A stretch of DNA of 64,000 bases. Origin: Ectocarpus siliculosus (taxonomy: Eukaryota > Sar > Phaeophyceae > Ectocarpales > Ectocarpaceae). The translations under genes and the position numbers were made by a program. The notes beneath the pieces were generated by a model that saw only the letters and a list, made by a program, of their open reading frames with translations, was not told the origin of the DNA and did not search any database. The stretch is taken from NCBI GenBank assembly GCA_000310025.1, contig FN649735.1, positions 2,864,229 to 2,928,228 on the forward strand. Reading direction: 5' to 3'. Numbering within the stretch: the first letter of the stretch is position 1; each line of letters begins with the position of its first letter. Positions 1 through 64,000 of this stretch are shown here, piece after piece.

Positions 1-727
1 GCATGCTTGGCCCGTGTGCATTGGTACCCCTGAAATTAAAAAATTAAATTTTGAAGTTGTTTTTTTTTTTTGAACCCCTTTTTTTTTGCCCCCCCCCCCC
101 CCCCCCGATTTTTGGGCTGCGTGAGTTGTTGGCCAACGTTTCAAAGTTGTGTTTCATAAGTTGTTCGTGCGTGCGTGCACACGGCATTGTTTGTGTTTTC
201 GTCGTGTTTCCTCTATTGTGGGGGGGCTGTCGTGTCTTCGTAAAATACAACGTGGCGCCGCCACTTACAGTAGTGTCCTGTGATCGGACCTCTTCATGAC
301 ACTGCCATGGTGCAGGGCGCACGTCTTGAAGTAGCTATTTTTGGCATTTTTGGTTTTGGCTGAGCACAGCGGATAAGGAAGCACGCCTCGGGCTCGCCTG
401 CTCTTCTGACAACTTTTCTTCTGCCCGGGGCGATTGTGGGTGTTTATAAGGTTTGGCTGAGACGGTCGTGCTTGTCTTTGAGTTCCGGCGAATACCGCCA
501 GAGAGAGTGTCCCGTTTCTCTGTGGTGGGTGTTCCCTCTTGCATCGCTGCGCTTGTCGCGGTTTCACAAACGAATGGACTGATTGAACGAACTCGCTTAT
601 CGTGCGGTGCGTCATTTGGGCTGGAAGAGCTCGATGCGTGTCGTAGAACGGGTGAAAACGGTTGCGCTTAATGTGGCTCCCCCCCCTGCCCCCTCATCCT
701 TGTGGAGCATGGCCTGGGCCGGCGAAA

Positions 728-825
728 GCCCGACATATCGCTCCGTCCCAGCATTGCGGGAATGCGAGGTCTATGGTCTAACGACTACGGCATGCGTTTA
801 GCATGAGTACCCCCCTCCCCCCCCT
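728..825 (+). repeat. Interspersed repeat, copy 1 of 3 (CGACTACGGCATGCG family)
   Basis: A block of about 100 bases contains the phrase GGTCTAACGACTACGGCATG followed by a C-rich tail. Related blocks lie at about 25500-25610 and 35683-35775. All three run from a GC-rich head through this core to runs of C. This copy is intergenic and the other two are intronic or in untranslated sequence. The family is not one I can name. Confidence 0.7.
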
Positions 826-1907
826 TCCTCCGGAGGCGATCTTGCTCCAGCGGGGTTCGTACTGTTTCGAATGAACTCCTTTCCGACCAGCCGTACGAAT
901 TCATGTCAAAATTCTAACATTGTATGTAGCGTGGTGGATTTCGAACGGAAATGTCTCGTCGGTGCGTTGCGTCCCCAAAACTGGAAATTAACACAAATCC
1001 TCAAACGAAGCACTCAAGCATTATTATGGGGTCAAAACAGGGGGGGGTTGTCAGCCAGCCAGCCACCCGCCGTGAAGAGCATCCGTGCAGAAATGCAGCA
1101 GCACTGCTGTACGTACGATATCTACCGCTTCCGCTGCAGGTTCCTCCATGAATCGAGGTGCTGAGTTGTCTATGGAGAAAGATTGGTGATTGCGGGGGCT
1201 CCTTGGTGTTTCGAACCGGCTTGGTTGGTTGGTCGGATCTGCAATACATGTACACGCACGGAGTTGCGGAGGATCCCTCTGTCTTGCAGCTTGGGAAACG
1301 GGGGGTCAGCACATGGCCAACCCCCGCACCCTCATCATTTTCAAATTTCAAACATCGTCGACCCTTTTCAAAAATAAAAAATAGCTGGTGTGCCATGCTC
1401 TGGCTCAGTGCCAATCACTCCACCCTCTGTGCTGGCACCCCGCGTGATCGAGGGGCACTGGGGAGAAGCTTGCTGCTGCGAACACGAGATCCTGCTGACC
1501 GAGGAGGAGCCAGAAGTAGTGGGACTCGAACTGAGAGTGAGTGGTAGATGAAAAAGACACGTGTTCTTCTTTCGTTCCCGCTCTGCAGTCTGCAGTCGTG
1601 AGTCTCTGCCGTAAACATGAGACAACAACCGTGCCCAAGGCTATGCACAGCAGGAGCATGGCCCTCTCTTAGTTTGCTGACAAGTGCAACAGTGGCGTAA
1701 TCCGACCGACTCGTACGTGTGTATTGCTGTAGTGTGTAAAGCAGGTGTGCTCGTTCAAAACAACATGTCCTATCAAAGGCAAGGGCCTCAACAACAAACA
1801 TCTGTTCCTGGGTAAGTCCATGTTCTTCGTATGGATGCGGCGGAATCCGCGTGTCGGCGTGTTGGCCCCGGTTTTTCTCCCTCTCTGTCCAGGTGCAGTT
1901 GTGGGTA

Positions 1908-1955
1908 TATCTCGAATGGGTAGTCTTTCTGTGTGTGTTTTTATTATTCCTTAAT
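1908..1955 (+). repeat. Short repeat, copy 1 of 3 (GGGTAGTCTTTCTGTG)
   Basis: The phrase GGGTAGTCTTTCTGTG follows a TCGAATG or TCGATCG start and is followed by a T-rich stretch. It recurs at about 2586-2632 and 9787-9838. The copies at 1908 and 9787 share about 45 bases and probably reflect the tandem duplication. The 2586 copy is a shorter, separate match. Confidence 0.6.
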
Positions 1956-3794
1956 TGTTGTTGATCCTCACTCAGGAGAAATCGCCGCGTTCTTGTATCT
2001 AGCACGAGCTGTTGTTACGGACAAGAATGGCCCCCCTCTAGCTCGGTTTCAACTTTGCCTCGAAGAAAACACATGGTTCTTCCAAGAGCTCCAGTAGAAG
2101 GCAGATGGAAATGTTTCGATGTGTAATGATGTGCATATTATTCATACAGTATGCATACATACCACATGTTCTTTTTTGTTTTAGTGTTCATCACCCAAAC
2201 TACTGCTGTATGATGTACATAGGGGGGATGAATGACCCCCCTCCCCCCAGTCGGGCGGGCGGCCACAATGCGCGGGAAGTCTGCCCAGATAGTGCGTACG
2301 AAGGTGTGAACGGTTGTACGGGTTTTTGTGGGAAAAAAATATAAAAAGTGGTGTGTCCGTGGTGATAGATTTGTTGAAGGTAGCGGTGTGTAAAATGTAT
2401 CCATCTACACAGCATGTATGTAGTCTATCTATCACAGACTTTTTATTTGGTTCTAGAACCAGCTGGCACACTGATACAAGTCTTTCAGTGCATAGGCTTA
2501 AACAAACTCAAAGTAAGCCCAGCTTCCAACCGGTTTCCCTCCACTCACTGTAAAGACTTCAGGACATACATCCCTCTCGACTGGGTTTATATCTCGATCG
2601 GGTAGTCTTTCTGTGAGATTATCTTCACTTTCTAGAAGGGTCGAAGAGATTGAACCATGATGTGCAGCAGGTACGTACAGTATGCGGATGAACTACGTTA
2701 ATACGGTTACAGTAGGCGCGAGGAATGAATGGTTCATTCCATGTGAATAGTGCGCACGTGGCAGTGATCGGTTGTTAGGGAGGTTGAAGGTTTTGCGTGT
2801 GTGTATATTCATCCGAGACGATGTATTGAACACATAATCACTCGCGGTTCTACAGATGGATTTGTTCATCACGGAAAAGAAGAGTAAATGACACTGCCGT
2901 GTTGGTGGTCTCGACTCGGAGATCGCGAGTTCTACTGTGAAACACACGTGCGACGGAGCTAAAAAGGCATGGGCGTGAGGGTATGGACGAGAATCATACG
3001 AGCCCTTGAGAGGGATGGGCGACAATAGGCTCGCTGCCCGGAGCGGCAGGATTTCCGAAGCGTCAGAAAAATGACGACATTGTTTTTGGCTATCGTCATC
3101 GTATTAGACTCAGCGCTCGTGTAAAAGTGGGTGTAGAGTTGTATGGTGACGCACAGTTTTGGCGTCTATTGTATTGAGCGATGGCCGCAGCACGGAGAAG
3201 TACATGCACAGCATCTCAGGTATCAACCTCAATGTTGGCAAGATCGTTCTCACGGGACAGTACACAGCAGTTCGAGCATGGGTGAGGTTGTAAAGCGGCG
3301 TGCGGTTGGTTGTGATATGGTGTACACATATCTTCTGTAAGGAATTCGTTCAACAGGTACTGCATGTGGAACGACTGAAGCGCAACAGGTACGTGCAACG
3401 GCTGAAGGAAGAGGGATGTACTCCTATGTTAAACATCGAACCGAGGCCGACGGAAAAAGTCGCCAGCATGGTCATCAGGCGATCGATCCATATTCGCATG
3501 GAATCGCAATCATCAATGTCGTGGATGTTCGCAGTTTCCGCGTGGCAACTGAGTTTGTCAACGGGTACCAGTTGAGACGACACTACGCAATTTTGTTGCA
3601 GAACGGCGTACGGTGACAAGAGTTCGCTTGTTATTGATGTTGCGCGACCAATACAAAAAAATCGACCCCAGGTGCGTCCACTCTAAAATCAAGTCTAGTG
3701 ACACGCGTCATCCTGTGAGTATATATTTTACATGATCAGCTCTCACAGCACTTCTGCCGGGTAAGAGCACCAATCTGCGGCCACACAGAAGAGT

Positions 3795-3900
3795 TCCTCC
3801 CCCTGCTGCCCCCTACCCACCCCTCCTGCGGTGCTTGCCTTCGGTTTTTAACGAGAGAAGAGTGCAGCACTCTTTTCCCTCGAAGTGTACACACGAACTA
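3795..3900 (-). repeat. SINE 3' tail fragment
   Basis: Read on the minus strand, this stretch carries the same 3' tail as the two longer SINE copies at 15.6 and 45.6 kb: a GAGGGAAA-like start, a CTTCTCTCG segment, an A-rich stretch, then CACCGCAGGAGG and a G-rich end. No tRNA-like head is visible next to it, so it is probably a 5'-truncated copy. Confidence 0.55.
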
Positions 3901-4095
3901 CGCGGCGCTTTCCATGACCAGGAACGCAGGCGAGAAAATACTCAACATATTACATGAAAAGCTCGCTCACGGCGGTGGTTCGAAAACCCCTTGACCCTGG
4001 CCGCGAGGTTGCGAGGATACCAACTAGATTACGGGAGTGACCATAGGCACCACATGTTTATGGCCGTTGGGCACCTAGCTTCGTACTCACTCGAA

Positions 4096-7000
4096 GTACT
4101 GACTGATTTGGGTCACTTCCAGAGCGGAAAATAGGCAAAAACTTCGGTAAAGTGGCCAATCTCCTGCACGTTTTGGATACGTCGGGGGCAGACGCACAAT
4201 TTGGGCGGTGATATTTTGTATAGTTGGTAGACTTGGGCTAGGCCGCGGTGCTTCGCACGCGTTCGTTCTCATCTTCCAGATAAAACACCTTTTGCTAATA
4301 CTTTGGTGATGAGCGGAGTTGATTTCATGAGGCGCCCTTCGTTCGTTAACTGGTTGATTGTGTGGGAGTTGTCGCTTTAGAGCTTGACCGAATATTCCAT
4401 CGGGCAACTCTTACTCCCTCGAACCGTACATGCCGCATCGGAGACCGTGACAAGCGTTTCGCAGAGAGCACTGGTGTAAAGCCCAAGATGGGTCGTGAGA
4501 CACCTGTCCAGTCGTTTTCGCTGTTTTTTCTGGTAGTCGGCAAGTGGCAATTGTGAGCGATTTCCCGTTTTCTGCGTGCCAGCGGTCTCGGTCCGTTTTC
4601 GCGGCTCGATGTGTACAGTAGTTAGCGTCTTGTGGCAGTTAAGAAATTTAGCCTCGAAGAACTCGGAATCTAAGAACTTGAGCACAGTTTCTGAGTTCGG
4701 TTAAGAACCCTAAACAAACCCGATACCAGCGGCCATAGTAGCACAACCCCAGGAACTAAGAACCCCACGGCCTAAACTCAGGGTTCTAAAGTGCGGGCGC
4801 TATCTGTTTGAGTGGAAACGAAACCAACTCGTCAAGGAACCACCGCAAAGAAAGCTGGTTTCCTGTCTCATTTGTCGAGGTCACAGCACACTTTCGCATC
4901 TGTCAGGTCCCATGTAGTCAGGAACCTAATCCGCACGCTGCTTCGTGCCTTGCGCATTTGATGGGCTAAGGGCGCCGCGAGAAGGAAACGCTTCGACTCA
5001 GCTGATACCACACCCGTCCGTCCTCTGTTTCGATTTTCCCGAAATCTTTGGAACTCCGTTCAGGTGGCAGGCAATCCCGTCGCCAGGCTGTCTTCCACGA
5101 TCAGGGAACAGCAACTCGTAGACTGCCAAGAGTGCTTGCGGCAGCCGCAGCCCCAAGGGAAATCAAGCAATGCCCTATAACTATCTGCACGATGCTGCCT
5201 TTCGGGGCAACGCCAAACTCACAAAAACCCTGCTTGCGACGGGCGCGGTGGACGTCAACGAAATCACGGAAGAGGGGTGCACTCCCCTGATGATATCCGC
5301 CCAGAATGGACACGGTGGTGTGACTCAGTTGCTCATCGACGCTGGTGCCGACCTGGACGCCGTTACCGAAGAAGGCGTGACGGGCCTTCACCAAGCCGCC
5401 GATGGCGGGCACTCGGAAATCTTGTCGATGCTGGTGAAGGCTGGTGCGAACCCCGACACTCAAACATACAACGGAAGCACCCCGCTGTACGATGCGGCGT
5501 TCCATGGCCACCTCGACATCGTCAGGGAGCTCCTCCGCTTGGGCGTGAGGCAGGCCTTCCCGAGGAGGCAGTCGGATGGGTCGACCCGCGTTGCGTTGGA
5601 TGTGGCGGCGCAAAAGGGGTTCACGGAGGTGGTCCGTGAGCTGATCCAGCACCGCGGGATCAAGGCGTGTGTGGGTCAAGATGCCGGCGTAACTGCTCTC
5701 GACTTGGCCGCGAAGCATCAACGGGTCGATGCCATGAGGCTGTTGCTGGCCGCGGGGGTCGTGGACACGGGCGATTCTTTGTTCACGGCCGCCGACTGTG
5801 GCCGTGACAAGGCCGTCAAACTTCTCCTGCAGCAAAAGTGGGCCACCCCTGGAGCCGGCTACGTGGACAGCCGCAACGACTATCAATGCACGCCCCTGTT
5901 CGTTGCTGTCGCCGCCGCGGCCCCGAAGGTCGTGAGGTTGCTGCTTGACGCCGGGGCTAATGAGAGGCTGACCAGACCCGTGTCGTACTCGTTCCGCGGG
6001 CCGTTGGAGAACGAGACTCTCCTGGAGCTCGCGAACCGCAACCTTGGTTGTGAGATGCACAAGGGCCAATGCGCGACGGAGGAGGAAATGAATCGTCTGG
6101 AGGAAGTCCGGCGCTTGCTGCTGCGAGTGGAAACCGTTCGCGCGATATCCTGGCTCTGGGGCACTACTAGCCCTGTGTACGCCGCCCCACTGGGGACTGG
6201 TACCAACAGAGGCGCCAGGGGAGGGGCGTCGGGGCTAGGAGTCTATATCGCGAGGCGCGAAACCAGAGCGCACTGTGGCTCCCTCCTGGCAACCATGTTG
6301 AGGTAAGCTATTCCGGTACCAACCTTGTACAGAGATGCGCGGATTGACGTTGACCACCTAAGATGTGGTAGTTGGGAGCGTTTGTCAACATCCAGATGTA
6401 TCACGGTCCACCCTGCGGGCTACTCTCTTGTTGTCCCATTTGCACATTCCACTGGCGAACACCTCGTCCTTTAGCAAGCCAGTTCGTCCTGTGGGTTGAC
6501 GTTGATCGGATTTTACTGGAGTTTGATCTACAATGTTGTTCGAAATCTCGGAACTCATTTTGAGTGAAATTTCCGTGTATCGCAGGACGGCCTGATTTCA
6601 TGTGTTGTGTGTACATCTCCACTAGAGGGCGTTGTTATGTGCGCTGCAGTCCATCTGGGACAGAGAAAACGAAAACCCTTTATATCGATAATCGCACTGC
6701 GTGGGCTCGTCATCGGTTCGCCCCCGCTGCGTCCAGGTACTCGGGCAAGACGTGAACGGGCCCGTTTCAACCGATTAGAGCCAGCTTGCTCCCAGACGTT
6801 CTCGGCGGCGCCGACGGACGGACGTGTATTTTTTTTAACGTCCTCGCAGCTCCTAACCCAGCCGTGCGCGCTTGCCTATGCCTTGTAAATTGGGCGTTTG
6901 ACTTCGTGCATTTGGTGGAGAGACCGCTGGATTCGCGAACTTCGCTCGGACCGCTTGCGATTTTGCGTTTTCGGCCAAACTGCAGCAGCGGGCCCCATTT

Positions 7001-7260
7001 CTGGATCAATTTCTTCCTTGAGACGCCTGGTAGCAACAGCTGTGACTGGACTCCACAATGCAGCCCCGCAAATGTGGGGGTGGAAAATGTATGAAAGCAC
7101 TGCGGTTGAACCCTTTCATCATGTCATTTTAGTGTGTGGGAAAAAACAGTATCCTTGTAGAATCGGTTGGACCCTTCTTCAGCCGCAGCCACAGGAGGGA
7201 ACTGTTTGGGACTTTCCGAATGCGATTCCGCGGAGAGCGAAGAGAAACAGAGCAGCGCAT
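4096..7260 (+). repeat. Tandem segmental duplication, copy A (ankyrin unit)
   Basis: This stretch aligns by eye with about 10131-13220: upstream flank, ankyrin coding region and about 900 bases downstream. Landmarks present in both copies are GATTTGGGTCACT in the 5' flank, GATGTGTCACGGTCCA-like sequence after the coding exon, and the GGTACTCGG block about 430 or 360 bases further on. Weaker similarity further upstream (about 110-700 against 7650-8230) suggests the original unit was 6-7.5 kb. Non-coding parts have diverged more than the coding parts, so the duplication is not very recent. Confidence 0.8.
5170..6755 (+). CDS. Ankyrin-repeat protein (first tandem copy)
   Basis: This is a soluble protein built mostly of ankyrin repeats, a protein-binding fold; the partner is unknown. 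The main exon starts at the ATG of MPYNYLHDAA and runs to 6302. About eight repeats are visible, with signatures such as GCTPLMISAQNGH, GVTGLHQAADGGH, GSTPLYDAAFHGHLDIV and RVALDVAAQKG. The C-terminal 100 residues are not ankyrin and include a Trp-rich AISWLWGTTSP segment. I saw no signal peptide or membrane helix. Unspliced, the frame ends at 6306, but that TAA lies inside a strong AG|GTAAGC donor. A matching acceptor at 6736 would add the short exon 6737-6755, encoding a tail Y-S-G-K-T and a stop, for 383 residues. The neighbouring copy keeps the same arrangement, which supports the splice. Compared with that copy, one 33-residue repeat is missing near the N terminus. Gene call firm, 3' exon inferred. 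Confidence 0.85.
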
Positions 7261-10200
7261 TAGATGTGCATGTAGTCATGGACTCTCTGAGATGTTCGGA
7301 GAGCCTACAATGTGTATCAGGAACGTGAGTTGCATCTCGTGGGAGATGTCCAATACGCTTGCTTGTCGTTACGTACGTGTGAAGGCAAAGTTTGTAGGTT
7401 AGACCACGACAGAGCATTACTCACGTATGACAGCACCCGATCTTGGATTAATCAACAGCAGCACATTGGTTATTGCTCAAGTGTAAGAACATACCGCGTG
7501 TGTTCTATTCGGACAAGCTCCAGCCGACCACATTTTCATGTCGGCTGCGCCCACGAATGACTAGACTACATCAGATGCACCAGCAAGCCAACGCTGAAAA
7601 GCAGCAGCATTGGATGCCCGTTTTCCTTTGTCGCTCTGTCATTTTGGGCGGTTTGTGCTTGTTGCCCCGTTTCAAAGGTGTGTCTCATAACTTGTTGTGC
7701 GAGCTTGCACATGTCATTGTTGTTGTCGCCGTTTTTCTCTAATCTAGAAGTTAGTATAGGTCACGGTTGCTACTTCGTTCTTCAACTTGGCGCCGCTTTT
7801 TGGTATCTCTCACTTCGGAGGAAGACACGGATCGGACTTATGCGTATCGCGTATTGTGGGTAGGGCGCACGTTTCGAAAGAACTATTCCTTTCATTTTTA
7901 GTTCATGGCTGCGAACAGAAGACGAAAAAAGCATTCCTTCGCTTGTTTCAAAACTACTTGTCGCCTATTGCTGGCTTTTTCGAGGTTGTTAGCAGAAACG
8001 GTGTTCTTGCGTGTCTTCGTGTTTTGACGAGTACGATCGGAGTCCCGTTTCTCCGCTGTGTGTCTTTTTCCACCCTTTCATGTATGGTACTTCGCTGCGT
8101 TTGTCGCAGTTTTCACGATGAACTGCCTGACGGAACGGATTGTGTGCCAAGTGCCATGTGCTATACGTATAGATATAGCGTTTTGACGTGTCGTACAGCG
8201 GGTGAAACGGCTGGCTGCGGATGACACTTCTCCCCCCCCGAAGAAGGTGTTCTCCTATCCGACCAGCTTTTCGCGGGAGGGCAAGACGCCAGTGTTGCGG
8301 GGGGCGGGGCTATATTATGCATGGCAATACCCGATCACGCTCACCGTCATTCGTGGATTTCGTATGGTGAAAATCAGAAACGAACCGGTAGGTAGTAGCT
8401 GGGCGCCATCCTCCGCCCGTCGTGCATGAAACAACATGTGTGTGTACCGACACCTCGTCGCTCCTACAGTACATGTAAGTATCATCTACGCTGCTTGCGG
8501 TGAATACCTCCACCAATCAAAGCGGCCATATGCGGACTACAACACAAACGACAGCGAGCGGTGCGCTGATAAGACAATGTATAAGAACAAAAACTGGAGG
8601 GAGGGTTGGTTGGCGGACCCGGCGGACCGGGCACTACGGAGTTTGTCGACGTCCTGTGCTGTCGACGTGCACCATCGATGCAGGGCATGCTGTGAATGCT
8701 TACCACGCTCCTGTGTGATAGTATGCTACAACTTTGTGGTGGCTACATTGCGCAGTGTCATATGACATGATGCCGTTGTCGATTCCGTCGGATCCTTCAA
8801 GATCCTTTGCTAGGTTTGCCTTGGGATCATTTACACGGGGGGTCCGCACATGGCTTTTACTGTACACACGGACGTACACCCCTGCCAAGTTTCAAACGCG
8901 GGTCAGCTTTCCAAGAAAAACTGTCTACCGTGGACCTGGAGAGCACGAGACTGGAGAGCACCCACACTCATTTCTGCTGGCACTCCGCAGTTTCGCAGGG
9001 CACCGGTAAGCCTGCTGACCAAGGACCCTGAAGTTTCTGGGGATGTGGGATTCTCTGGGCCTGGGACGCTGGAGGATGTGCCTCGATAATTCCCCCTCCT
9101 TTGCATTGTGTAGACAAACACGTTCCCAAAGGCTACACACACAGAAGATAGACGCACCTCCCTTGCTTATTACCTGGCCGGCGCAGCAATGGAGAACTCG
9201 GACCGGCTTGCATGTACTCTAATCACGTGTATGAGAGGTTGTGTGCGTTCATTAGAAACCAACAGGGGCGATCATCTGGGGGAGCTATCGTTCTGGCTCT
9301 CTGCTCACCCTTTTTTTTTTCCACTTGAATGGCCTAGGAATGCGGCGGAACCCAAATCAGTACGTCTTGGGCTCTTGGCATTCCCTTTCCCTGGTTATCT
9401 TCGCTCCGGCTGCCGGGCACACGTACAAATTCGCGTTGCTCCTTATGGGTAAATCGCGAAATGTCATTTTTCATTTGACATGATAGTTCAGGGAACGGAG
9501 ACCCCTATGTCGCTCGCTCTGTCACAAAAACATGACATATATGAGACACACAAGACAGCTACCAAACTGTCTTGTTGAGCCTGTTACCCGCAGGGGAGAT
9601 GTACCTATATGCTGTCTGGGAAACCGTAGACATACAGGTACTTTCTGACGCTATGAATTCATTGCTAATCTGTCTCAGACTCTCTTCTATGATAGAGATG
9701 AATTCGTTATGTCATATTAAGAAAAATAACAATAAAAAAACGCGCACATGATTCAAGTTTCAAGAGCCCGCAAGAAATCAGATGTAGTATAACTCGAATG
9801 GGTAGTCTTTTCTGTGTGTGTAATTATTTTTCCTTAATACCTCTATAATACAAAGTCGTTATTCGGTTTCACGGTTGAAGAGGGAACGGCACGGCTGAAG
9901 CTTAATCTTTCGCGCGAAATCAAAATCAAGGCAAGCACCGCAGAAGGAACACAGATACAAGTAATCTCCTGTTGCCGTCCTTCCCCCTGTGTGACCCCGG
10001 CCGGTGCGTCTAGAAATCGTATCAAAAGGTATTAAGACAGGTCAGAACGAACGACTTCAAAAATTCTACATGCACACCATATCATAGCCACCGTATGTTG
10101 GTGCTTATAGATACCAAGCTGTGTCACCGAAGTTCTGGCCGATTTGGGTCACTCTACCAGAAGGATGCAATTGGGGAAAGTGGCACGAGTTCGGTCAAGT

Positions 10201-11033
10201 GACCAAACCTCCTGTATTTTGCAGATACGTTCCGAAGTATGCATAGACGTATCTACTGTTGATGTATTTGGCGGAGATAAAACATATGGGCGGTTTTGGA
10301 TGCTGCTTGCGTTTGGCGTGGATCGAATAGTGTAGACCGACCATGACCACCCTAGTGCAGATCAGATATTCTAGCCTCTTACTGTCACACGGTTGATGGC
10401 CAGGCCGCTCTTCGATTGCCCAGGTTGCGCGTCAGTAGAGAGCCTTGCACAGGATTCTTTTGATGCGCTCTTTCAGCTGGTTGAGTGGGGCATCGCAGAG
10501 CTTGATAAGCGTTTGACTCCTGCTGTGTACTGCATGCCCCCAAGATGACCCTTGAGAAGGGACGGCTGTCCAGTGTTTTTGGTTTTCTTCAACGCTGTCG
10601 GCGATGGCAATCGTTGGCGAAATCCCTGTTATGCTTTCCGGCGGGCTGTTTTCGAGTTTCGATGTGTACGGGTGCATAGAATCATTGCTGGCGTCCTTTC
10701 TCACTGGTCGAGGTCACAACGTAGTTTCGCCGCATATGTCCAGGGACACGGGGCCGTCTGGAAGCCGCACCCCTCTTCGTGCCCTGTGCATCTGAGGGTT
10801 GCTGGTGCCACGGTAGGTAAATGTTTCGCCTCAGCTGACTCCACCAATCCGACTTCCCTTTTTGTTTTTTCCCTCAGTTTTGGAACACTTCTCAGGTGGC
10901 AGGCAAACCCCTTACCACTGCCAGGCCGCGGCTCGCGACGAAGCGGGGGCCAGCCTGTCTGATCTAGGAACAAGAACACGTATCGTAGACTGCTGCTACT
11001 CAAGGTATCAGCAGCACCAAAGGTGACCCAGCA
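6756..11033. other. Inter-copy region between the two ankyrin genes
   Basis: I support no gene here. The stretch to about 7260 is the conserved 3' flank of copy A. From about 7650 to 8230 the sequence matches about 110-700, and from about 10131 it is the 5' flank of copy B. A GGGTAGTCTTTTCTGTG repeat lies at 9787-9838 and a SINE tail at about 9870-10000. Open frames on both strands are short and show no family signature. Confidence 0.55.
9870..10000 (+). repeat. SINE 3' tail fragment
   Basis: On the plus strand the phrases GGGAACGGCACGGCTGAAG, TTTCGCGCGAAAT and CAAGCACCGCAGAAGG occur in the order seen in the tails of the fuller SINE copies at 15.6 kb and 45.6 kb. The tRNA-like head is absent or beyond recognition. 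Confidence 0.5.
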
Positions 11034-13220
11034 ATGCCGTACAACCATCTGCACGATGCTGCGTTGAAAGGCTCTGCCAAGGTCACAGAAGCCCTACTTG
11101 CGACGGCGGCGTTGGACATCAACGAACGCACGGAAGATGGGTTCACCCCGCTTGACGTTGCAGCTCAAGAGGGTCACCACCGGGTTGCCAGGATCCTATT
11201 GAGGCACAACGCTAGCGTAACTGTGGCATCGGAGAACGGGTGCACTCCCCTCATGCTGTCCGCCCAGAACGGACACGTTGTCGTGACCAAGTTGCTCATC
11301 GACGCTGGTTCGGACGTGAACGCCTCTACCGATGAAGGTATCACTAGCCTTCACCAAGCCGCTGATGAGGGGCACGCGGAGATCATGTCGATGCTGGTGA
11401 ATGCTGGTGCGAACCCCGACACTCAAACATACAACGGAAGCACCCCGCTGTACGATGCGGCGTTCCATGGCCACCTCGACATCGTCAGGAGGCTCCTCCG
11501 CTTCGGCGTAAGGCCTGCCATCCCTAGGTTCCAGCCGGATGGGTCGACCCGCGTTGCTTTGGATGTGGCGGCGCAAAAGGGACACTCAGAGGTGGTCCGT
11601 GAGCTGATCCAGTACCGCGGGATCAAGACGTGTGCGGGGGTAACGGGCGGGGCAATTGCTCTCAATTTGGCCACGAAGCATCAGCACGTCGATACCATGA
11701 GGCTGTTGCTGGCCGCGGGAGTCGTGGACACGGGCATGTCGTTGTTCACGGCCGCCACCCTTGGCCGAGAGCGAGCAGTCAAGCTTCTCCTGCAGCAAAA
11801 GTGGGCCACTCCTGGAGATAGATATATCGACAGCCGTAACGAATGTCATTGCACACCCCTGTTCGTTGCCGTCTCCGCCGCGGCGCCGAGGATCGTGCGG
11901 CTGCTGCTTGACGCCGGGGCAAACGAGAAGTTGACCAGACCCGTGTCGTACTCGTTCCATGGAAAGATGAAGAACGAGACGCTCCTGGGGCTCGCGGACA
12001 ACAACCTCCGTTATGAGGTACACGACGGCAGACGCGCGACATCAGAGGAAACGAATCGTCTGGAGGAATCCCGGCGCTTGCTGATGCGAGTGGAAGCCGT
12101 TCGTGCGGTATCCTGGCTCTGGGGCACTACCAGCCCTGCGTACGCCATCCCACTGGGGACTGATGGCAACAAAGACGCCAAGGGAGGGGCGTCGCGGCTG
12201 GGAGTCCGTATCGCGAGGCGCGAAACCAGAGCGCACAGGAATGGCGCTCTCTTGGCGACCCTGTTCAGGTATGCTTACACCAGATCACAGGGATGCCCAT
12301 GTTGACGTGGGCCGCCTGAGGTATGACCGGACGGGTTTTCCAACGCGTAGATGTGTCACGGTCCACTCTGCGGTGTTCTGTATTGCCGTATAATTTACAC
12401 CTTCCCTGGCCGGGCAAATATTTTTCATCCTTAAGGCTGCCAATCGTCCGGTGGGTTCGGTCTGAAGTAGTATTATATACCTTCGCAGCGTTTTATCTAC
12501 GATGTGTTTTCCAACCACAGAACTCGTCGTGAGTTCTGTTGTTGTATTCGACAAGCGGGCATGATGTGATGTAATTTATCGCGTTGCATGCTTCTTGGGT
12601 TCGTCATCGTTTCGGGCCCGCTTCATCCAGGTACTCGGTCAAGACTTGAACGGGCCTGTTTTAATGGATTGTATAAGCTGGTTTTCTCCCAGGGATTCTC
12701 GGTCGTGGCGACGGGCGAACGTCCAAATCTTCAACGCCCTGCAGTACCTGCGTGCAAGCTGGTGTCCATGCACTGGAGCGCGGGGTGGAGGTTGCGCTCT
12801 TTGTCTTCGTCCACCGCGTGGACGGATGGCTAGAGTCGGGAATGATGTGCTTCGCTCAGACAAATTGATTTAACCGCCGATGTCTTCGTGAATTTCTTCC
12901 GGAGACGCCTGGTAGTGCAACAGCGGTGGCTGGCCCACGCTGTAGGCAATACAAGGCAGCCGCGATGGCATACAGGGAGGGCTAAGTTGAATTCTCAGCT
13001 GTTGTTGCGACCAATTTCGTTGTAAGGGTCAGTGTGGACATTTGCGTATCCTTGTGTAGACCTCAGCCAGCCGCATGTAGACGGGGGGAACCATTCGAGG
13101 CTAGCCGACTAGCCAATCTCGATTCCGCAGAGAAGAGAAACAGGCACAAGAATATACGCGATTTTTTACGCGGGATGGAATCCCCAGTTTGCAATTGGGG
13201 AATGACCCCGATTTGCTTTC
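10131..13220 (+). repeat. Tandem segmental duplication, copy B (ankyrin unit)
   Basis: This is the second copy of the unit described at 4096-7260, in direct orientation, offset by about 6 kb. The upstream flanks share the segment GTCGAGGTCACA and the phrase CAGCTGA shortly before the start codon. The downstream flanks share the CACGGTCCA block and the ATCCAGGTACTCGG-type acceptor block. Confidence 0.8.
11034..12649 (+). CDS. Ankyrin-repeat protein (second tandem copy)
   Basis: This is the paralogue of the gene at 5170, in the same orientation and starting with the related MPYNHLHDAALKG. The main exon runs 11034-12268. It holds one more 33-residue ankyrin repeat than its sibling, GFTPLDVAAQEGHHRVARIL, inserted after the first repeat. 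Otherwise the repeats and the AVSWLWGTTSP tail correspond one to one. The open frame would continue to 12305 (ending in GCPC), but an AG|GTATGC donor at 12268 and an acceptor at 12630 give a terminal exon 12631-12649 encoding Y-S-V-K-T and a stop, for 417 residues. This matches the predicted tail of the sibling. Function is probably protein binding; no catalytic domain is visible. Gene call firm, last exon inferred. Confidence 0.85.
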
Positions 13221-15226
13221 ATTTTGGTCTGCGTAGTGCGTAGTGATGGGAAAACATTTTGATGCACCGGTATCAGTAGAGAGAGAGAGAGAGAAAATAC
13301 CCCGTTGAGGGTGGCTTTTCTATATTTTACGGCGACAACTGCCAACATGTGCGACGTGCGTCGGATACGGGTGTGAACTACGAATCCCTGTAAGCGAAAG
13401 CGTAGTAACTTGTCGACACCACATGAGACAGAAGGCTCCACTCAAAACAATTAGCGAAGAGTTACCATCTACTAAGATCGCCAAGGATCGAGACGTTGGC
13501 TGTTTTCAAGCCAGGACAGAGTGCCCACGATACACGAAAACAAGGTGTGAGCAAACGCGGTGGCTCTTGCGGCCAACGATACCATCACCATTGCAAAGTC
13601 GTTCTTGTTGGCCTGTTTAGGGTCGAAAACGAAGATGCCCTGAACGCGAGTGTCCTCGTCCTTGCCGCGACCACGGCCGATCCACCGAAGACTGAGGCGA
13701 GCCCAAGAAAGGAGATAACCATGCACATGAAGTCGAGCGACCATATCACACTTTGCCATTAGTGGGCACCGCACTGCAAACGTAAATAAAAAACAAATCA
13801 AGGAATATTAATCCAGCTAGGCCGTCTCGAGAAAAGCAACGAACCAGTGAACCAGCTTTCACCAAAACCGCTTCCTTCCCTTGGGGGAAATTACTCGCCA
13901 CTCGCAGTACGCCGATCGCTTTATCTACGATCGTGTGGCTCGTTGTTCCTTCCGTTCGTACAAAAATCACGATCGAGTGCAATCACCGCAGTGAATGGCC
14001 GGGGTGTAGTTTCCCTAGCCTCCAGCCCCCGTGCTCCTCCAGCGCCTTTCTGTTCTCTAGCCAAAGACGACAAGGGCGCCGCACGCCGACCGGAATAAGG
14101 ATTCTCAGCTCTGATCTTACCCCTTGTTTTCGCGCTTTTCATTGTCTTTCCCATAGTCACAATGCCTAGGAATAAACAATCACGTTTCTTCGTAGACGCG
14201 TCGCGACTACTAACCCGTGTGCATGATCCCGCCCCTGGCGTCAGGTGTTGCCTGCTCGCCCACCTGCCACCTAGGGAGTTGATTCGTTCCTCGAAACAAA
14301 CTTAAAGGGAAAGCGAGCGCCTTCCCACCCTTTCTGCACACCCACTCCTACCGCACACCCCAAAGAATAAAACGGTTAATAAAAGACCCAGGGCACCTTA
14401 AAAAACACCCAACACAAACTCACACCACCACGTAACATCGGCACACAAACCTCACCCACTACATTTCTTGTTTTCACTTTTTCCTGGCGGAAGACGGCCA
14501 TCCCGACAGAACCACCCAGCAACCTCGCCGCCGATTCTCATGCTGCACGCTAAGGCCCCACTAGCGGCAGCAAAAAGAAAATCAAAGAAAGAAAAAACAA
14601 CAGTCGGCATAGTTTCTTCGTTTTTTCAAGACAAACCAAAGAGCTAAATCCTTTTGCTGCCGCCCTCGTTTGTTGTTGTTAAGAAAGTCACCAATACCGT
14701 TTTAGCCCTATCGCCCCATCTGCCGCAACCACGCTACTCCCGCCCCCTCCCCCCTCCTGCGGTCGACGTTCCCTTGCCCCCTAGCGCTTGTGCTGTCCAG
14801 GCCGCCGTCGTCGTCGTTGCAGACGCCCGACGCCGCCATCAATCGGTTCCACCGCATCTATTGCGGTCACCGCCCTCATCCCCTTGTCGACCGCGACCTT
14901 CATTCCGCCCTCCGTCTCCGGCCTCTCCATATCCGCGAAGTCCTCGGATTCGTCACCCATCACGCATGCCGCGGTCGGCGCAGTTACTGCTCCGACCCCC
15001 ACAGCCAGCACGGCCCTCGCCGTCGCCAAACACCACACAACGCCAATCCAGCCCCCGCCGCCGCCGCAGCCGCCGCCGCCTCTATGCTTCCATTTTACGG
15101 CGGGTAAGATGCTCTGGCGCGTGAGCGTTGCTTCCTCCTCTTTCGTTCTTGGAATAGATCCCGTCTTTAAAAATTGGTTCTGATCTAGAACCCGTGCGTC
15201 TCGCAGCTAACTGGTTCTTCTGCCTC
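12650..15226. other. Region without a firm gene
   Basis: The stretch to about 13220 is ankyrin-unit flank. A short GA run lies at 13278-13294. A Pro/Ala-rich, GC-rich open stretch at 14650-15120 is open in several frames of both strands, so composition rather than coding probably explains it. A strong GG|GTAAGA donor after MLPFYGG on the plus strand at about 15104 leaves room for an orphan first exon. The rest, including the A-rich 14290-14640, shows nothing I can name. Confidence 0.5.
13472..13801 (-). CDS. Possible exon of an unrecognised membrane protein
   Basis: This open stretch on the minus strand reads plausibly as protein. It has a charged segment, GIFVFDPKQANKNDF, then a hydrophobic run, AMVMVSLAARATAFAH, then a second apolar run ending near a TAG stop. 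The hydrophobic part could be one or two membrane helices. There is no recognisable family, no convincing upstream exon and no polyadenylation signal that I can point to. The opposite strand is also open here. It may be a fragment of a gene or chance. Confidence 0.18.
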   Translation of the reverse strand: MICFLFTFAVRCPLMAKCDMVARLHVHGYLLSWARLSLRWIGRGRGKDEDTRVQGIFVFDPKQANKNDFAMVMVSLAARATAFAHTLFSCIVGTLSWLENSQRLDPWRS

Positions 15227-17541
15227 TTAGAGCGGGTAGACGCTCTGGCCCGTAGACGGGTTATAAAAGTATCGCCGCCCGGAGCGGTCGAACATCGGCT
15301 GCCAACCCGGCGGAGCCGCAAACTGCTGCTGCTGCGGCTGCCGCGGCTGCTGCTGCTGCTGTGGCAGCTGCGGCATTATCTGGGGAACCTGGGGAATCTG
15401 CGGAACCATCTGCGGGATCTGTCCCATTGGCGCGGTTATCTGCGGCTGGGTCATGTAGCCCATCGGCACCTGAGAGAAACACAGGGAGCATTTGGTGGCA
15501 TGCGGTATACTCGTTGTCAGTAATATTTTTCCTATGCATACATAGCCAGTCGCCCCGGTGGTCTCGTGGTAACCTCGAAACCGCTATTTAGTCGCAGAGA
15601 TCGTGAGTTCGAACCCCCATGGGATGAAAAACTGCGAATTTGCGGGTGAAAGCGAAAACAAGAAGCCGAAAATGCTCTCGTGAGTACCAAAACTTCGGCG
15701 CTAGCACCATCGACGAGGGAAAGGGACGGCTGGACCCTTCTCGCGATAAAAATAAATTCAGCACGCACCGCAGGAGGGAGGTGGGGCACGAAAAAAAAAA
15801 TATATATATATATAATAGCCCCGGTGTTTACCTCCTCCTGTTTGACCCTGTATGGTTGTAGTTGTACGAAAAAATACACTGAAAAGTGTAGTACACGTCT
15901 CACCACGAAAAATGGGGGGGGGGAATGTCGCCATAATAAACAGGACGAAAACAAAACACATACATCGAGGGAGCACGTCCTAGGCATGAAAGTAAAACAA
16001 ATAAGAGACGCAATTTCTCCCCGACCCTCATACCTGTCAGCGTCATTCGATTGTAGCCGGAACTGCTGCGTCGGACGCGTTCCGCTGTCTACTGCCCCAA
16101 AAACTCGTGAGACGGACAAGGGCGATTACCTACTACCACTTCCAAGCAGGATTCCAAACACAAAGGTCAGCCGGTTAGCGGGGTCGATGCTAACGAGAAA
16201 TACACGCACACACGCACCTGCATCGGCGGCTGCTGGTACACTTGCGGCTGCACAGGCACCTGCGCCTGCGGGGCCATCATGGGGTTGGCGGCGTTATAGG
16301 CGCCGTACATCTGGTAGGTCGTTTGCCCCGTGCTCGGGTTGTACCTGACAAGATTGGCCCAGAACGGCGAGTAGACCAAACAGGGGCGCTTCCGCCAATC
16401 AGCACACACACACCACACGCTTCCTGGCAGTACAGACAATTACAAGCTTGTGCGGTGGCAAAAAAAAGTAAGCAAGACCATAATTGTTATGCAAAATCAT
16501 ACCAGTCACTGCTACTCCTCCAAACGTGACCTGCAAGCAATCACGGATCCCCGAAATCGGTCGTAGTTACGGGCACAGCTGCCGTGATTCCACCAAAAGA
16601 GAAACGAATGCTCCGGAGATGAACAGGACCAAGGGTTCCTCGACAAAGTTGCCGTTGGGTGCCTCTGACATCGCGAAGGGGCTAGTCGTTCCGTCCCCGG
16701 TATCTGGACAACGGGCCACGACTGTTGTGCGCCGGAGGGTTTCTGGATCGTTCCTCGAATAGGTCCCTGCGGCGAGCCCGCCCAATGGGTATCGAGGTTG
16801 CCCTAGTCAGCTAAGCTTAGTGTAGAGCTTGTGTCTTGACCTTTGTCACAACATCACACGTGCTTCCACTCTGACAAGGGGCCATGTTGGGCATCGCGGT
16901 CGTGTCACGCGACTTTAGTATCCAGCGACACGTGGAACTGACTGATCCATGCTAGCAGACGCATCAGGTGGAGTGATGCCATTCTGGTGCTCGTGGTCGG
17001 TGGTTGTATTGCACCAACGGTACTGCACATCATACATTCACTGTCAGCAACTGAGTAGAAGTTGCCAAGTTCGTCACAACCCCAACAGGAAAGCTTGGTA
17101 AGAGAAAATGATCAGGAGGTGGTGCTAGAAGTAGACGTGACGGCTTCGTAGGATGAGCGCAACGTATTCAACGCACACGTTGTGTGCACCTTTTTCTGGA
17201 AAAGTTGGCGCGTGACCAAATCGATCATCTTGCCGCCCGCATGACCGCTAAAGATACGACATTTGGAGAAGCCAACCCGATCAGTTTTACAAACGAGAGT
17301 CTGCTCTAGGCACAAGAAGGGAGACAACAACGGCAAAATCAACAGCATTGGCTACAAATAACGGCAAGATCAACCACCATAGCACAAGCAGTACCACCAC
17401 CACCATCACCACCAACCACCATATCACCACCGTCATCCAACAACGGCAGCTACAATAACAACCCCAAGAGCAGCAGCAGCAGCAGCAGCAGCAACCATCA
17501 CATCACCACAGCCATCAGCAACGGCAGCTATAATAACGACC

Positions 17542-17596
<55 letters not shown>

Positions 17597-17741
17597 GTCA
17601 CCACCGCCATCAACAACGGCAGCAACAACAAGAACAGTAACAACCTCAACAGCAACAGCGGTAGCAGCATTAGACTCACCAGCCGTGTCGCCCCATCTGG
17701 TCCGAAAAGGGGATCCACTGGCCGGTGTAGACCCCCGCCAT
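15227..17741 (-). CDS. Small Gln/Pro-rich protein with two WW-like modules
   Basis: Three exons read 5' to 3' as 17741-17680, 16344-16218 and 15469-15227. The phases match (2, then 0), giving 143 residues and a TAA stop. Two similar modules are visible. In the first, WIPFSDQMGRHGW is joined across intron 1 to YNPSTGQTTY. In the second, WQPMFDRSGRRYFYNPST continues as GQSVYPL at the C terminus. They resemble WW domains (Trp, Gly-Arg, aromatic-Tyr-Asn), which bind Pro-rich ligands, but the second conserved Trp is replaced by Tyr. The linker is rich in Met, Gln and Pro (PQIPQVPQIMPQLPQ). A TTTAG acceptor-like site lies 12 bases upstream of the chosen ATG, so a 5' untranslated or coding exon may lie further upstream and the N terminus is uncertain. 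Intron 2 holds a SINE and starts with a dispersed intronic repeat. Function unknown. Confidence 0.7.
15551..15790 (+). repeat. tRNA-derived SINE, near-complete copy
   Basis: The head (15551-15625) has RNA polymerase III style internal boxes at tRNA spacing: A-box-like TGGTCTCGTGG near 15559 and B-box-like GTTCGAACCCC near 15606. The tail (about 15705-15790) holds GGGACGGCTGGACCCTTCTC, an A-rich stretch and CACCGCAGGAGG. The tail is shared with copies at 45.6, 9.9 and 3.8 kb. It lies in intron 2 of the WW-like gene, antisense to it. Confidence 0.75.
16140..16217 (-). repeat. Dispersed intronic repeat at a 5' splice site
   Basis: On the host (minus) strand the intron starts directly with GTGCGTGTGTGCGTG, followed by TTTCTCGTTAG and the core GCATCGACCCCGCTAACCGG, then CTGACC. 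Four other core copies lie at 24.66, 38.55, 40.51 and 40.56 kb, each in the sense orientation of its host gene. Confidence 0.7.
17543..17593 (+). repeat. (CAG)n microsatellite
   Basis: About 17 uninterrupted CAG units. An interrupted CAG/CAA tract precedes it (17470-17500). It lies in intron 1 of the WW-like gene. Confidence 0.95.
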
Positions 17742-19415
17742 GATAACGTTCGCCTAAACAGACAACGACGACAAGTAACATCACCACAAGCGAGGGGCGA
17801 GGGGGTGGTGAGAGACGGACAGAGGGAGAGAGAGGGAGAACAAAGAAATGCTAAGCGTATATGCTGCGACGCGAACAACGCCAAAGGCTCTCTCGCTCGA
17901 CCTGACCCATCAACTTCCAACCCGTCTCGTTTCGAGTTTTTTCTTTGATTAAATGCGACTTTTGTACCGGCCTGTCCAAAACGGTTCGCGTTGCACGGGC
18001 TCCAGAGCACGTATTTTGGATCCCGTCAGTGGCGCTAGGCGTTCAATGAACAGAAAACGTTGCTAGTTTCCCGGTAGAACATGTCGAGCTACCACCTTCG
18101 TCAAGAAAAAGAGTTGTGTGTGTTGTACTCATGTGTTGCACCCCGCGGCCTAAAATCAATAATGCACAGCGGGGTATGCAAGCCTTTCCTCTCGCCCTCG
18201 TAACCAACAACAAAAAAACAGCGTCACCACATGAGAAAAAGGCACCACCGGGTTTTCGGGGTTCATCGAAGAAAAAATTAACGTGGCAAGGTCACCTGGC
18301 CCATATTGATCCCGTCCCCGCGGAACTACGCACATCTTGTGGTACGTTGGCCCCCATCGAAAATGATGTTCGAAAGTTACACAGGGCGATACAAATTAAT
18401 AAAAAACTGGCGCACGCATACGGGGACGCGACGCCACTTACGAAGTTGATGGGTCAGAGGATTGGCTACAAACCAGTAGACCAGTAGTCGGGGCTCAAGA
18501 ATCCGAAACGTCACACCTTTAGCCGCCTGCGTGCTAGACTCTACAAGTACGGACGGGATCCCTCCGGGAGTGGGCTCATGACACCACGCGGTGTCCTCAA
18601 GGGGTGACGGACGGTGCAAGATGAAAATAATACTGTACTAGCGACAGGGAGCAGACCAGCCCACAGCTGGCTGGTGGTAACGTTCCTCAGGCTCAAGAGC
18701 TCACACAGCTGGCATGGCTTCGAACTTCGAACCGAAGAGCCCACTTAGCGAACCTCCAACGAACCAAAAAGAAAAAAGAAAACACATCTGCGTACACGCC
18801 AGCTCTCACGAGAGTTCGTGTTGGTTTTCCGACAAACAGAAAAGAAAGACCGCGTCGCCATTCCTACTTCACTTTCATACGTGGTTGTGAAAAAAGGGGG
18901 TGTTAGATACCCTCTGCTTGACGTCTCAAACCTGAGAACGCTGCAACCCCAACAAACACCACCGGTTGATCTGAGTTCAGCGCACCATCCGTGGATACAA
19001 AGGTGCTACAGTACAGCTGTACATATGCTTGCAATACACATATCATTGGCTGGCGTGCACTGGACGAACACGTACGTGCCCATGGGTATGCATACGTAGA
19101 CGTGGAAGGAGAAAAAGTTGGGTGCGCCATGTTCCGACCTGGATACCACGACTTTCTCACCCCCAGCAGCTTCGACTTCAAACAGAGGCTGGTACGTTGA
19201 GTACTGAAGAGTGCTATAATACTGCAAGGAGTGCTGGAGGATGTGGGGGTGATGTGCGCATCTTTGAGGGCACGCGTGGGCCGGGTGTATAACCACCCCG
19301 TGAAAAGAACAGAACTTCTACGGCAATGATGTCTTCCACGGGTCGGTCGCCTCCGAACAGTATTGCTACATGTCTTTGCGCTCAAGCGTGGCATACAGCA
19401 GCACATCAATTTTAC

Positions 19416-19481
<66 letters not shown>

Positions 19482-21846
19482 ACATCAGCCGAAAAAGACA
19501 TTCCAGGGTTTAGACCTGGTCTACAAATTAAACTTGCAATATTTACGACACGGCCGTGTGGTTCCAACAGCAGCGCGCTGCGGTCGTTGTGCTTTGCGAA
19601 TCACCATTATTGCAATTTTTTGTTGAAAAGGAGGGTAGGTGGGCACCAGTTGGACACATTCTACAGAAGCAAGACATGTGTACAGGACACCGAGGACGCG
19701 CAACGGAAAAAAAAAACAGCGTCCCATCCGCTCCTTCCGTGTTGTTGATTACAATTGCTCAAGGGTTCGTTCGGTTCAGCAAAATCACTTGCAACTGTAG
19801 ATCGGGGTACTTCTGCTGCTGTAGAGGTGTGTTTAGACCTATGCATACGGCGAAGGATGCTGCGGGTCTGCTGTACCGCTGGGTCGGTGGGGACAAAATG
19901 CAAAGAGCTTGCACGCGTGGCATGCTTTAAGATGAAGCAGCAGTGCTGACACTGCTCTCGTGTCTGTGGGGTGTAACGGCAGTAGGGCATGGGGAATGAG
20001 TGCAGAAAGAGACGAGGCAGCAGCAGCAGGAGGATTCAGATACATACAATTCTTCGGGGTAAGGGGAGAGAGAGAGGGAACGAAAGTGAGGGCGCCAAAC
20101 CACAAAGCCCATGCGTGTATGTCCACGAGCAAGAAACCAAAACCTGGCAAGGGCCTTCTGCGCGAAAGACAACGGCGTCCCAGCCACGTATGGGAGCAAG
20201 GGCAGGAAGAGCGTACACACGTCAGGGGGCATTGTTGGCATCTGGTAAAAATGTACCCGCGTCATCTGCCGTTGTTGCCCGGGAAAGTGGGTCGTTTGGG
20301 GTTTGGTTTTGGTGGAAAGTGTTTTTCATGCGTCGGGGCGGGGGAAAATAAACACAAGGAGAGTCGCCCCAGCAAGGCTTGCGTGCACGCGCGCTCTAGC
20401 TCGGTCACTTGGCCCCTGGGATCGAAGCCCACCCTCTTCCCATGATCATTGCTGCTATGGTGCTGCCCGCCTGCTGCTGTGTGCTGCCAATATTTTCTTG
20501 TCACCACCCTCTGCTGCTGGTAAAACTAAAAGGGAGAAAACACCGCCCGTTCGTGCATACCTTAGTTCTCGGCTAAATCACCAGCGCGCTGCCCTGCGCG
20601 CCCTGCGTCCGCCTCGGGGTACCTAGGCGCCTCGCTCTCTCTTCCTAGTTGGCGCCGAGGCGGGGGTTGCGTATTTGCGGTTGCCCTCTGGTTGTCTCTC
20701 TTTGTCTCTCGCTCTCCGCTCCTTCCCTCCTCTCTCTATCTCTCCTAAATCCGCGCCGAAAAGAGCGGTGGAATCACCCACGACCTTGTCCGGCGAACAG
20801 ACCGTTCCGTTCCTATCAATAGACCTTTCCTGAAGACCGCGGCGGCTGTGGCCATCAAAGATTGCATCAAAGCAAGCAACAACAGCGGAGGAGGGGCCAG
20901 CAGCAGCAGCAGCGGCGGCGGCAGTATGACTATAGCGAGAAAAGTTTTAATGCCTTGCTCTGTGCGAGGAGGTCTTTGCACTCCCACCAGGTGGCTCTCG
21001 TGTCGGCGGTCCCCATCCTTTGCGCGCTGTCTTTTTTTTTTACGGCAAACGTCCCGACATCACGTGGGCGGTAGATACAGCAGTAAGCAAAGAGACAACC
21101 GCTAATATAATTGCGCACGGCACATCCATTCGTTATTTTGGCGAATCTAAAACGAAGTGCCACTGTCCATGGGTCCGGCAAAAAATCGCGATGAGAGTTG
21201 TTTTTTTTCGCGCGGGGCCAACGTTCTTGTGTAATGTCGAAGTCGGGGACGCATCTCCGCGCCGAAAATCCGAAAATCCTGTGGAGCATGTGTACGCCTG
21301 TACATCACTGCTGCGGCTGCTGTGTTGTCCCGAGTAGTACATACTACATTGTACAACGCTGGAGCTCTTCGGTTCTCATCGCTGGAAACAGCGCGCAGAC
21401 TACATCGACAGATATGGACACGCCTTGCTGATCCCCTCCCCAAAGAGGACATTGTTACCGGACTCCAGGCCCGATCCTCTCTCTACCCGTTGCCTCATGC
21501 TTGGTCGGGAGGCCATCCCACCCACGCAAGCCTCACGAAACAAGTCTAGTGTATTCACGAAACATCACGATGTGTTACATTACATAGACGCACCTGCCTC
21601 CTAAGTTCACTCCTTCCATCTCTCATCTACACTAACGCAAGCTCCCAGAGACAGGCATTGCTGTATCGAAAAACTAACGTTGTTTCGAGAGCGTCGCTCT
21701 CTCTCTCGCCGACAGTTTTTCGGACTTTAAGGCTGGCACACACTGGTGTAGTTCCAACGTTTGCCTCGCGGAGCAAGAGCGTCGGTTCCAAAAGCGAAAA
21801 ATCAGGCCCAACCTAAACCGCGTTCTCCAAGCTCGGTGCAGAACCC
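17742..21846. other. Region without a firm gene
   Basis: No gene is supported between the WW-like start codon and the PsbP stop codon. 19417-19478 is a (CAG)n tract of about 20 units, which creates artificial polyglutamine and polyalanine frames. 20690-20750 is CT-rich. Short CAG tracts occur at 20020-20035 and 20900-20920. Upstream exons of the WW-like gene could lie in the first kilobase, but none has both convincing splice sites and a matching frame. Confidence 0.5.
19417..19478 (+). repeat. (CAG)n microsatellite
   Basis: About 20 perfect CAG units, followed by CAA CAT CAG. No supported gene contains it. Confidence 0.95.
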
Positions 21847-24800
21847 TTAAAACGCTAACCGGAAGCTGTTGGCCATCTGCCTGAACTTCTCCCCCCGCCC
21901 GCCCTTCCCACCCCAGCTCTCCTCCGGCGCGAGAACGGTGACGGTGAAGAGGGTGGATCCTCTAGCGGCCACCACCCCGACGTTGCGCATCGGCTTTCGG
22001 ATTCGTTGCCCCTTCCAGTTTCAACAGAGCGGCGGGACGAGCGGGGGAGGATGGGAGTGTGTTGACGGGGAGGGAGGGGCCTAGTGTCATGCATAGGTGG
22101 AAGTCTTCGCTTACCCAAAATACTTCATCCGTACGATTGAGAGGCAGCAACTCGCCCCGAGGGATTGAAACAAGATTGCAGGAAGAGAACGACGCAGCAT
22201 CGACGATACCTGATCTGATATGACGCTCGCTACAGCAGGCGGCACAGGCCAAGACACGTTGTTGCCGACAGATCTTAGCCTCTGCTTATTCAGACATGCC
22301 TTGACTTGGGTGAGGCCTTATCAAAGCATGCCAACAACGATGAAGCAGGCCAACACAACCTTCCCTAGAGTCCTAACCCTGAACACTCTCTCTCGAAAAA
22401 CGCCTCTCTTTCCTACTCACCGCAGGGCGACACCTCCCGTGGCAATCCCTGAACAGCTTACATGGTGCAATTCGCACCGACCGACAAAAAAAAGAAAGGC
22501 ATGTACGGCAGTAGTTTCTCCCCTTCGTTTCGGGCCGGAGCGGATCACACACACCCCATCACCTGAACGCGATACTCGAACTGATACACGAGCCCCCCCG
22601 GCTCCCTGTTGTCTTCGAAAGCTTCTAACAGCTCCCACTCTCTCCCTGAATTTGAGGCATGGCGAAGTGAAGGAACGGGGAGCGGGGGGTGAGTTGGGGA
22701 AGGAGCTGAAACGTTTGTTCGGCGGTGGCTACTACCATCATCGTAAGGAAGTGCGTCATTGCGACCGTGCCTTCCCTCTCAGCATGCTGCAGAAGAGACA
22801 CGCGACCTCACCCGAGCCAGGCGGAGCAATCACGGTCGAGAGAATTTTCTCGGCGGCTTCCTTGGGGTCCCCGAGCGTTCGTTTGAGAGAAAAGCCGGGC
22901 ATGAGCTCGCTTTTCACCACCGAGACGTTTTCAATGCCGTCTCCTCCTGACAAGACGTTTCGGGAAAAAGAAGAAGCAGAGAATCAAGGAAAAGCGACCA
23001 AGGACAGAGGTGAGCGGCAACAAACAACCACCGAGCGCGTGATTGGACATCGCTTAGAGAGTCGAACGACTGACTTTACCACAGATGCACCGCCAGGCAC
23101 GAAGACCGGTAGGGAGAGCGAGAGAGAGAGTCGTGCGCAAGGCAGCAAATCGCACTTCCGAGTTCTCGTAACCCGCCCTGGGGACCGGCGGTGAACGGCC
23201 AAACCAAAGGACTGCTAGTGCCCATCGTAGGCATCGTAGCACTGTACCCAGCCAGTAACCAACCGCTGTCAGTCTGTCTCTGCGAGGCTACTTCGCATCG
23301 CCGGGGAGAAACCGGCTCGCCAAATCCAGTCACGCACGACACAGACGCAGCCGCATACACGGAGTGCCATCCCCCTCTTTGAGAGCCCGCTTGCAAACGA
23401 TACCGGTTGACGCAACTTCCCCCCTCGACAGAAGATGCGCCAAGGACTGCTAGTTCCCCCTGATTCCCCCGCACTAAAATTAGAACATTTGGGAAAAAAA
23501 ATAGACGCCTTGACGGGCTGACAAGGCAGCGTCAACTAACGATTCCCCCCGCCCGGCAGCCGCCTGGCTTTCGCACAAGCACCTTGGGGGCCAAAGGCGA
23601 CCTCGGGTGCCGAGCTCGACCTCCTCTGGCGGGCTCTGGCGACCGCGGCGGGGGAGGCCCGCAGGTCCTCCAGGTCGCGCTGTCGCCGCAGCGCCAAGCC
23701 CTGACGCACCCAAGCGAAGGGAGAGAGAGAGAGGGAGAGAGAGAGAGAGGGAGAGAGAGAGAGAGGGAGAAAGAGAGAGAGAGACACACACACAGACAGA
23801 CATACAGAAAGACAGAGACAGAGACAGACAGAGAGAGACAGAGACCGAGACCGAAACAGAGAGACCGAGAGAGGGAGAGGAGACACACGAGCAAAAGAAG
23901 GCGGGACGAGGAAACTAGCTCAGAATTGGGGAGGCGCGATCGGCCGGCATACCGCGAACACAGACAGGAGCCCCCCACCCCCACCCCCACCCCCAAAATC
24001 GCTGATGTTCAGAAGAAGGTGGTATGTCGACTGCCTGTCTCCAACAGTCGCCTCCATGAGTCACACATCCCCCCCGCAAAGCATGCAGATAGTACCAACA
24101 TGTTGCATGTCCTGCGTGCGCGTGTAGGCCGGCCGCCGAGGCTTCACGGCTTTAGCAAAACCTCGAGCTCGCAATCTCCACGGGGTCCGCTCCATCCTCC
24201 CAACCACCCAAAAAGTCCCTAAATAAATGACAAAAACACCCCGTGCCAGTCAGTGCCCATATACGGAGGGCAACACAGTCGGGGTCACTGCTCACCAAAT
24301 TTGGCCACCCTCTCACCCAATCTCCCAGGGAGTATTGTACGCACCAAGATGAATCTCCCCGCTCAAACCACCGAAAGTCGGCTCCCAACTCACCGAGTCG
24401 CCCACCCACGTGTCCGGGTACATGAACTCGTATCCGTCCTCGGGAGAGTAAAACCTGTTCACACACACGCACACACGTGTTCCAAAGTAGCAGCAGCCAT
24501 GGTTAACACGTGCAGCTTTCTTCTGTTGTCGCTAAGGTATTGGTCTTCAATGCGGAGAGTAGCGTAGACTTCCCCAATGAGGCTCGCTCACAGGGTTCCA
24601 GATGGTGGCCTTCAGAAGCATTTGTTTTCAACCGCAGTAAACTGACGCATTTTCATTTGTCAGCCGGTTAGCGCGGTCGATGCCAATAAGAAACACACAC
24701 ACACACACGCAATGTTTTCAACCCGCGCAAGGACGTGAAACAACAGGCACACAGTAGGCGGGAGGAGAAAGGTTTCGGGGGCCAAGGGTGAAGAGTCGTG

Positions 24801-26969
24801 TCTGGCTGTTGGAGGAGGGTGCCAGTCGGAGTGTCCGCAAGACCCGTGAAAACATGGTTCATGGAAAACTCGCGGGTCGTCCCGCGAGGTATGCCACGGA
24901 ATTTCTTGAGGGCAAGTGGTTGTCGGTTTGGGAGTCCCCCCAACAAAACATTTGCCATCGGGGTTGGGTTTTCGTCACTTGGCAACGACGTTGTAAAACA
25001 AGCCGCTCCCCCCGGTGTTTTGCCATCGGGGTTGGGTTGTCGTCGCTTGGCAACGACGTTGTAAAACAAGACTCCCCCTCGGTGTTTGCCATCGGGATTG
25101 GGTTTTCGTCGCTTGGCAACGACGTTGTAAAACAAGCCAATAAACTTCGTGAACTCGGCAACCAGGTTACCGGGTTTTTTACCTCTGTTTTTTTTTTGCG
25201 GTAACCATGAATGGTGGTCGAGTAGATCATGTTGTGCGGGGTCGAGAACCCTCACTCCGCGCAAGGGGGATGATCGCACCACGTTGTGTTAAAATGGTCA
25301 AGCATCCTCGAGGCAGCTACACAGTGCTTATAACTGTCTCTGGAAGTGATAGCACCAGAAAATAAATTAAGTCATACGCAGCTGTCATCCGTACGCAAGG
25401 AAGTAAGCACAACATGCCGAACACCCTTAGCAGGATGCAGCTCACCCTTCATGCGACTCGCCGAATACCTCACGGCGCTTCGCGCTTGGTGATGTGAGAG
25501 CCTGGTCCGGTGAGAACCCGGCGTGCTCCGTCCCGGTTTTGTAGGGATGCGAGGTCAATGGTCTAACGACTACGGCATGCACGACTATGAGTACACCCCC
25601 CCCACACAAAACAAGACATGAAATCGTACACGACGGCGCATCTCCCGAACAAAAGCCGGGGACCCCTCCTTACACCTTGCGTACAAACACTCAACCAACG
25701 GAGAACAACGAGCTCCAAGATCGATGTCTAACAATCACGGACGGCATACACGTACACCACCTTCTTAAAGCCCTCCGATATGTGTTTGTGTGACATCCAA
25801 TCTATCTGGACGTCAGGTGTTATGCCCTTTCGTGTCTTTTTGGGAACAACCGCCAAGAGGGCTATACAGGATGGAAGGTCACGCCGAAGTGTTCGTCGCT
25901 TCCTGTGTGTGTCTGGCATTTCTATTCGCCGTCTTCCGTTCCGCGGCGTGTGTGCCTTCATCTTACCGCGCGAAGGATTCAGCCATCCCATATTCCCTGG
26001 TCGACCTTGAAGTCGAATAGATCGCTACGCACGTAAAGTGAGCATTGGGCATGCTCTCCGAAAACAATCCCAGCTCGTGTGACTGCACCGAGTCGCGAGC
26101 CCACGTCCCAAACCGCCCTCAAAAGCATACCACGGTATACCAACGGACAACCACAGAGGCACGGACAGTGAAAAACGAAGCTACCATTCCCATCGCTACA
26201 ACTAACCCTCATCCTGCGAACCGTGCCTTAAGCCGGATCTCAAGCACGTTCTCACCTCTTGAACCCTCCGATGGGAAACAGCAGGTCCACCCGCAAGTCC
26301 CTCGAAGCCTCGGGAGCCACGCTGCCCAACAGCGCCGAGGTCACCCCGAAGAGATTTCCTCCGAGCGCGACGGCGCCTCCGAGAAGAGAATAGCGGACGA
26401 ACCTCTCGCGGGTAACCCCGTTGGCCCGCATGTCGTCCCAGAGCTCGTTCTCCTTCCCGAAGAAGTAACTTTTTTTTTTTTTTGGCGCGCGCGCGCGCAC
26501 ATTTTTGCGAGTACAGAGCATTCCGGAGGTGGGGCAGTCGTGTTGTTGCTGCCTGCCCTTCCATCCATTGTGAAAATTGCCTTGGCTTTTTCGGTCAGGC
26601 TACGAAACTACACGTGTGCTTGTTTTGCCTTTGATGTTTGATGTTGAGAAATATTCTCCACGCTAGGGCATGCACTTTGTGGCGGAACAACTCTGTAGAA
26701 GGCGCGTGCTTGCTCACGTGGACACCTGGAACTTCTCCGTCTCCTCTCCCTCCGGAATGGCGTCCTTCCCCTCGTTGACGACCTTGTCGATCCCCTTCGC
26801 CAGCGCGGCGGCCGCCGAGTCGAGCACCATCTCCGTAGATTCCGCCGTCGCCTTCTCCAGCTTGGCTCTTGCCTTCGACAGCTCCTGAAGACAGCAAGAG
26901 AACACACAAAAAAGAGACGGTTTCAGACGGGCTGAGCCACCACCCGCACCAGTCCTCGGGAGCAGATGC

Positions 26970-27031
<62 letters not shown>

Positions 27032-29572
27032 GTTATTGGTGCTGTTGTTGTTGTTGCAATTTTCTGTTGTTGTAACTGACGCGGGTGCCTTTCGTGGTCA
27101 CAGGCCCACCACCAAAAACAAGGGTACAAACTTTCTAGAAATCAAATATCAACAGTTCTAAGTTGTAGGAGCATTCGTTCACCTCAAAGCACAATGGGAT
27201 TTATACGTTGTATTTTGCACGGAATAGTTTGTTGCTGACTCGTCGTCGACTCAATTGAAAGGTACCTCGGGCCGCAGCTGCTCTCTCTCGATTCCTGGGC
27301 CAAGATGTCTCCGGATCGACATTTAGCCTGGGTTGGCGCTACTAGTTAGCGACATGTGGTATGTCAGTGGAAGAGAGTAGGAAAACGCAACGACCTTGGT
27401 CTACTTGTTGGCAAGGTGAGGAGTGTTGGCGAACACTTGTCGGCGAGGAGGAACTTGAGAGAGATGCGTGCACCGCGGAAAATGATGCAGAGAGCCTCAG
27501 CAAAAGGTTGCAGCGCACACAATACTTCCTCTGTGCTACAAGCAGTCAACGGTTAACTAGGCGTAAAGGCCAAGCGTCCTGCGGCTGCTGTTGAGAGAGG
27601 ACGCCCCCTACTGCGTGATCCCGCGTCTATTGCAGCACTGGCGGAGAAACAGAGAGTCCGCGGTATTGGTTGCTTGCGTAGAGAAGAGACAGAAAGGATG
27701 TACCTAATCTGAGCAACAACCCACCTTAACCTCCAGGAGCTCTTCGATCTCTTCGCGGACCTCCTCCAGATCGTCCAGCACTTGCCGGCGGAGTTCTTGC
27801 ACCACCGCGGGGTCGCCCCTCAGCACCCCCTGTGTTTCAAGCCCACGAGGCGTTATTTCTACATTTTGAGGGTATCGTTGACCAAGTAACCCTTACGTAC
27901 ACCAGCTTCGCACAACTCGGGCGACGTCTTGCAGCCATGCTTCTCTGCCTAACACACACCTTGGAACTGGTCACCCTAGCTCACTGGTTTCGCACAACTC
28001 GGGCGACTTGTTGCAGCAGCCCACTGGGATACCTTTGCCTATCACCTTGACACTCGCCAACTTACGTGTGGCTCTGCTTCCGCTACTCATGCTCGCACCT
28101 TGAATTTTTGAGCAACGTCCTTGAGCTCGACCAGCCCCGCCTTGTCGTCCGCGCCGGAACCAACGCCGACCTGGTCCATGAGGTCTTCCACCAGCTCTCG
28201 CACGTCCTTGGCAAGGACGGCGAGGGTGTCCTCGCGGGCGCCGGGCGCCTGCTGCACCCCCCCAAAGCAAAACGCAAGTAAATTTGTGGCGCGCAGAGCT
28301 TGTACACTTCGTTACTGTAGACAATATACAATCACGGGAAGACAACAACCCGTTGCCGAAAATGCCCAGTTCGAAAGGGTGTGCTGAAGTCTACAAGCGA
28401 GTTGTGCACTCAACTTCGAAGAGCAAGTACAGGCCATCGATGTCAATTTGTCTGAAGCGCGGCAATGCCTTTTCTTTGCTCGATCTCGACAACGTGACAG
28501 AGGGTCGTCGTATGCATACTTGGTAGCCGCTTCACGATAAAGACGGTTACAGAGCAAGCCCAACGGTGAAAACAACTCAGACGTATCCTCCGTACTTCCG
28601 TCAGTTTGTCGCATTCGAGCCTTTACAACCAGCATCGCCTCACAAGCATAGGACTAAGGGAATATAACTGGCGACAACAAGTCGAGGCAGCCGCTCAAGG
28701 GATCGCATTGTGGACACCGGGCACCTGTTTTTGAGACCCGACATTGTACTCAAGGCAGTGTTCTGTTTCTGCCCAGAGCGCATCCATTGTGCCCAAGCCA
28801 TGCGTACCGCCGGAGTTGCTTCGTTCACCAACACGGAGAGCCCTAAAAGCTGCTTTACGGGCAACAACCAAAATCCAAACTCGTTCGCTGTTCTAAACCG
28901 AGCACGTAGATGCATGCACACACACCGTCGACCGTCGCTAAAATAGCGCTCCTTGCCCCCCAACCACACCTTGGCGGGCGTGTCTCCCTTTGTCTCCGGG
29001 TTGAGTAGCGCCCGGACCTCCTTCTTGATCTCCTCTGTGGTCAGTAGAGGAAAGCTGTCTGCCAACCTCTTGGCCAGCTTGCTTATAAACTGCCCGTCCA
29101 ATGCCCCCGCGCCTTTCCCAGCGCCGCCGCCGCCTGCAACTGATCCCGCCGCTCGCCGAGTACGTCCGCTGCCGGCATCACCAGCAGATCGCTCCGTATC
29201 GGTCCGTCCCGATTCTACCGCTTCGTCAGCGGTAGTGTTCTCACCACCAGGGCCCTCGGGAAGGGCTCCGAGTCGAACGTGCGAGGGCCTTGAGCGTCGC
29301 CGCTGGTGGCGGTGGTGCTGTTGCTGTTGACCCAGTGTTGTGCGGGAGAACCACCGTGAGCGCGAGGAACATGATGCTTCAACGGTAGAGGAGATCATGC
29401 CCTGCCCAGCCCTCGCCCTCGCTCCCAGGGAGCTGAAACCGCCGGCCGAGGGTGAAGGGTGAGCGCGGAAGGTCCCTGCGTGGCTGTGTTGCACGAAGGC
29501 CCCCGCCTGGCTGAAGCTGCACAATGAGCATGTTGCTGCCAAGGCCGTTACATGAGCCTTGGTCAGCAGCAT
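21847..29572 (-). CDS. Plastid PsbP-domain protein with long helical N-terminal extension
   Basis: The exons run 29572-28970, 28251-28099, 27829-27725, 26884-26726, 26452-26256, 24454-24394, 23700-23583, 22946-22812, 22645-22563 and 22011-21847. All phases agree, giving 592 residues and a TAA. Residues 1-25 form a signal peptide ending SQAGA|FVQ, the heterokont secondary-plastid cleavage type. An Arg/Ser/Gly-rich transit region and predicted helical, charged segments follow (about 165-345, for example QVLDDLEEVREEIEELLE). A Gly/Ala-rich hydrophobic stretch after RERFVRYSLLGG (about 355-380) looks like a thylakoid-transfer or anchor segment. The PsbP domain is about residues 405-592: FYSPEDGYEFMYPDTWVG, NVSVVKSELMPGFSLK, EAAEKILSTVIAPPGSG, LLEAFEDN, VYQFEYRVQ and STLFTVTVLAPEESW. 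PsbP-family proteins act in the thylakoid lumen around photosystem assembly or oxygen evolution. The exact role is not readable from sequence. The long region before the domain is unusual. The last acceptor could instead lie 18 bases downstream. Confidence 0.85.
23719..23890 (+). repeat. GA/CA-rich simple-sequence tract
   Basis: GAGA runs broken by CACACA and GACAGA units, read as a CT-rich tract on the PsbP strand. It lies just upstream of the exon 7 acceptor (23700) and probably doubles as an extended polypyrimidine tract. Confidence 0.9.
24620..24717 (-). repeat. Dispersed intronic repeat
   Basis: On the PsbP strand: GCGTGTGTGTGTGTG, TTTCTTATTG, the core GCATCGACCGCGCTAACCGG, CTGAC, then AATGAAAATGCGTCAGT. 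The last part matches the 38.55 kb copy beyond the core. It lies in intron 5 in sense orientation. Confidence 0.75.
24951..25137 (+). repeat. Minisatellite, three 66-68 base units
   Basis: Three direct units each contain TTGCCATCGGG, TTGGGTTTTCGTC and CTTGGCAACGACGTTGTAAA. Unit starts lie at about 24953, 25021 and 25087. The tract lies in intron 5 of the PsbP gene. Confidence 0.9.
25500..25610 (+). repeat. Interspersed repeat, copy 2 of 3 (CGACTACGGCATGCG family)
   Basis: It carries GATGCGAGGTCAATGGTCTA followed by ACGACTACGGCATGC and a C-rich tail, matching 728-825 and 35683-35775. It lies in intron 5 of the PsbP gene, antisense to it. Confidence 0.7.
26971..27029 (+). repeat. (GTT)n microsatellite
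   Basis: About 19 GTT units with a further broken tract to 27075, in intron 3 of the PsbP gene. It produces artificial poly-Val and poly-Asn frames. Confidence 0.95.
27900..28060 (+). repeat. 82-base direct duplication in intron 2 of the PsbP gene
   Basis: The phrase CGCACAACTCGGGCGAC occurs at 27909 and 27991. CTTGCAGC or GTTGCAGC and CTTTGCCTA-like sequence follow each copy. The second unit ends close to the exon 2 donor. Confidence 0.65.
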
Positions 29573-29918
29573 ACTGCTATGTATCGTAAAAATACAGCAC
29601 GGAGTGATTTACACAGCAGATCTACGCGTGTCTTGTACTCGGGAATGAAGAACCGCTGGGAAATCTGACCTTCACAACAACAGAAGGCACTGAAGCAGTG
29701 GGTAGACACTGGTCTTTGGGAGGGAGAAGACCGCCAGACACAGCGTCACAGGTGTGGTGAACGCAAGCATGCTGCGATGACACATTCTCACACACACTGA
29801 GGGGCTCCGTGAGCCCGTTCCCGAAATACACGGGGTATGCTGGATTTTTAAATTTGGCCGTGTTCTGTGCGGCACAACCAGGGTGCTGGCGCAGCGTGTG
29901 CCAGCTTAGGGAAGGGAC
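29573..29918. promoter_or_regulatory. Candidate bidirectional promoter, PsbP gene and DDX11
   Basis: The 346 bases between the two divergent start codons must hold both 5' untranslated regions and both core promoters, unless an upstream non-coding exon exists. I could not identify a TATA box on either side. The stretch holds A/T-rich segments near 29580-29600 and 29845-29865 and is otherwise mixed. Confidence 0.45.
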
Positions 29919-32356
29919 ATGAGCAGTGGTGGTGACAACGAGATGCGTGGCCGTGATGAAGGGCCTCCTAGGGAAGAACCTGATATCCCGTTCCCTTTCG
30001 AGCCCTACGACGTCCAGAAACAGCTGATGCGCAAAATCTACTCCACCCTCGAGAACGGAGGCATCGGTATCTTCGAGAGTCCTACAGGAACGGTGAGCGT
30101 GGGCCACACTCTGCTGCTGTACTGTAGTTGCAACGAGAGCAACGCCCTCTAGATGTGGACTAATCAGCGCCTTCATTCCGTCACAGGTAGTCCCGATCTG
30201 TAGTATCAGCAATTGGTTCCCCCTGGCCCTAAGGCGCCCGAAGCCGTAGGTCGCATAAGATACCACACCCCCTGGACCAAATTTCAAACTTGTCAAACCC
30301 ACGACAAGGAGGAGGCCGACATCAAATGATACATTTTCGGAAAGCCCTCGATGAGAGTCAGTTCCAACGCCGTCATTTCTGGCACCGTGACTGCTGTTTT
30401 TCCTGCCGAGTCATATCGAGCCTTGAAAATCGGTCCAAGGGGTGTGATATCTTACATGCAACCTACGGGAAGTGGGTGGTGCCCACGCGGCTGTTGCTGT
30501 CTTCGTCGCAGGGCAAACACACATTCTCTGAGCATCTGTACTCAGTGCACACTGGTGCTGTGTTTGTTGCTGCAGGGCAAGTCTCTGAACCTCTGTACTT
30601 TGTGCACGCTGGTGTTGTCTTTGCTGTCGCAGGGCAAGTCTCTGAGCGTGATCTGCAGCGCCCTCCAGTGGCTCAAGGACGCCGAGGCCAAGGACGTGGA
30701 CGGGAAATCGGACGGCGGAGGCTCCCCCGCCCGAGGAGGCGGTGTGTACCCGAACCGCATCAGCATCTCTGCTTGTATCTATCATCCTGTCTGTACAGTA
30801 TTCGTGGACTCCTCTCTGCGTATTCATACAGTACTCTCTTGCAAGTCTATCCGTATCATTCTCTTCTTTCCCTCGGAGGGAGGGACGTACCATGAGATGT
30901 ATCACCTACGCTCAGTTTGGAAGTGCGGAGGCCAGAAGCTCAATGTGAAGGCAGCAGAGCAACGAAAATAAACACAAGTTTCCCGACGTGCATCAGTGTT
31001 CGTTCAAAGAGACCTCTTGGCGACCATTGGAGCAGTCCAGCAATCACTCAACAACTACCTAACACGGACTACTGCTGCAGTCGCTTCTACCTCTTGCGCC
31101 CGAGGTTTTTGTTTTCACATAACCCATGCGGAGGCTGGCCCGCTTCGCCTTTGACGAGGTTACTCCTAGGCCACAAGCATTCCGTGCGCACTCTCCTGTG
31201 CTGCCCTATAAATTGGCTGGGAGCTCTGCAGCATGTGGGGGGGGGGGGGGTGAAGGCGGGCCCACCGTAAGCCTACCGAAGGTTGCATAGGCTACCACGC
31301 GTTTTGAACCGGTTTTCAAAGCCGACTTGTTTACTCCGCTGATAATCTGTGACGGTGCCGATAACGGCGGCGTTGGAACCGTCTTGTGGAGGGCTCTTCG
31401 AAAACGTTTGATTTGAATCCGACATGTTATGTTCATGGAATAGTCGAACTTTTGAAGAAAAGGTGCATGGGGATCTTGTGCAGCCTTCTGCATGGTGTGG
31501 CCGCAGCAAATGCGTTCTACCCGCAGCGTTTCCTGCTACTGCCGTCGTGTATACGACACAATGTAGGACGCTTATTTCTGGCTTCTTAGTTTTGACGGAT
31601 GAGACTCACTCAGAGGGCCGAGGTTACCGTCTCCGCCCTCCGACATACCTCCGATTGGTATCGAAGTACAGAGCATCAACAAGGTGGATGCGAAGCAGCG
31701 GGGGCATCACAAAGCGGATGGAAGTAGTGATATGCGACGACCTGGCATCGTCGGCCATCGATATCGAGGTGCTTCCCGTGTCCGTTTTATATGTGCTTCG
31801 CTGACTGGACAGGCTCGTCATCGAAGGGCACAGGGGGGTTCGGGACAGAAAACGCCTCCTGTGGAGGGGGGGAGAAGGACGATGACGACGACGGGGCGAG
31901 CGCGATGCCCAGCTGGCTCAAGGACATGACGCGGCAAAAGTCTGACAACGAGAAGGAAGCGAGAGCCAAGTAGGTGGTTCGGACTTCGCCCGATTTCTTC
32001 TTGATCTGAAACTTTTATTTCCGTCAACGTAATCTTGAAGCTTGCCTGCCTGGCTGACGAAGACCTGCTCATCCCCTTGCGTATGAAGGGTGCGCGCGCG
32101 AGAGCGCACAGTAATAGAACGGCCCAAACCATGTAAGCGAGAACCACCCTCTCTCCTTCCCCCTCATCTTATGACCACCCCCGCGACAACGTCGCTACCG
32201 TTCTCCCCTCGCCCGCCTGCCCACATGCGCTACAATAGGCGCGTGCGAGAGCGGCGGCGGGACCTAGACAAACGACTTGCCGCCGTTCGGAAAGAAGACG
32301 AGCACCGCAAGAACAACAACAAGGTGCGTGGCGTTCATCGCCCAAGCGGTGGCGGC

Positions 32357-32388
<32 letters not shown>

Positions 32389-35300
32389 GAGGCATTGGTC
32401 CTCGTCATCCTTCGCTCTTGGCGGCAGCGACAGGGGAGGGGCTGGCAGGAAACGTCCCCGCCCGAAATCCTCCGCCTCCTCGTCGAAACACTCGCTCAAG
32501 ACAATTAACCAGACCCGTGGGGATGGGGTAGGTGCTGCTGCCGATGACGGCGACGGGAAACGCTCGGCGGAGGTGGGAGTGGACGACGAATATTTGGTCG
32601 CCGAGTATGATAGCGGGAAGGAGGGCGGTGATGGCGGTAAGGGTGGGGGAGGGGGGTTCCGTGAATCTTCGGATGAGGAGGAGGAGGCTGGAGGAGGGCG
32701 GGGGGGGGAAGAGGAGGAGGAGTGGGAGGACCTGGGGCTTCGGCAGGTGCGAGGTGTGCGTGTCCGTGACCAATTTTTAGGAAATCTGCGAACGGTTGTT
32801 CGTGTAGGTGAGTGCCCGTTTGGTGTAATCTTGTTGCAGGGTGGCGAGAGGGCTCCTTCGAAATCTTGGCATGATCCGAGTTGTCATTTGGCGCGCCGGT
32901 TCGTAAGAGGAAGGTAGTAGGGCTGTCTTGCGTGCTTCTTTCTACTCGTAGGTCGGCCGTTAGCCCAATCTCTTTTGGAGCACCACCAGGATTTCGAAGT
33001 GTCCGTTTGGGGCGGTGACGTCCACGTGCCCGCCACAGCAGCGACCCCTTGAGGAAGAACTCATCTTAACCTGTGGACGACCGTTCTAATTCTGAAAAAA
33101 TCAGCTGGAAGAAAGCCCAAAAAGCTACCGCCCTCTTGTTGGGAGTCTCCGACTAGAGGGAGTTCCCCGTCCAGATCGAGGACATGGTGTAAATCGACAC
33201 ACTCGGGAGGCATTTTTTGCCCTTCCCACGAAGAACATTCGTTCCAAGAACAAGCCAGGCTGGGGTTTTCCAATCATTGCAACGCGTATTTCCTCAGCGC
33301 CCTGGGTGACAACAAACCTACGCAAATAGGGTACGCAGCGCCCGGCCTTCGCGGGCGCCAGAGAATCCCCCCCAATATATGCGCGACCTAGTTTTTTTTC
33401 CACGACTGGTGTGTCAGTCTCGAGACAGATATATATATAGAGAGAGAGAGCAGCAACCACCATGATGGATGGATGTTGGGGTTTTTACGCAGTCACTACC
33501 CCAGTTGCTGGAGCGATTAATGGACGTATCGGGCGGTTGGTTTTTTCCGGGCTAATCGGGAGGGATGTTGGTCCCGGTGGGGTTGTGAGTGAAAACTCAA
33601 CGAGCGGTTCTGTTCCTCTCGTTTGGCTGCAGGCCTTCGCAGTCCGCAAGTCTAGGGTTATCCCACCGGAGGAGCAGCACACACGCACACACCCTTCGTT
33701 GCAAAAGACCAACCAAAGCGTAGGCACGAGGTGTGCGCTGGTCTGTGTGGGGTGCTGTCGCTGTTCCTGATGCGGCTTGAATGTTGGTGGTCATGGTGAT
33801 GGTTATCGTCGGTGGCGGCGGCGGCATCCCGTCAAGCCACGCAGCCGTCTCTCGTATCTTGGGGTTTGTCATTCACGTTGGGTTTTTCGAAATTGTGCGA
33901 CTGGCGCGTTTGGCTTTTGTTTTTGTTACGCCTCCGATACTATTGTTTGCCTCGGTCTTTCATGATCTGTTGATCGTTTTTCACGTTTGCTGTGCGGCGG
34001 CAGATCCTGTACGTCTCCCGGACACACTCTCAAACCAGCCAGTTCGTCAACGAGGTAAGCAAGGGAACCAGACGTACATAGACACGTGGCGGACGCGAAG
34101 CATATGAAAAAGTATTGAATGAAGTACGGAAACAGGCGTACATAGACACATAGCGAACGCGAACCACATGAAAAAGTGTGGACCAGACGTACTTAGACAC
34201 AGAAAAGGCGAAAGCACATACATGAAAAACTAACACCTCTATGCAAACCTCTGAAGTATGTGTGGAGAGAGAAGGGGAGATGCAACGGGTCCGTTGCACG
34301 GGCAGCCTACACAGCTTCTCGTGAAGCAGGGATAGGAATCACCCTCTCGCCCCAACAGTTCCCCCATGTGCGATATGGTGTACTTCTGTTGACAAGCTGT
34401 AGAGGTAGCGCGCAAGTCTTGGGGGCAAGAGATTTGGTGATATTTTATGGTGTGGTGATTTAACCCCGCATTTTTCACTGGAGGCACGTCATCACGGCAC
34501 ATCCCGGCAAAACAGAGCACGCTCTGCGCACTTACCTCATTGGTAAAGAGGTGCTGCGGTTTGCCACTGGATAAGTTGTCGTTCGTTCGTTTTGTTGTCC
34601 ACGTGCACGATGGTTTCGATGTTGACACGCGCGAAACAAGCACTGTAAGGGGTGATAAGCGATAAGCCGATTCGATTCGCGTAAGGACCGGGATGTTCTG
34701 AGTCAGCGCTGCGTGTTGGTGTGCGAATCGACGCCGACGAGTGGTAGCTGCTTCACGGCGCAGAGGGGACCGACACGAAGCACCTGCTGTGGTTGGTATT
34801 TTGCAGGTGAAAAAGACCGCGTTCGCGAAGGGGGTGCGTTGCGCGTCCCTGGGCAGCCGGCGCACCCTCTGCGGCAACGAGCGGGTGTCCTCCCTCAAGA
34901 CCGATGGGAAAATGCGGGACGCCTGCCTGGAGCTTCAGAAGAACAAGAAGAGCAGCAGCAAGAAGAAGAAAAAGGGGGATGAGGGGAAAGGAGGTAAGAG
35001 CGGGGCGAAGAAAAGCAAGAAGCAGAAAAAGAAGAAGAGGACTGAGCCCTTGACGAAGGAAGAAAGGGAGAACAAGGACGGCGCCGGTGGACTAGGCACG
35101 CGGAAGAGCGAGGGCGAGGAGGAGGAGGTATATGTATATATATATATTTTCGAGTGTTTCGATCGTGTATGCTGTACCAGGCCTGATACGTGAGGATATC
35201 GTGTGTTTTCGATAGTCTTGGTTTTGATGAATGTCGTGTGCGTACATCTACGCAATGGAGTTTTGAGTTTTCCGAGACCGGGGGGGTATCCAAGACGACT

Positions 35301-36253
35301 TTTCTACCGTAGTCTGGAGCCGCAACAGGTCGGGGAATGCCATTTTTTTCGCCGTTTCCTACTCTACCATCCACGGGCAAGCGCGTGGGGACAGGCCTAC
35401 CGAAACCCCTCATCTGTTCTTCGACTCCTTTTGCTTCCGAGCCAGAGAAAACGGCGGCTCCTGTTCTGTTTTGTCGGCGAAGCCTTGCTTGACCGGGTTG
35501 GATGCGTTCCTTCTTTCACGCACACACATGTCGTTTCTTGTTCGGGCAAGACTTGACTCTCTCTGGGCGACGTGACAACTTTGTTGCCTTGTTTGCACCC
35601 CCTCCCCGTCCTCGGCACAGCAAACGCAAGGGTGATGACCAGCGGTCATCCTTGTGAAACGTAACCTGCGCCGGCTAAAACCTGGCATATCGCTCCTTCC
35701 CGGCGTTGTAGGGATGGGAGGTCAATGGTCTAACGACTACGGCATGCGTTTACATGACTAAACCCCCCTGACCCGTTAGAATACCCCTTTTCATGTCCAA
35801 ACAATGAAACAAAACGCCGACCTTTCTCTCGTCTACGTACTGCAATTGCTTCTGCTTCGTAGGAGGACGACGACGACGACGACGATGACGAAGAGGGGAC
35901 GACTGACGGGTGTCCCCTGCTGGCCGCGGACGGACAGAGGGAGTTCCCCTACCGCGCGCTGGCGTCCGTGCGCGACATCGAGGAGCTGGCGGCCCTGGGC
36001 AAGGAGGAGGGCACGTGCGCGTACTACGGCGCCCGCAAGGCTGCCTCGCTGGCCCAGGTGAGCTCGCGAAACACGTCGTTCATTGGCGTTGTGCGTGGTA
36101 CGTGGATGCATGGGACGGCTGATAGTACCGTTTTCGGTCGTCAAAGGTGGACTGTGGTAGCTGAAGGGGTGTGTGGGTGGTCAAAGGGCTGCCATTGGTG
36201 AGAATAGGTCTCCGCTCGAAGCTGTCCAAGTTTTTCTCTATCTGCAGTATCTG

Positions 36254-36311
<58 letters not shown>

Positions 36312-37386
36312 GCCTGCCTGCCTCTGTTTCTCTTCTACCTCTCCCTCGCTTTTTCTTCGGTTCTCTCGCTGGGGTTTCTTGCGCTCACTGCAGCTGCTGA
36401 CTGCCTCTGCCCATCGGGCCCCATCAACCGGCGGGCCCAACACCCGTGACCACTAGTACTTTCTGACTCTGGCTCTGTTTGTTCCACACTTCCACACAGC
36501 GTCGCTTGTCCCGCCCGTTTGGCGACCTTCCTTGGTTCTTGTCCGCATGTACCCTTCAATCCATGCACGCACCACCTTCAACCCATGTATCAATCCACGA
36601 ACCCATCCATCCACACACCATTCATACATCCACCCATCTATCCTTCAATCCATCCACCCATTCATGTATCCACCCATCCACACATCCATCGATGCATCTG
36701 TCTATCATCTATCCTTCATTCCACCCATCCATCCATCCTTCCGTCCGTCCACCAAACGCAGCTGGTGGTGATGCCCTACGCCGCGCTGCTCTCCCGAGAG
36801 GCTCGCGCCGCCATGGGCGTGAGGCTGGAGGGGGCTGTGGTGGTGGTGGATGAGGCCCACAACATCGTAGAAGCGATCAACTCGGTGCACAGCAAGAAGG
36901 TCGTGCTATCGGAGGTAAGAGTGAAGAAGTGTGCCGATGAAGCATGCCTTGTGAGGTTGTCATTGTTGTTCAACACACACGGCGGTTCAGGCACGCAGCG
37001 AGAAGAAGGGTGTGCTGCCGGAGGTGACGCTGCGCAGGGGGTCCGAAAGGGTACTAGCCATCCTGTAGCGATTGTGGTACATAGCGTACACGTGGTTCGG
37101 ATGTGCACACTTTTGAGGCCACGTTGAGACTCCGGCAGCCCCCTCGACCCTTGCTAGTGTCCGCTGGCACACGGTGGCCAAAATCCAGGGGCACACTCCC
37201 TCTCTCCCCCCTCCCTCCTCAGTGCTTCGGGTTGCAGGCGTGGAGGCTACACTTAAACATGATCGCTATTGCCCTCGTTCCCGATTGGCGCAATTGAAGC
37301 GGATCGATCCCTCCTCCCCTCCCTCTCCCAATCTTTTCACCGGTTGCCGTACCGCTGTCACGGTGGGAGGGGGGAATATTCTCCTA

Positions 37387-37435
<49 letters not shown>

Positions 37436-40400
37436 TTCTGTCTGTCTCTGTCTGTCTGCCTGACTGCGTTTGTGCCTCTCTCTCTCTCCCATCCGACGAT
37501 GAAATCTAAAACGTGTGGGAACGTGAACCACCCTTGGCATTTATTCCATATTTGTTGGAGAACAACCCAACACCTCATTAGTTACCCAACCCCGTGGTGG
37601 ACGGGCAACTCGGCGCAGGTGGCGCGCGCGCACTCCCAACTGTCCCAGTACGAGGCCAAGTACGGTACCCGGCTCAAGGGCTCGAACGCGTTTTACGTCG
37701 GCAACATCCTCAGGCTCCTGCGGGCCGTCCTCAAGTTCCTCACCAAGTGAGCCAGGAGGACGTGCTTCCGTTTTTGTTTTTTTTATAGTCACCTTCTGGT
37801 ATGGGATTTCGGAGGAGGGGGGTGAGTGAAGCGAGTGTTTGTTGAAGTATATACCTCTTGTTTTTTGACGTGTATGTTTTGTTTTGTTTTCCGTTCGGTT
37901 CTGACCTTTCGTTGGCGTTTGACTTTGGAGTAGAATCACTTCCTCCGCTTCTCGAAGGTATTGAGAAGCAACACAAATATGCCGATCTTACCCCCGCTTG
38001 GTCAATGTTCTAACGGACAATGAATACAAAACATGGCAGTACGCTCCCTCCCCCCCCCCGGCCGGGGTCCTCGCCATGCATCCCACCAGGGGCAAGGAAA
38101 AGCTCCAGGCTGCTCGCGCCGAAAACGCCAAGACCACAGCGGCGGCAGCAGCCTCTAAAGGAAATTCCGGGGTGCAAGGCCCGAGGGCTGCTGCTGCTGC
38201 CTGCGGCGAGGCCGAGGAGGCGGGGGTCCGATCGGAGATGTTGGAGATCAACGACTTCTTGTTCCGGGCGGGCCTGGACAACATGAACCTATTCAAGCTG
38301 CAGCGTTATATGCGGCGGAGCGAGATCTCAAGGAAGGTGTGCGTGCGGTCGTCGAGATACGCTTCAGAAGAGAAGGAGAGAAGGAAGAGAAGAAGATCCA
38401 GACCGTCGTCCCTTTCCCGTGCTACTTATTTTCTGTTGTGACCAGCGCGTCAATCGGTGTAGTGGCCTCGAGGTTTCGTCGCGACCAAGCCCCGGTTGGC
38501 TCTCATATGCGCGCGAGCGCGCGTGTGTGTGTCTTTGTTAGTAGCGTCGACCGCGCTACCCGGCTGACCAATGAAAAGACGTCAGTCTCAGTGCCGTTTT
38601 GTTTGTTTGTGTGTGGGTGTGAGTTTTATCGGATTCCCGCCGATGGTTGAATTCGATGGTGCTGGTGGGCCGAAGTGCACGGTTGCGTTCTGTTCTTTCG
38701 TTTTCTCAACCGCTCTTGGCGGCGGCTGACCGGTGAACGACGGCGTTAGTGTCTGCGGGATGAATCACGCCAGAAGACTCAAGCATACTCGTATGTGTTT
38801 CGAATCCCATGGGGTGATCGTCCCCTATCCCGGGTGGTGCGCAGATGGGCCAGGGAGGAGAAGTTCAGTCTTGCTGTCAACAATAACTCTGAAGTCCCCG
38901 AGACCCCCACCGCTGTTGATGCTGTATTTTTTCAGGTGATGGGTTTCATGGATCTTTCGGCGGCGTCTTCCCCCGAGGTTACCCTTCGAAAGAACGCCTC
39001 GCTGTCTCAAAACGGCGGCAACACCGACGACAGCGGTTGCGGGTGCTCCAAAGCGACAACAGCTGCAACCTCGACTACCGCAACAACGGCTGCAGCAGCA
39101 ACGGCGGGGGGGGGGGCTGGGGAAGATGCTGCTGCTGCTGCTGCGGGAGTGTTTGTGAGCAAGCATATCTCGGCGTTGCAGACCGTGGAGGCCTTCTTGG
39201 ACGCACTCACGAACGCTAGCAGGTAACGATTTCTGACTTGAGCGGCGAGGGCACACAATAAACAACACTCTTGTTGTCCAATTACACGGCAGCTAGCTGT
39301 TTCGTCGCCAACACCTCGCAGTGTTGGCTTGATATGTAATACGTGTGTGTTGCTGCCGTGACATTGCACGTGCTTTGTTCTTGGGTGGAGAAAAACAGCC
39401 GAAAGGCGCAGCAGAGGGGATTTGAGAGCATACCAGGTTTGTTTTTTTTACATATCGAATTGCACGTGTGAGGAGACGGTTTGATGTGACAACCTATTGT
39501 GGCATTCGCAGAATTTCTCCGCCCCGGCAAATTGGTTGAATTTTCGCTGTTCCCACTGTCAAGAGGGCTCATCAGAATGTAGACGTGTCATCGTCCGACT
39601 AACTGTCGTCTAACATCCGAAATCTGTCGAAATACACAACAATGACCCAAACCACTCATACCATTACCACAAGAATCCATGACGCCAGAATGAAACCTTC
39701 CACGCACCAGACAGAGCATCCGTAGCCCCGTTCTGTGCTCTGCTTTCGTGTTTGGTTCCCTCAAAGGGACGGCCGCGTTCTCGCCACGTTCGGAGGAAAG
39801 GAGGGGGACGGGCGTAGCAGCAGTCGTGGCAGTGTGGGAGGCGGCGGGGGCAGAGGGGCTACCGCCGGACAAAAGACGACGCAAGATGAAGAAGAACCTT
39901 CCGTGAAATTTCTGATGCTCAACCCCGCCGTACACTTCGACGAGATCGTCCAAAAGGTATACTGTGGCGGTTGCTGTTGCTGCTGCTGCTGCTGTTGTTG
40001 TTGTGGTTGTCTTGAGATGAAGGGTTGTTCTGGCCTCAACCTGCATTGTGCATCCACCCGACGTAACTAGCAGAAATATGTTTGAGCACATCTGCAAGTG
40101 GTATAACGCGTGTGAGCAACACGCAAAGGCGAATGTTTTTCTTTTCTCCGGCATTCAGCGGTAACTCCACCCTGTACCTGCTATCTAGCGCGATAGCTGT
40201 GAACGTGTGGCCAACGCACGGCCACGCGCACGCCGCTTCTAGCCCGTTGTCGCTCTGATTGCTGTCATTTTATCGGCAACGTTGTTGTTGATGTTCTTCT
40301 CGCAATGGAAGGCGAGAGCGTTGGTGCTAGTCGGGGGCACCATGCAGCCTACGGGAGACCTGGTCCGGCAGCTCTTCTCCTCCGTGGAGCCGTCGAGAGT

Positions 40401-43400
40401 CGAGGTCTTCAGCTGCGGGCACGTGATTCCCAGGGAGAACCTGCTCCCGCTCTGCGTGTCCAAGTGCGTGCGCACATGCGCGTGTGTGCCTTTGTTGCTT
40501 GGCGTCGACCGCGCTAACCGGCGGACCATTGTGCCTTGAGTCGTTAGTACTAGCATCGACCGCGCCAATCGGTTGATCTATGAAGAGATGTCATACGACA
40601 AGAAAATGGAAAAATGGAGGTGTGTGTGCTACCTTGCTAGGCCGCTGATCGGGTGTAGAAACGCTCTGCCCGTGAAGTAGCCCCCACCTTGACCCGTCAC
40701 GGAAACTTCCACCGATTGGCGGCGGAAGCACCGGATTGTGCGCGTGGGACGTTTGTTTCCCCGCACATCTTGAAACGGCAGCGGGTTGACCAACCGCGAC
40801 ATGTGTGGAAGCGCGCTCTGATTGTCGTCAAGGACCAGCTGCGGCAAATTGTATTTTTCTTTTTGAGAGCGAGAGTCCTTTTGGTCCGCATGCGTGCGGT
40901 CGTGAATTGGTTCGTCGGGAGGACGTGTCTCCAGCTCGTGTGAATCCTTCGCCGTTCGCCAATGTGTTACAGGGGGAAAGGGAATGGACGTTTTTGGTCG
41001 GACGAGTATGACAAGGGGAATGGGAATTGACTTTTTTGGTGGGATTAGTATGACAGGGGGGACAGGGGGATTGATGTATTTGGTGGGATTGTTACGACAG
41101 GAGCAAACGTCTTTGGTGTGATTAATAGTATGACAGGGGGAAGGGGAGTTGACGTTTTTGGTGCCGTTGGTGCTCTCTTGCTAGTAGGAGCTCTCTCGAA
41201 GGGTGTGTCGTAACGAGTTCGCTCACGATTCCCAACATCGCAGGGGTCCCTCGGGGAAGACTTTCAACTTCACCTTCCACCGCCGCGGCACCGACGAGCA
41301 GCTGGACGAGCTCGGTCGGCTGATGACCAACGTTTGCAAACTCGTCCCTGGAGGGGTGGTGTGTTTCCTCGCCTCCTACGGATATCTCGATCAGGTCATT
41401 TTTTGTTTTTTTTACACCTTGCGCGCCAAACAACGCAGTGGTTGGTGAAAATGAGACATGCAGCATCTTTTGGCACGTGGCGGTATTATCGTTTCCTGTC
41501 GTTGCCACTTGCTACGAATCATGATGGTATCGGTGTGATGGAGGATTGATCGTGTCTCCTCGGCGCGTGATACTTCGGGGTAGCGTTTTTCGGGCGTGGC
41601 AGTTGCGGCGGGAGGAACTTTCTCCAGGCGCTCCTCCCAGATAACGAAGCAGTAGATACCAATTGGCAAGAGTCTCGAAGAAGCTCCAGGTGCCCACGCC
41701 GTGCCGCACACACGCATACCCTCCCCTCAACTTGTTGATGGACTCATATCGGACTGCCTCCCGCTTCTTGTCGTTGTTGGACAGGTTTTACAGAGATGGA
41801 AGGCTTCCGGCACGCTCCGACAGCTCAGCAAGTGAGTCTACACGGCCGCTCGCAGATTTGCTGCTGCATCGGCTGATGGTGGTATGCACTATCCAACGTC
41901 AATCTTGGTATTCCCCCAACCCTGTCACACGCTTTGTCGAACACCTCACGAAGCTTCTTCGCCAATGGCGCCTTGGGAGCCTGGTCGGTGAACACCCGAA
42001 GGCGTGCCCCCTTCTTGTCTTCGCATGGATGCGACGTCACTGTTCAAAAGGATCCCTGCGTGCATTGTCCGCAGCACACACACACACAACATTCTCCCCC
42101 AACACACACGCTTTCCCTTGCTGAAATTTGTCGGGATGTCGCCTGGCAGGCTCAAGTCTGTATTTTCTGAGCCACGGTCAGCCAAGGACGTGGACGCCGT
42201 TCTCAGAGAATTCTCCCTTGCCGCCAGGGCGGGGGCATGGAAGCCGACAACTAGTGGCGGCGGCGGTGGCGGCGGAAGCAGCAGCGGGGGGGGGCTGCTG
42301 CTGTCGGTGGTCGGGGCGAAGATGAGCGAGGGCATCAACTTTTCGGACGATCTCGCTAGGTACTGGTGTTGCTGGGGTATTATTTGTTGTTGCTTGGCTA
42401 TCGAAACGTCCTTCGACCTTTGGCTCAATTCCTTCGTTTCCGCTCAAGGAGAAGAGACGAAGTTGAAGTCAGACAACCTGCCCCCCTGTAGCCGTTCGCC
42501 ACCTCCCCCCCAGCAATATCATCCCTTACCCCCCTTGAACGAACGCTGTTGCACTCACACGTGGAACCTTCTCCACCTTCGCTGGGATCGTTTGGCGGCT
42601 TGGGTGGCGCGCTCTGGTAGGTGCGTGGTGATGGTTGGACTGCCCTACCCGGACAAGCGGGACGCGGAGTTGAAGCAGAAGATGGCCTACCTCGACGAGG
42701 CCTCTCCCAGCAGGTACGTATGTATACGAGATAGTTTTAGCCCCTGTTCTTGCCGCGAGTTGCCTGTTGTAGCAGTGAGTTCGAGAGCTGAGTACGCACG
42801 GCGAGACCTGTGGAACCCCTCGGGTGGCTGCGAGCTGCTCTCGGGCCAGCACATTCGTGTGAGTTTCTCGGCTGCGTGCTTGTTCAGAGTTGCTCGACCG
42901 TGTAGCACAAGGGGCACTGTACACGCCTGGACCGAAGAAACCCGCTAGTCCCAACCCATAGCATTGCATGTTGCACCTCCCGTGGTACCGGGTACCGCTT
43001 CACACGGTCTCACTCGTTTCTTTTTTCGTGCTTCTTCTAAACCAACAGCCGCGGGCGCGCAGGCCGCGAGTACTACAGCAGCATCTGCATGAGGGCCGTC
43101 AACCAGTCGATCGGGCGATCCATCCGACACGCGGGAGACTACGCCAGTATTCTTCTTGTGGACGAACGTTACAAGGACGACCAGGTGCGCATTGTTGCAC
43201 AAATCATGGCCGCATCGATGTATGCTGCTCTTGATCGTGTTTGGGTGTTATTTACTTGAGTTTTGACGATTTCCGTGGGTGAGTGAACGCTGTAAATCCA
43301 GTGCCGAGAAAAGAGTGGAAGACTGTACTACCCCGTGACCGTGGGTTCGGCCGATCGGACTATTTCCCAAAATGATGAGAAGAGCCTATGCTGTTGCTAT

Positions 43401-43717
43401 GTAGGTCAGATGCCTATGAATGGAGACAATGTAAAGCATTGACAATTGTCTCGCCGTGAGCACCCGACGGCTAATGAAGTGAGCTGTTCCAATGTGAGTT
43501 ACTAGCGATGCCCAGTACTCTGAGGAATGACCACCATCTTTCGAGGTCCTCTTTTTCACGAGTGACGAGCGCCGATACCCCCCCCCTTTGGCCTCGCTGC
43601 TTGTAGGTTGTTCGCCTTCTGCCTGGCTGGATCGCCGAGAGGGTGGTGAAGCCCGCCAATTTCGGGCAGTGCTTTGTCTCTCTCCGTAGGTTCTTCGCGG
43701 AGATGCACGCCCGATAG
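29919..43717 (+). CDS. DDX11: DDX11/CHL1-type Fe-S DNA helicase
   Basis: This is a superfamily 2 (XPD/FANCJ-like) DNA helicase, known in other eukaryotes for sister-chromatid cohesion and fork repair in the nucleus. Nineteen exons: 29919-30092, 30633-30741, 31813-31969, 32239-32746, 34004-34054, 34807-35127, 35863-36057, 36762-36914, 37619-37746, 38090-38336, 38936-39222, 39767-39956, 40312-40463, 41244-41394, 41785-41831, 42150-42359, 42621-42713, 43049-43184, 43607-43717. Phases agree throughout, giving 1,139 residues (human about 970). Motifs in order: [20 protein letters not shown], Walker A ESPTGT|GKS split by intron 1, Ia VSRTHSQ, Fe-S cysteines in RRTLCGN, RDACLEL, DGCPLL and GTCAYYG, Walker [42 protein letters not shown] and QSIGRSIRH. 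All catalytic motifs look intact. The extra length is low-complexity insertion: Gly, Asp/Glu, Lys and Ala tracts. The start ATG has the expected family context. Confidence 0.93.
30225..30480 (-). mobile_element. MITE-like inverted-repeat element, copy 1
   Basis: The two ends are inverted repeats of about 55 bases. The left end holds CCGTAGGTCGCATAAGATAC and CACCCCCTGGACCAAATTT. The right end, read on the minus strand, holds CCGTAGGTTGCATGTAAGAT and CACCCCTTGGACCGATTTT. The 140-base interior shows no coding sequence. A related copy lies at 31265. It lies in DDX11 intron 1. The class (non-autonomous DNA transposon) is inferred from structure only. Confidence 0.65.
30509..30660 (+). repeat. Triplicated 3' splice site at DDX11 exon 2
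   Basis: Three direct units 64 and 57 bases apart each contain a CAG followed by GGGCAAG-type sequence, a CTCTGA phrase and, in the first two, CTGTACT..GTGCAC and GGTGTTGTCTTTG-like pyrimidine-rich sequence. Candidate acceptors end at 30511, 30575 and 30632. Only the last continues into [14 protein letters not shown], so it is the working site. Confidence 0.85.
31265..31430 (+). mobile_element. MITE-like element, copy 2 (partial)
   Basis: It matches the minus-strand reading of the element at 30225-30480: CCGAAGGTTGCATAGGCTAC, GGTTTTCAAAGCC, GTGACGGTGCCGATAACGGC, GGCGTTGGAAC and AGGGCTCTTCGAAAA occur in the same order. The far inverted repeat is not evident, so it appears truncated. It lies in DDX11 intron 2, opposite in orientation to copy 1. 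Confidence 0.6.
32348..32390 (+). repeat. (GGC)n tract inside DDX11 exon 4
   Basis: About 14 GGC/GGT units encode a polyglycine run in the variable region between the Walker A block and motif Ia. A second Gly-rich tract lies at 42252-42295 in exon 16. Confidence 0.9.
34073..34233 (+). repeat. Minisatellite, three units of about 60 bases
   Basis: Units contain CGTACATAGACAC, GCGAACGCGAA or similar, and CATATGAAAAAGT or CACATGAAAAAGT. The third unit is more diverged. It lies in DDX11 intron 5. Confidence 0.8.
35683..35775 (+). repeat. Interspersed repeat, copy 3 of 3 (CGACTACGGCATGCG family)
   Basis: It carries CATATCGCTCCTTCCCGGCG, then GATGGGAGGTCAATGGTCTA, then ACGACTACGGCATGCG and a C-rich tail. 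The first phrase is shared with the 728 copy and the second with the 25.5 kb copy. It lies in DDX11 intron 6, sense to the gene. Confidence 0.75.
36250..36309 (+). repeat. (CT)n microsatellite
   Basis: About 28 CT units in DDX11 intron 7. Confidence 0.95.
36595..36760 (+). repeat. ATCC/CATC-rich tetranucleotide tract
   Basis: Imperfect CCATCCAT units with CACA interruptions run up to the exon 8 acceptor at 36761 and supply a C/T-rich but impure polypyrimidine tract. Confidence 0.85.
37385..37465 (+). repeat. (TCTG)n tetranucleotide microsatellite
   Basis: About 20 TCTG units, slightly broken at the 3' end, in DDX11 intron 8. Confidence 0.95.
38515..38592 (+). repeat. Dispersed intronic repeat
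   Basis: GCGCGTGTGTGTGTC, TTTGTTAGTA, core GCGTCGACCGCGCTACCCGG, CTGACC, then AATGAAAAGACGTCAGT. It lies in DDX11 intron 10 in sense orientation. Confidence 0.75.
40464..40600 (+). repeat. Dispersed intronic repeat, two adjacent copies
   Basis: The first copy starts directly at the exon 13 donor (GTGCGTGCGCACATG, GTGTGTGCCTTTGTTGC, core GCGTCGACCGCGCTAACCGG, CGGACC). A second, more diverged core, GCATCGACCGCGCCAATCGG, lies at 40552 with a related ATGAAGAGATGTCA tail. Confidence 0.75.
40971..41163 (+). repeat. Minisatellite, about five units of 35-45 bases
   Basis: Units are built from GTATGACAGGGGGAA, GGGAGTTGACGTTTTTGGT and GGGATTA phrases with length variation. It lies in DDX11 intron 13. 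Confidence 0.85.
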
Positions 43718-44948
43718 GTAGGCTTTGCGACGGGGTAGCAGCGGAGAGTCAATATCTGAGCGATTTGACCTGTGCCGTTTCGTGTGTCATTTGGCGTGTT
43801 TTATGGTGGCGGTTGTGAGCAACAAGTTCGTTTGGAGGTTTGCGGAGCCTGACCTGCAGCGGGGGTGGAGCCGCCAGGTTAGAAGTGAAATGTTTTTCGG
43901 TTTTCACTCATTCCGAGAAAACGGATACGCACGGCGGATAGAATTTGTAGAAATAGAACCCCTGAAAGAGCGTGTCGAGTTCACAAAGCTTGGTGCTTCA
44001 CCACCCGTGGCTACAGATGACGTCGTGGGCGTACCCCTCCCGTTTTCGCTAGCGGGGTGCTGGTACGGCACGTAGAAATACCTGAAAGTACGTCTATGTG
44101 TGCAGAATGACGGTGCCTCGACTTGAAACGGCTATTGATACATCTTCCCCCCAACATTGTACGGTACGTCGTGGCGTAGAGAGGGGTCTGGATGGGTGCA
44201 GAAAATGGCGTACGTTTGACTGACCGTTCCACCGAGTCTTACACGACGGGATGTCTATCAACATGTGAGACACAACTCACTTTAGCTGTGTTTGTTTTTT
44301 CTGTTGCAGCTTGTCCTGCTTTCTTGGTTTGCATCCTTTAAGATTAGACCAAGTTTAGGACCTCCTCGGTAATTAATACTTATCCCTTAACAGGGAAACG
44401 GGGTGGGACCAAGCACAGGAGAGTAAGAACTCTGCCTGGGCGAAGAAAAACCATCCTCGACGTGGCTGTTTGCAGCACTTGTACACCAATGTATCGGCAT
44501 GAATGACAAACAGCAACGGCCTTCAGTGGCATGTGGATCTTCCCGGAAACCATGGTAATGACTCGACAACCAACTCCTCGCTGGGCAGAGGGGGCGCAAT
44601 GGATTCGTTTCCATTCTTGGGAGCACAGCATCAAACGGCACAATCGGATCAACAAACCATGCAAAAAGGAAGAGGATCAAAATGCCCATGAACAAACGCA
44701 CAAACATATGGTAACTAACACGAAAACTCTTCGTTGCGTAGCACAAAGATACTTTTCGTGGATCACAACAAAAGCGTATTAGCACAGTGCAGCCAACATG
44801 CCAACCCTCAAGAACAGGCCCAATTTAGGTTCAGGAGCACCAAAGCATACGGCTCTGCACACAGCTAATACTGTTCGGGTTTCGGGGAAACACCAGAATT
44901 GGCGAAGAGACATTTCGGCATGCGAAAAGAGATAACACCACCACACGA
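43718..44948. other. Convergent intergenic spacer
   Basis: The 3' ends of DDX11 (plus) and the giant C2 gene (minus) face each other across about 1.2 kb, which should hold both 3' untranslated regions and terminators. I see no gene, no canonical AATAAA pair that I can assign, and no repeat. Confidence 0.6.
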
Positions 44949-47900
44949 CTATATTCTCCTCGGTACGCAGAAAACCCTATTTCCTCGCTCGTTGACATAA
45001 AATGGAAACTGAGACTCGGGGTTATCGCCGGCACTCATCATGCTGTTACCGAGAGATGGCACAACCAGAGGTTGATTTTGGCCGCTGCCGATGTCGGAAC
45101 CGTGACTCTCATAGCTAGCACTGACACCCCCCGCGCGGCCGTCGCCCCCTTCTTCCCCTTGGGCGCCGGAGCAATTTTCCTCGGTCGTCGACGTTGTTTT
45201 CTCTGTTGTCGGGGCGTCCCAAGATGCCTCTTGGGTGGCCTCGTTGAAGTAGTAGTACACCTGCTGGTGGGGGCGGGGGGGCGAGATTAACAAAGCTTCT
45301 AGCCAGCGGCTGCTTTCGATGATTTTCTTGGCGAATGCACGTGCCAGACAAGGATCCGCGTTCATGTAGCAACGTTCACACCCTAATTACACGGTTTTTC
45401 TATGTGTGTGTTGATTCGCGTGCTTTCGAATCTGTTCAAGGGCCAGCATTCACCTTTTCGGTAAGCCTTTGACGTGATCAGCCGAGGCCAAACAGGAGGA
45501 TGGAAAATCATACAGGAGGATGTAAAACAAGAAATATTCGGTTTGTCCCACCGCCTCCTACGGTGGTTCCCTTCGGTTCTTGACGCGAGAAGGGTTCAGC
45601 CGTCCATCTCCTCTTCTTGGGTATTATCACAAACAGATCTCTTTCCGCCTCGATTCGCACATTGTTACTCCCGAGAGGGATTTGAACCCGCGTCTTGGTG
45701 CTAGAAGATATTGCGAGGTTTCCTACTGCGATGCCGTAGACCAGCTGGGCGACCGTCCTAAAACTCCCATGGTGTTCACCATTGCATTGTAAAACGTTCA
45801 CCCCAGGTCCTTATATAGCGTTCGAGCACCCAAAAAAAATGTCATGAGGTAAACAAATTCACCAGGGACACCAAGAATATAACGTTCCGCAGAGACTCAC
45901 ACCCAGAGCCACGCCATTAGTTAGAACCATGCCTTCTCCCGAGGGCAAGTATCGTTGTGGTATACATGAGTCGTGGACGGGGAGCAGCCACCATATCTCT
46001 GTACAATGAATCTGCGCGTTGCAAGTACCTGATATTCTTCGCTCCACAGCTGGGCCCATGTCGAAATGTCGACCGTTTCAACGATAGCGAGCTCCATGTG
46101 CTGCGCCTTCGGCTCGTCTTCGTTGACTCCGGCGGCGGTTGTCGAGCTCGCGGCAGCAGCTTTCAAAGCCGTAGGGCAGTCCCACGTGGACTCCCCGGTG
46201 ACGGAGTTGTACCACCACGGTATCGGCTCGTCGGCAGACTCCTCGTCGTAAAACATTTGCCAGTCGCTCGCATTTCCCCCCGCCACGGCGAGTTGCCGTT
46301 GTGGCTGACCTCCGTCTTCGCCTGAAATGTTGAGGGTTTAGAAAGGGAGAGATTATAGCCCACAGAAGTTTGTCCAACGGATAAATCAAAGGGCGGATGG
46401 AAAAAAAAGAGGGCGGATTATTTGCCCCAAGAGAAATATAATGTCTGGCGGGCAACGAGTGTGACATCGAATGGGTAAAGCGGGAGAGAAAATGATCAAG
46501 CGGAAATGACCACAGGCTTGATCGAGAGGGCAACCTGATCAAGTGGATAATGAGCCTGCGTCGATACCATAGATCGCTTGCAATGACCGTAGATCGGATG
46601 CACCATCTCGAGACAACATGAGCGGGTGAATCTTACCGGAAACTTACCGGAAAAGGGAGGGCGGAGGAAGGCCAAACAATATATGGAAACTGCATCGAGC
46701 GAGAAATTCTCTCCTCGCGTTGTTTCTAGGACCTACTCGCCTTCGTCGTTGACAATCAGCGAGCTGCCATCAGTCGCCGCGTCGGTTTCTACTTGGACGT
46801 TTGGACAATCCCAGGTCGATTCTCCCGTAACGGAGTTGAACCACCATGGAGAGGGCGGCTCCGTAGATTCGTCGTAGTAGATCTGCCACGACGACGCCTC
46901 TTCTTCGTTCCGCTGTCGCTGCAGTTGCTCCATGTCGAGGGCATCGGCGTCCTCGGCACTCATTAGTGTTCGCTCCAAGACTTCGTTCTTCATATCAACC
47001 TGTCCAGAAAGCGCTCGGTCGTGTTTGGGGAGGATACGGAGACAAGAGTATTGAATCCGATCTCAACAGAAAATGAGCACGATTTCCGAGAAATATTTCC
47101 AAGCTCAAACATTCGGTGATACACACCGCCCTCCCCATACCCCGATGTCGGCCACGTCTGGGACCCGCAGAGGTTTGCGTGCTCAGCACTGGCTGTCCGC
47201 GGGGTAACCCGCCAGCTACGCAACAATCTCCTACCTCGGCAAGCGCGAGATCGATTGCCTGCTGCCTTCGCGCAGCGGCGGCCTGCTCCCTTTTCTGCCT
47301 CCGCTTCTTCTGCTCCAGGTCAAGGTAGAGGCACAGACCCAGCGTTCCGTTTCCCCCCACTTTGGGATCGCCCGACGGCCGTAAGGGATACTCAGTCTTG
47401 AGGAGCATCTGTGTAAGGAGGGTGTGGCCAGGGGCGTGCAGCAGGGGCGGTGTACAACAATAAGGGGCGATGCATATCCGGCAACATATGTTGATTGAGT
47501 GCTCTCTTTCTAGTTGTCTTATTGCATTTCGAGGGGTGTCGTAAAAACAAATTTCGACACCGGTGTCGTAAACATCATTACCGTGATGTTTGCCGACAGC
47601 CATGCGGGTTGCCGAGAAAAACACTTGCTTTATTGAACCGGTTCATTGGTGTCTCGCGCATGAGGCACATCGATGTACTGAAGCAACAATAACCGCTAAC
47701 CTGCTGATCCGTGTTGCCGCCGTTCGCCCGGGCTTTTCCAAGCGTCAGTCTCTGAAGTTCCACCAGCTCGGCCATGTCAAGCTCAACTCCGCCCAGAAAG
47801 TCATGCGAACCTACCGCATCCCAGTCGTACAGCTCCACGCGCAGACGAGGGTTGGTGCTACGAGTGCCCTCCAGCCAAAAGTAGGGCTTGTCTTCCTCCT

Positions 47901-50900
47901 GAGCGGCTGCGCCGCCTGTCGCTTTCCTCTGTCTGATTGGGGCGTGCTCCGTGAACCAAACCGGGTTGAGGGTTTTATGTCGGACGGCGGTTGCGCCGAT
48001 CTCGCGACCGTCCCAGAACACCTGTTGGTTCAAACGCCACGGGTCCGCGAGCAATCAGTACATCGGGATGACATCGCTAAAATCGGGCGCTCCTGCAAAA
48101 GGATCTATGGCATGCCCGGCGAATTCTAATGCCACGCGCACGCGGGGACCACCACCTCGACCCAAACCTGTAGAATCCGAGTTCCAGGACTATTTTCGGG
48201 GTTACATGAGTCTGGGAACTTACCGCACAGTCATTACATCATTACGAATGTGGAAGATCCGAACTCAAGACATGACGATATGAATAATGCAGAGGGAAAC
48301 GTGACGGTGCGCACTATCACGTTATGCAACTGCGAAATGGACAAAAAATGTGTCAGACCCGGCGCGGGGAAGTGACAACAAACGGTGCATCAAGCCCACC
48401 TTCCCAAAGAGTAGTAAAAACTATCGGAAAGGGGCTCCATGAAATCCCGGATGGTACAGTGTGTGAAATTTGATCTAAAGACCCGCCATTTGAACGGCAA
48501 TCTCGATCGGTGTGCTGGACGCAACGCATCGCGGAATAAGGCGTTCGTTGGCATGCGCTTAGCGTGTGCCGGATATTCTTGGATTTCTACATTGGTGTGC
48601 TCCAGAGAGATACCCCCGTGGAACACGATACTACTTTGGGAGCTATCGTCAAGCACCGGATACCTTGGCGTAGGGATCGCTTTTCCCGAAAAAGTCAGCT
48701 TTCACCAGGCCGGACGCATTCACCACCCATAGCTTTCGGTCGCGCATGCACAGCTCCCGGTCCATAGACTGCAGCAGTGCCTGGGAAAGTAGGCATTTTG
48801 GGTTCGCGCGTTTGTAGGCGCTGTTGGGCATTGAAATGACCGAGCGCAATATCCGTCGAGAGCAGCAATCGCATTGGTTGTTCTTATCCAAAGACCTCCG
48901 CCAACTTCGTACAACGGCTGGAAAATTCGTTTGATGTCGCCGTCTGGGGAGCTAGCTTTTCGTACGGGGAGCACCTTGCACGACACCCGGCAGGAACGAC
49001 CGCCGAAAACCGCCAAGACAAATTGAGCTATAACGGATGGAATGACTGTGCTCGATAGCTCCCCAGTTCCATGGGTTGAGGTGGCGCCGTGAAGGGCCTT
49101 GCTTGGTTTCTGATATCGTGCGATTTGATACCTGAGGTATCAGCGGGCTCTATCTCTTGTTGACGTAACCGAGCTCAAATGTTACAAGAGGATGTTCTCC
49201 CTCACGCAGGGCGCTGCAAAGAACACCACCGAGCGAATATTTTGTGGGCTACGCTTCTGTACACGGCCGTGACTCACCAAAACACCGACGTCGGCGACAC
49301 CTCTGGTGATTTCGGTGGCGCTCCGCTCTTTCGACCGCTCGTACTCTTCAAGACTGCCCGGAAGAGGCAGCTTCGTGTTCACGGCGACCGCGATGTCGCC
49401 CAAGGACCGGAACGGATTCCGATGTTTGGTGATGCCAGATTCACTGGAAGCCGCCGTCGTCGATGTGTTGGTGTCTGGCACTAATTCCAACCATGTAACC
49501 TCGGCGCTGGCGTCATCGTCGACGTTTGCTGTGCTTGCCATCGCCAAGATAGCATCCGCGCCAAGCTTGACACAGCCAATCAAGTCCGCGGGACCCAGGA
49601 GGTCGTGGTCGTAGCACCGGATCTGCGCTCTCGAAGGGACGTGCGGGATGAGGGACTCGGCGTTAGTCCGGAGGTTCGTGCGAGGTGAACGAGTTCCTCG
49701 AAGATATTCGTGTAAGGAGCGCTCTCAGCAGCCGGATGAACCTATGTGTATTACAGCGATACGCTAGCCCTTTGGAGTACACGTGAACAAATCATAATCG
49801 CGTGTCGCGGTCTCCCTCAAAAACCATGTATGTCCGTGGGTAGTTGCGACGGGTTCACCTCTGCGAGCGTCACGGGTCGTGAGCTTGTCGCACCGTACTA
49901 CCCTTGCACTGTGAGCTCACCTCCAAGCACATTGGCGGCCAGGCCTGTTCCCCCCATTTCTCTGTTTCTGGGACAAGGAAAGGAAGATTGAACCACCCCC
50001 CGCCCCTCGTTGATCTAACGCTCGTGAACCCGCCCTTGCTGCCGTCGGCAACCCAATCAGGATCCCGCGTGCCGTGCCGTACCGCCGTACGCCCAACCTC
50101 CTGGCCGTTCCATAAGGCCACGCAGAACGGATCGCTTAGACCCGACAGATCCATACCTGAGCAGGGGAGGGGTGGTCAGGGTTATCGCATTTATGCATAC
50201 GCGATCCGGATAGTCAAGTATTACTTTCGTTCACGCAACAACAACAAAAACGTCGTGTTCGAACGTTCTCACCTCCCTGGACAAGTGCCGCATACGTGGT
50301 GGGTTCTTTATCGAGAACGAGAAAATTCCTTGGCGCTTCAACGAAGAACAATCAGTTCTTAGTCGGGAAGCAGTTCAATCGGGACTGAAAACAAAACGGT
50401 AAGCTTCCTCGCTGTCGCAGGCTGATGACCGTCCTCTTGAAATACAACATCTACTCTCCGAATTCGAAATCGAATGACTTGGCTCGCCTAGAAGGCCGGC
50501 ACCCCTCGCGATGAGCACGGAGAGACCCGCTCGCCGCAGCTCTAGTTTCTTCGCTTCGCGTTCTTTCTCCAGCAGCTCGAGCTCCTTCAGCTTGCGCAGT
50601 CCTTCGGTCCGCAGCTCTTCTGCTCTCCTCCGAGCACGAGAGCACCTTGGACATTGACCGTGCACACAGGCGATACCAATCCGTTGAGGGTTGATGCATT
50701 TTGTCACAAAATATCAACAACAATCGAACGGCCTTGCTATCTTCTCGCAACAACGCTAGTTATGACAATAATGGGCAGCCTATTAAAGCGTCATATGTGG
50801 ATTCTTCTCTTCTTGCCTAATACGCCCCTACGCGTTTTCGGGGCAATGTACAACCCCGAGCACTTCGGCAAGAATGCCCTACTTCAGAGTACGCACTACA

Positions 50901-53900
50901 GGATCGAGTATTCCCGAATACCTCCAGCGACGTTGTATGGCAGCGGCAGCTGCACCCCTCAACGCGACCTCCACTTTGTAGACTCTGACCCTCCGGCATG
51001 CTCTCAACCCGCGGTAGTATTTCTGTATGCAGGTTCCGGCGTTATGCCTGTCCATCGTCGCGTAATACTCCCACCACTCCCGGGCGCTTCGGAGCGCATC
51101 AAGCGCTTTTCGCCACAGGCGCTGAACCGTCTTAGCGGCCTGGTGCTCCAACGGGGCGTACAGTCCCATGTCGTACGCTTCGACGAAAAGCACGGGGGCA
51201 TGTTGCTGGACCGGGTGCGATGACGATCGTCTGTATGTAGTGGAGTCGGTGCTGGTCGCCAATAAGTTCCTGCCTTCTCTCACTGTTCGGAGCTCCTGCG
51301 AACCCGGCCATGACACGCTTCCATCCAGACCCGACAGCGTCAAAGGCAATCGGCCCGAAACTAATCCTTCGCTGAGGCCCTTTGGACCAATTCGCTTGGT
51401 TCTGGCTTGTTCGCCCCAAGTCACGGCGCGTCGCGAACCCAACCGCCAAGACTTACGAGGGATGAGCGTGCTCCGTCTCTCTGTCAACGCAAGCCAACCG
51501 TCGTCCCAAGGCCACGAGAATCGGAGGTACGGCAGGCGCTCCTTACGGCAGGGGTCCCTAAAGTCTCCCACAGAAATGCCATCCACCGGTAGGCGGCCGA
51601 CTTCGGCTTGCGTCGCTCCCGCTCCTGACAGAATAGCCGTCGGACCCCTTGCCGCGACGGGCGAAAAAGAAAGCAAGTGCGGGACGGATGCTGGAGACAA
51701 TTCCAGCTGGAGGTTCACCCGGATGCGAAACCCAGTGGTTTGATAACAACGGGCGATGGGTCCGTTGTTGCTATGCCTATTCTCGCCGGTGACTTGTGAC
51801 TCCCCCGGTGTCGGACCTCCTTCTTGCTTGTGTTCGTGGACGCCGGCCGCTCTTGTTGGTGCGACGAACTCTAGGTTCACCATGGAGGGTTGAAGTGGGT
51901 GCATGCTCTTCGACGATGTCAACCGTCCGTCCGGCGGTTCGACGAAGTAGTCCGTTGAGCTTGCCGCAAGGCAAGACAGTCCGTCCCAGTCGATCGTTAC
52001 ACTTCCCAACGTCGCCACAGCACCAGTCCCTTGCTCCGTACTCTCCCCCGTGTGTGTTCCAAGCGGCGTAGCTACTTCTCGGAGGGTTAAAGAGAGATCG
52101 CTTCGGCTGTCCCGCGGTATATCCAGCAGAATGTCTTTGCTCAGACCTGATGTTGGTGCAAAGTTGCCACACAGAGGAGGAACTTGGATCTGCCATTCCA
52201 ACGGTGGTCCAACTGTTCGATCGCAGCCGTTCCACCCAACGGTAACAGTGGACGAATCCGACAGGGAGGGACCGTGCCGCAGCGATCCCGGATGCGACGT
52301 GCGGGTTGATCTACCCCCTCCAAGGATGCTTAGGCGTAGCCGGCAAACAGAGTTCCTGGGTGCCACTTCGGGCACGCGGGAGGGGCGCGGTGTGCGTGAC
52401 GGCATGAGACGCTCGAGGCGAACAGACATCGCTATCCGCGCAGGTAAGATTCTCCATGCTCGACTTTCTCTCATGCCCCCACTTTCTGGACAGAAAGTGG
52501 ACTGCGGGTGGTCCTTGTCTGCTGAATCACCACAGATACCATCGTTCTTGGGGTGGGCTGGACGATTGCTCCCTTCGTCTGTTGAGACGCACAGGGAACA
52601 CTGGAGATCAGTGTATCCTTTGTCTCCACCCTCGCTACCCTCCTCCTCGGCAACGGCGTCTTCAGGGCAAGTCGTGAATCGGTAAGCCTGTTCTTTCATC
52701 GTTTTGAGTGCCTGATGGTGTTCGGTGCGAAACATGGGGAAAAAACAACACGCGCGGCGAATAGAGGTGGCAGGACCATTCGTACGCGCAGCGCAAGGGC
52801 TTGATTTATCAGCATGACCTGCGTTGTGCAACGCTCCGAAATACCTTCTTCAGAGTGAGACGTCTTCATCGGATACGTGCCCCGCCATGAAAACATGCCC
52901 ATTGCCGGAGGACGGGTCGAGGGACCGAATGCAACCGAATTTATAGAATACTCTTCTCATTGTCGCTCTCCCTCACGATGTTGTCCTTTTTTTGCAGCGT
53001 CCCTCTCCCTCCTCGCGTACACCAATACCCAAACCGGCAGATGACGCGGAACTCTTCTTTTTTTTCTTCCACACAATTGGTCACATCCTCACCTGCCAAC
53101 CTACGACGACCCTTCCCAACAGGTGGTGAGCCCCGTCATCTGGACCTCCAAGATCACCATCCCGCCCTTTCGCGGTGTTACTGTCCGTCGGTGAATGAAG
53201 CAGACGAATGTGATGCCAGATATCTTGAGCCTCCTCCATGCGCGGGTGCTGCATGAATTGCTCGGTAGCAATCACCTCAAGAACGAGACGGCAACAGTTC
53301 CAAGGCGCGCCCCTAGGCAGCTCCAAGAGGCACTCTCCCGGAGTGAGAGGCAGCCCCGTGCTAGGACAAATTTCGAACGAGGCTACCCGCATTCCGCACC
53401 AGATCACCACACAAAATACGCCCGAGGCAGGACTAGCCAGTGATAGTGGAGAAGACGGAACCATCGCTACGTTTGTTGTGTTGTGCAGGGCGCTGCCACT
53501 GTTGCTCGAGGGTTGTTTCGCTGAGGCCGGCGAGCCGCCGACGATCAGATGGTTTTGACGCGACTGAATAGACGGCCGCATCCTCGTTAAGCTGCTGCCC
53601 CGACTAGGCTGTTGCGCTGAAGTGCATTCGTCGTGCGTCGCTGATCCTCCCGGATTTGCCCTAGCATCCTTCGTTGGACTCAAAGAGTTGGGCACTCGGC
53701 CTAGCATGCGTGCCAGCGAAACCCACCCGACGTGCATCCTCAGCCTACGGTTCACCGCGTTCGTCCTGCGCCTGCTAACTTCCGGGGCGTCTTCGTCCCC
53801 CACCGCGTCTGTCGCCTTGCCGATGCCACCACCACACGTGCTGGCTGTGGCGGCAGTAATCCCGATGCGCAGGCTAACGGATCCAACGACGCTGGAATTA

Positions 53901-56900
53901 CGTTTCTTTTTCGGCCAACTCCGCCTTGGCCTAGCTTCGTTCTTTCTAACAGGGCGGTCGCGGTCTGGGACCGTTTGTGCTGCCCTTTCCGCGTCCCCTA
54001 GACAAAGCAGGGGGTGGCTACTTGTGAAGTCTGGGAACCTTGAGCTCGTGAACGGGCCCTCTAAGCGACACCTGGCGGGACGGCAGTTCCGGCAACAAAG
54101 AGCTGCAGACTCAGATGCTGCCAAACACGTTATGCAAGCAAGCGAACTCGCCTGATTTGGTTTTGAAGCATTTGCTCACGCGATCACATGTTCTGATGTT
54201 TTTCGCAGCGGGTACGATAGAAACATTGAGGGTTCCTCACCTTGCAACGAGCGAGTCTTCAGGAGGGGCTGAGGCACCCTCCGCAGGCGCAGACGTATCT
54301 GTGTCTGCAACGTAGATGTCGATGTCGAGGACGTTGTCCGAAACTCTCCTGTCCATCTGTACCGCAAAGATCTGTAGATGCAATGTGGTGGAGTCAGACA
54401 ACACAAATACTGTGAATGTCATTCGTGCGGCAGACGAAGCGTCGAGGACATTCGATTCTACCAGTGGGAGTCCAAGTAAGTTATGTCTCCTGCGGTAATG
54501 TATTGTAGGCTACTTATGTTGGCAGCAGCGTGTGTCGGGTAGAGAACGAGAAAACAATTTAACGAGGCTTCGAGTCTATCCGATACGCACCTGCTCGTGC
54601 CAGGTTGGCTCATGCAAATCGCGACACACGGGAGTTTGACCCACAATGCTCCCTCCCCACCGCAGCAACGCGAAACAGCCAGAACCAGGAGTAGCATGCG
54701 GGAGCTGTTTTTTCGCTTTCAACACGGCGCCGACTAACTGTATCACGATACAATCTTCCTCGCTGCCCATGAGGGAGGAGACGCTTGCCCCGAGTACCCA
54801 AGGCAGGCTCATGTTTGCGATCTTCGGGTGCACGGACGAGGGAAGGGCGGAATAGGGGTGAGAAGGGCGCCGCTGTGTGTGTTGGGCGGGGGGGGGGGGG
54901 TAACTATGTGCTACAACAGAGCATCTAGCACGGTGAAAACGAACCATTCGTGAGAGTGGCGCACAACGATGCCAGTACTCTCCCACAACATCTGGGAGAA
55001 AATGTTGCTTTGGAGAGAGACTACAGGGGAGACGATTCCCCCCACGGACGCTGCTTGAAGAAGAACTAATGATCCTGACGCAAACCTGGTCTTCCAAGAG
55101 CGGTAGGGGATATTTCGGCAACTAAGCATGTTCCTCGACTCATACCTCGGCCTTCCAGTTTTTCTCTGTGTACACCACTGTGGCGCAAGAAAGCGTGCCG
55201 ATAGACTCATCGCCTGGTTTTCCCGTCGTCGGTGCTTCTTTCTCCCCTTCCCGACAAAGCTCGAGCGTGTGATACTGCAAGCCAGCTTTCCCGTCAGCTT
55301 GGCTGATGTTCATGGCATCTTCTCTCGTTGGCTGTGCTTCAGCACGGGTTCGTACTTCGACCATTCTTGGTTGCCCGAAGGGGACGACACAGCAGGCGGC
55401 GAAGGGCGATGATAGAGTACCTGTCAATGAATCAGCACTCGGTATACACTAAACTGGCAGAGTTACTGGGGGTATGTCCTGACACAGGCGACACCGAATT
55501 TTGATACATCTTTGTGTGTCTGGTTACCAAGCGCGAGCTGCACCCCGGAATCCCGACTGCCTGCATGCGAAATATGAGAACGATCGACCTTCTCTTTCCG
55601 ACACACATCTCATGCTACGTCGTGTGATGAGAATTCGCGTCACAGCAAGAGGGAATCATGCGCATCTGTGGTACCATACAACGGACACGAGAGCCGTAGG
55701 CTCCCAACGGATACATCCGTGGACTGCCCCGCTAGACCATGGAAACTGGGGTAGGTTAGAGATAGAGTGCGAGAATTTACACTGCAATTCCCCTTCGAGG
55801 AGCTTGGCATCCCATTCCCTCCGACCACTTCCCAGATCCGATGATGGTGCCTAGTTTTACTGATATGTAGAGTGTACAGCTTGGCCAGCCTTCCACCTAC
55901 CTCCCAGGCCACACACGACACACACTCCTCACCCGTCTTGGCATTCGCGAAGAAACAAATGAACTTCCCCGATGAAGTCGTTGGCACCGACTACGTCCTT
56001 GTCCCACACCTCCACCCGTATCTCGTGGCCGACCAAGCCTAGCCCCTGCGCAAGCGCCCCTTCCCTCCCGAACACCTCGATCTCGATCCGTTGGTCCCAT
56101 CTGGGTGCGAGAGTGCCCCAGCAGACGCGCGTCTCAGCGAACCAGACGCGGTCCACATAGACAGTGCAAAAGGGGTCGCTCGTGCCAGACACGTCAAGCC
56201 CTCTCCGAAGGCGGGCCCCTTGGAGCAAAAGCCTCAGCCAGCGCGTGGGGCGCTGAGAAGTCGTTTGCTCTTTCAGAGACTCCGGTTCCCCACCCTCGCC
56301 TTTCGCTACCAACATCGTGTTGGTGGTGATAGATGATCTCGTTGTTGTTGGAACATTATCGTTGCTTTTGCGCTGCTCAGCTGCCCTCATGAGCCGAGGA
56401 ACGGCAACATCAGCGAAGCTTACGCCATCAACAATCTGTTTCAACGATATGCTGAGGGTAATCCCAGATTCGTTCATGCCCTTGCAAGAGGGAGGTAACA
56501 GAAGGGGCAGGTCGATGCGGCCGTGTGGAGGGCTCGTGAGATGCTCCCCGTGAATGGTTACGATTCCGAGCGAGCGCCCGAATACGTCACGGCAACCTGT
56601 TGTAGCGTTGTTCACACCCACCCCAATCCCACCAGCCTTTAGATCGGCGGCATCTTTGCCTGCGACGGACTCCCCCCAGGAGGCGCGGCATGGAAGCATA
56701 CCGCCGGTGCTCTTTTTCCCCTCTTTGCGCGTGCTTCCGTCGAAAACCTCCAGCATCAACTCGTCTGCTACTGTGGGGCTTTCGTTCTGAGGAACAACGG
56801 CGGTAGCACTGCTGCACTCGTCAAGGCTAGGCTTTCGGTAGCCGCGATCATCATCAGATAGCATCTCATCCGAAGAGGCCCACCAAACCGGATTCCGCTG

Positions 56901-59900
56901 ATACACCGACGCAGGCGCCGCGTGGCCTAATCCGGTGGTGTGGCGCGTTTCCTGAGCAAAACGGGACGCTGAGAGAGTGCTTCCAACCTGTCTACCGTTC
57001 CAAAACACCCGGCAGTACCCATCGCATCCCGCGGGCAACCCCCGTGCATCGAGACAGCGAATCCCCAGACTGGCCTTGCGACCTGCCTCAACCGTAAGAG
57101 TGGTATCCCCGGAACTGAGTGACGATTGTGCCGGCCGACTGCACTTCAACTCCGAGGTATTTGTAGCCACAGCTCCGACTTTTGTTGAACGGGCCTCACG
57201 AATGGTGGCGGGAGAACTCGTCGAGGCGGCGGGCGCTTGCGATATCCACGCTTCTGAGTCGTCGGTGTCGTTCTCGATCGAGATACGGATGGAAATCACC
57301 CCGGCGAAGGCCTGCCCAGCCTCGCCTCCGTCCGCCCCGTGCTTGGATCCCTGGCCATCAGGAGCGCGAAGCCGAAGAAACACCCCGGGAATCTTGTTGT
57401 CCACGTGAGCGGTGGTCCCCACGCCCGGATCCTGCACTGCGGACGCCTCGATGAGCGGAGCGATGCCGTAAGGGCCACGCAGGTCCACGCTCCCCAAGAG
57501 CTTCCCCTTCTTCCACTTCCTCCTGAATGTGTCTCGATCCATGTCCCACACCTCCAGGCGCAGCTCCGGGGCATACGCTCGCCAATCGACTGACCTCTGG
57601 AGGCTGGATCGCCCACTCCTCCCGTCTCCAGAGTGGAGGGTGTTTGATATCGGCGGGGGTAGCAGGGGGAGTCGGAACGTACTCCCGGCGGCCGAAAACA
57701 CGGGATGTAGATCGTCGCGAGCGATCGGCGTGCGGCCAACCTCCACCCCGTTCCAGAACACCAGAACGCAGGGATCGCTCTTGCCGAGCATGTCCGCACT
57801 CCTCAAGTTCTGGCACTCTTGCACTTGGAGCCTGAGCCGCGGTCGCCCCGGTCTGGCGCTAACGACGTGCCCGGCTACATCCAGCCGAGCGAAAGGAGAA
57901 CGTGTTGGCGACTGACCGTCTTCTCCCTTGCTGTGCTTGGCATCGCTCGCCTCCCCCACCGAGGGAGCCACCGTCGTCATTCCCACCGACCGCTGGCAGC
58001 CGATCGTATGGCGCAAGAACCCGGCATCGAGGGTCGCACGGGCTACCACCCTGGCCCCGCCGCCCTCACCTTTCTCGGAGGTTGAATCTCGAGTTGCAGT
58101 TGCGCGCTTCTTCAGAAAAGGCAGCCTTTGCCCGCCAGGAGCAACCGACCCACGCCCGCCTCCCGTGTCGCCGCCTTGGACGATTTCTAGGACTACTCTT
58201 ACCTCCGATTGGTCTTCGCTCCGAAAGTCAGGGATCGATGAGGTGGCCCCACCTCTCCCGTTCCGGCTCAGCCGCTTAACATCCGCCACAAGGGCGCTAG
58301 GCGGGATGGTAAACGACGTGCCGGGCACGATGGTTGTACCAGAATGGATGCCGAAGAGTGCCGTTCGGCCGAGCTCCTCTTCCTCAACAACGCGCCTGTT
58401 GTCGTTGTGGCTGCGGTCACCTGCGCCATGTCGGCGTACGATGGACAAGTCGCCCTGCGCGCCAGCGGCAGAGCTAGAAGCGGTAGCCGTCGGGGATACC
58501 CCGCTTTTCCCGTCGCTGCCCGGATATGAACCCTGCTCGGGCGCAGCGGCGAGCACTTGGCGTGTTGCTACCAAGAATAGACCGGACCCTCCAGCTCCTG
58601 TCCATCTGGTGTTGCTGTCGTCGTCGAAGGAATTAATGTGAATGACCAGGGGCTGAACCCGAAAGCATAGGGGGCTGCGTCGCGCGCACAGGACGTTCAC
58701 CAAGTCCTCGGCTACTCCCGTTGCTTTCGCCCGAGCTCCTTCTTTGGCAGTGTTGTCGTCGCCTCTACCCCCGGGATCCAGCGTACCGTTTCCAGCGTCG
58801 GCGCACTCTTCGGTTGGAAGGCAAGAGCACAAGGACGTTACGCCGCAACGTACGCGGAAATGTATCTGCACGCTGTGCTTGCCTCGCGCCTCACAATGCA
58901 TTTTCATCGAAACCAGTTACAAGGTATTCAGGAAAATCGAACGGAGCTTTCTCTACCTGCTTGGTCCCTCCTAGACTGTACGCCCAAAAGACGCGGTGCC
59001 AATAGGTCGATTCCGATCCCCAGCAGGACATATTCAAGTGTCGCCGGGTGTCTTTTCGACACCTCGCGCGCCCCTCCCGGAATTTCTGAGCGCAACTCTT
59101 ACCATCTTGCTGTTGCCGTAAGATGCGCGATCCCGTGTCCTCGAGCGCAACGGCGAGCTGTGCTTGCGCCGCTACCACTTGTCCGGGCTCCAGCGCCAAC
59201 AAGGTGAGAGTCAGACGTGCTGGAGCCGCGGCCGAGGATTCCCTGTAGTGCCCGTCGTCCTCACGAGAAACTAGGGCGAGCTTGTAGGGCCGGAAGGCCT
59301 GAGGGTAAAACAGTAGAAAGAGCGTAGGGTGCGGGGGCATTTTCTTTGGGAAGAGTAACGCGTACAACGACAAAAGCTTTTACTCGGTGTAGGCCGCCTG
59401 TCATGCCGATGGACGTGCTGTTAAAGGCGATTAAAGTGACGAACCCGCCCCTAGATGAAAAAGGCAAAGCAGTCACTACGCCACTTTCAGCCTCTGTAGG
59501 CCTGTTTGTTTCTCTAGAACCGGTTCCAGTAGGACGACTCATGGCATCGCGGCAACGCTGTAAATATACTGCACACACAGAAGGCCTTGCCTCAGGATTG
59601 GGTAAGAAGTGAGGGAAATGGTCGGGGAGGCGAATCCGTCCATTTCCGCTCTCGGCGATAAAGGCACTTCGGCCTCCAGGCGTGGCGTTTTGTACCTTCT
59701 TGCACATGCGCAAGAGCTCGGTGCCCTCTAGTTCGACCTGTTTGAACGAACGAACGCACCATCCGTAACCACCGTAGACCACAAGGGGGGATATGAAGTA
59801 GGGCAGCGGTATTGGCGAGGACATTCAACCACAGGCTATTCCCGTATACGAGAGCTTGCAGTGGGTACAGGCGAGGAGTATGTCCGTGGTTTTTGATGAG

Positions 59901-62900
59901 AACTGTGCATACGTCTAAACAAGCGTAGGTTTTGTGCGGTACGAGGCTTTCACGCGATGAGTTTGGAAAACGGCCCGAAGTATCCGGTAGACCCTCTTGC
60001 GTCTGGACCGCACCGCACATTCCGAAAGACGCTTTGTCGGAAGAGCACACAAACACATATATATGTGTCGAGATGGGTGTCAGTAATGTGGGGTTGTCAG
60101 GTTCTCTCAGAAGCTAGCGGCAAAGAACAACCCGCGTTAGTGCGAGTTACCGCTCTGTTCGGAGTGGAGAACACACAAGTGCAGTCGCCGAAAATACGTT
60201 GCAGGAGAATGTTGATCGCGCTACATCGGGTCCCCATCGTATTTTGGGGCCACGCTTTTGAAAAAGCCTGACTGCCAGGAAAAGGGCACGGGTTTAAGCA
60301 TCTGGCCCCTGTATTGATATGCGAACAGTCTGAACTGCTCTGAGTAGCATAGGAATTCGAGGGCTAACTGTCCCACAAGCCAAATGTGGAACTCACCTGG
60401 CCATGGCAGTGCTTGCCTTGCCAAACCTCAACGCGCAGATGAACACCATCATCGAGACTGGCACTGGTGCTGTCTCCACCTGCGGTGTCACCGCCTCCAT
60501 CACCAGCCCCTTGCACATTGGACCCCAACAGGCCATCAGCGGTCTCTAGGTCAACGCTCTGACCCGCTTCGTTATCACCGCTAGCGCCATCACCGTGGGG
60601 GAGAGGCAAGACGAATGATTCCTGCTCCCAGTGGCCCTCCATCGTACCTCCTACTCCTCCCCCCCCCGACGCATGAACGGCCGCCGCGGTGGCGTTTGCG
60701 ACGGACGCGGCGGCGGTGCCTGCGGCGTCGCGAATCTTGTCTGCAAGGTTTTCTCCGCCCGCGAGCACGTCCACCTTCTTAACGCTGTCGTTGCTGTCGC
60801 TGCCTCTCCCCGGGATGCTATGAACGTAAGCTGCCGGAGCAGTGGCGGCTGGAGCCGGCTGGTGGAGAGGTTCTTGCTGCGAGGGGGTGACACTGCTTGT
60901 CCGCGCCACCTTCCTCGTGTCGAGTGAGTGCACACCACCACGCGTGGTTTAATTTCGACGGTGTTTCGTGTTGGGGGGCACAAAAGAACGGACAGCAGAA
61001 CAGCTTAGTCCCGGCTTCACAGAATCCATCCATGTACAAATAAAAAAATAGAGCGAAGGCCTTCGGTGTGAATGCAATTGGATTTGTTTTTAGTAGTAAA
61101 TCATTGTGCCGTTGACGGTTTAGTTTCTGCCGTCGCCACGGGGAACGGTACCACTGTTATTCCACCACGGCACCGCCACCCCCAGAGTTTGTCGTCATGC
61201 CATCCACGCCAGACCTACTCCTTACCTCCTCTCCACTCCAAAAGATTCTAGCGTACACGGCGTTTCCTCTTGCTGTGAACGGGGCACTGAGGCCGGAAAC
61301 CCCTTCCACCTTGACGAACACTTCCTTCTGGGCGGCCGGAAGCCGAGGCAGAATTGTTTCCAGAGCGCTTGGTTCTTCCTCTTCCTCTCCCTCTCCCTCT
61401 TCGTCATGTTCATCGCCATTGAGCTCCACATCCTCCCGGCGATCGTGTTCTTCGTGTGTTCCTTGGTGGTCGTCCTCTTTGCAACCCTCAACCAGCTGCT
61501 TGTTGACGTCACCCGGTTTTTCCTGTTCATGTTGTGTGATTCCCCCAACGATGGGTGATATTGATGTACACAGCAATCGTTTTTTGTTTGAGAAGTGTTG
61601 CCGTGCAGTATAAAGCGCATATCGTGCCCAGGTTCGTCCGAGTGGCAATTGAAAAACCTTCCGGTAAACCGCACGATGTAACATTTCGACGCATCACAAA
61701 TGACTCCGCATAGTATCAAGCGAGGCCGTCATCAAGGGTTTATCGAGGCCACCCCCCAAAAACCCCGCATGTTGTAACATTTCGACGCACCGCAAATGAC
61801 TCCGCATAGTATCAAGCGAGGCCGTCATCAAGGGTTCATCGAGGCCACCCCGCAAAAAACAACCACTGCTCCCCACCATCCCATTGAACACGCGCGCCTT
61901 TATCGGAATCCTACTGAGCCACTACATCGCCGACCTATCTCGCTTAAGGCGACAAGCTTGTCTTCGCCAGCGCTACCTTGTTTCGATCTCCTGCTAGAGA
62001 GGGCACGTCGACGTCGTCCTTTCCCACAGGATGAGCTTTTCGATGCTGTGTGCTATCGTTTGCTTCGTCTGGAGCGACCGTGATTGTCCGGTGATCGTGG
62101 GTCGGCAGTTTGGGATCTTTTCGCCGTAGAGCGGCCCTTCGTTTGGCCTCTCGGGACAGACTTATCCTCTCCTCCTGGAGATTAGCAGTCGTTACGGTAT
62201 ATCGGATATGAAAAAAAAAAATCAACCAACATACACTATAGGAGAAAATGTTTAGGTTGCCAAGTCTAGAGAGGAGTGCAGAAAACGGGCACACGGACCT
62301 CCCCGCTTCGGGCAAACTCTGCAATATGACGGCCAGGTCGGGACAGCCAGTCGTCAAACTATTAGATTGCATTCACTCTGAAGATCAAACCAATACGTTC
62401 AGCCCATCTTGCTGCACTGCAACCACACACAGCCTCCCCGCACACACCAAATCCAAGATATGTATCTATGAGGTGAATTTCAACCAACGGTGATGCAACA
62501 TAGCCTGAGCATATATATCGAAGCAAGACCTTACACCAATGCCCTCGACAAGGCAGAACGTCGAGACGTTACGCGCCGTCTAGGTGCTCGTGTGCTCGTG
62601 CGCCCATCCACCGGACGGGAAGGAATGCCACACAAAATCTCGGGTAATAAAGCGCAGACCTGTCCAAGTTCTGATGTGGACCTCTTCGCCTCCAGGAACT
62701 GCGCCCTTTCCGCCCTGGACGTCTCCCTCTCCCAAGCCCGTACAAAGCGCGCGGCGTTCTCTTTGGCACAGTCGTTGGCACTTCTCCCCCTCGAGGTAGA
62801 TCCTGCGTCAGCCAGCAGGGCCCTCGCCTCGTCGAGTTTTTCCCTGGCCGCTCGGGTCGAATCGGCGAGGCTTTTTAACTTCTTGGAACGGTATCGTTGA

Positions 62901-64000
62901 AGAGCGGTCTGCGTTGAATACGGAGTGGATGTGATCGAGGTCGGTGTTCGGCTACCAGACACGTCGCAATAAAAGCATACTGTGTGCGTTCGGGGGCACC
63001 TGCATGTACAACGTACACGTCTCGAATGGGTGAAGACGTCAGAGAGACGGATAGGATGTTTTGCTTTCCGGGCCCGTACAATTAACTTTCGTGGGAACCC
63101 TGCTCCCGTCGTGGCTAGACTAACTGACAACGTCAAAGCCCCCCCCCCCGAAACCAGCCCCACCCGTCACTCTATGGGCCCTGGATTCAATACCACGCAA
63201 TTGTGGTCCTTCCGCAGCCCTTGATTCGATTCTGAACCTACCCCACAATCTCAAGGCCTTCGCAGCAAGCATAAAAAGCTTTCTACCTCGGAGATCCGCG
63301 TCCCGGGAACCTTCGCCTCAGGGTTGCTTCCATTTTCCTTGGCCAGCAGACCGGGAGATTCCGCGATCGCGCTTGGTCCGTTTGGTATGTTCGAAGTACT
63401 CGGTCTCGCGGTGGCAAAAACCCTTCTGAGGGACAGGCTCAGCACTCCCCCTGTGCCGCCGTAGGCCTCGGCTGCCGCTGGTAGCGTTCCCGCTACTGTG
63501 TCAACCATGCTATTCTCGTCGTGTCCCGTCTCCGGCAGCTGCCCCTGCTTCGTATTTTTCACGGGCGATTTGAGATTCAAGTCAATCAAGTGGAGCCTTG
63601 GTGAACACCCCTCGATTTCACCCGCCGTGCCTCGGTCCTCTCGGCTAACCCCTCTTTCGTCTTTATCCGCGGGCGCAGGTGACGACATGACCTCCTGCAG
63701 CAGGTCGGACGGAACTTCCACAGCTCCCAACAGGACGGGGTCTCCCTCTGGAACCCTGTTCCACACCTCCAAGGTCAACGCTCCCGAAACTCGGTCGGCC
63801 CGCCGGGATGGGTGTTGGGGTGGCCGCAACCTACCGCCCCCGCCGCTATCGGCCGTCTTAGGAGTTCCTCTTGACGGGTTCGTTACGCACAGGAGGCTGT
63901 CTGGCAGACGGAAGTCGGTTGCCCACATAGGCTCCGACGAGTTTGGGATCGTCGTGGTCCGTCCCACCTCGAGGCCGTTCACGAGGACCACACAGTACGG
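44949..64000 (-). CDS. Giant multi-C2, IQ and WW domain protein (5' end outside window)
   Basis: This is the 3' part of one long gene. Exons 5' to 3': 64000-63287 (open at the edge), 62908-62660, 61522-61226, 60909-60397, 59737-59696, 59298-59103, 58882-55933, 55365-55146, 54821-54591, 54371-54241, 54071-53093, 52711-50922, 50645-50503, 50156-49921, 49622-49278, 48974-48906 (doubtful), 48780-48664, 48021-47701, 47408-47235, 46999-46793 (donor doubtful; 46737 also possible), 46304-46029, 45260-44949. This gives about 3,503 residues. At least seven C2 domains are clear, for example VLVNGLEVGRT, GKSDPCVLVFWNGVEVGRT, GTSDPFCTVYVD with WDKDVVGANDFIGEV, LSDPFCVALWNGQEVGRT and GKSDPYAKVFWDGREIG with YDWDAVGSHDFLGG. 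Acidic Ca2+-binding loops are kept in several. Near 51.1-50.9 kb are IQ-like motifs (AAKTVQRLWRKAL, AGTCIQKYYRG, AAAAIQRRWR), which usually bind calmodulin. A coiled coil follows, and three WW domains end the protein. No membrane helix is seen. A membrane- and Ca2+-responsive scaffold is the likely role, by inference. It could be two genes, but phases join throughout except at the doubtful exons. Confidence 0.8.
45545..45770 (-). repeat. tRNA-derived SINE, near-complete copy
   Basis: On the minus strand the head has an A-box-like CGCCCAGCTGGTCTACGG and, at tRNA spacing, a B-box-like GGTTCAAATCCC with a T-arm-like stem (GCGGG / CCCTC). The tail has GGACGGCTGAACCCTTCTCG, then CACCGTAGGAGG, as in the 15.6 kb copy. 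It lies in the last intron of the giant C2 gene, in sense orientation. Anticodon-arm pairing is not evident, so it is not called a tRNA gene. Confidence 0.75.
61676..61860 (+). repeat. Tandem duplication, two units of about 96 bases
   Basis: Both units contain TAACATTTCGACGCA, CAAATGACTCCGCATAGTAT and CAAGCGAGGCCGTCATCAAG, with only a few differences. It lies in intron 2 of the visible part of the giant C2 gene. Confidence 0.9.

Follow-up and report, generated by a model that had tools for sequence, protein, structure and literature searches.

Known families combine C2 domains with other modules: the ferlins, with several C2 domains in one chain, FerA, FerB and DysF domains and a C-terminal transmembrane anchor; the MCTPs and extended synaptotagmins, recognized by PRT_C or SMP together with a membrane anchor; the NEDD4-type E3 ligases, with a HECT domain; and the calpains. 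As far as the accessible part of the published account goes, membrane-anchored calpains of Ectocarpus and oomycetes join C2 and WW domains, and a type 3 member is reported in Ectocarpus siliculosus (PMC10762896); neither the calpain core nor the membrane domain of types 3 and 4 was found in the giant Ectocarpus protein described here. The gene for this protein was found in a 64,000-nucleotide stretch of E. siliculosus contig FN649735.1 (contig positions 2864229-2928228, hereafter the window), and profile searches on the spliced protein placed C2, IQ and WW modules in one chain, as the first-pass annotation had proposed. All features of the gene lie on the minus strand and are given in window numbering.

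The protein shares with ferlins the presence of several C2 domains in one chain, and the C2 domain at aa 5907 had otoferlin as its best match among PDB sequences (E 1.1e-15, a value summed over several C2 domains, with a best stretch of 15 bits). None of the other defining domains of the known C2 families accompanies this likeness. Pfam scans of three database proteins that jointly cover the chain (P0002 and P0004 at E<=0.1, P0005 at E<=1) gave no match to FerA, FerB or DysF and no catalytic domain, and neither the HECT domain nor the protease core of membrane-anchored calpains 3 and 4 was found in the same three proteins. PRT_C or SMP with a membrane anchor was not found, and fungal tricalbin matches covered just 20-26% or so of the query. 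The chain has no predicted anchor, as first proposed: the highest 19-residue hydropathy mean was 1.7, at aa 4930, and the C-terminal end consists of WW domains and a polar tail where a ferlin would have its transmembrane segment. Membership in one of these families (ferlin, MCTP, extended synaptotagmin, NEDD4-type ligase or calpain) is therefore very improbable, and is refuted so far as Pfam models of the defining domains reach. A retroelement or viral origin was also dropped; the segment 58500-64000 had no match in the phage collection.

The gene runs from 76300 to 44949 and comprises 35 exons whose 6,381-aa reading frame is free of internal stops. Phases are consistent throughout its 34 introns, three of which are GC-AG. 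Because it continues out of the window, 30 kb past the edge was added for the 5' part. The interval first assigned to the gene, 44949..64000, was right at one end, where 44949 is the last base of the stop codon in exon 35; 64000 merely marks the limit of the window, and the model start codon lies beyond it at 76300. The window holds exons 14-35, with exon 14 cut at 64000, and about 3,588 of the 6,381 residues (approximately aa 2794-6381), in agreement with the 22 exons and roughly 3,500 residues estimated earlier. A simple gene finder, self-trained on added flanking DNA including 200 kb from the opposite side, divided the locus into three genes when unaided or, with other penalties, fused it with upstream exons to 92981; one false split, at 55929, arose because the donor at 55933 was read through. 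Exon borders of the final model were fixed manually, guided by P0001, P0003 and P0004 and by reading the sequence wherever a border was doubtful.

Counting a junction as spanned when it was free of gaps and four or more of the 12 residues flanking it were identical, P0001 and P0003 each spanned 29 of the 34 junctions, P0005 spanned 19, P0004 15 and P0002 nine. The agreement of the model with P0001 and P0003 is partly built in, since these orthologues guided the exons, and is not independent proof. Evidence independent of the guide proteins comes from nine junctions straddled by C2, IQ or WW units (11/12, 13/14, 21/22, 23/24, 26/27, 27/28, 28/29, 30/31, and 34/35). The full chain is not represented in any one database protein: P0001 and P0003 reach no further than the first WW domain or the residues right behind it, and P0004, from Scytosiphon promiscuus, begins at about aa 2760. 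The start of P0004 means that only Ectocarpus models, perhaps from one pipeline, connect the N-terminal half with the remainder. The start of the Scytosiphon model and the splitting of the locus by the gene finder would fit two transcripts or genes arranged head to tail, an N-terminal IQ/cysteine-rich protein followed by a C-terminal C2-WW protein. We consider this arrangement unlikely: P0001, P0002, P0003, and P0005 share their first exon and all extend past exon 14, the junctions 11/12 and 13/14 each fall inside a C2 domain, and P0004 may be no more than an incomplete model. Nor did the interval from the IQ block to the WW exons, where the first-pass annotation had suggested that its one-gene reading be tested, show any trace of an interruption. 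By the sequence model, then, this is a very large real gene, predicted to form one transcription unit and to encode a protein of about 6,400 residues. Exon 21 (957 aa) searched against its own genome returned itself and three C2-level matches of 38-39% identity, and judged from that one exon the gene appears to be single copy.

A custom C2 profile, made from 72 segments that belong to five other giant proteins, detected seven clear C2 domains, at aa 2510, 2769, 3890, 4426, 4640, 5682, and 5907 (22.1-83.3 bits), and two weak ones, at aa 3244 and 4143. Among 20 shuffled controls the highest score was 2.5 bits, and no stretch of the reversed protein scored above 0. Profile-profile windows recovered the same nine domains, with about 85-99.7% for the best window of each domain vs. 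a maximum of 2.4% among 157 reversed windows. With Pfam applied exon by exon, C2 scored 79.1 bits in exon 21, 33.5 bits in the exon 31 frame and 18.1 bits, under the cut-off, in the exon 28 frame. Six of the seven clear domains lie in the window or are cut by it. The earlier count of at least seven C2 domains in the window is reached only when weaker domains are counted, because aa 2510 lies fully outside and aa 2769 across the edge.

Ca2+-dependent membrane binding by C2 domains involves five aspartates in loops 1 and 3. Read by eye, all five are present in the domains at aa 4426, 5682, and 5907 and four of the five at aa 3890, which bears out the proposal that several C2 domains have intact acidic loops. 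Two of these four domains lie in exon 21 (55933..58807; 2,875 nt), which contains three C2 domains: aa 3890-4013 (57474..57845; 58.8 bits), a weak C2 half at aa 4143-4179 (56976..57086; 10.9 bits, 95.7% in the profile-profile comparison), and the start of the complete-site domain from aa 4426 (exons 21/22; 55155..56237; 54.0 bits over aa 4426-4530), whose last strand was placed in exon 22 by eye. The other two complete sites are in aa 5682-5803 (exons 27-29; 49539..50533; 58.0 bits; first intron GC-AG) and aa 5907-6017 (exons 30/31; 47758..48732; 83.3 bits). Domains without acidic loops are those at aa 2769-2922 (exons 13/14; 63614..64000 and on to 64434 outside the window; 36.8 bits) and about aa 4640-4701 (exons 23/24; 54300..54779; 22.1 bits; N-terminal limit set by eye). 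A weak C2-like region with a long insertion occupies aa 3244-3460 (exons 17-19; 59708..61333; 6.0 bits, about 85-90% profile-profile).

Structure prediction gave little further resolution. AlphaFold modeled exon 21 (957 aa, five sequences) with a mean pLDDT of 28.1. A piece of exon 26 (51686..52360) was predicted, at low confidence (pLDDT 49.2, pTM 0.49), to have a fold suggesting a degenerate C2 domain; it was matched by neither of the two sequence-profile methods. Foldseek returned zero matches at E<=0.001 for this model, and its C2 rows were interspersed with secretins of low probability; the VIA structural rows were nearly all C2 proteins, having been pre-selected by Foldseek. A tenth C2 domain in exon 26 is possible, and the support from the model is weak.

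An IQ block in the middle of the protein had been described from the window. Three IQ-like motifs are present there (aa 5575-5651; exons 26/27; 50624..51130), and together their three stretches reach 18.2 bits, under the Pfam cut-off of 20.3. At the same position the metagenome relatives P0012 and P0014 pass the cut-off (20.8 and 21.5 bits) and P0013 falls under it (13.3 bits). The N-terminal part of the protein, encoded beyond the window at 72067-76300, contains an IQ array and two cysteine clusters, which the first-pass annotation missed because they lie outside the window. The array scored 31.7 bits over five Pfam stretches, above the same cut-off; a loose pattern picked out 11 candidate IQ-like motifs and a stricter one seven. 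The cysteine clusters (aa 830-853 and 908-945) matched no Pfam family at E<=10, the B-box zinc finger included. Elsewhere in this genome, on contig C2:5897405-5914650, a gene-finder model has a C2 domain in the same predicted protein as several IQ motifs; its limits vary with the gene-finder settings.

The three C-terminal WW domains predicted earlier were recovered by Pfam: aa 6130-6160 (46802..46894), aa 6199-6230 (46173..46268), and aa 6269-6295 (45210..46058), the last divided by intron 34. On the spliced end they total 44.9 bits vs. a cut-off of 26.9; when the exons are scored singly, none of the three reaches it (23.8, 15.8, and 15.7 bits). A charged segment, by eye probably a coiled coil, precedes them (aa 6068-6106; 46964..47315). 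At the C terminus, FPFYVNERGNRVFCVPRRI (44952..45008) keeps 16 of 20 residues in Scytosiphon and is perhaps half a WW domain, a likeness judged by eye. From N to C terminus the order is thus the IQ array, the two cysteine clusters, an extended series of C2 domains with low-complexity linkers, the weak IQ block, a charged coil, the two C2 domains with complete Ca2+ sites, a second charged coil, and the three WW domains. Intron 34 also contains a tRNA B-box-like stretch (45560-45800) with two partial genome matches (75 and 83% identity), which may be the remains of a repeat of some age; ARAGORN (bacterial settings) and Rfam found no tRNA in the intron.

Several other features of the window belong to other genes. 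A WW domain of a different gene lies at 15239-15313 on the minus strand (35.1 bits, over the cut-off), and the genome search gave 75 WW matches. On the plus strand, two open frames with ankyrin repeats occupy 5122-6303 and 10989-12302, and DEAD_2 and Helicase_C_2 matches at 36450-37124 and 41992-42945 are likely exons of one XPD/FANCJ-type helicase gene, their joining being a guess.

Protein searches returned five, eight, and 15 proteins. Going by sequence similarity, we read as probable true relatives four Ectocarpus proteins, one from Scytosiphon, P0011, and P0012-P0014. Unnamed products in the database are the orthologues P0001 (Ectocarpus sp. 6 AP-2014, 6,248 aa), P0003 (Ectocarpus sp. 13 AM-2016, 6,168 aa), and P0004, which are 94, 89, and 56% identical over the aligned parts. 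Unlike the 6,381-aa model, P0001 and P0003 break off at the first WW domain or shortly past it; P0001 lacks the second and third because the WW2 exon was read in the wrong frame. P0004 is missing some 2,760 residues at the N terminus and has the same C-terminal C2-C2-WW-WW-WW series as the Ectocarpus model. P0011 (EukProt) matches the end of the C2 region and the second and third WW domains (60% over 334 columns) and continues into TPR repeats, which may be a fused neighbour. The metagenome pieces P0012-P0014 cover exon 26 at 48-50% identity.

Comparison with Scytosiphon indicates where the chain is most constrained. The strong C2 domains are 70-78% identical (87/124, 95/135, 95/122, and 86/110 residues) and the WW domains keep 21/30, 25/35, and 19/29 residues, whereas two linkers are 52% identical (134/257 and 89/171) and the degenerate C2 domains (32/62, 85/152, and 84/164) do not rise above the linkers. 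The strongest constraint therefore lies on the Ca2+-competent C2 domains and the WW end. The Ca2+-site aspartates of the three complete domains and of the four-aspartate domain are also kept in Scytosiphon.

General knowledge of C2, IQ, and WW domains suggests that the protein may be a soluble, Ca2+/calmodulin-responsive membrane scaffold, a reading to which we would give about an even chance. Calmodulin would sit on the N-terminal IQ array; a rise in Ca2+ would cause the three complete C2 domains, and perhaps the one at aa 3890, to attach to anionic membrane; spacing or protein contacts would fall to the degenerate C2 domains, and the WW domains would hold proline-rich partners. The net effect would be the tethering of those partners to the membrane under Ca2+/calmodulin control. 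Counting against such a scaffold, no more than three or four of the roughly ten C2 domains keep Ca2+ sites, the degenerate ones are conserved no better than linkers, and the IQ motifs in the middle of the protein score under the cut-off. The chain may instead be a structural scaffold whose main job is independent of Ca2+, its C2 domains being mostly protein-contact or packing modules, like those of centriolar and ciliary C2 proteins, with the Ca2+ sites secondary. We regard this as possible at clearly less than an even chance, given the conservation of three complete Ca2+ sites in Scytosiphon, the unspecific fold matches and the low-confidence model.

Giant, soluble-looking C2 arrays appear from their sequences to recur (P0007, P0006/P0008/P0009/P0010), and the Ectocarpus protein falls within a descriptive grouping of giant protist C2 arrays with at least seven C2 domains and no catalytic domain. 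P0007 (Chrysophaeum taylorii, Pelagophyceae, 3,758 aa) joins 15 Pfam C2 stretches with a WW match over the cut-off; it differs in having fn3 and EF-hands and no IQ match, and its alignable similarity is chiefly in C2. With the C2-WW calpains, so far as the accessible text describes them (PMC10762896), P0007 speaks against the earlier statement that C2 arrays elsewhere lack WW domains. P0006, P0008, and P0009 have 12, 11, and 10 Pfam C2 stretches in 3,436, 3,357, and 4,094 aa, and their scans gave neither WW nor IQ; P0008 has a GAF match slightly under the cut-off. P0009 is a separate giant C2 protein like P0006 and P0008, and comes from Discosporangium mesarthrocarpum, an early-branching brown alga.

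The likeness that extends through the C-terminal module is to P0024, an unnamed protein of 1,317 aa from an ENA metagenome contig. Its coil-C2-C2-WW series is colinear with the Ectocarpus C terminus in one BLAST alignment (25% over 551 columns, E 3e-21), so the C2-C2-WW order is shared at detectable homology; a second, weaker alignment (E 0.001) covers another WW pair. Further WW-like and three IQ-like patterns are present, with WW at 15.7 and IQ at 14 bits, under the Pfam cut-offs. P0024 has only two C2 domains vs. about ten in Ectocarpus, and both match the aa-5907 domain best, so that the pairing of the C2 domains is not demonstrated one to one. No relatives of P0024 were found in viral or prokaryotic contigs. 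The early claim that nothing known joins C2, IQ, and WW was too strong, as P0024 combines two C2 domains with sub-cut-off WW and IQ-like matches, P0007 has C2 with WW, and IQ and C2 appear to occur together in another gene of the Ectocarpus genome. The modules and their pairwise combinations are known elsewhere; the full layout of IQ array, C2 array, and WW domains looks new, being found here only in Ectocarpales. Literature searches found no paper on this gene or architecture, an absence in those searches rather than proof.

More tentatively, and somewhat improbably on our estimate, the protein may belong to an unnamed ochrophyte family of Ca2+ scaffolds with an IQ-coil-C2-C2-coil-WW core, compact in P0024. 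In Ectocarpales this core would have gained an IQ/cysteine region at its N terminus and a lengthy series of C2 domains, most of them degenerate, reaching about 6,400 residues and allowing a single molecule to couple calmodulin, membrane, and proline-rich partners. Complex multicellularity arose independently in brown algae, a group in which few Ca2+ effectors have been described. A giant protein that is conserved and has modules of the calmodulin-, membrane- and proline-binding types would be a direct candidate for a link from Ca2+ signals to membranes or the cytoskeleton, and its C-terminal C2-C2-WW module offers small, testable fragments. Should the protein turn out to be ordinary, soluble C2 arrays with WW domains would still be a recurring ochrophyte design.
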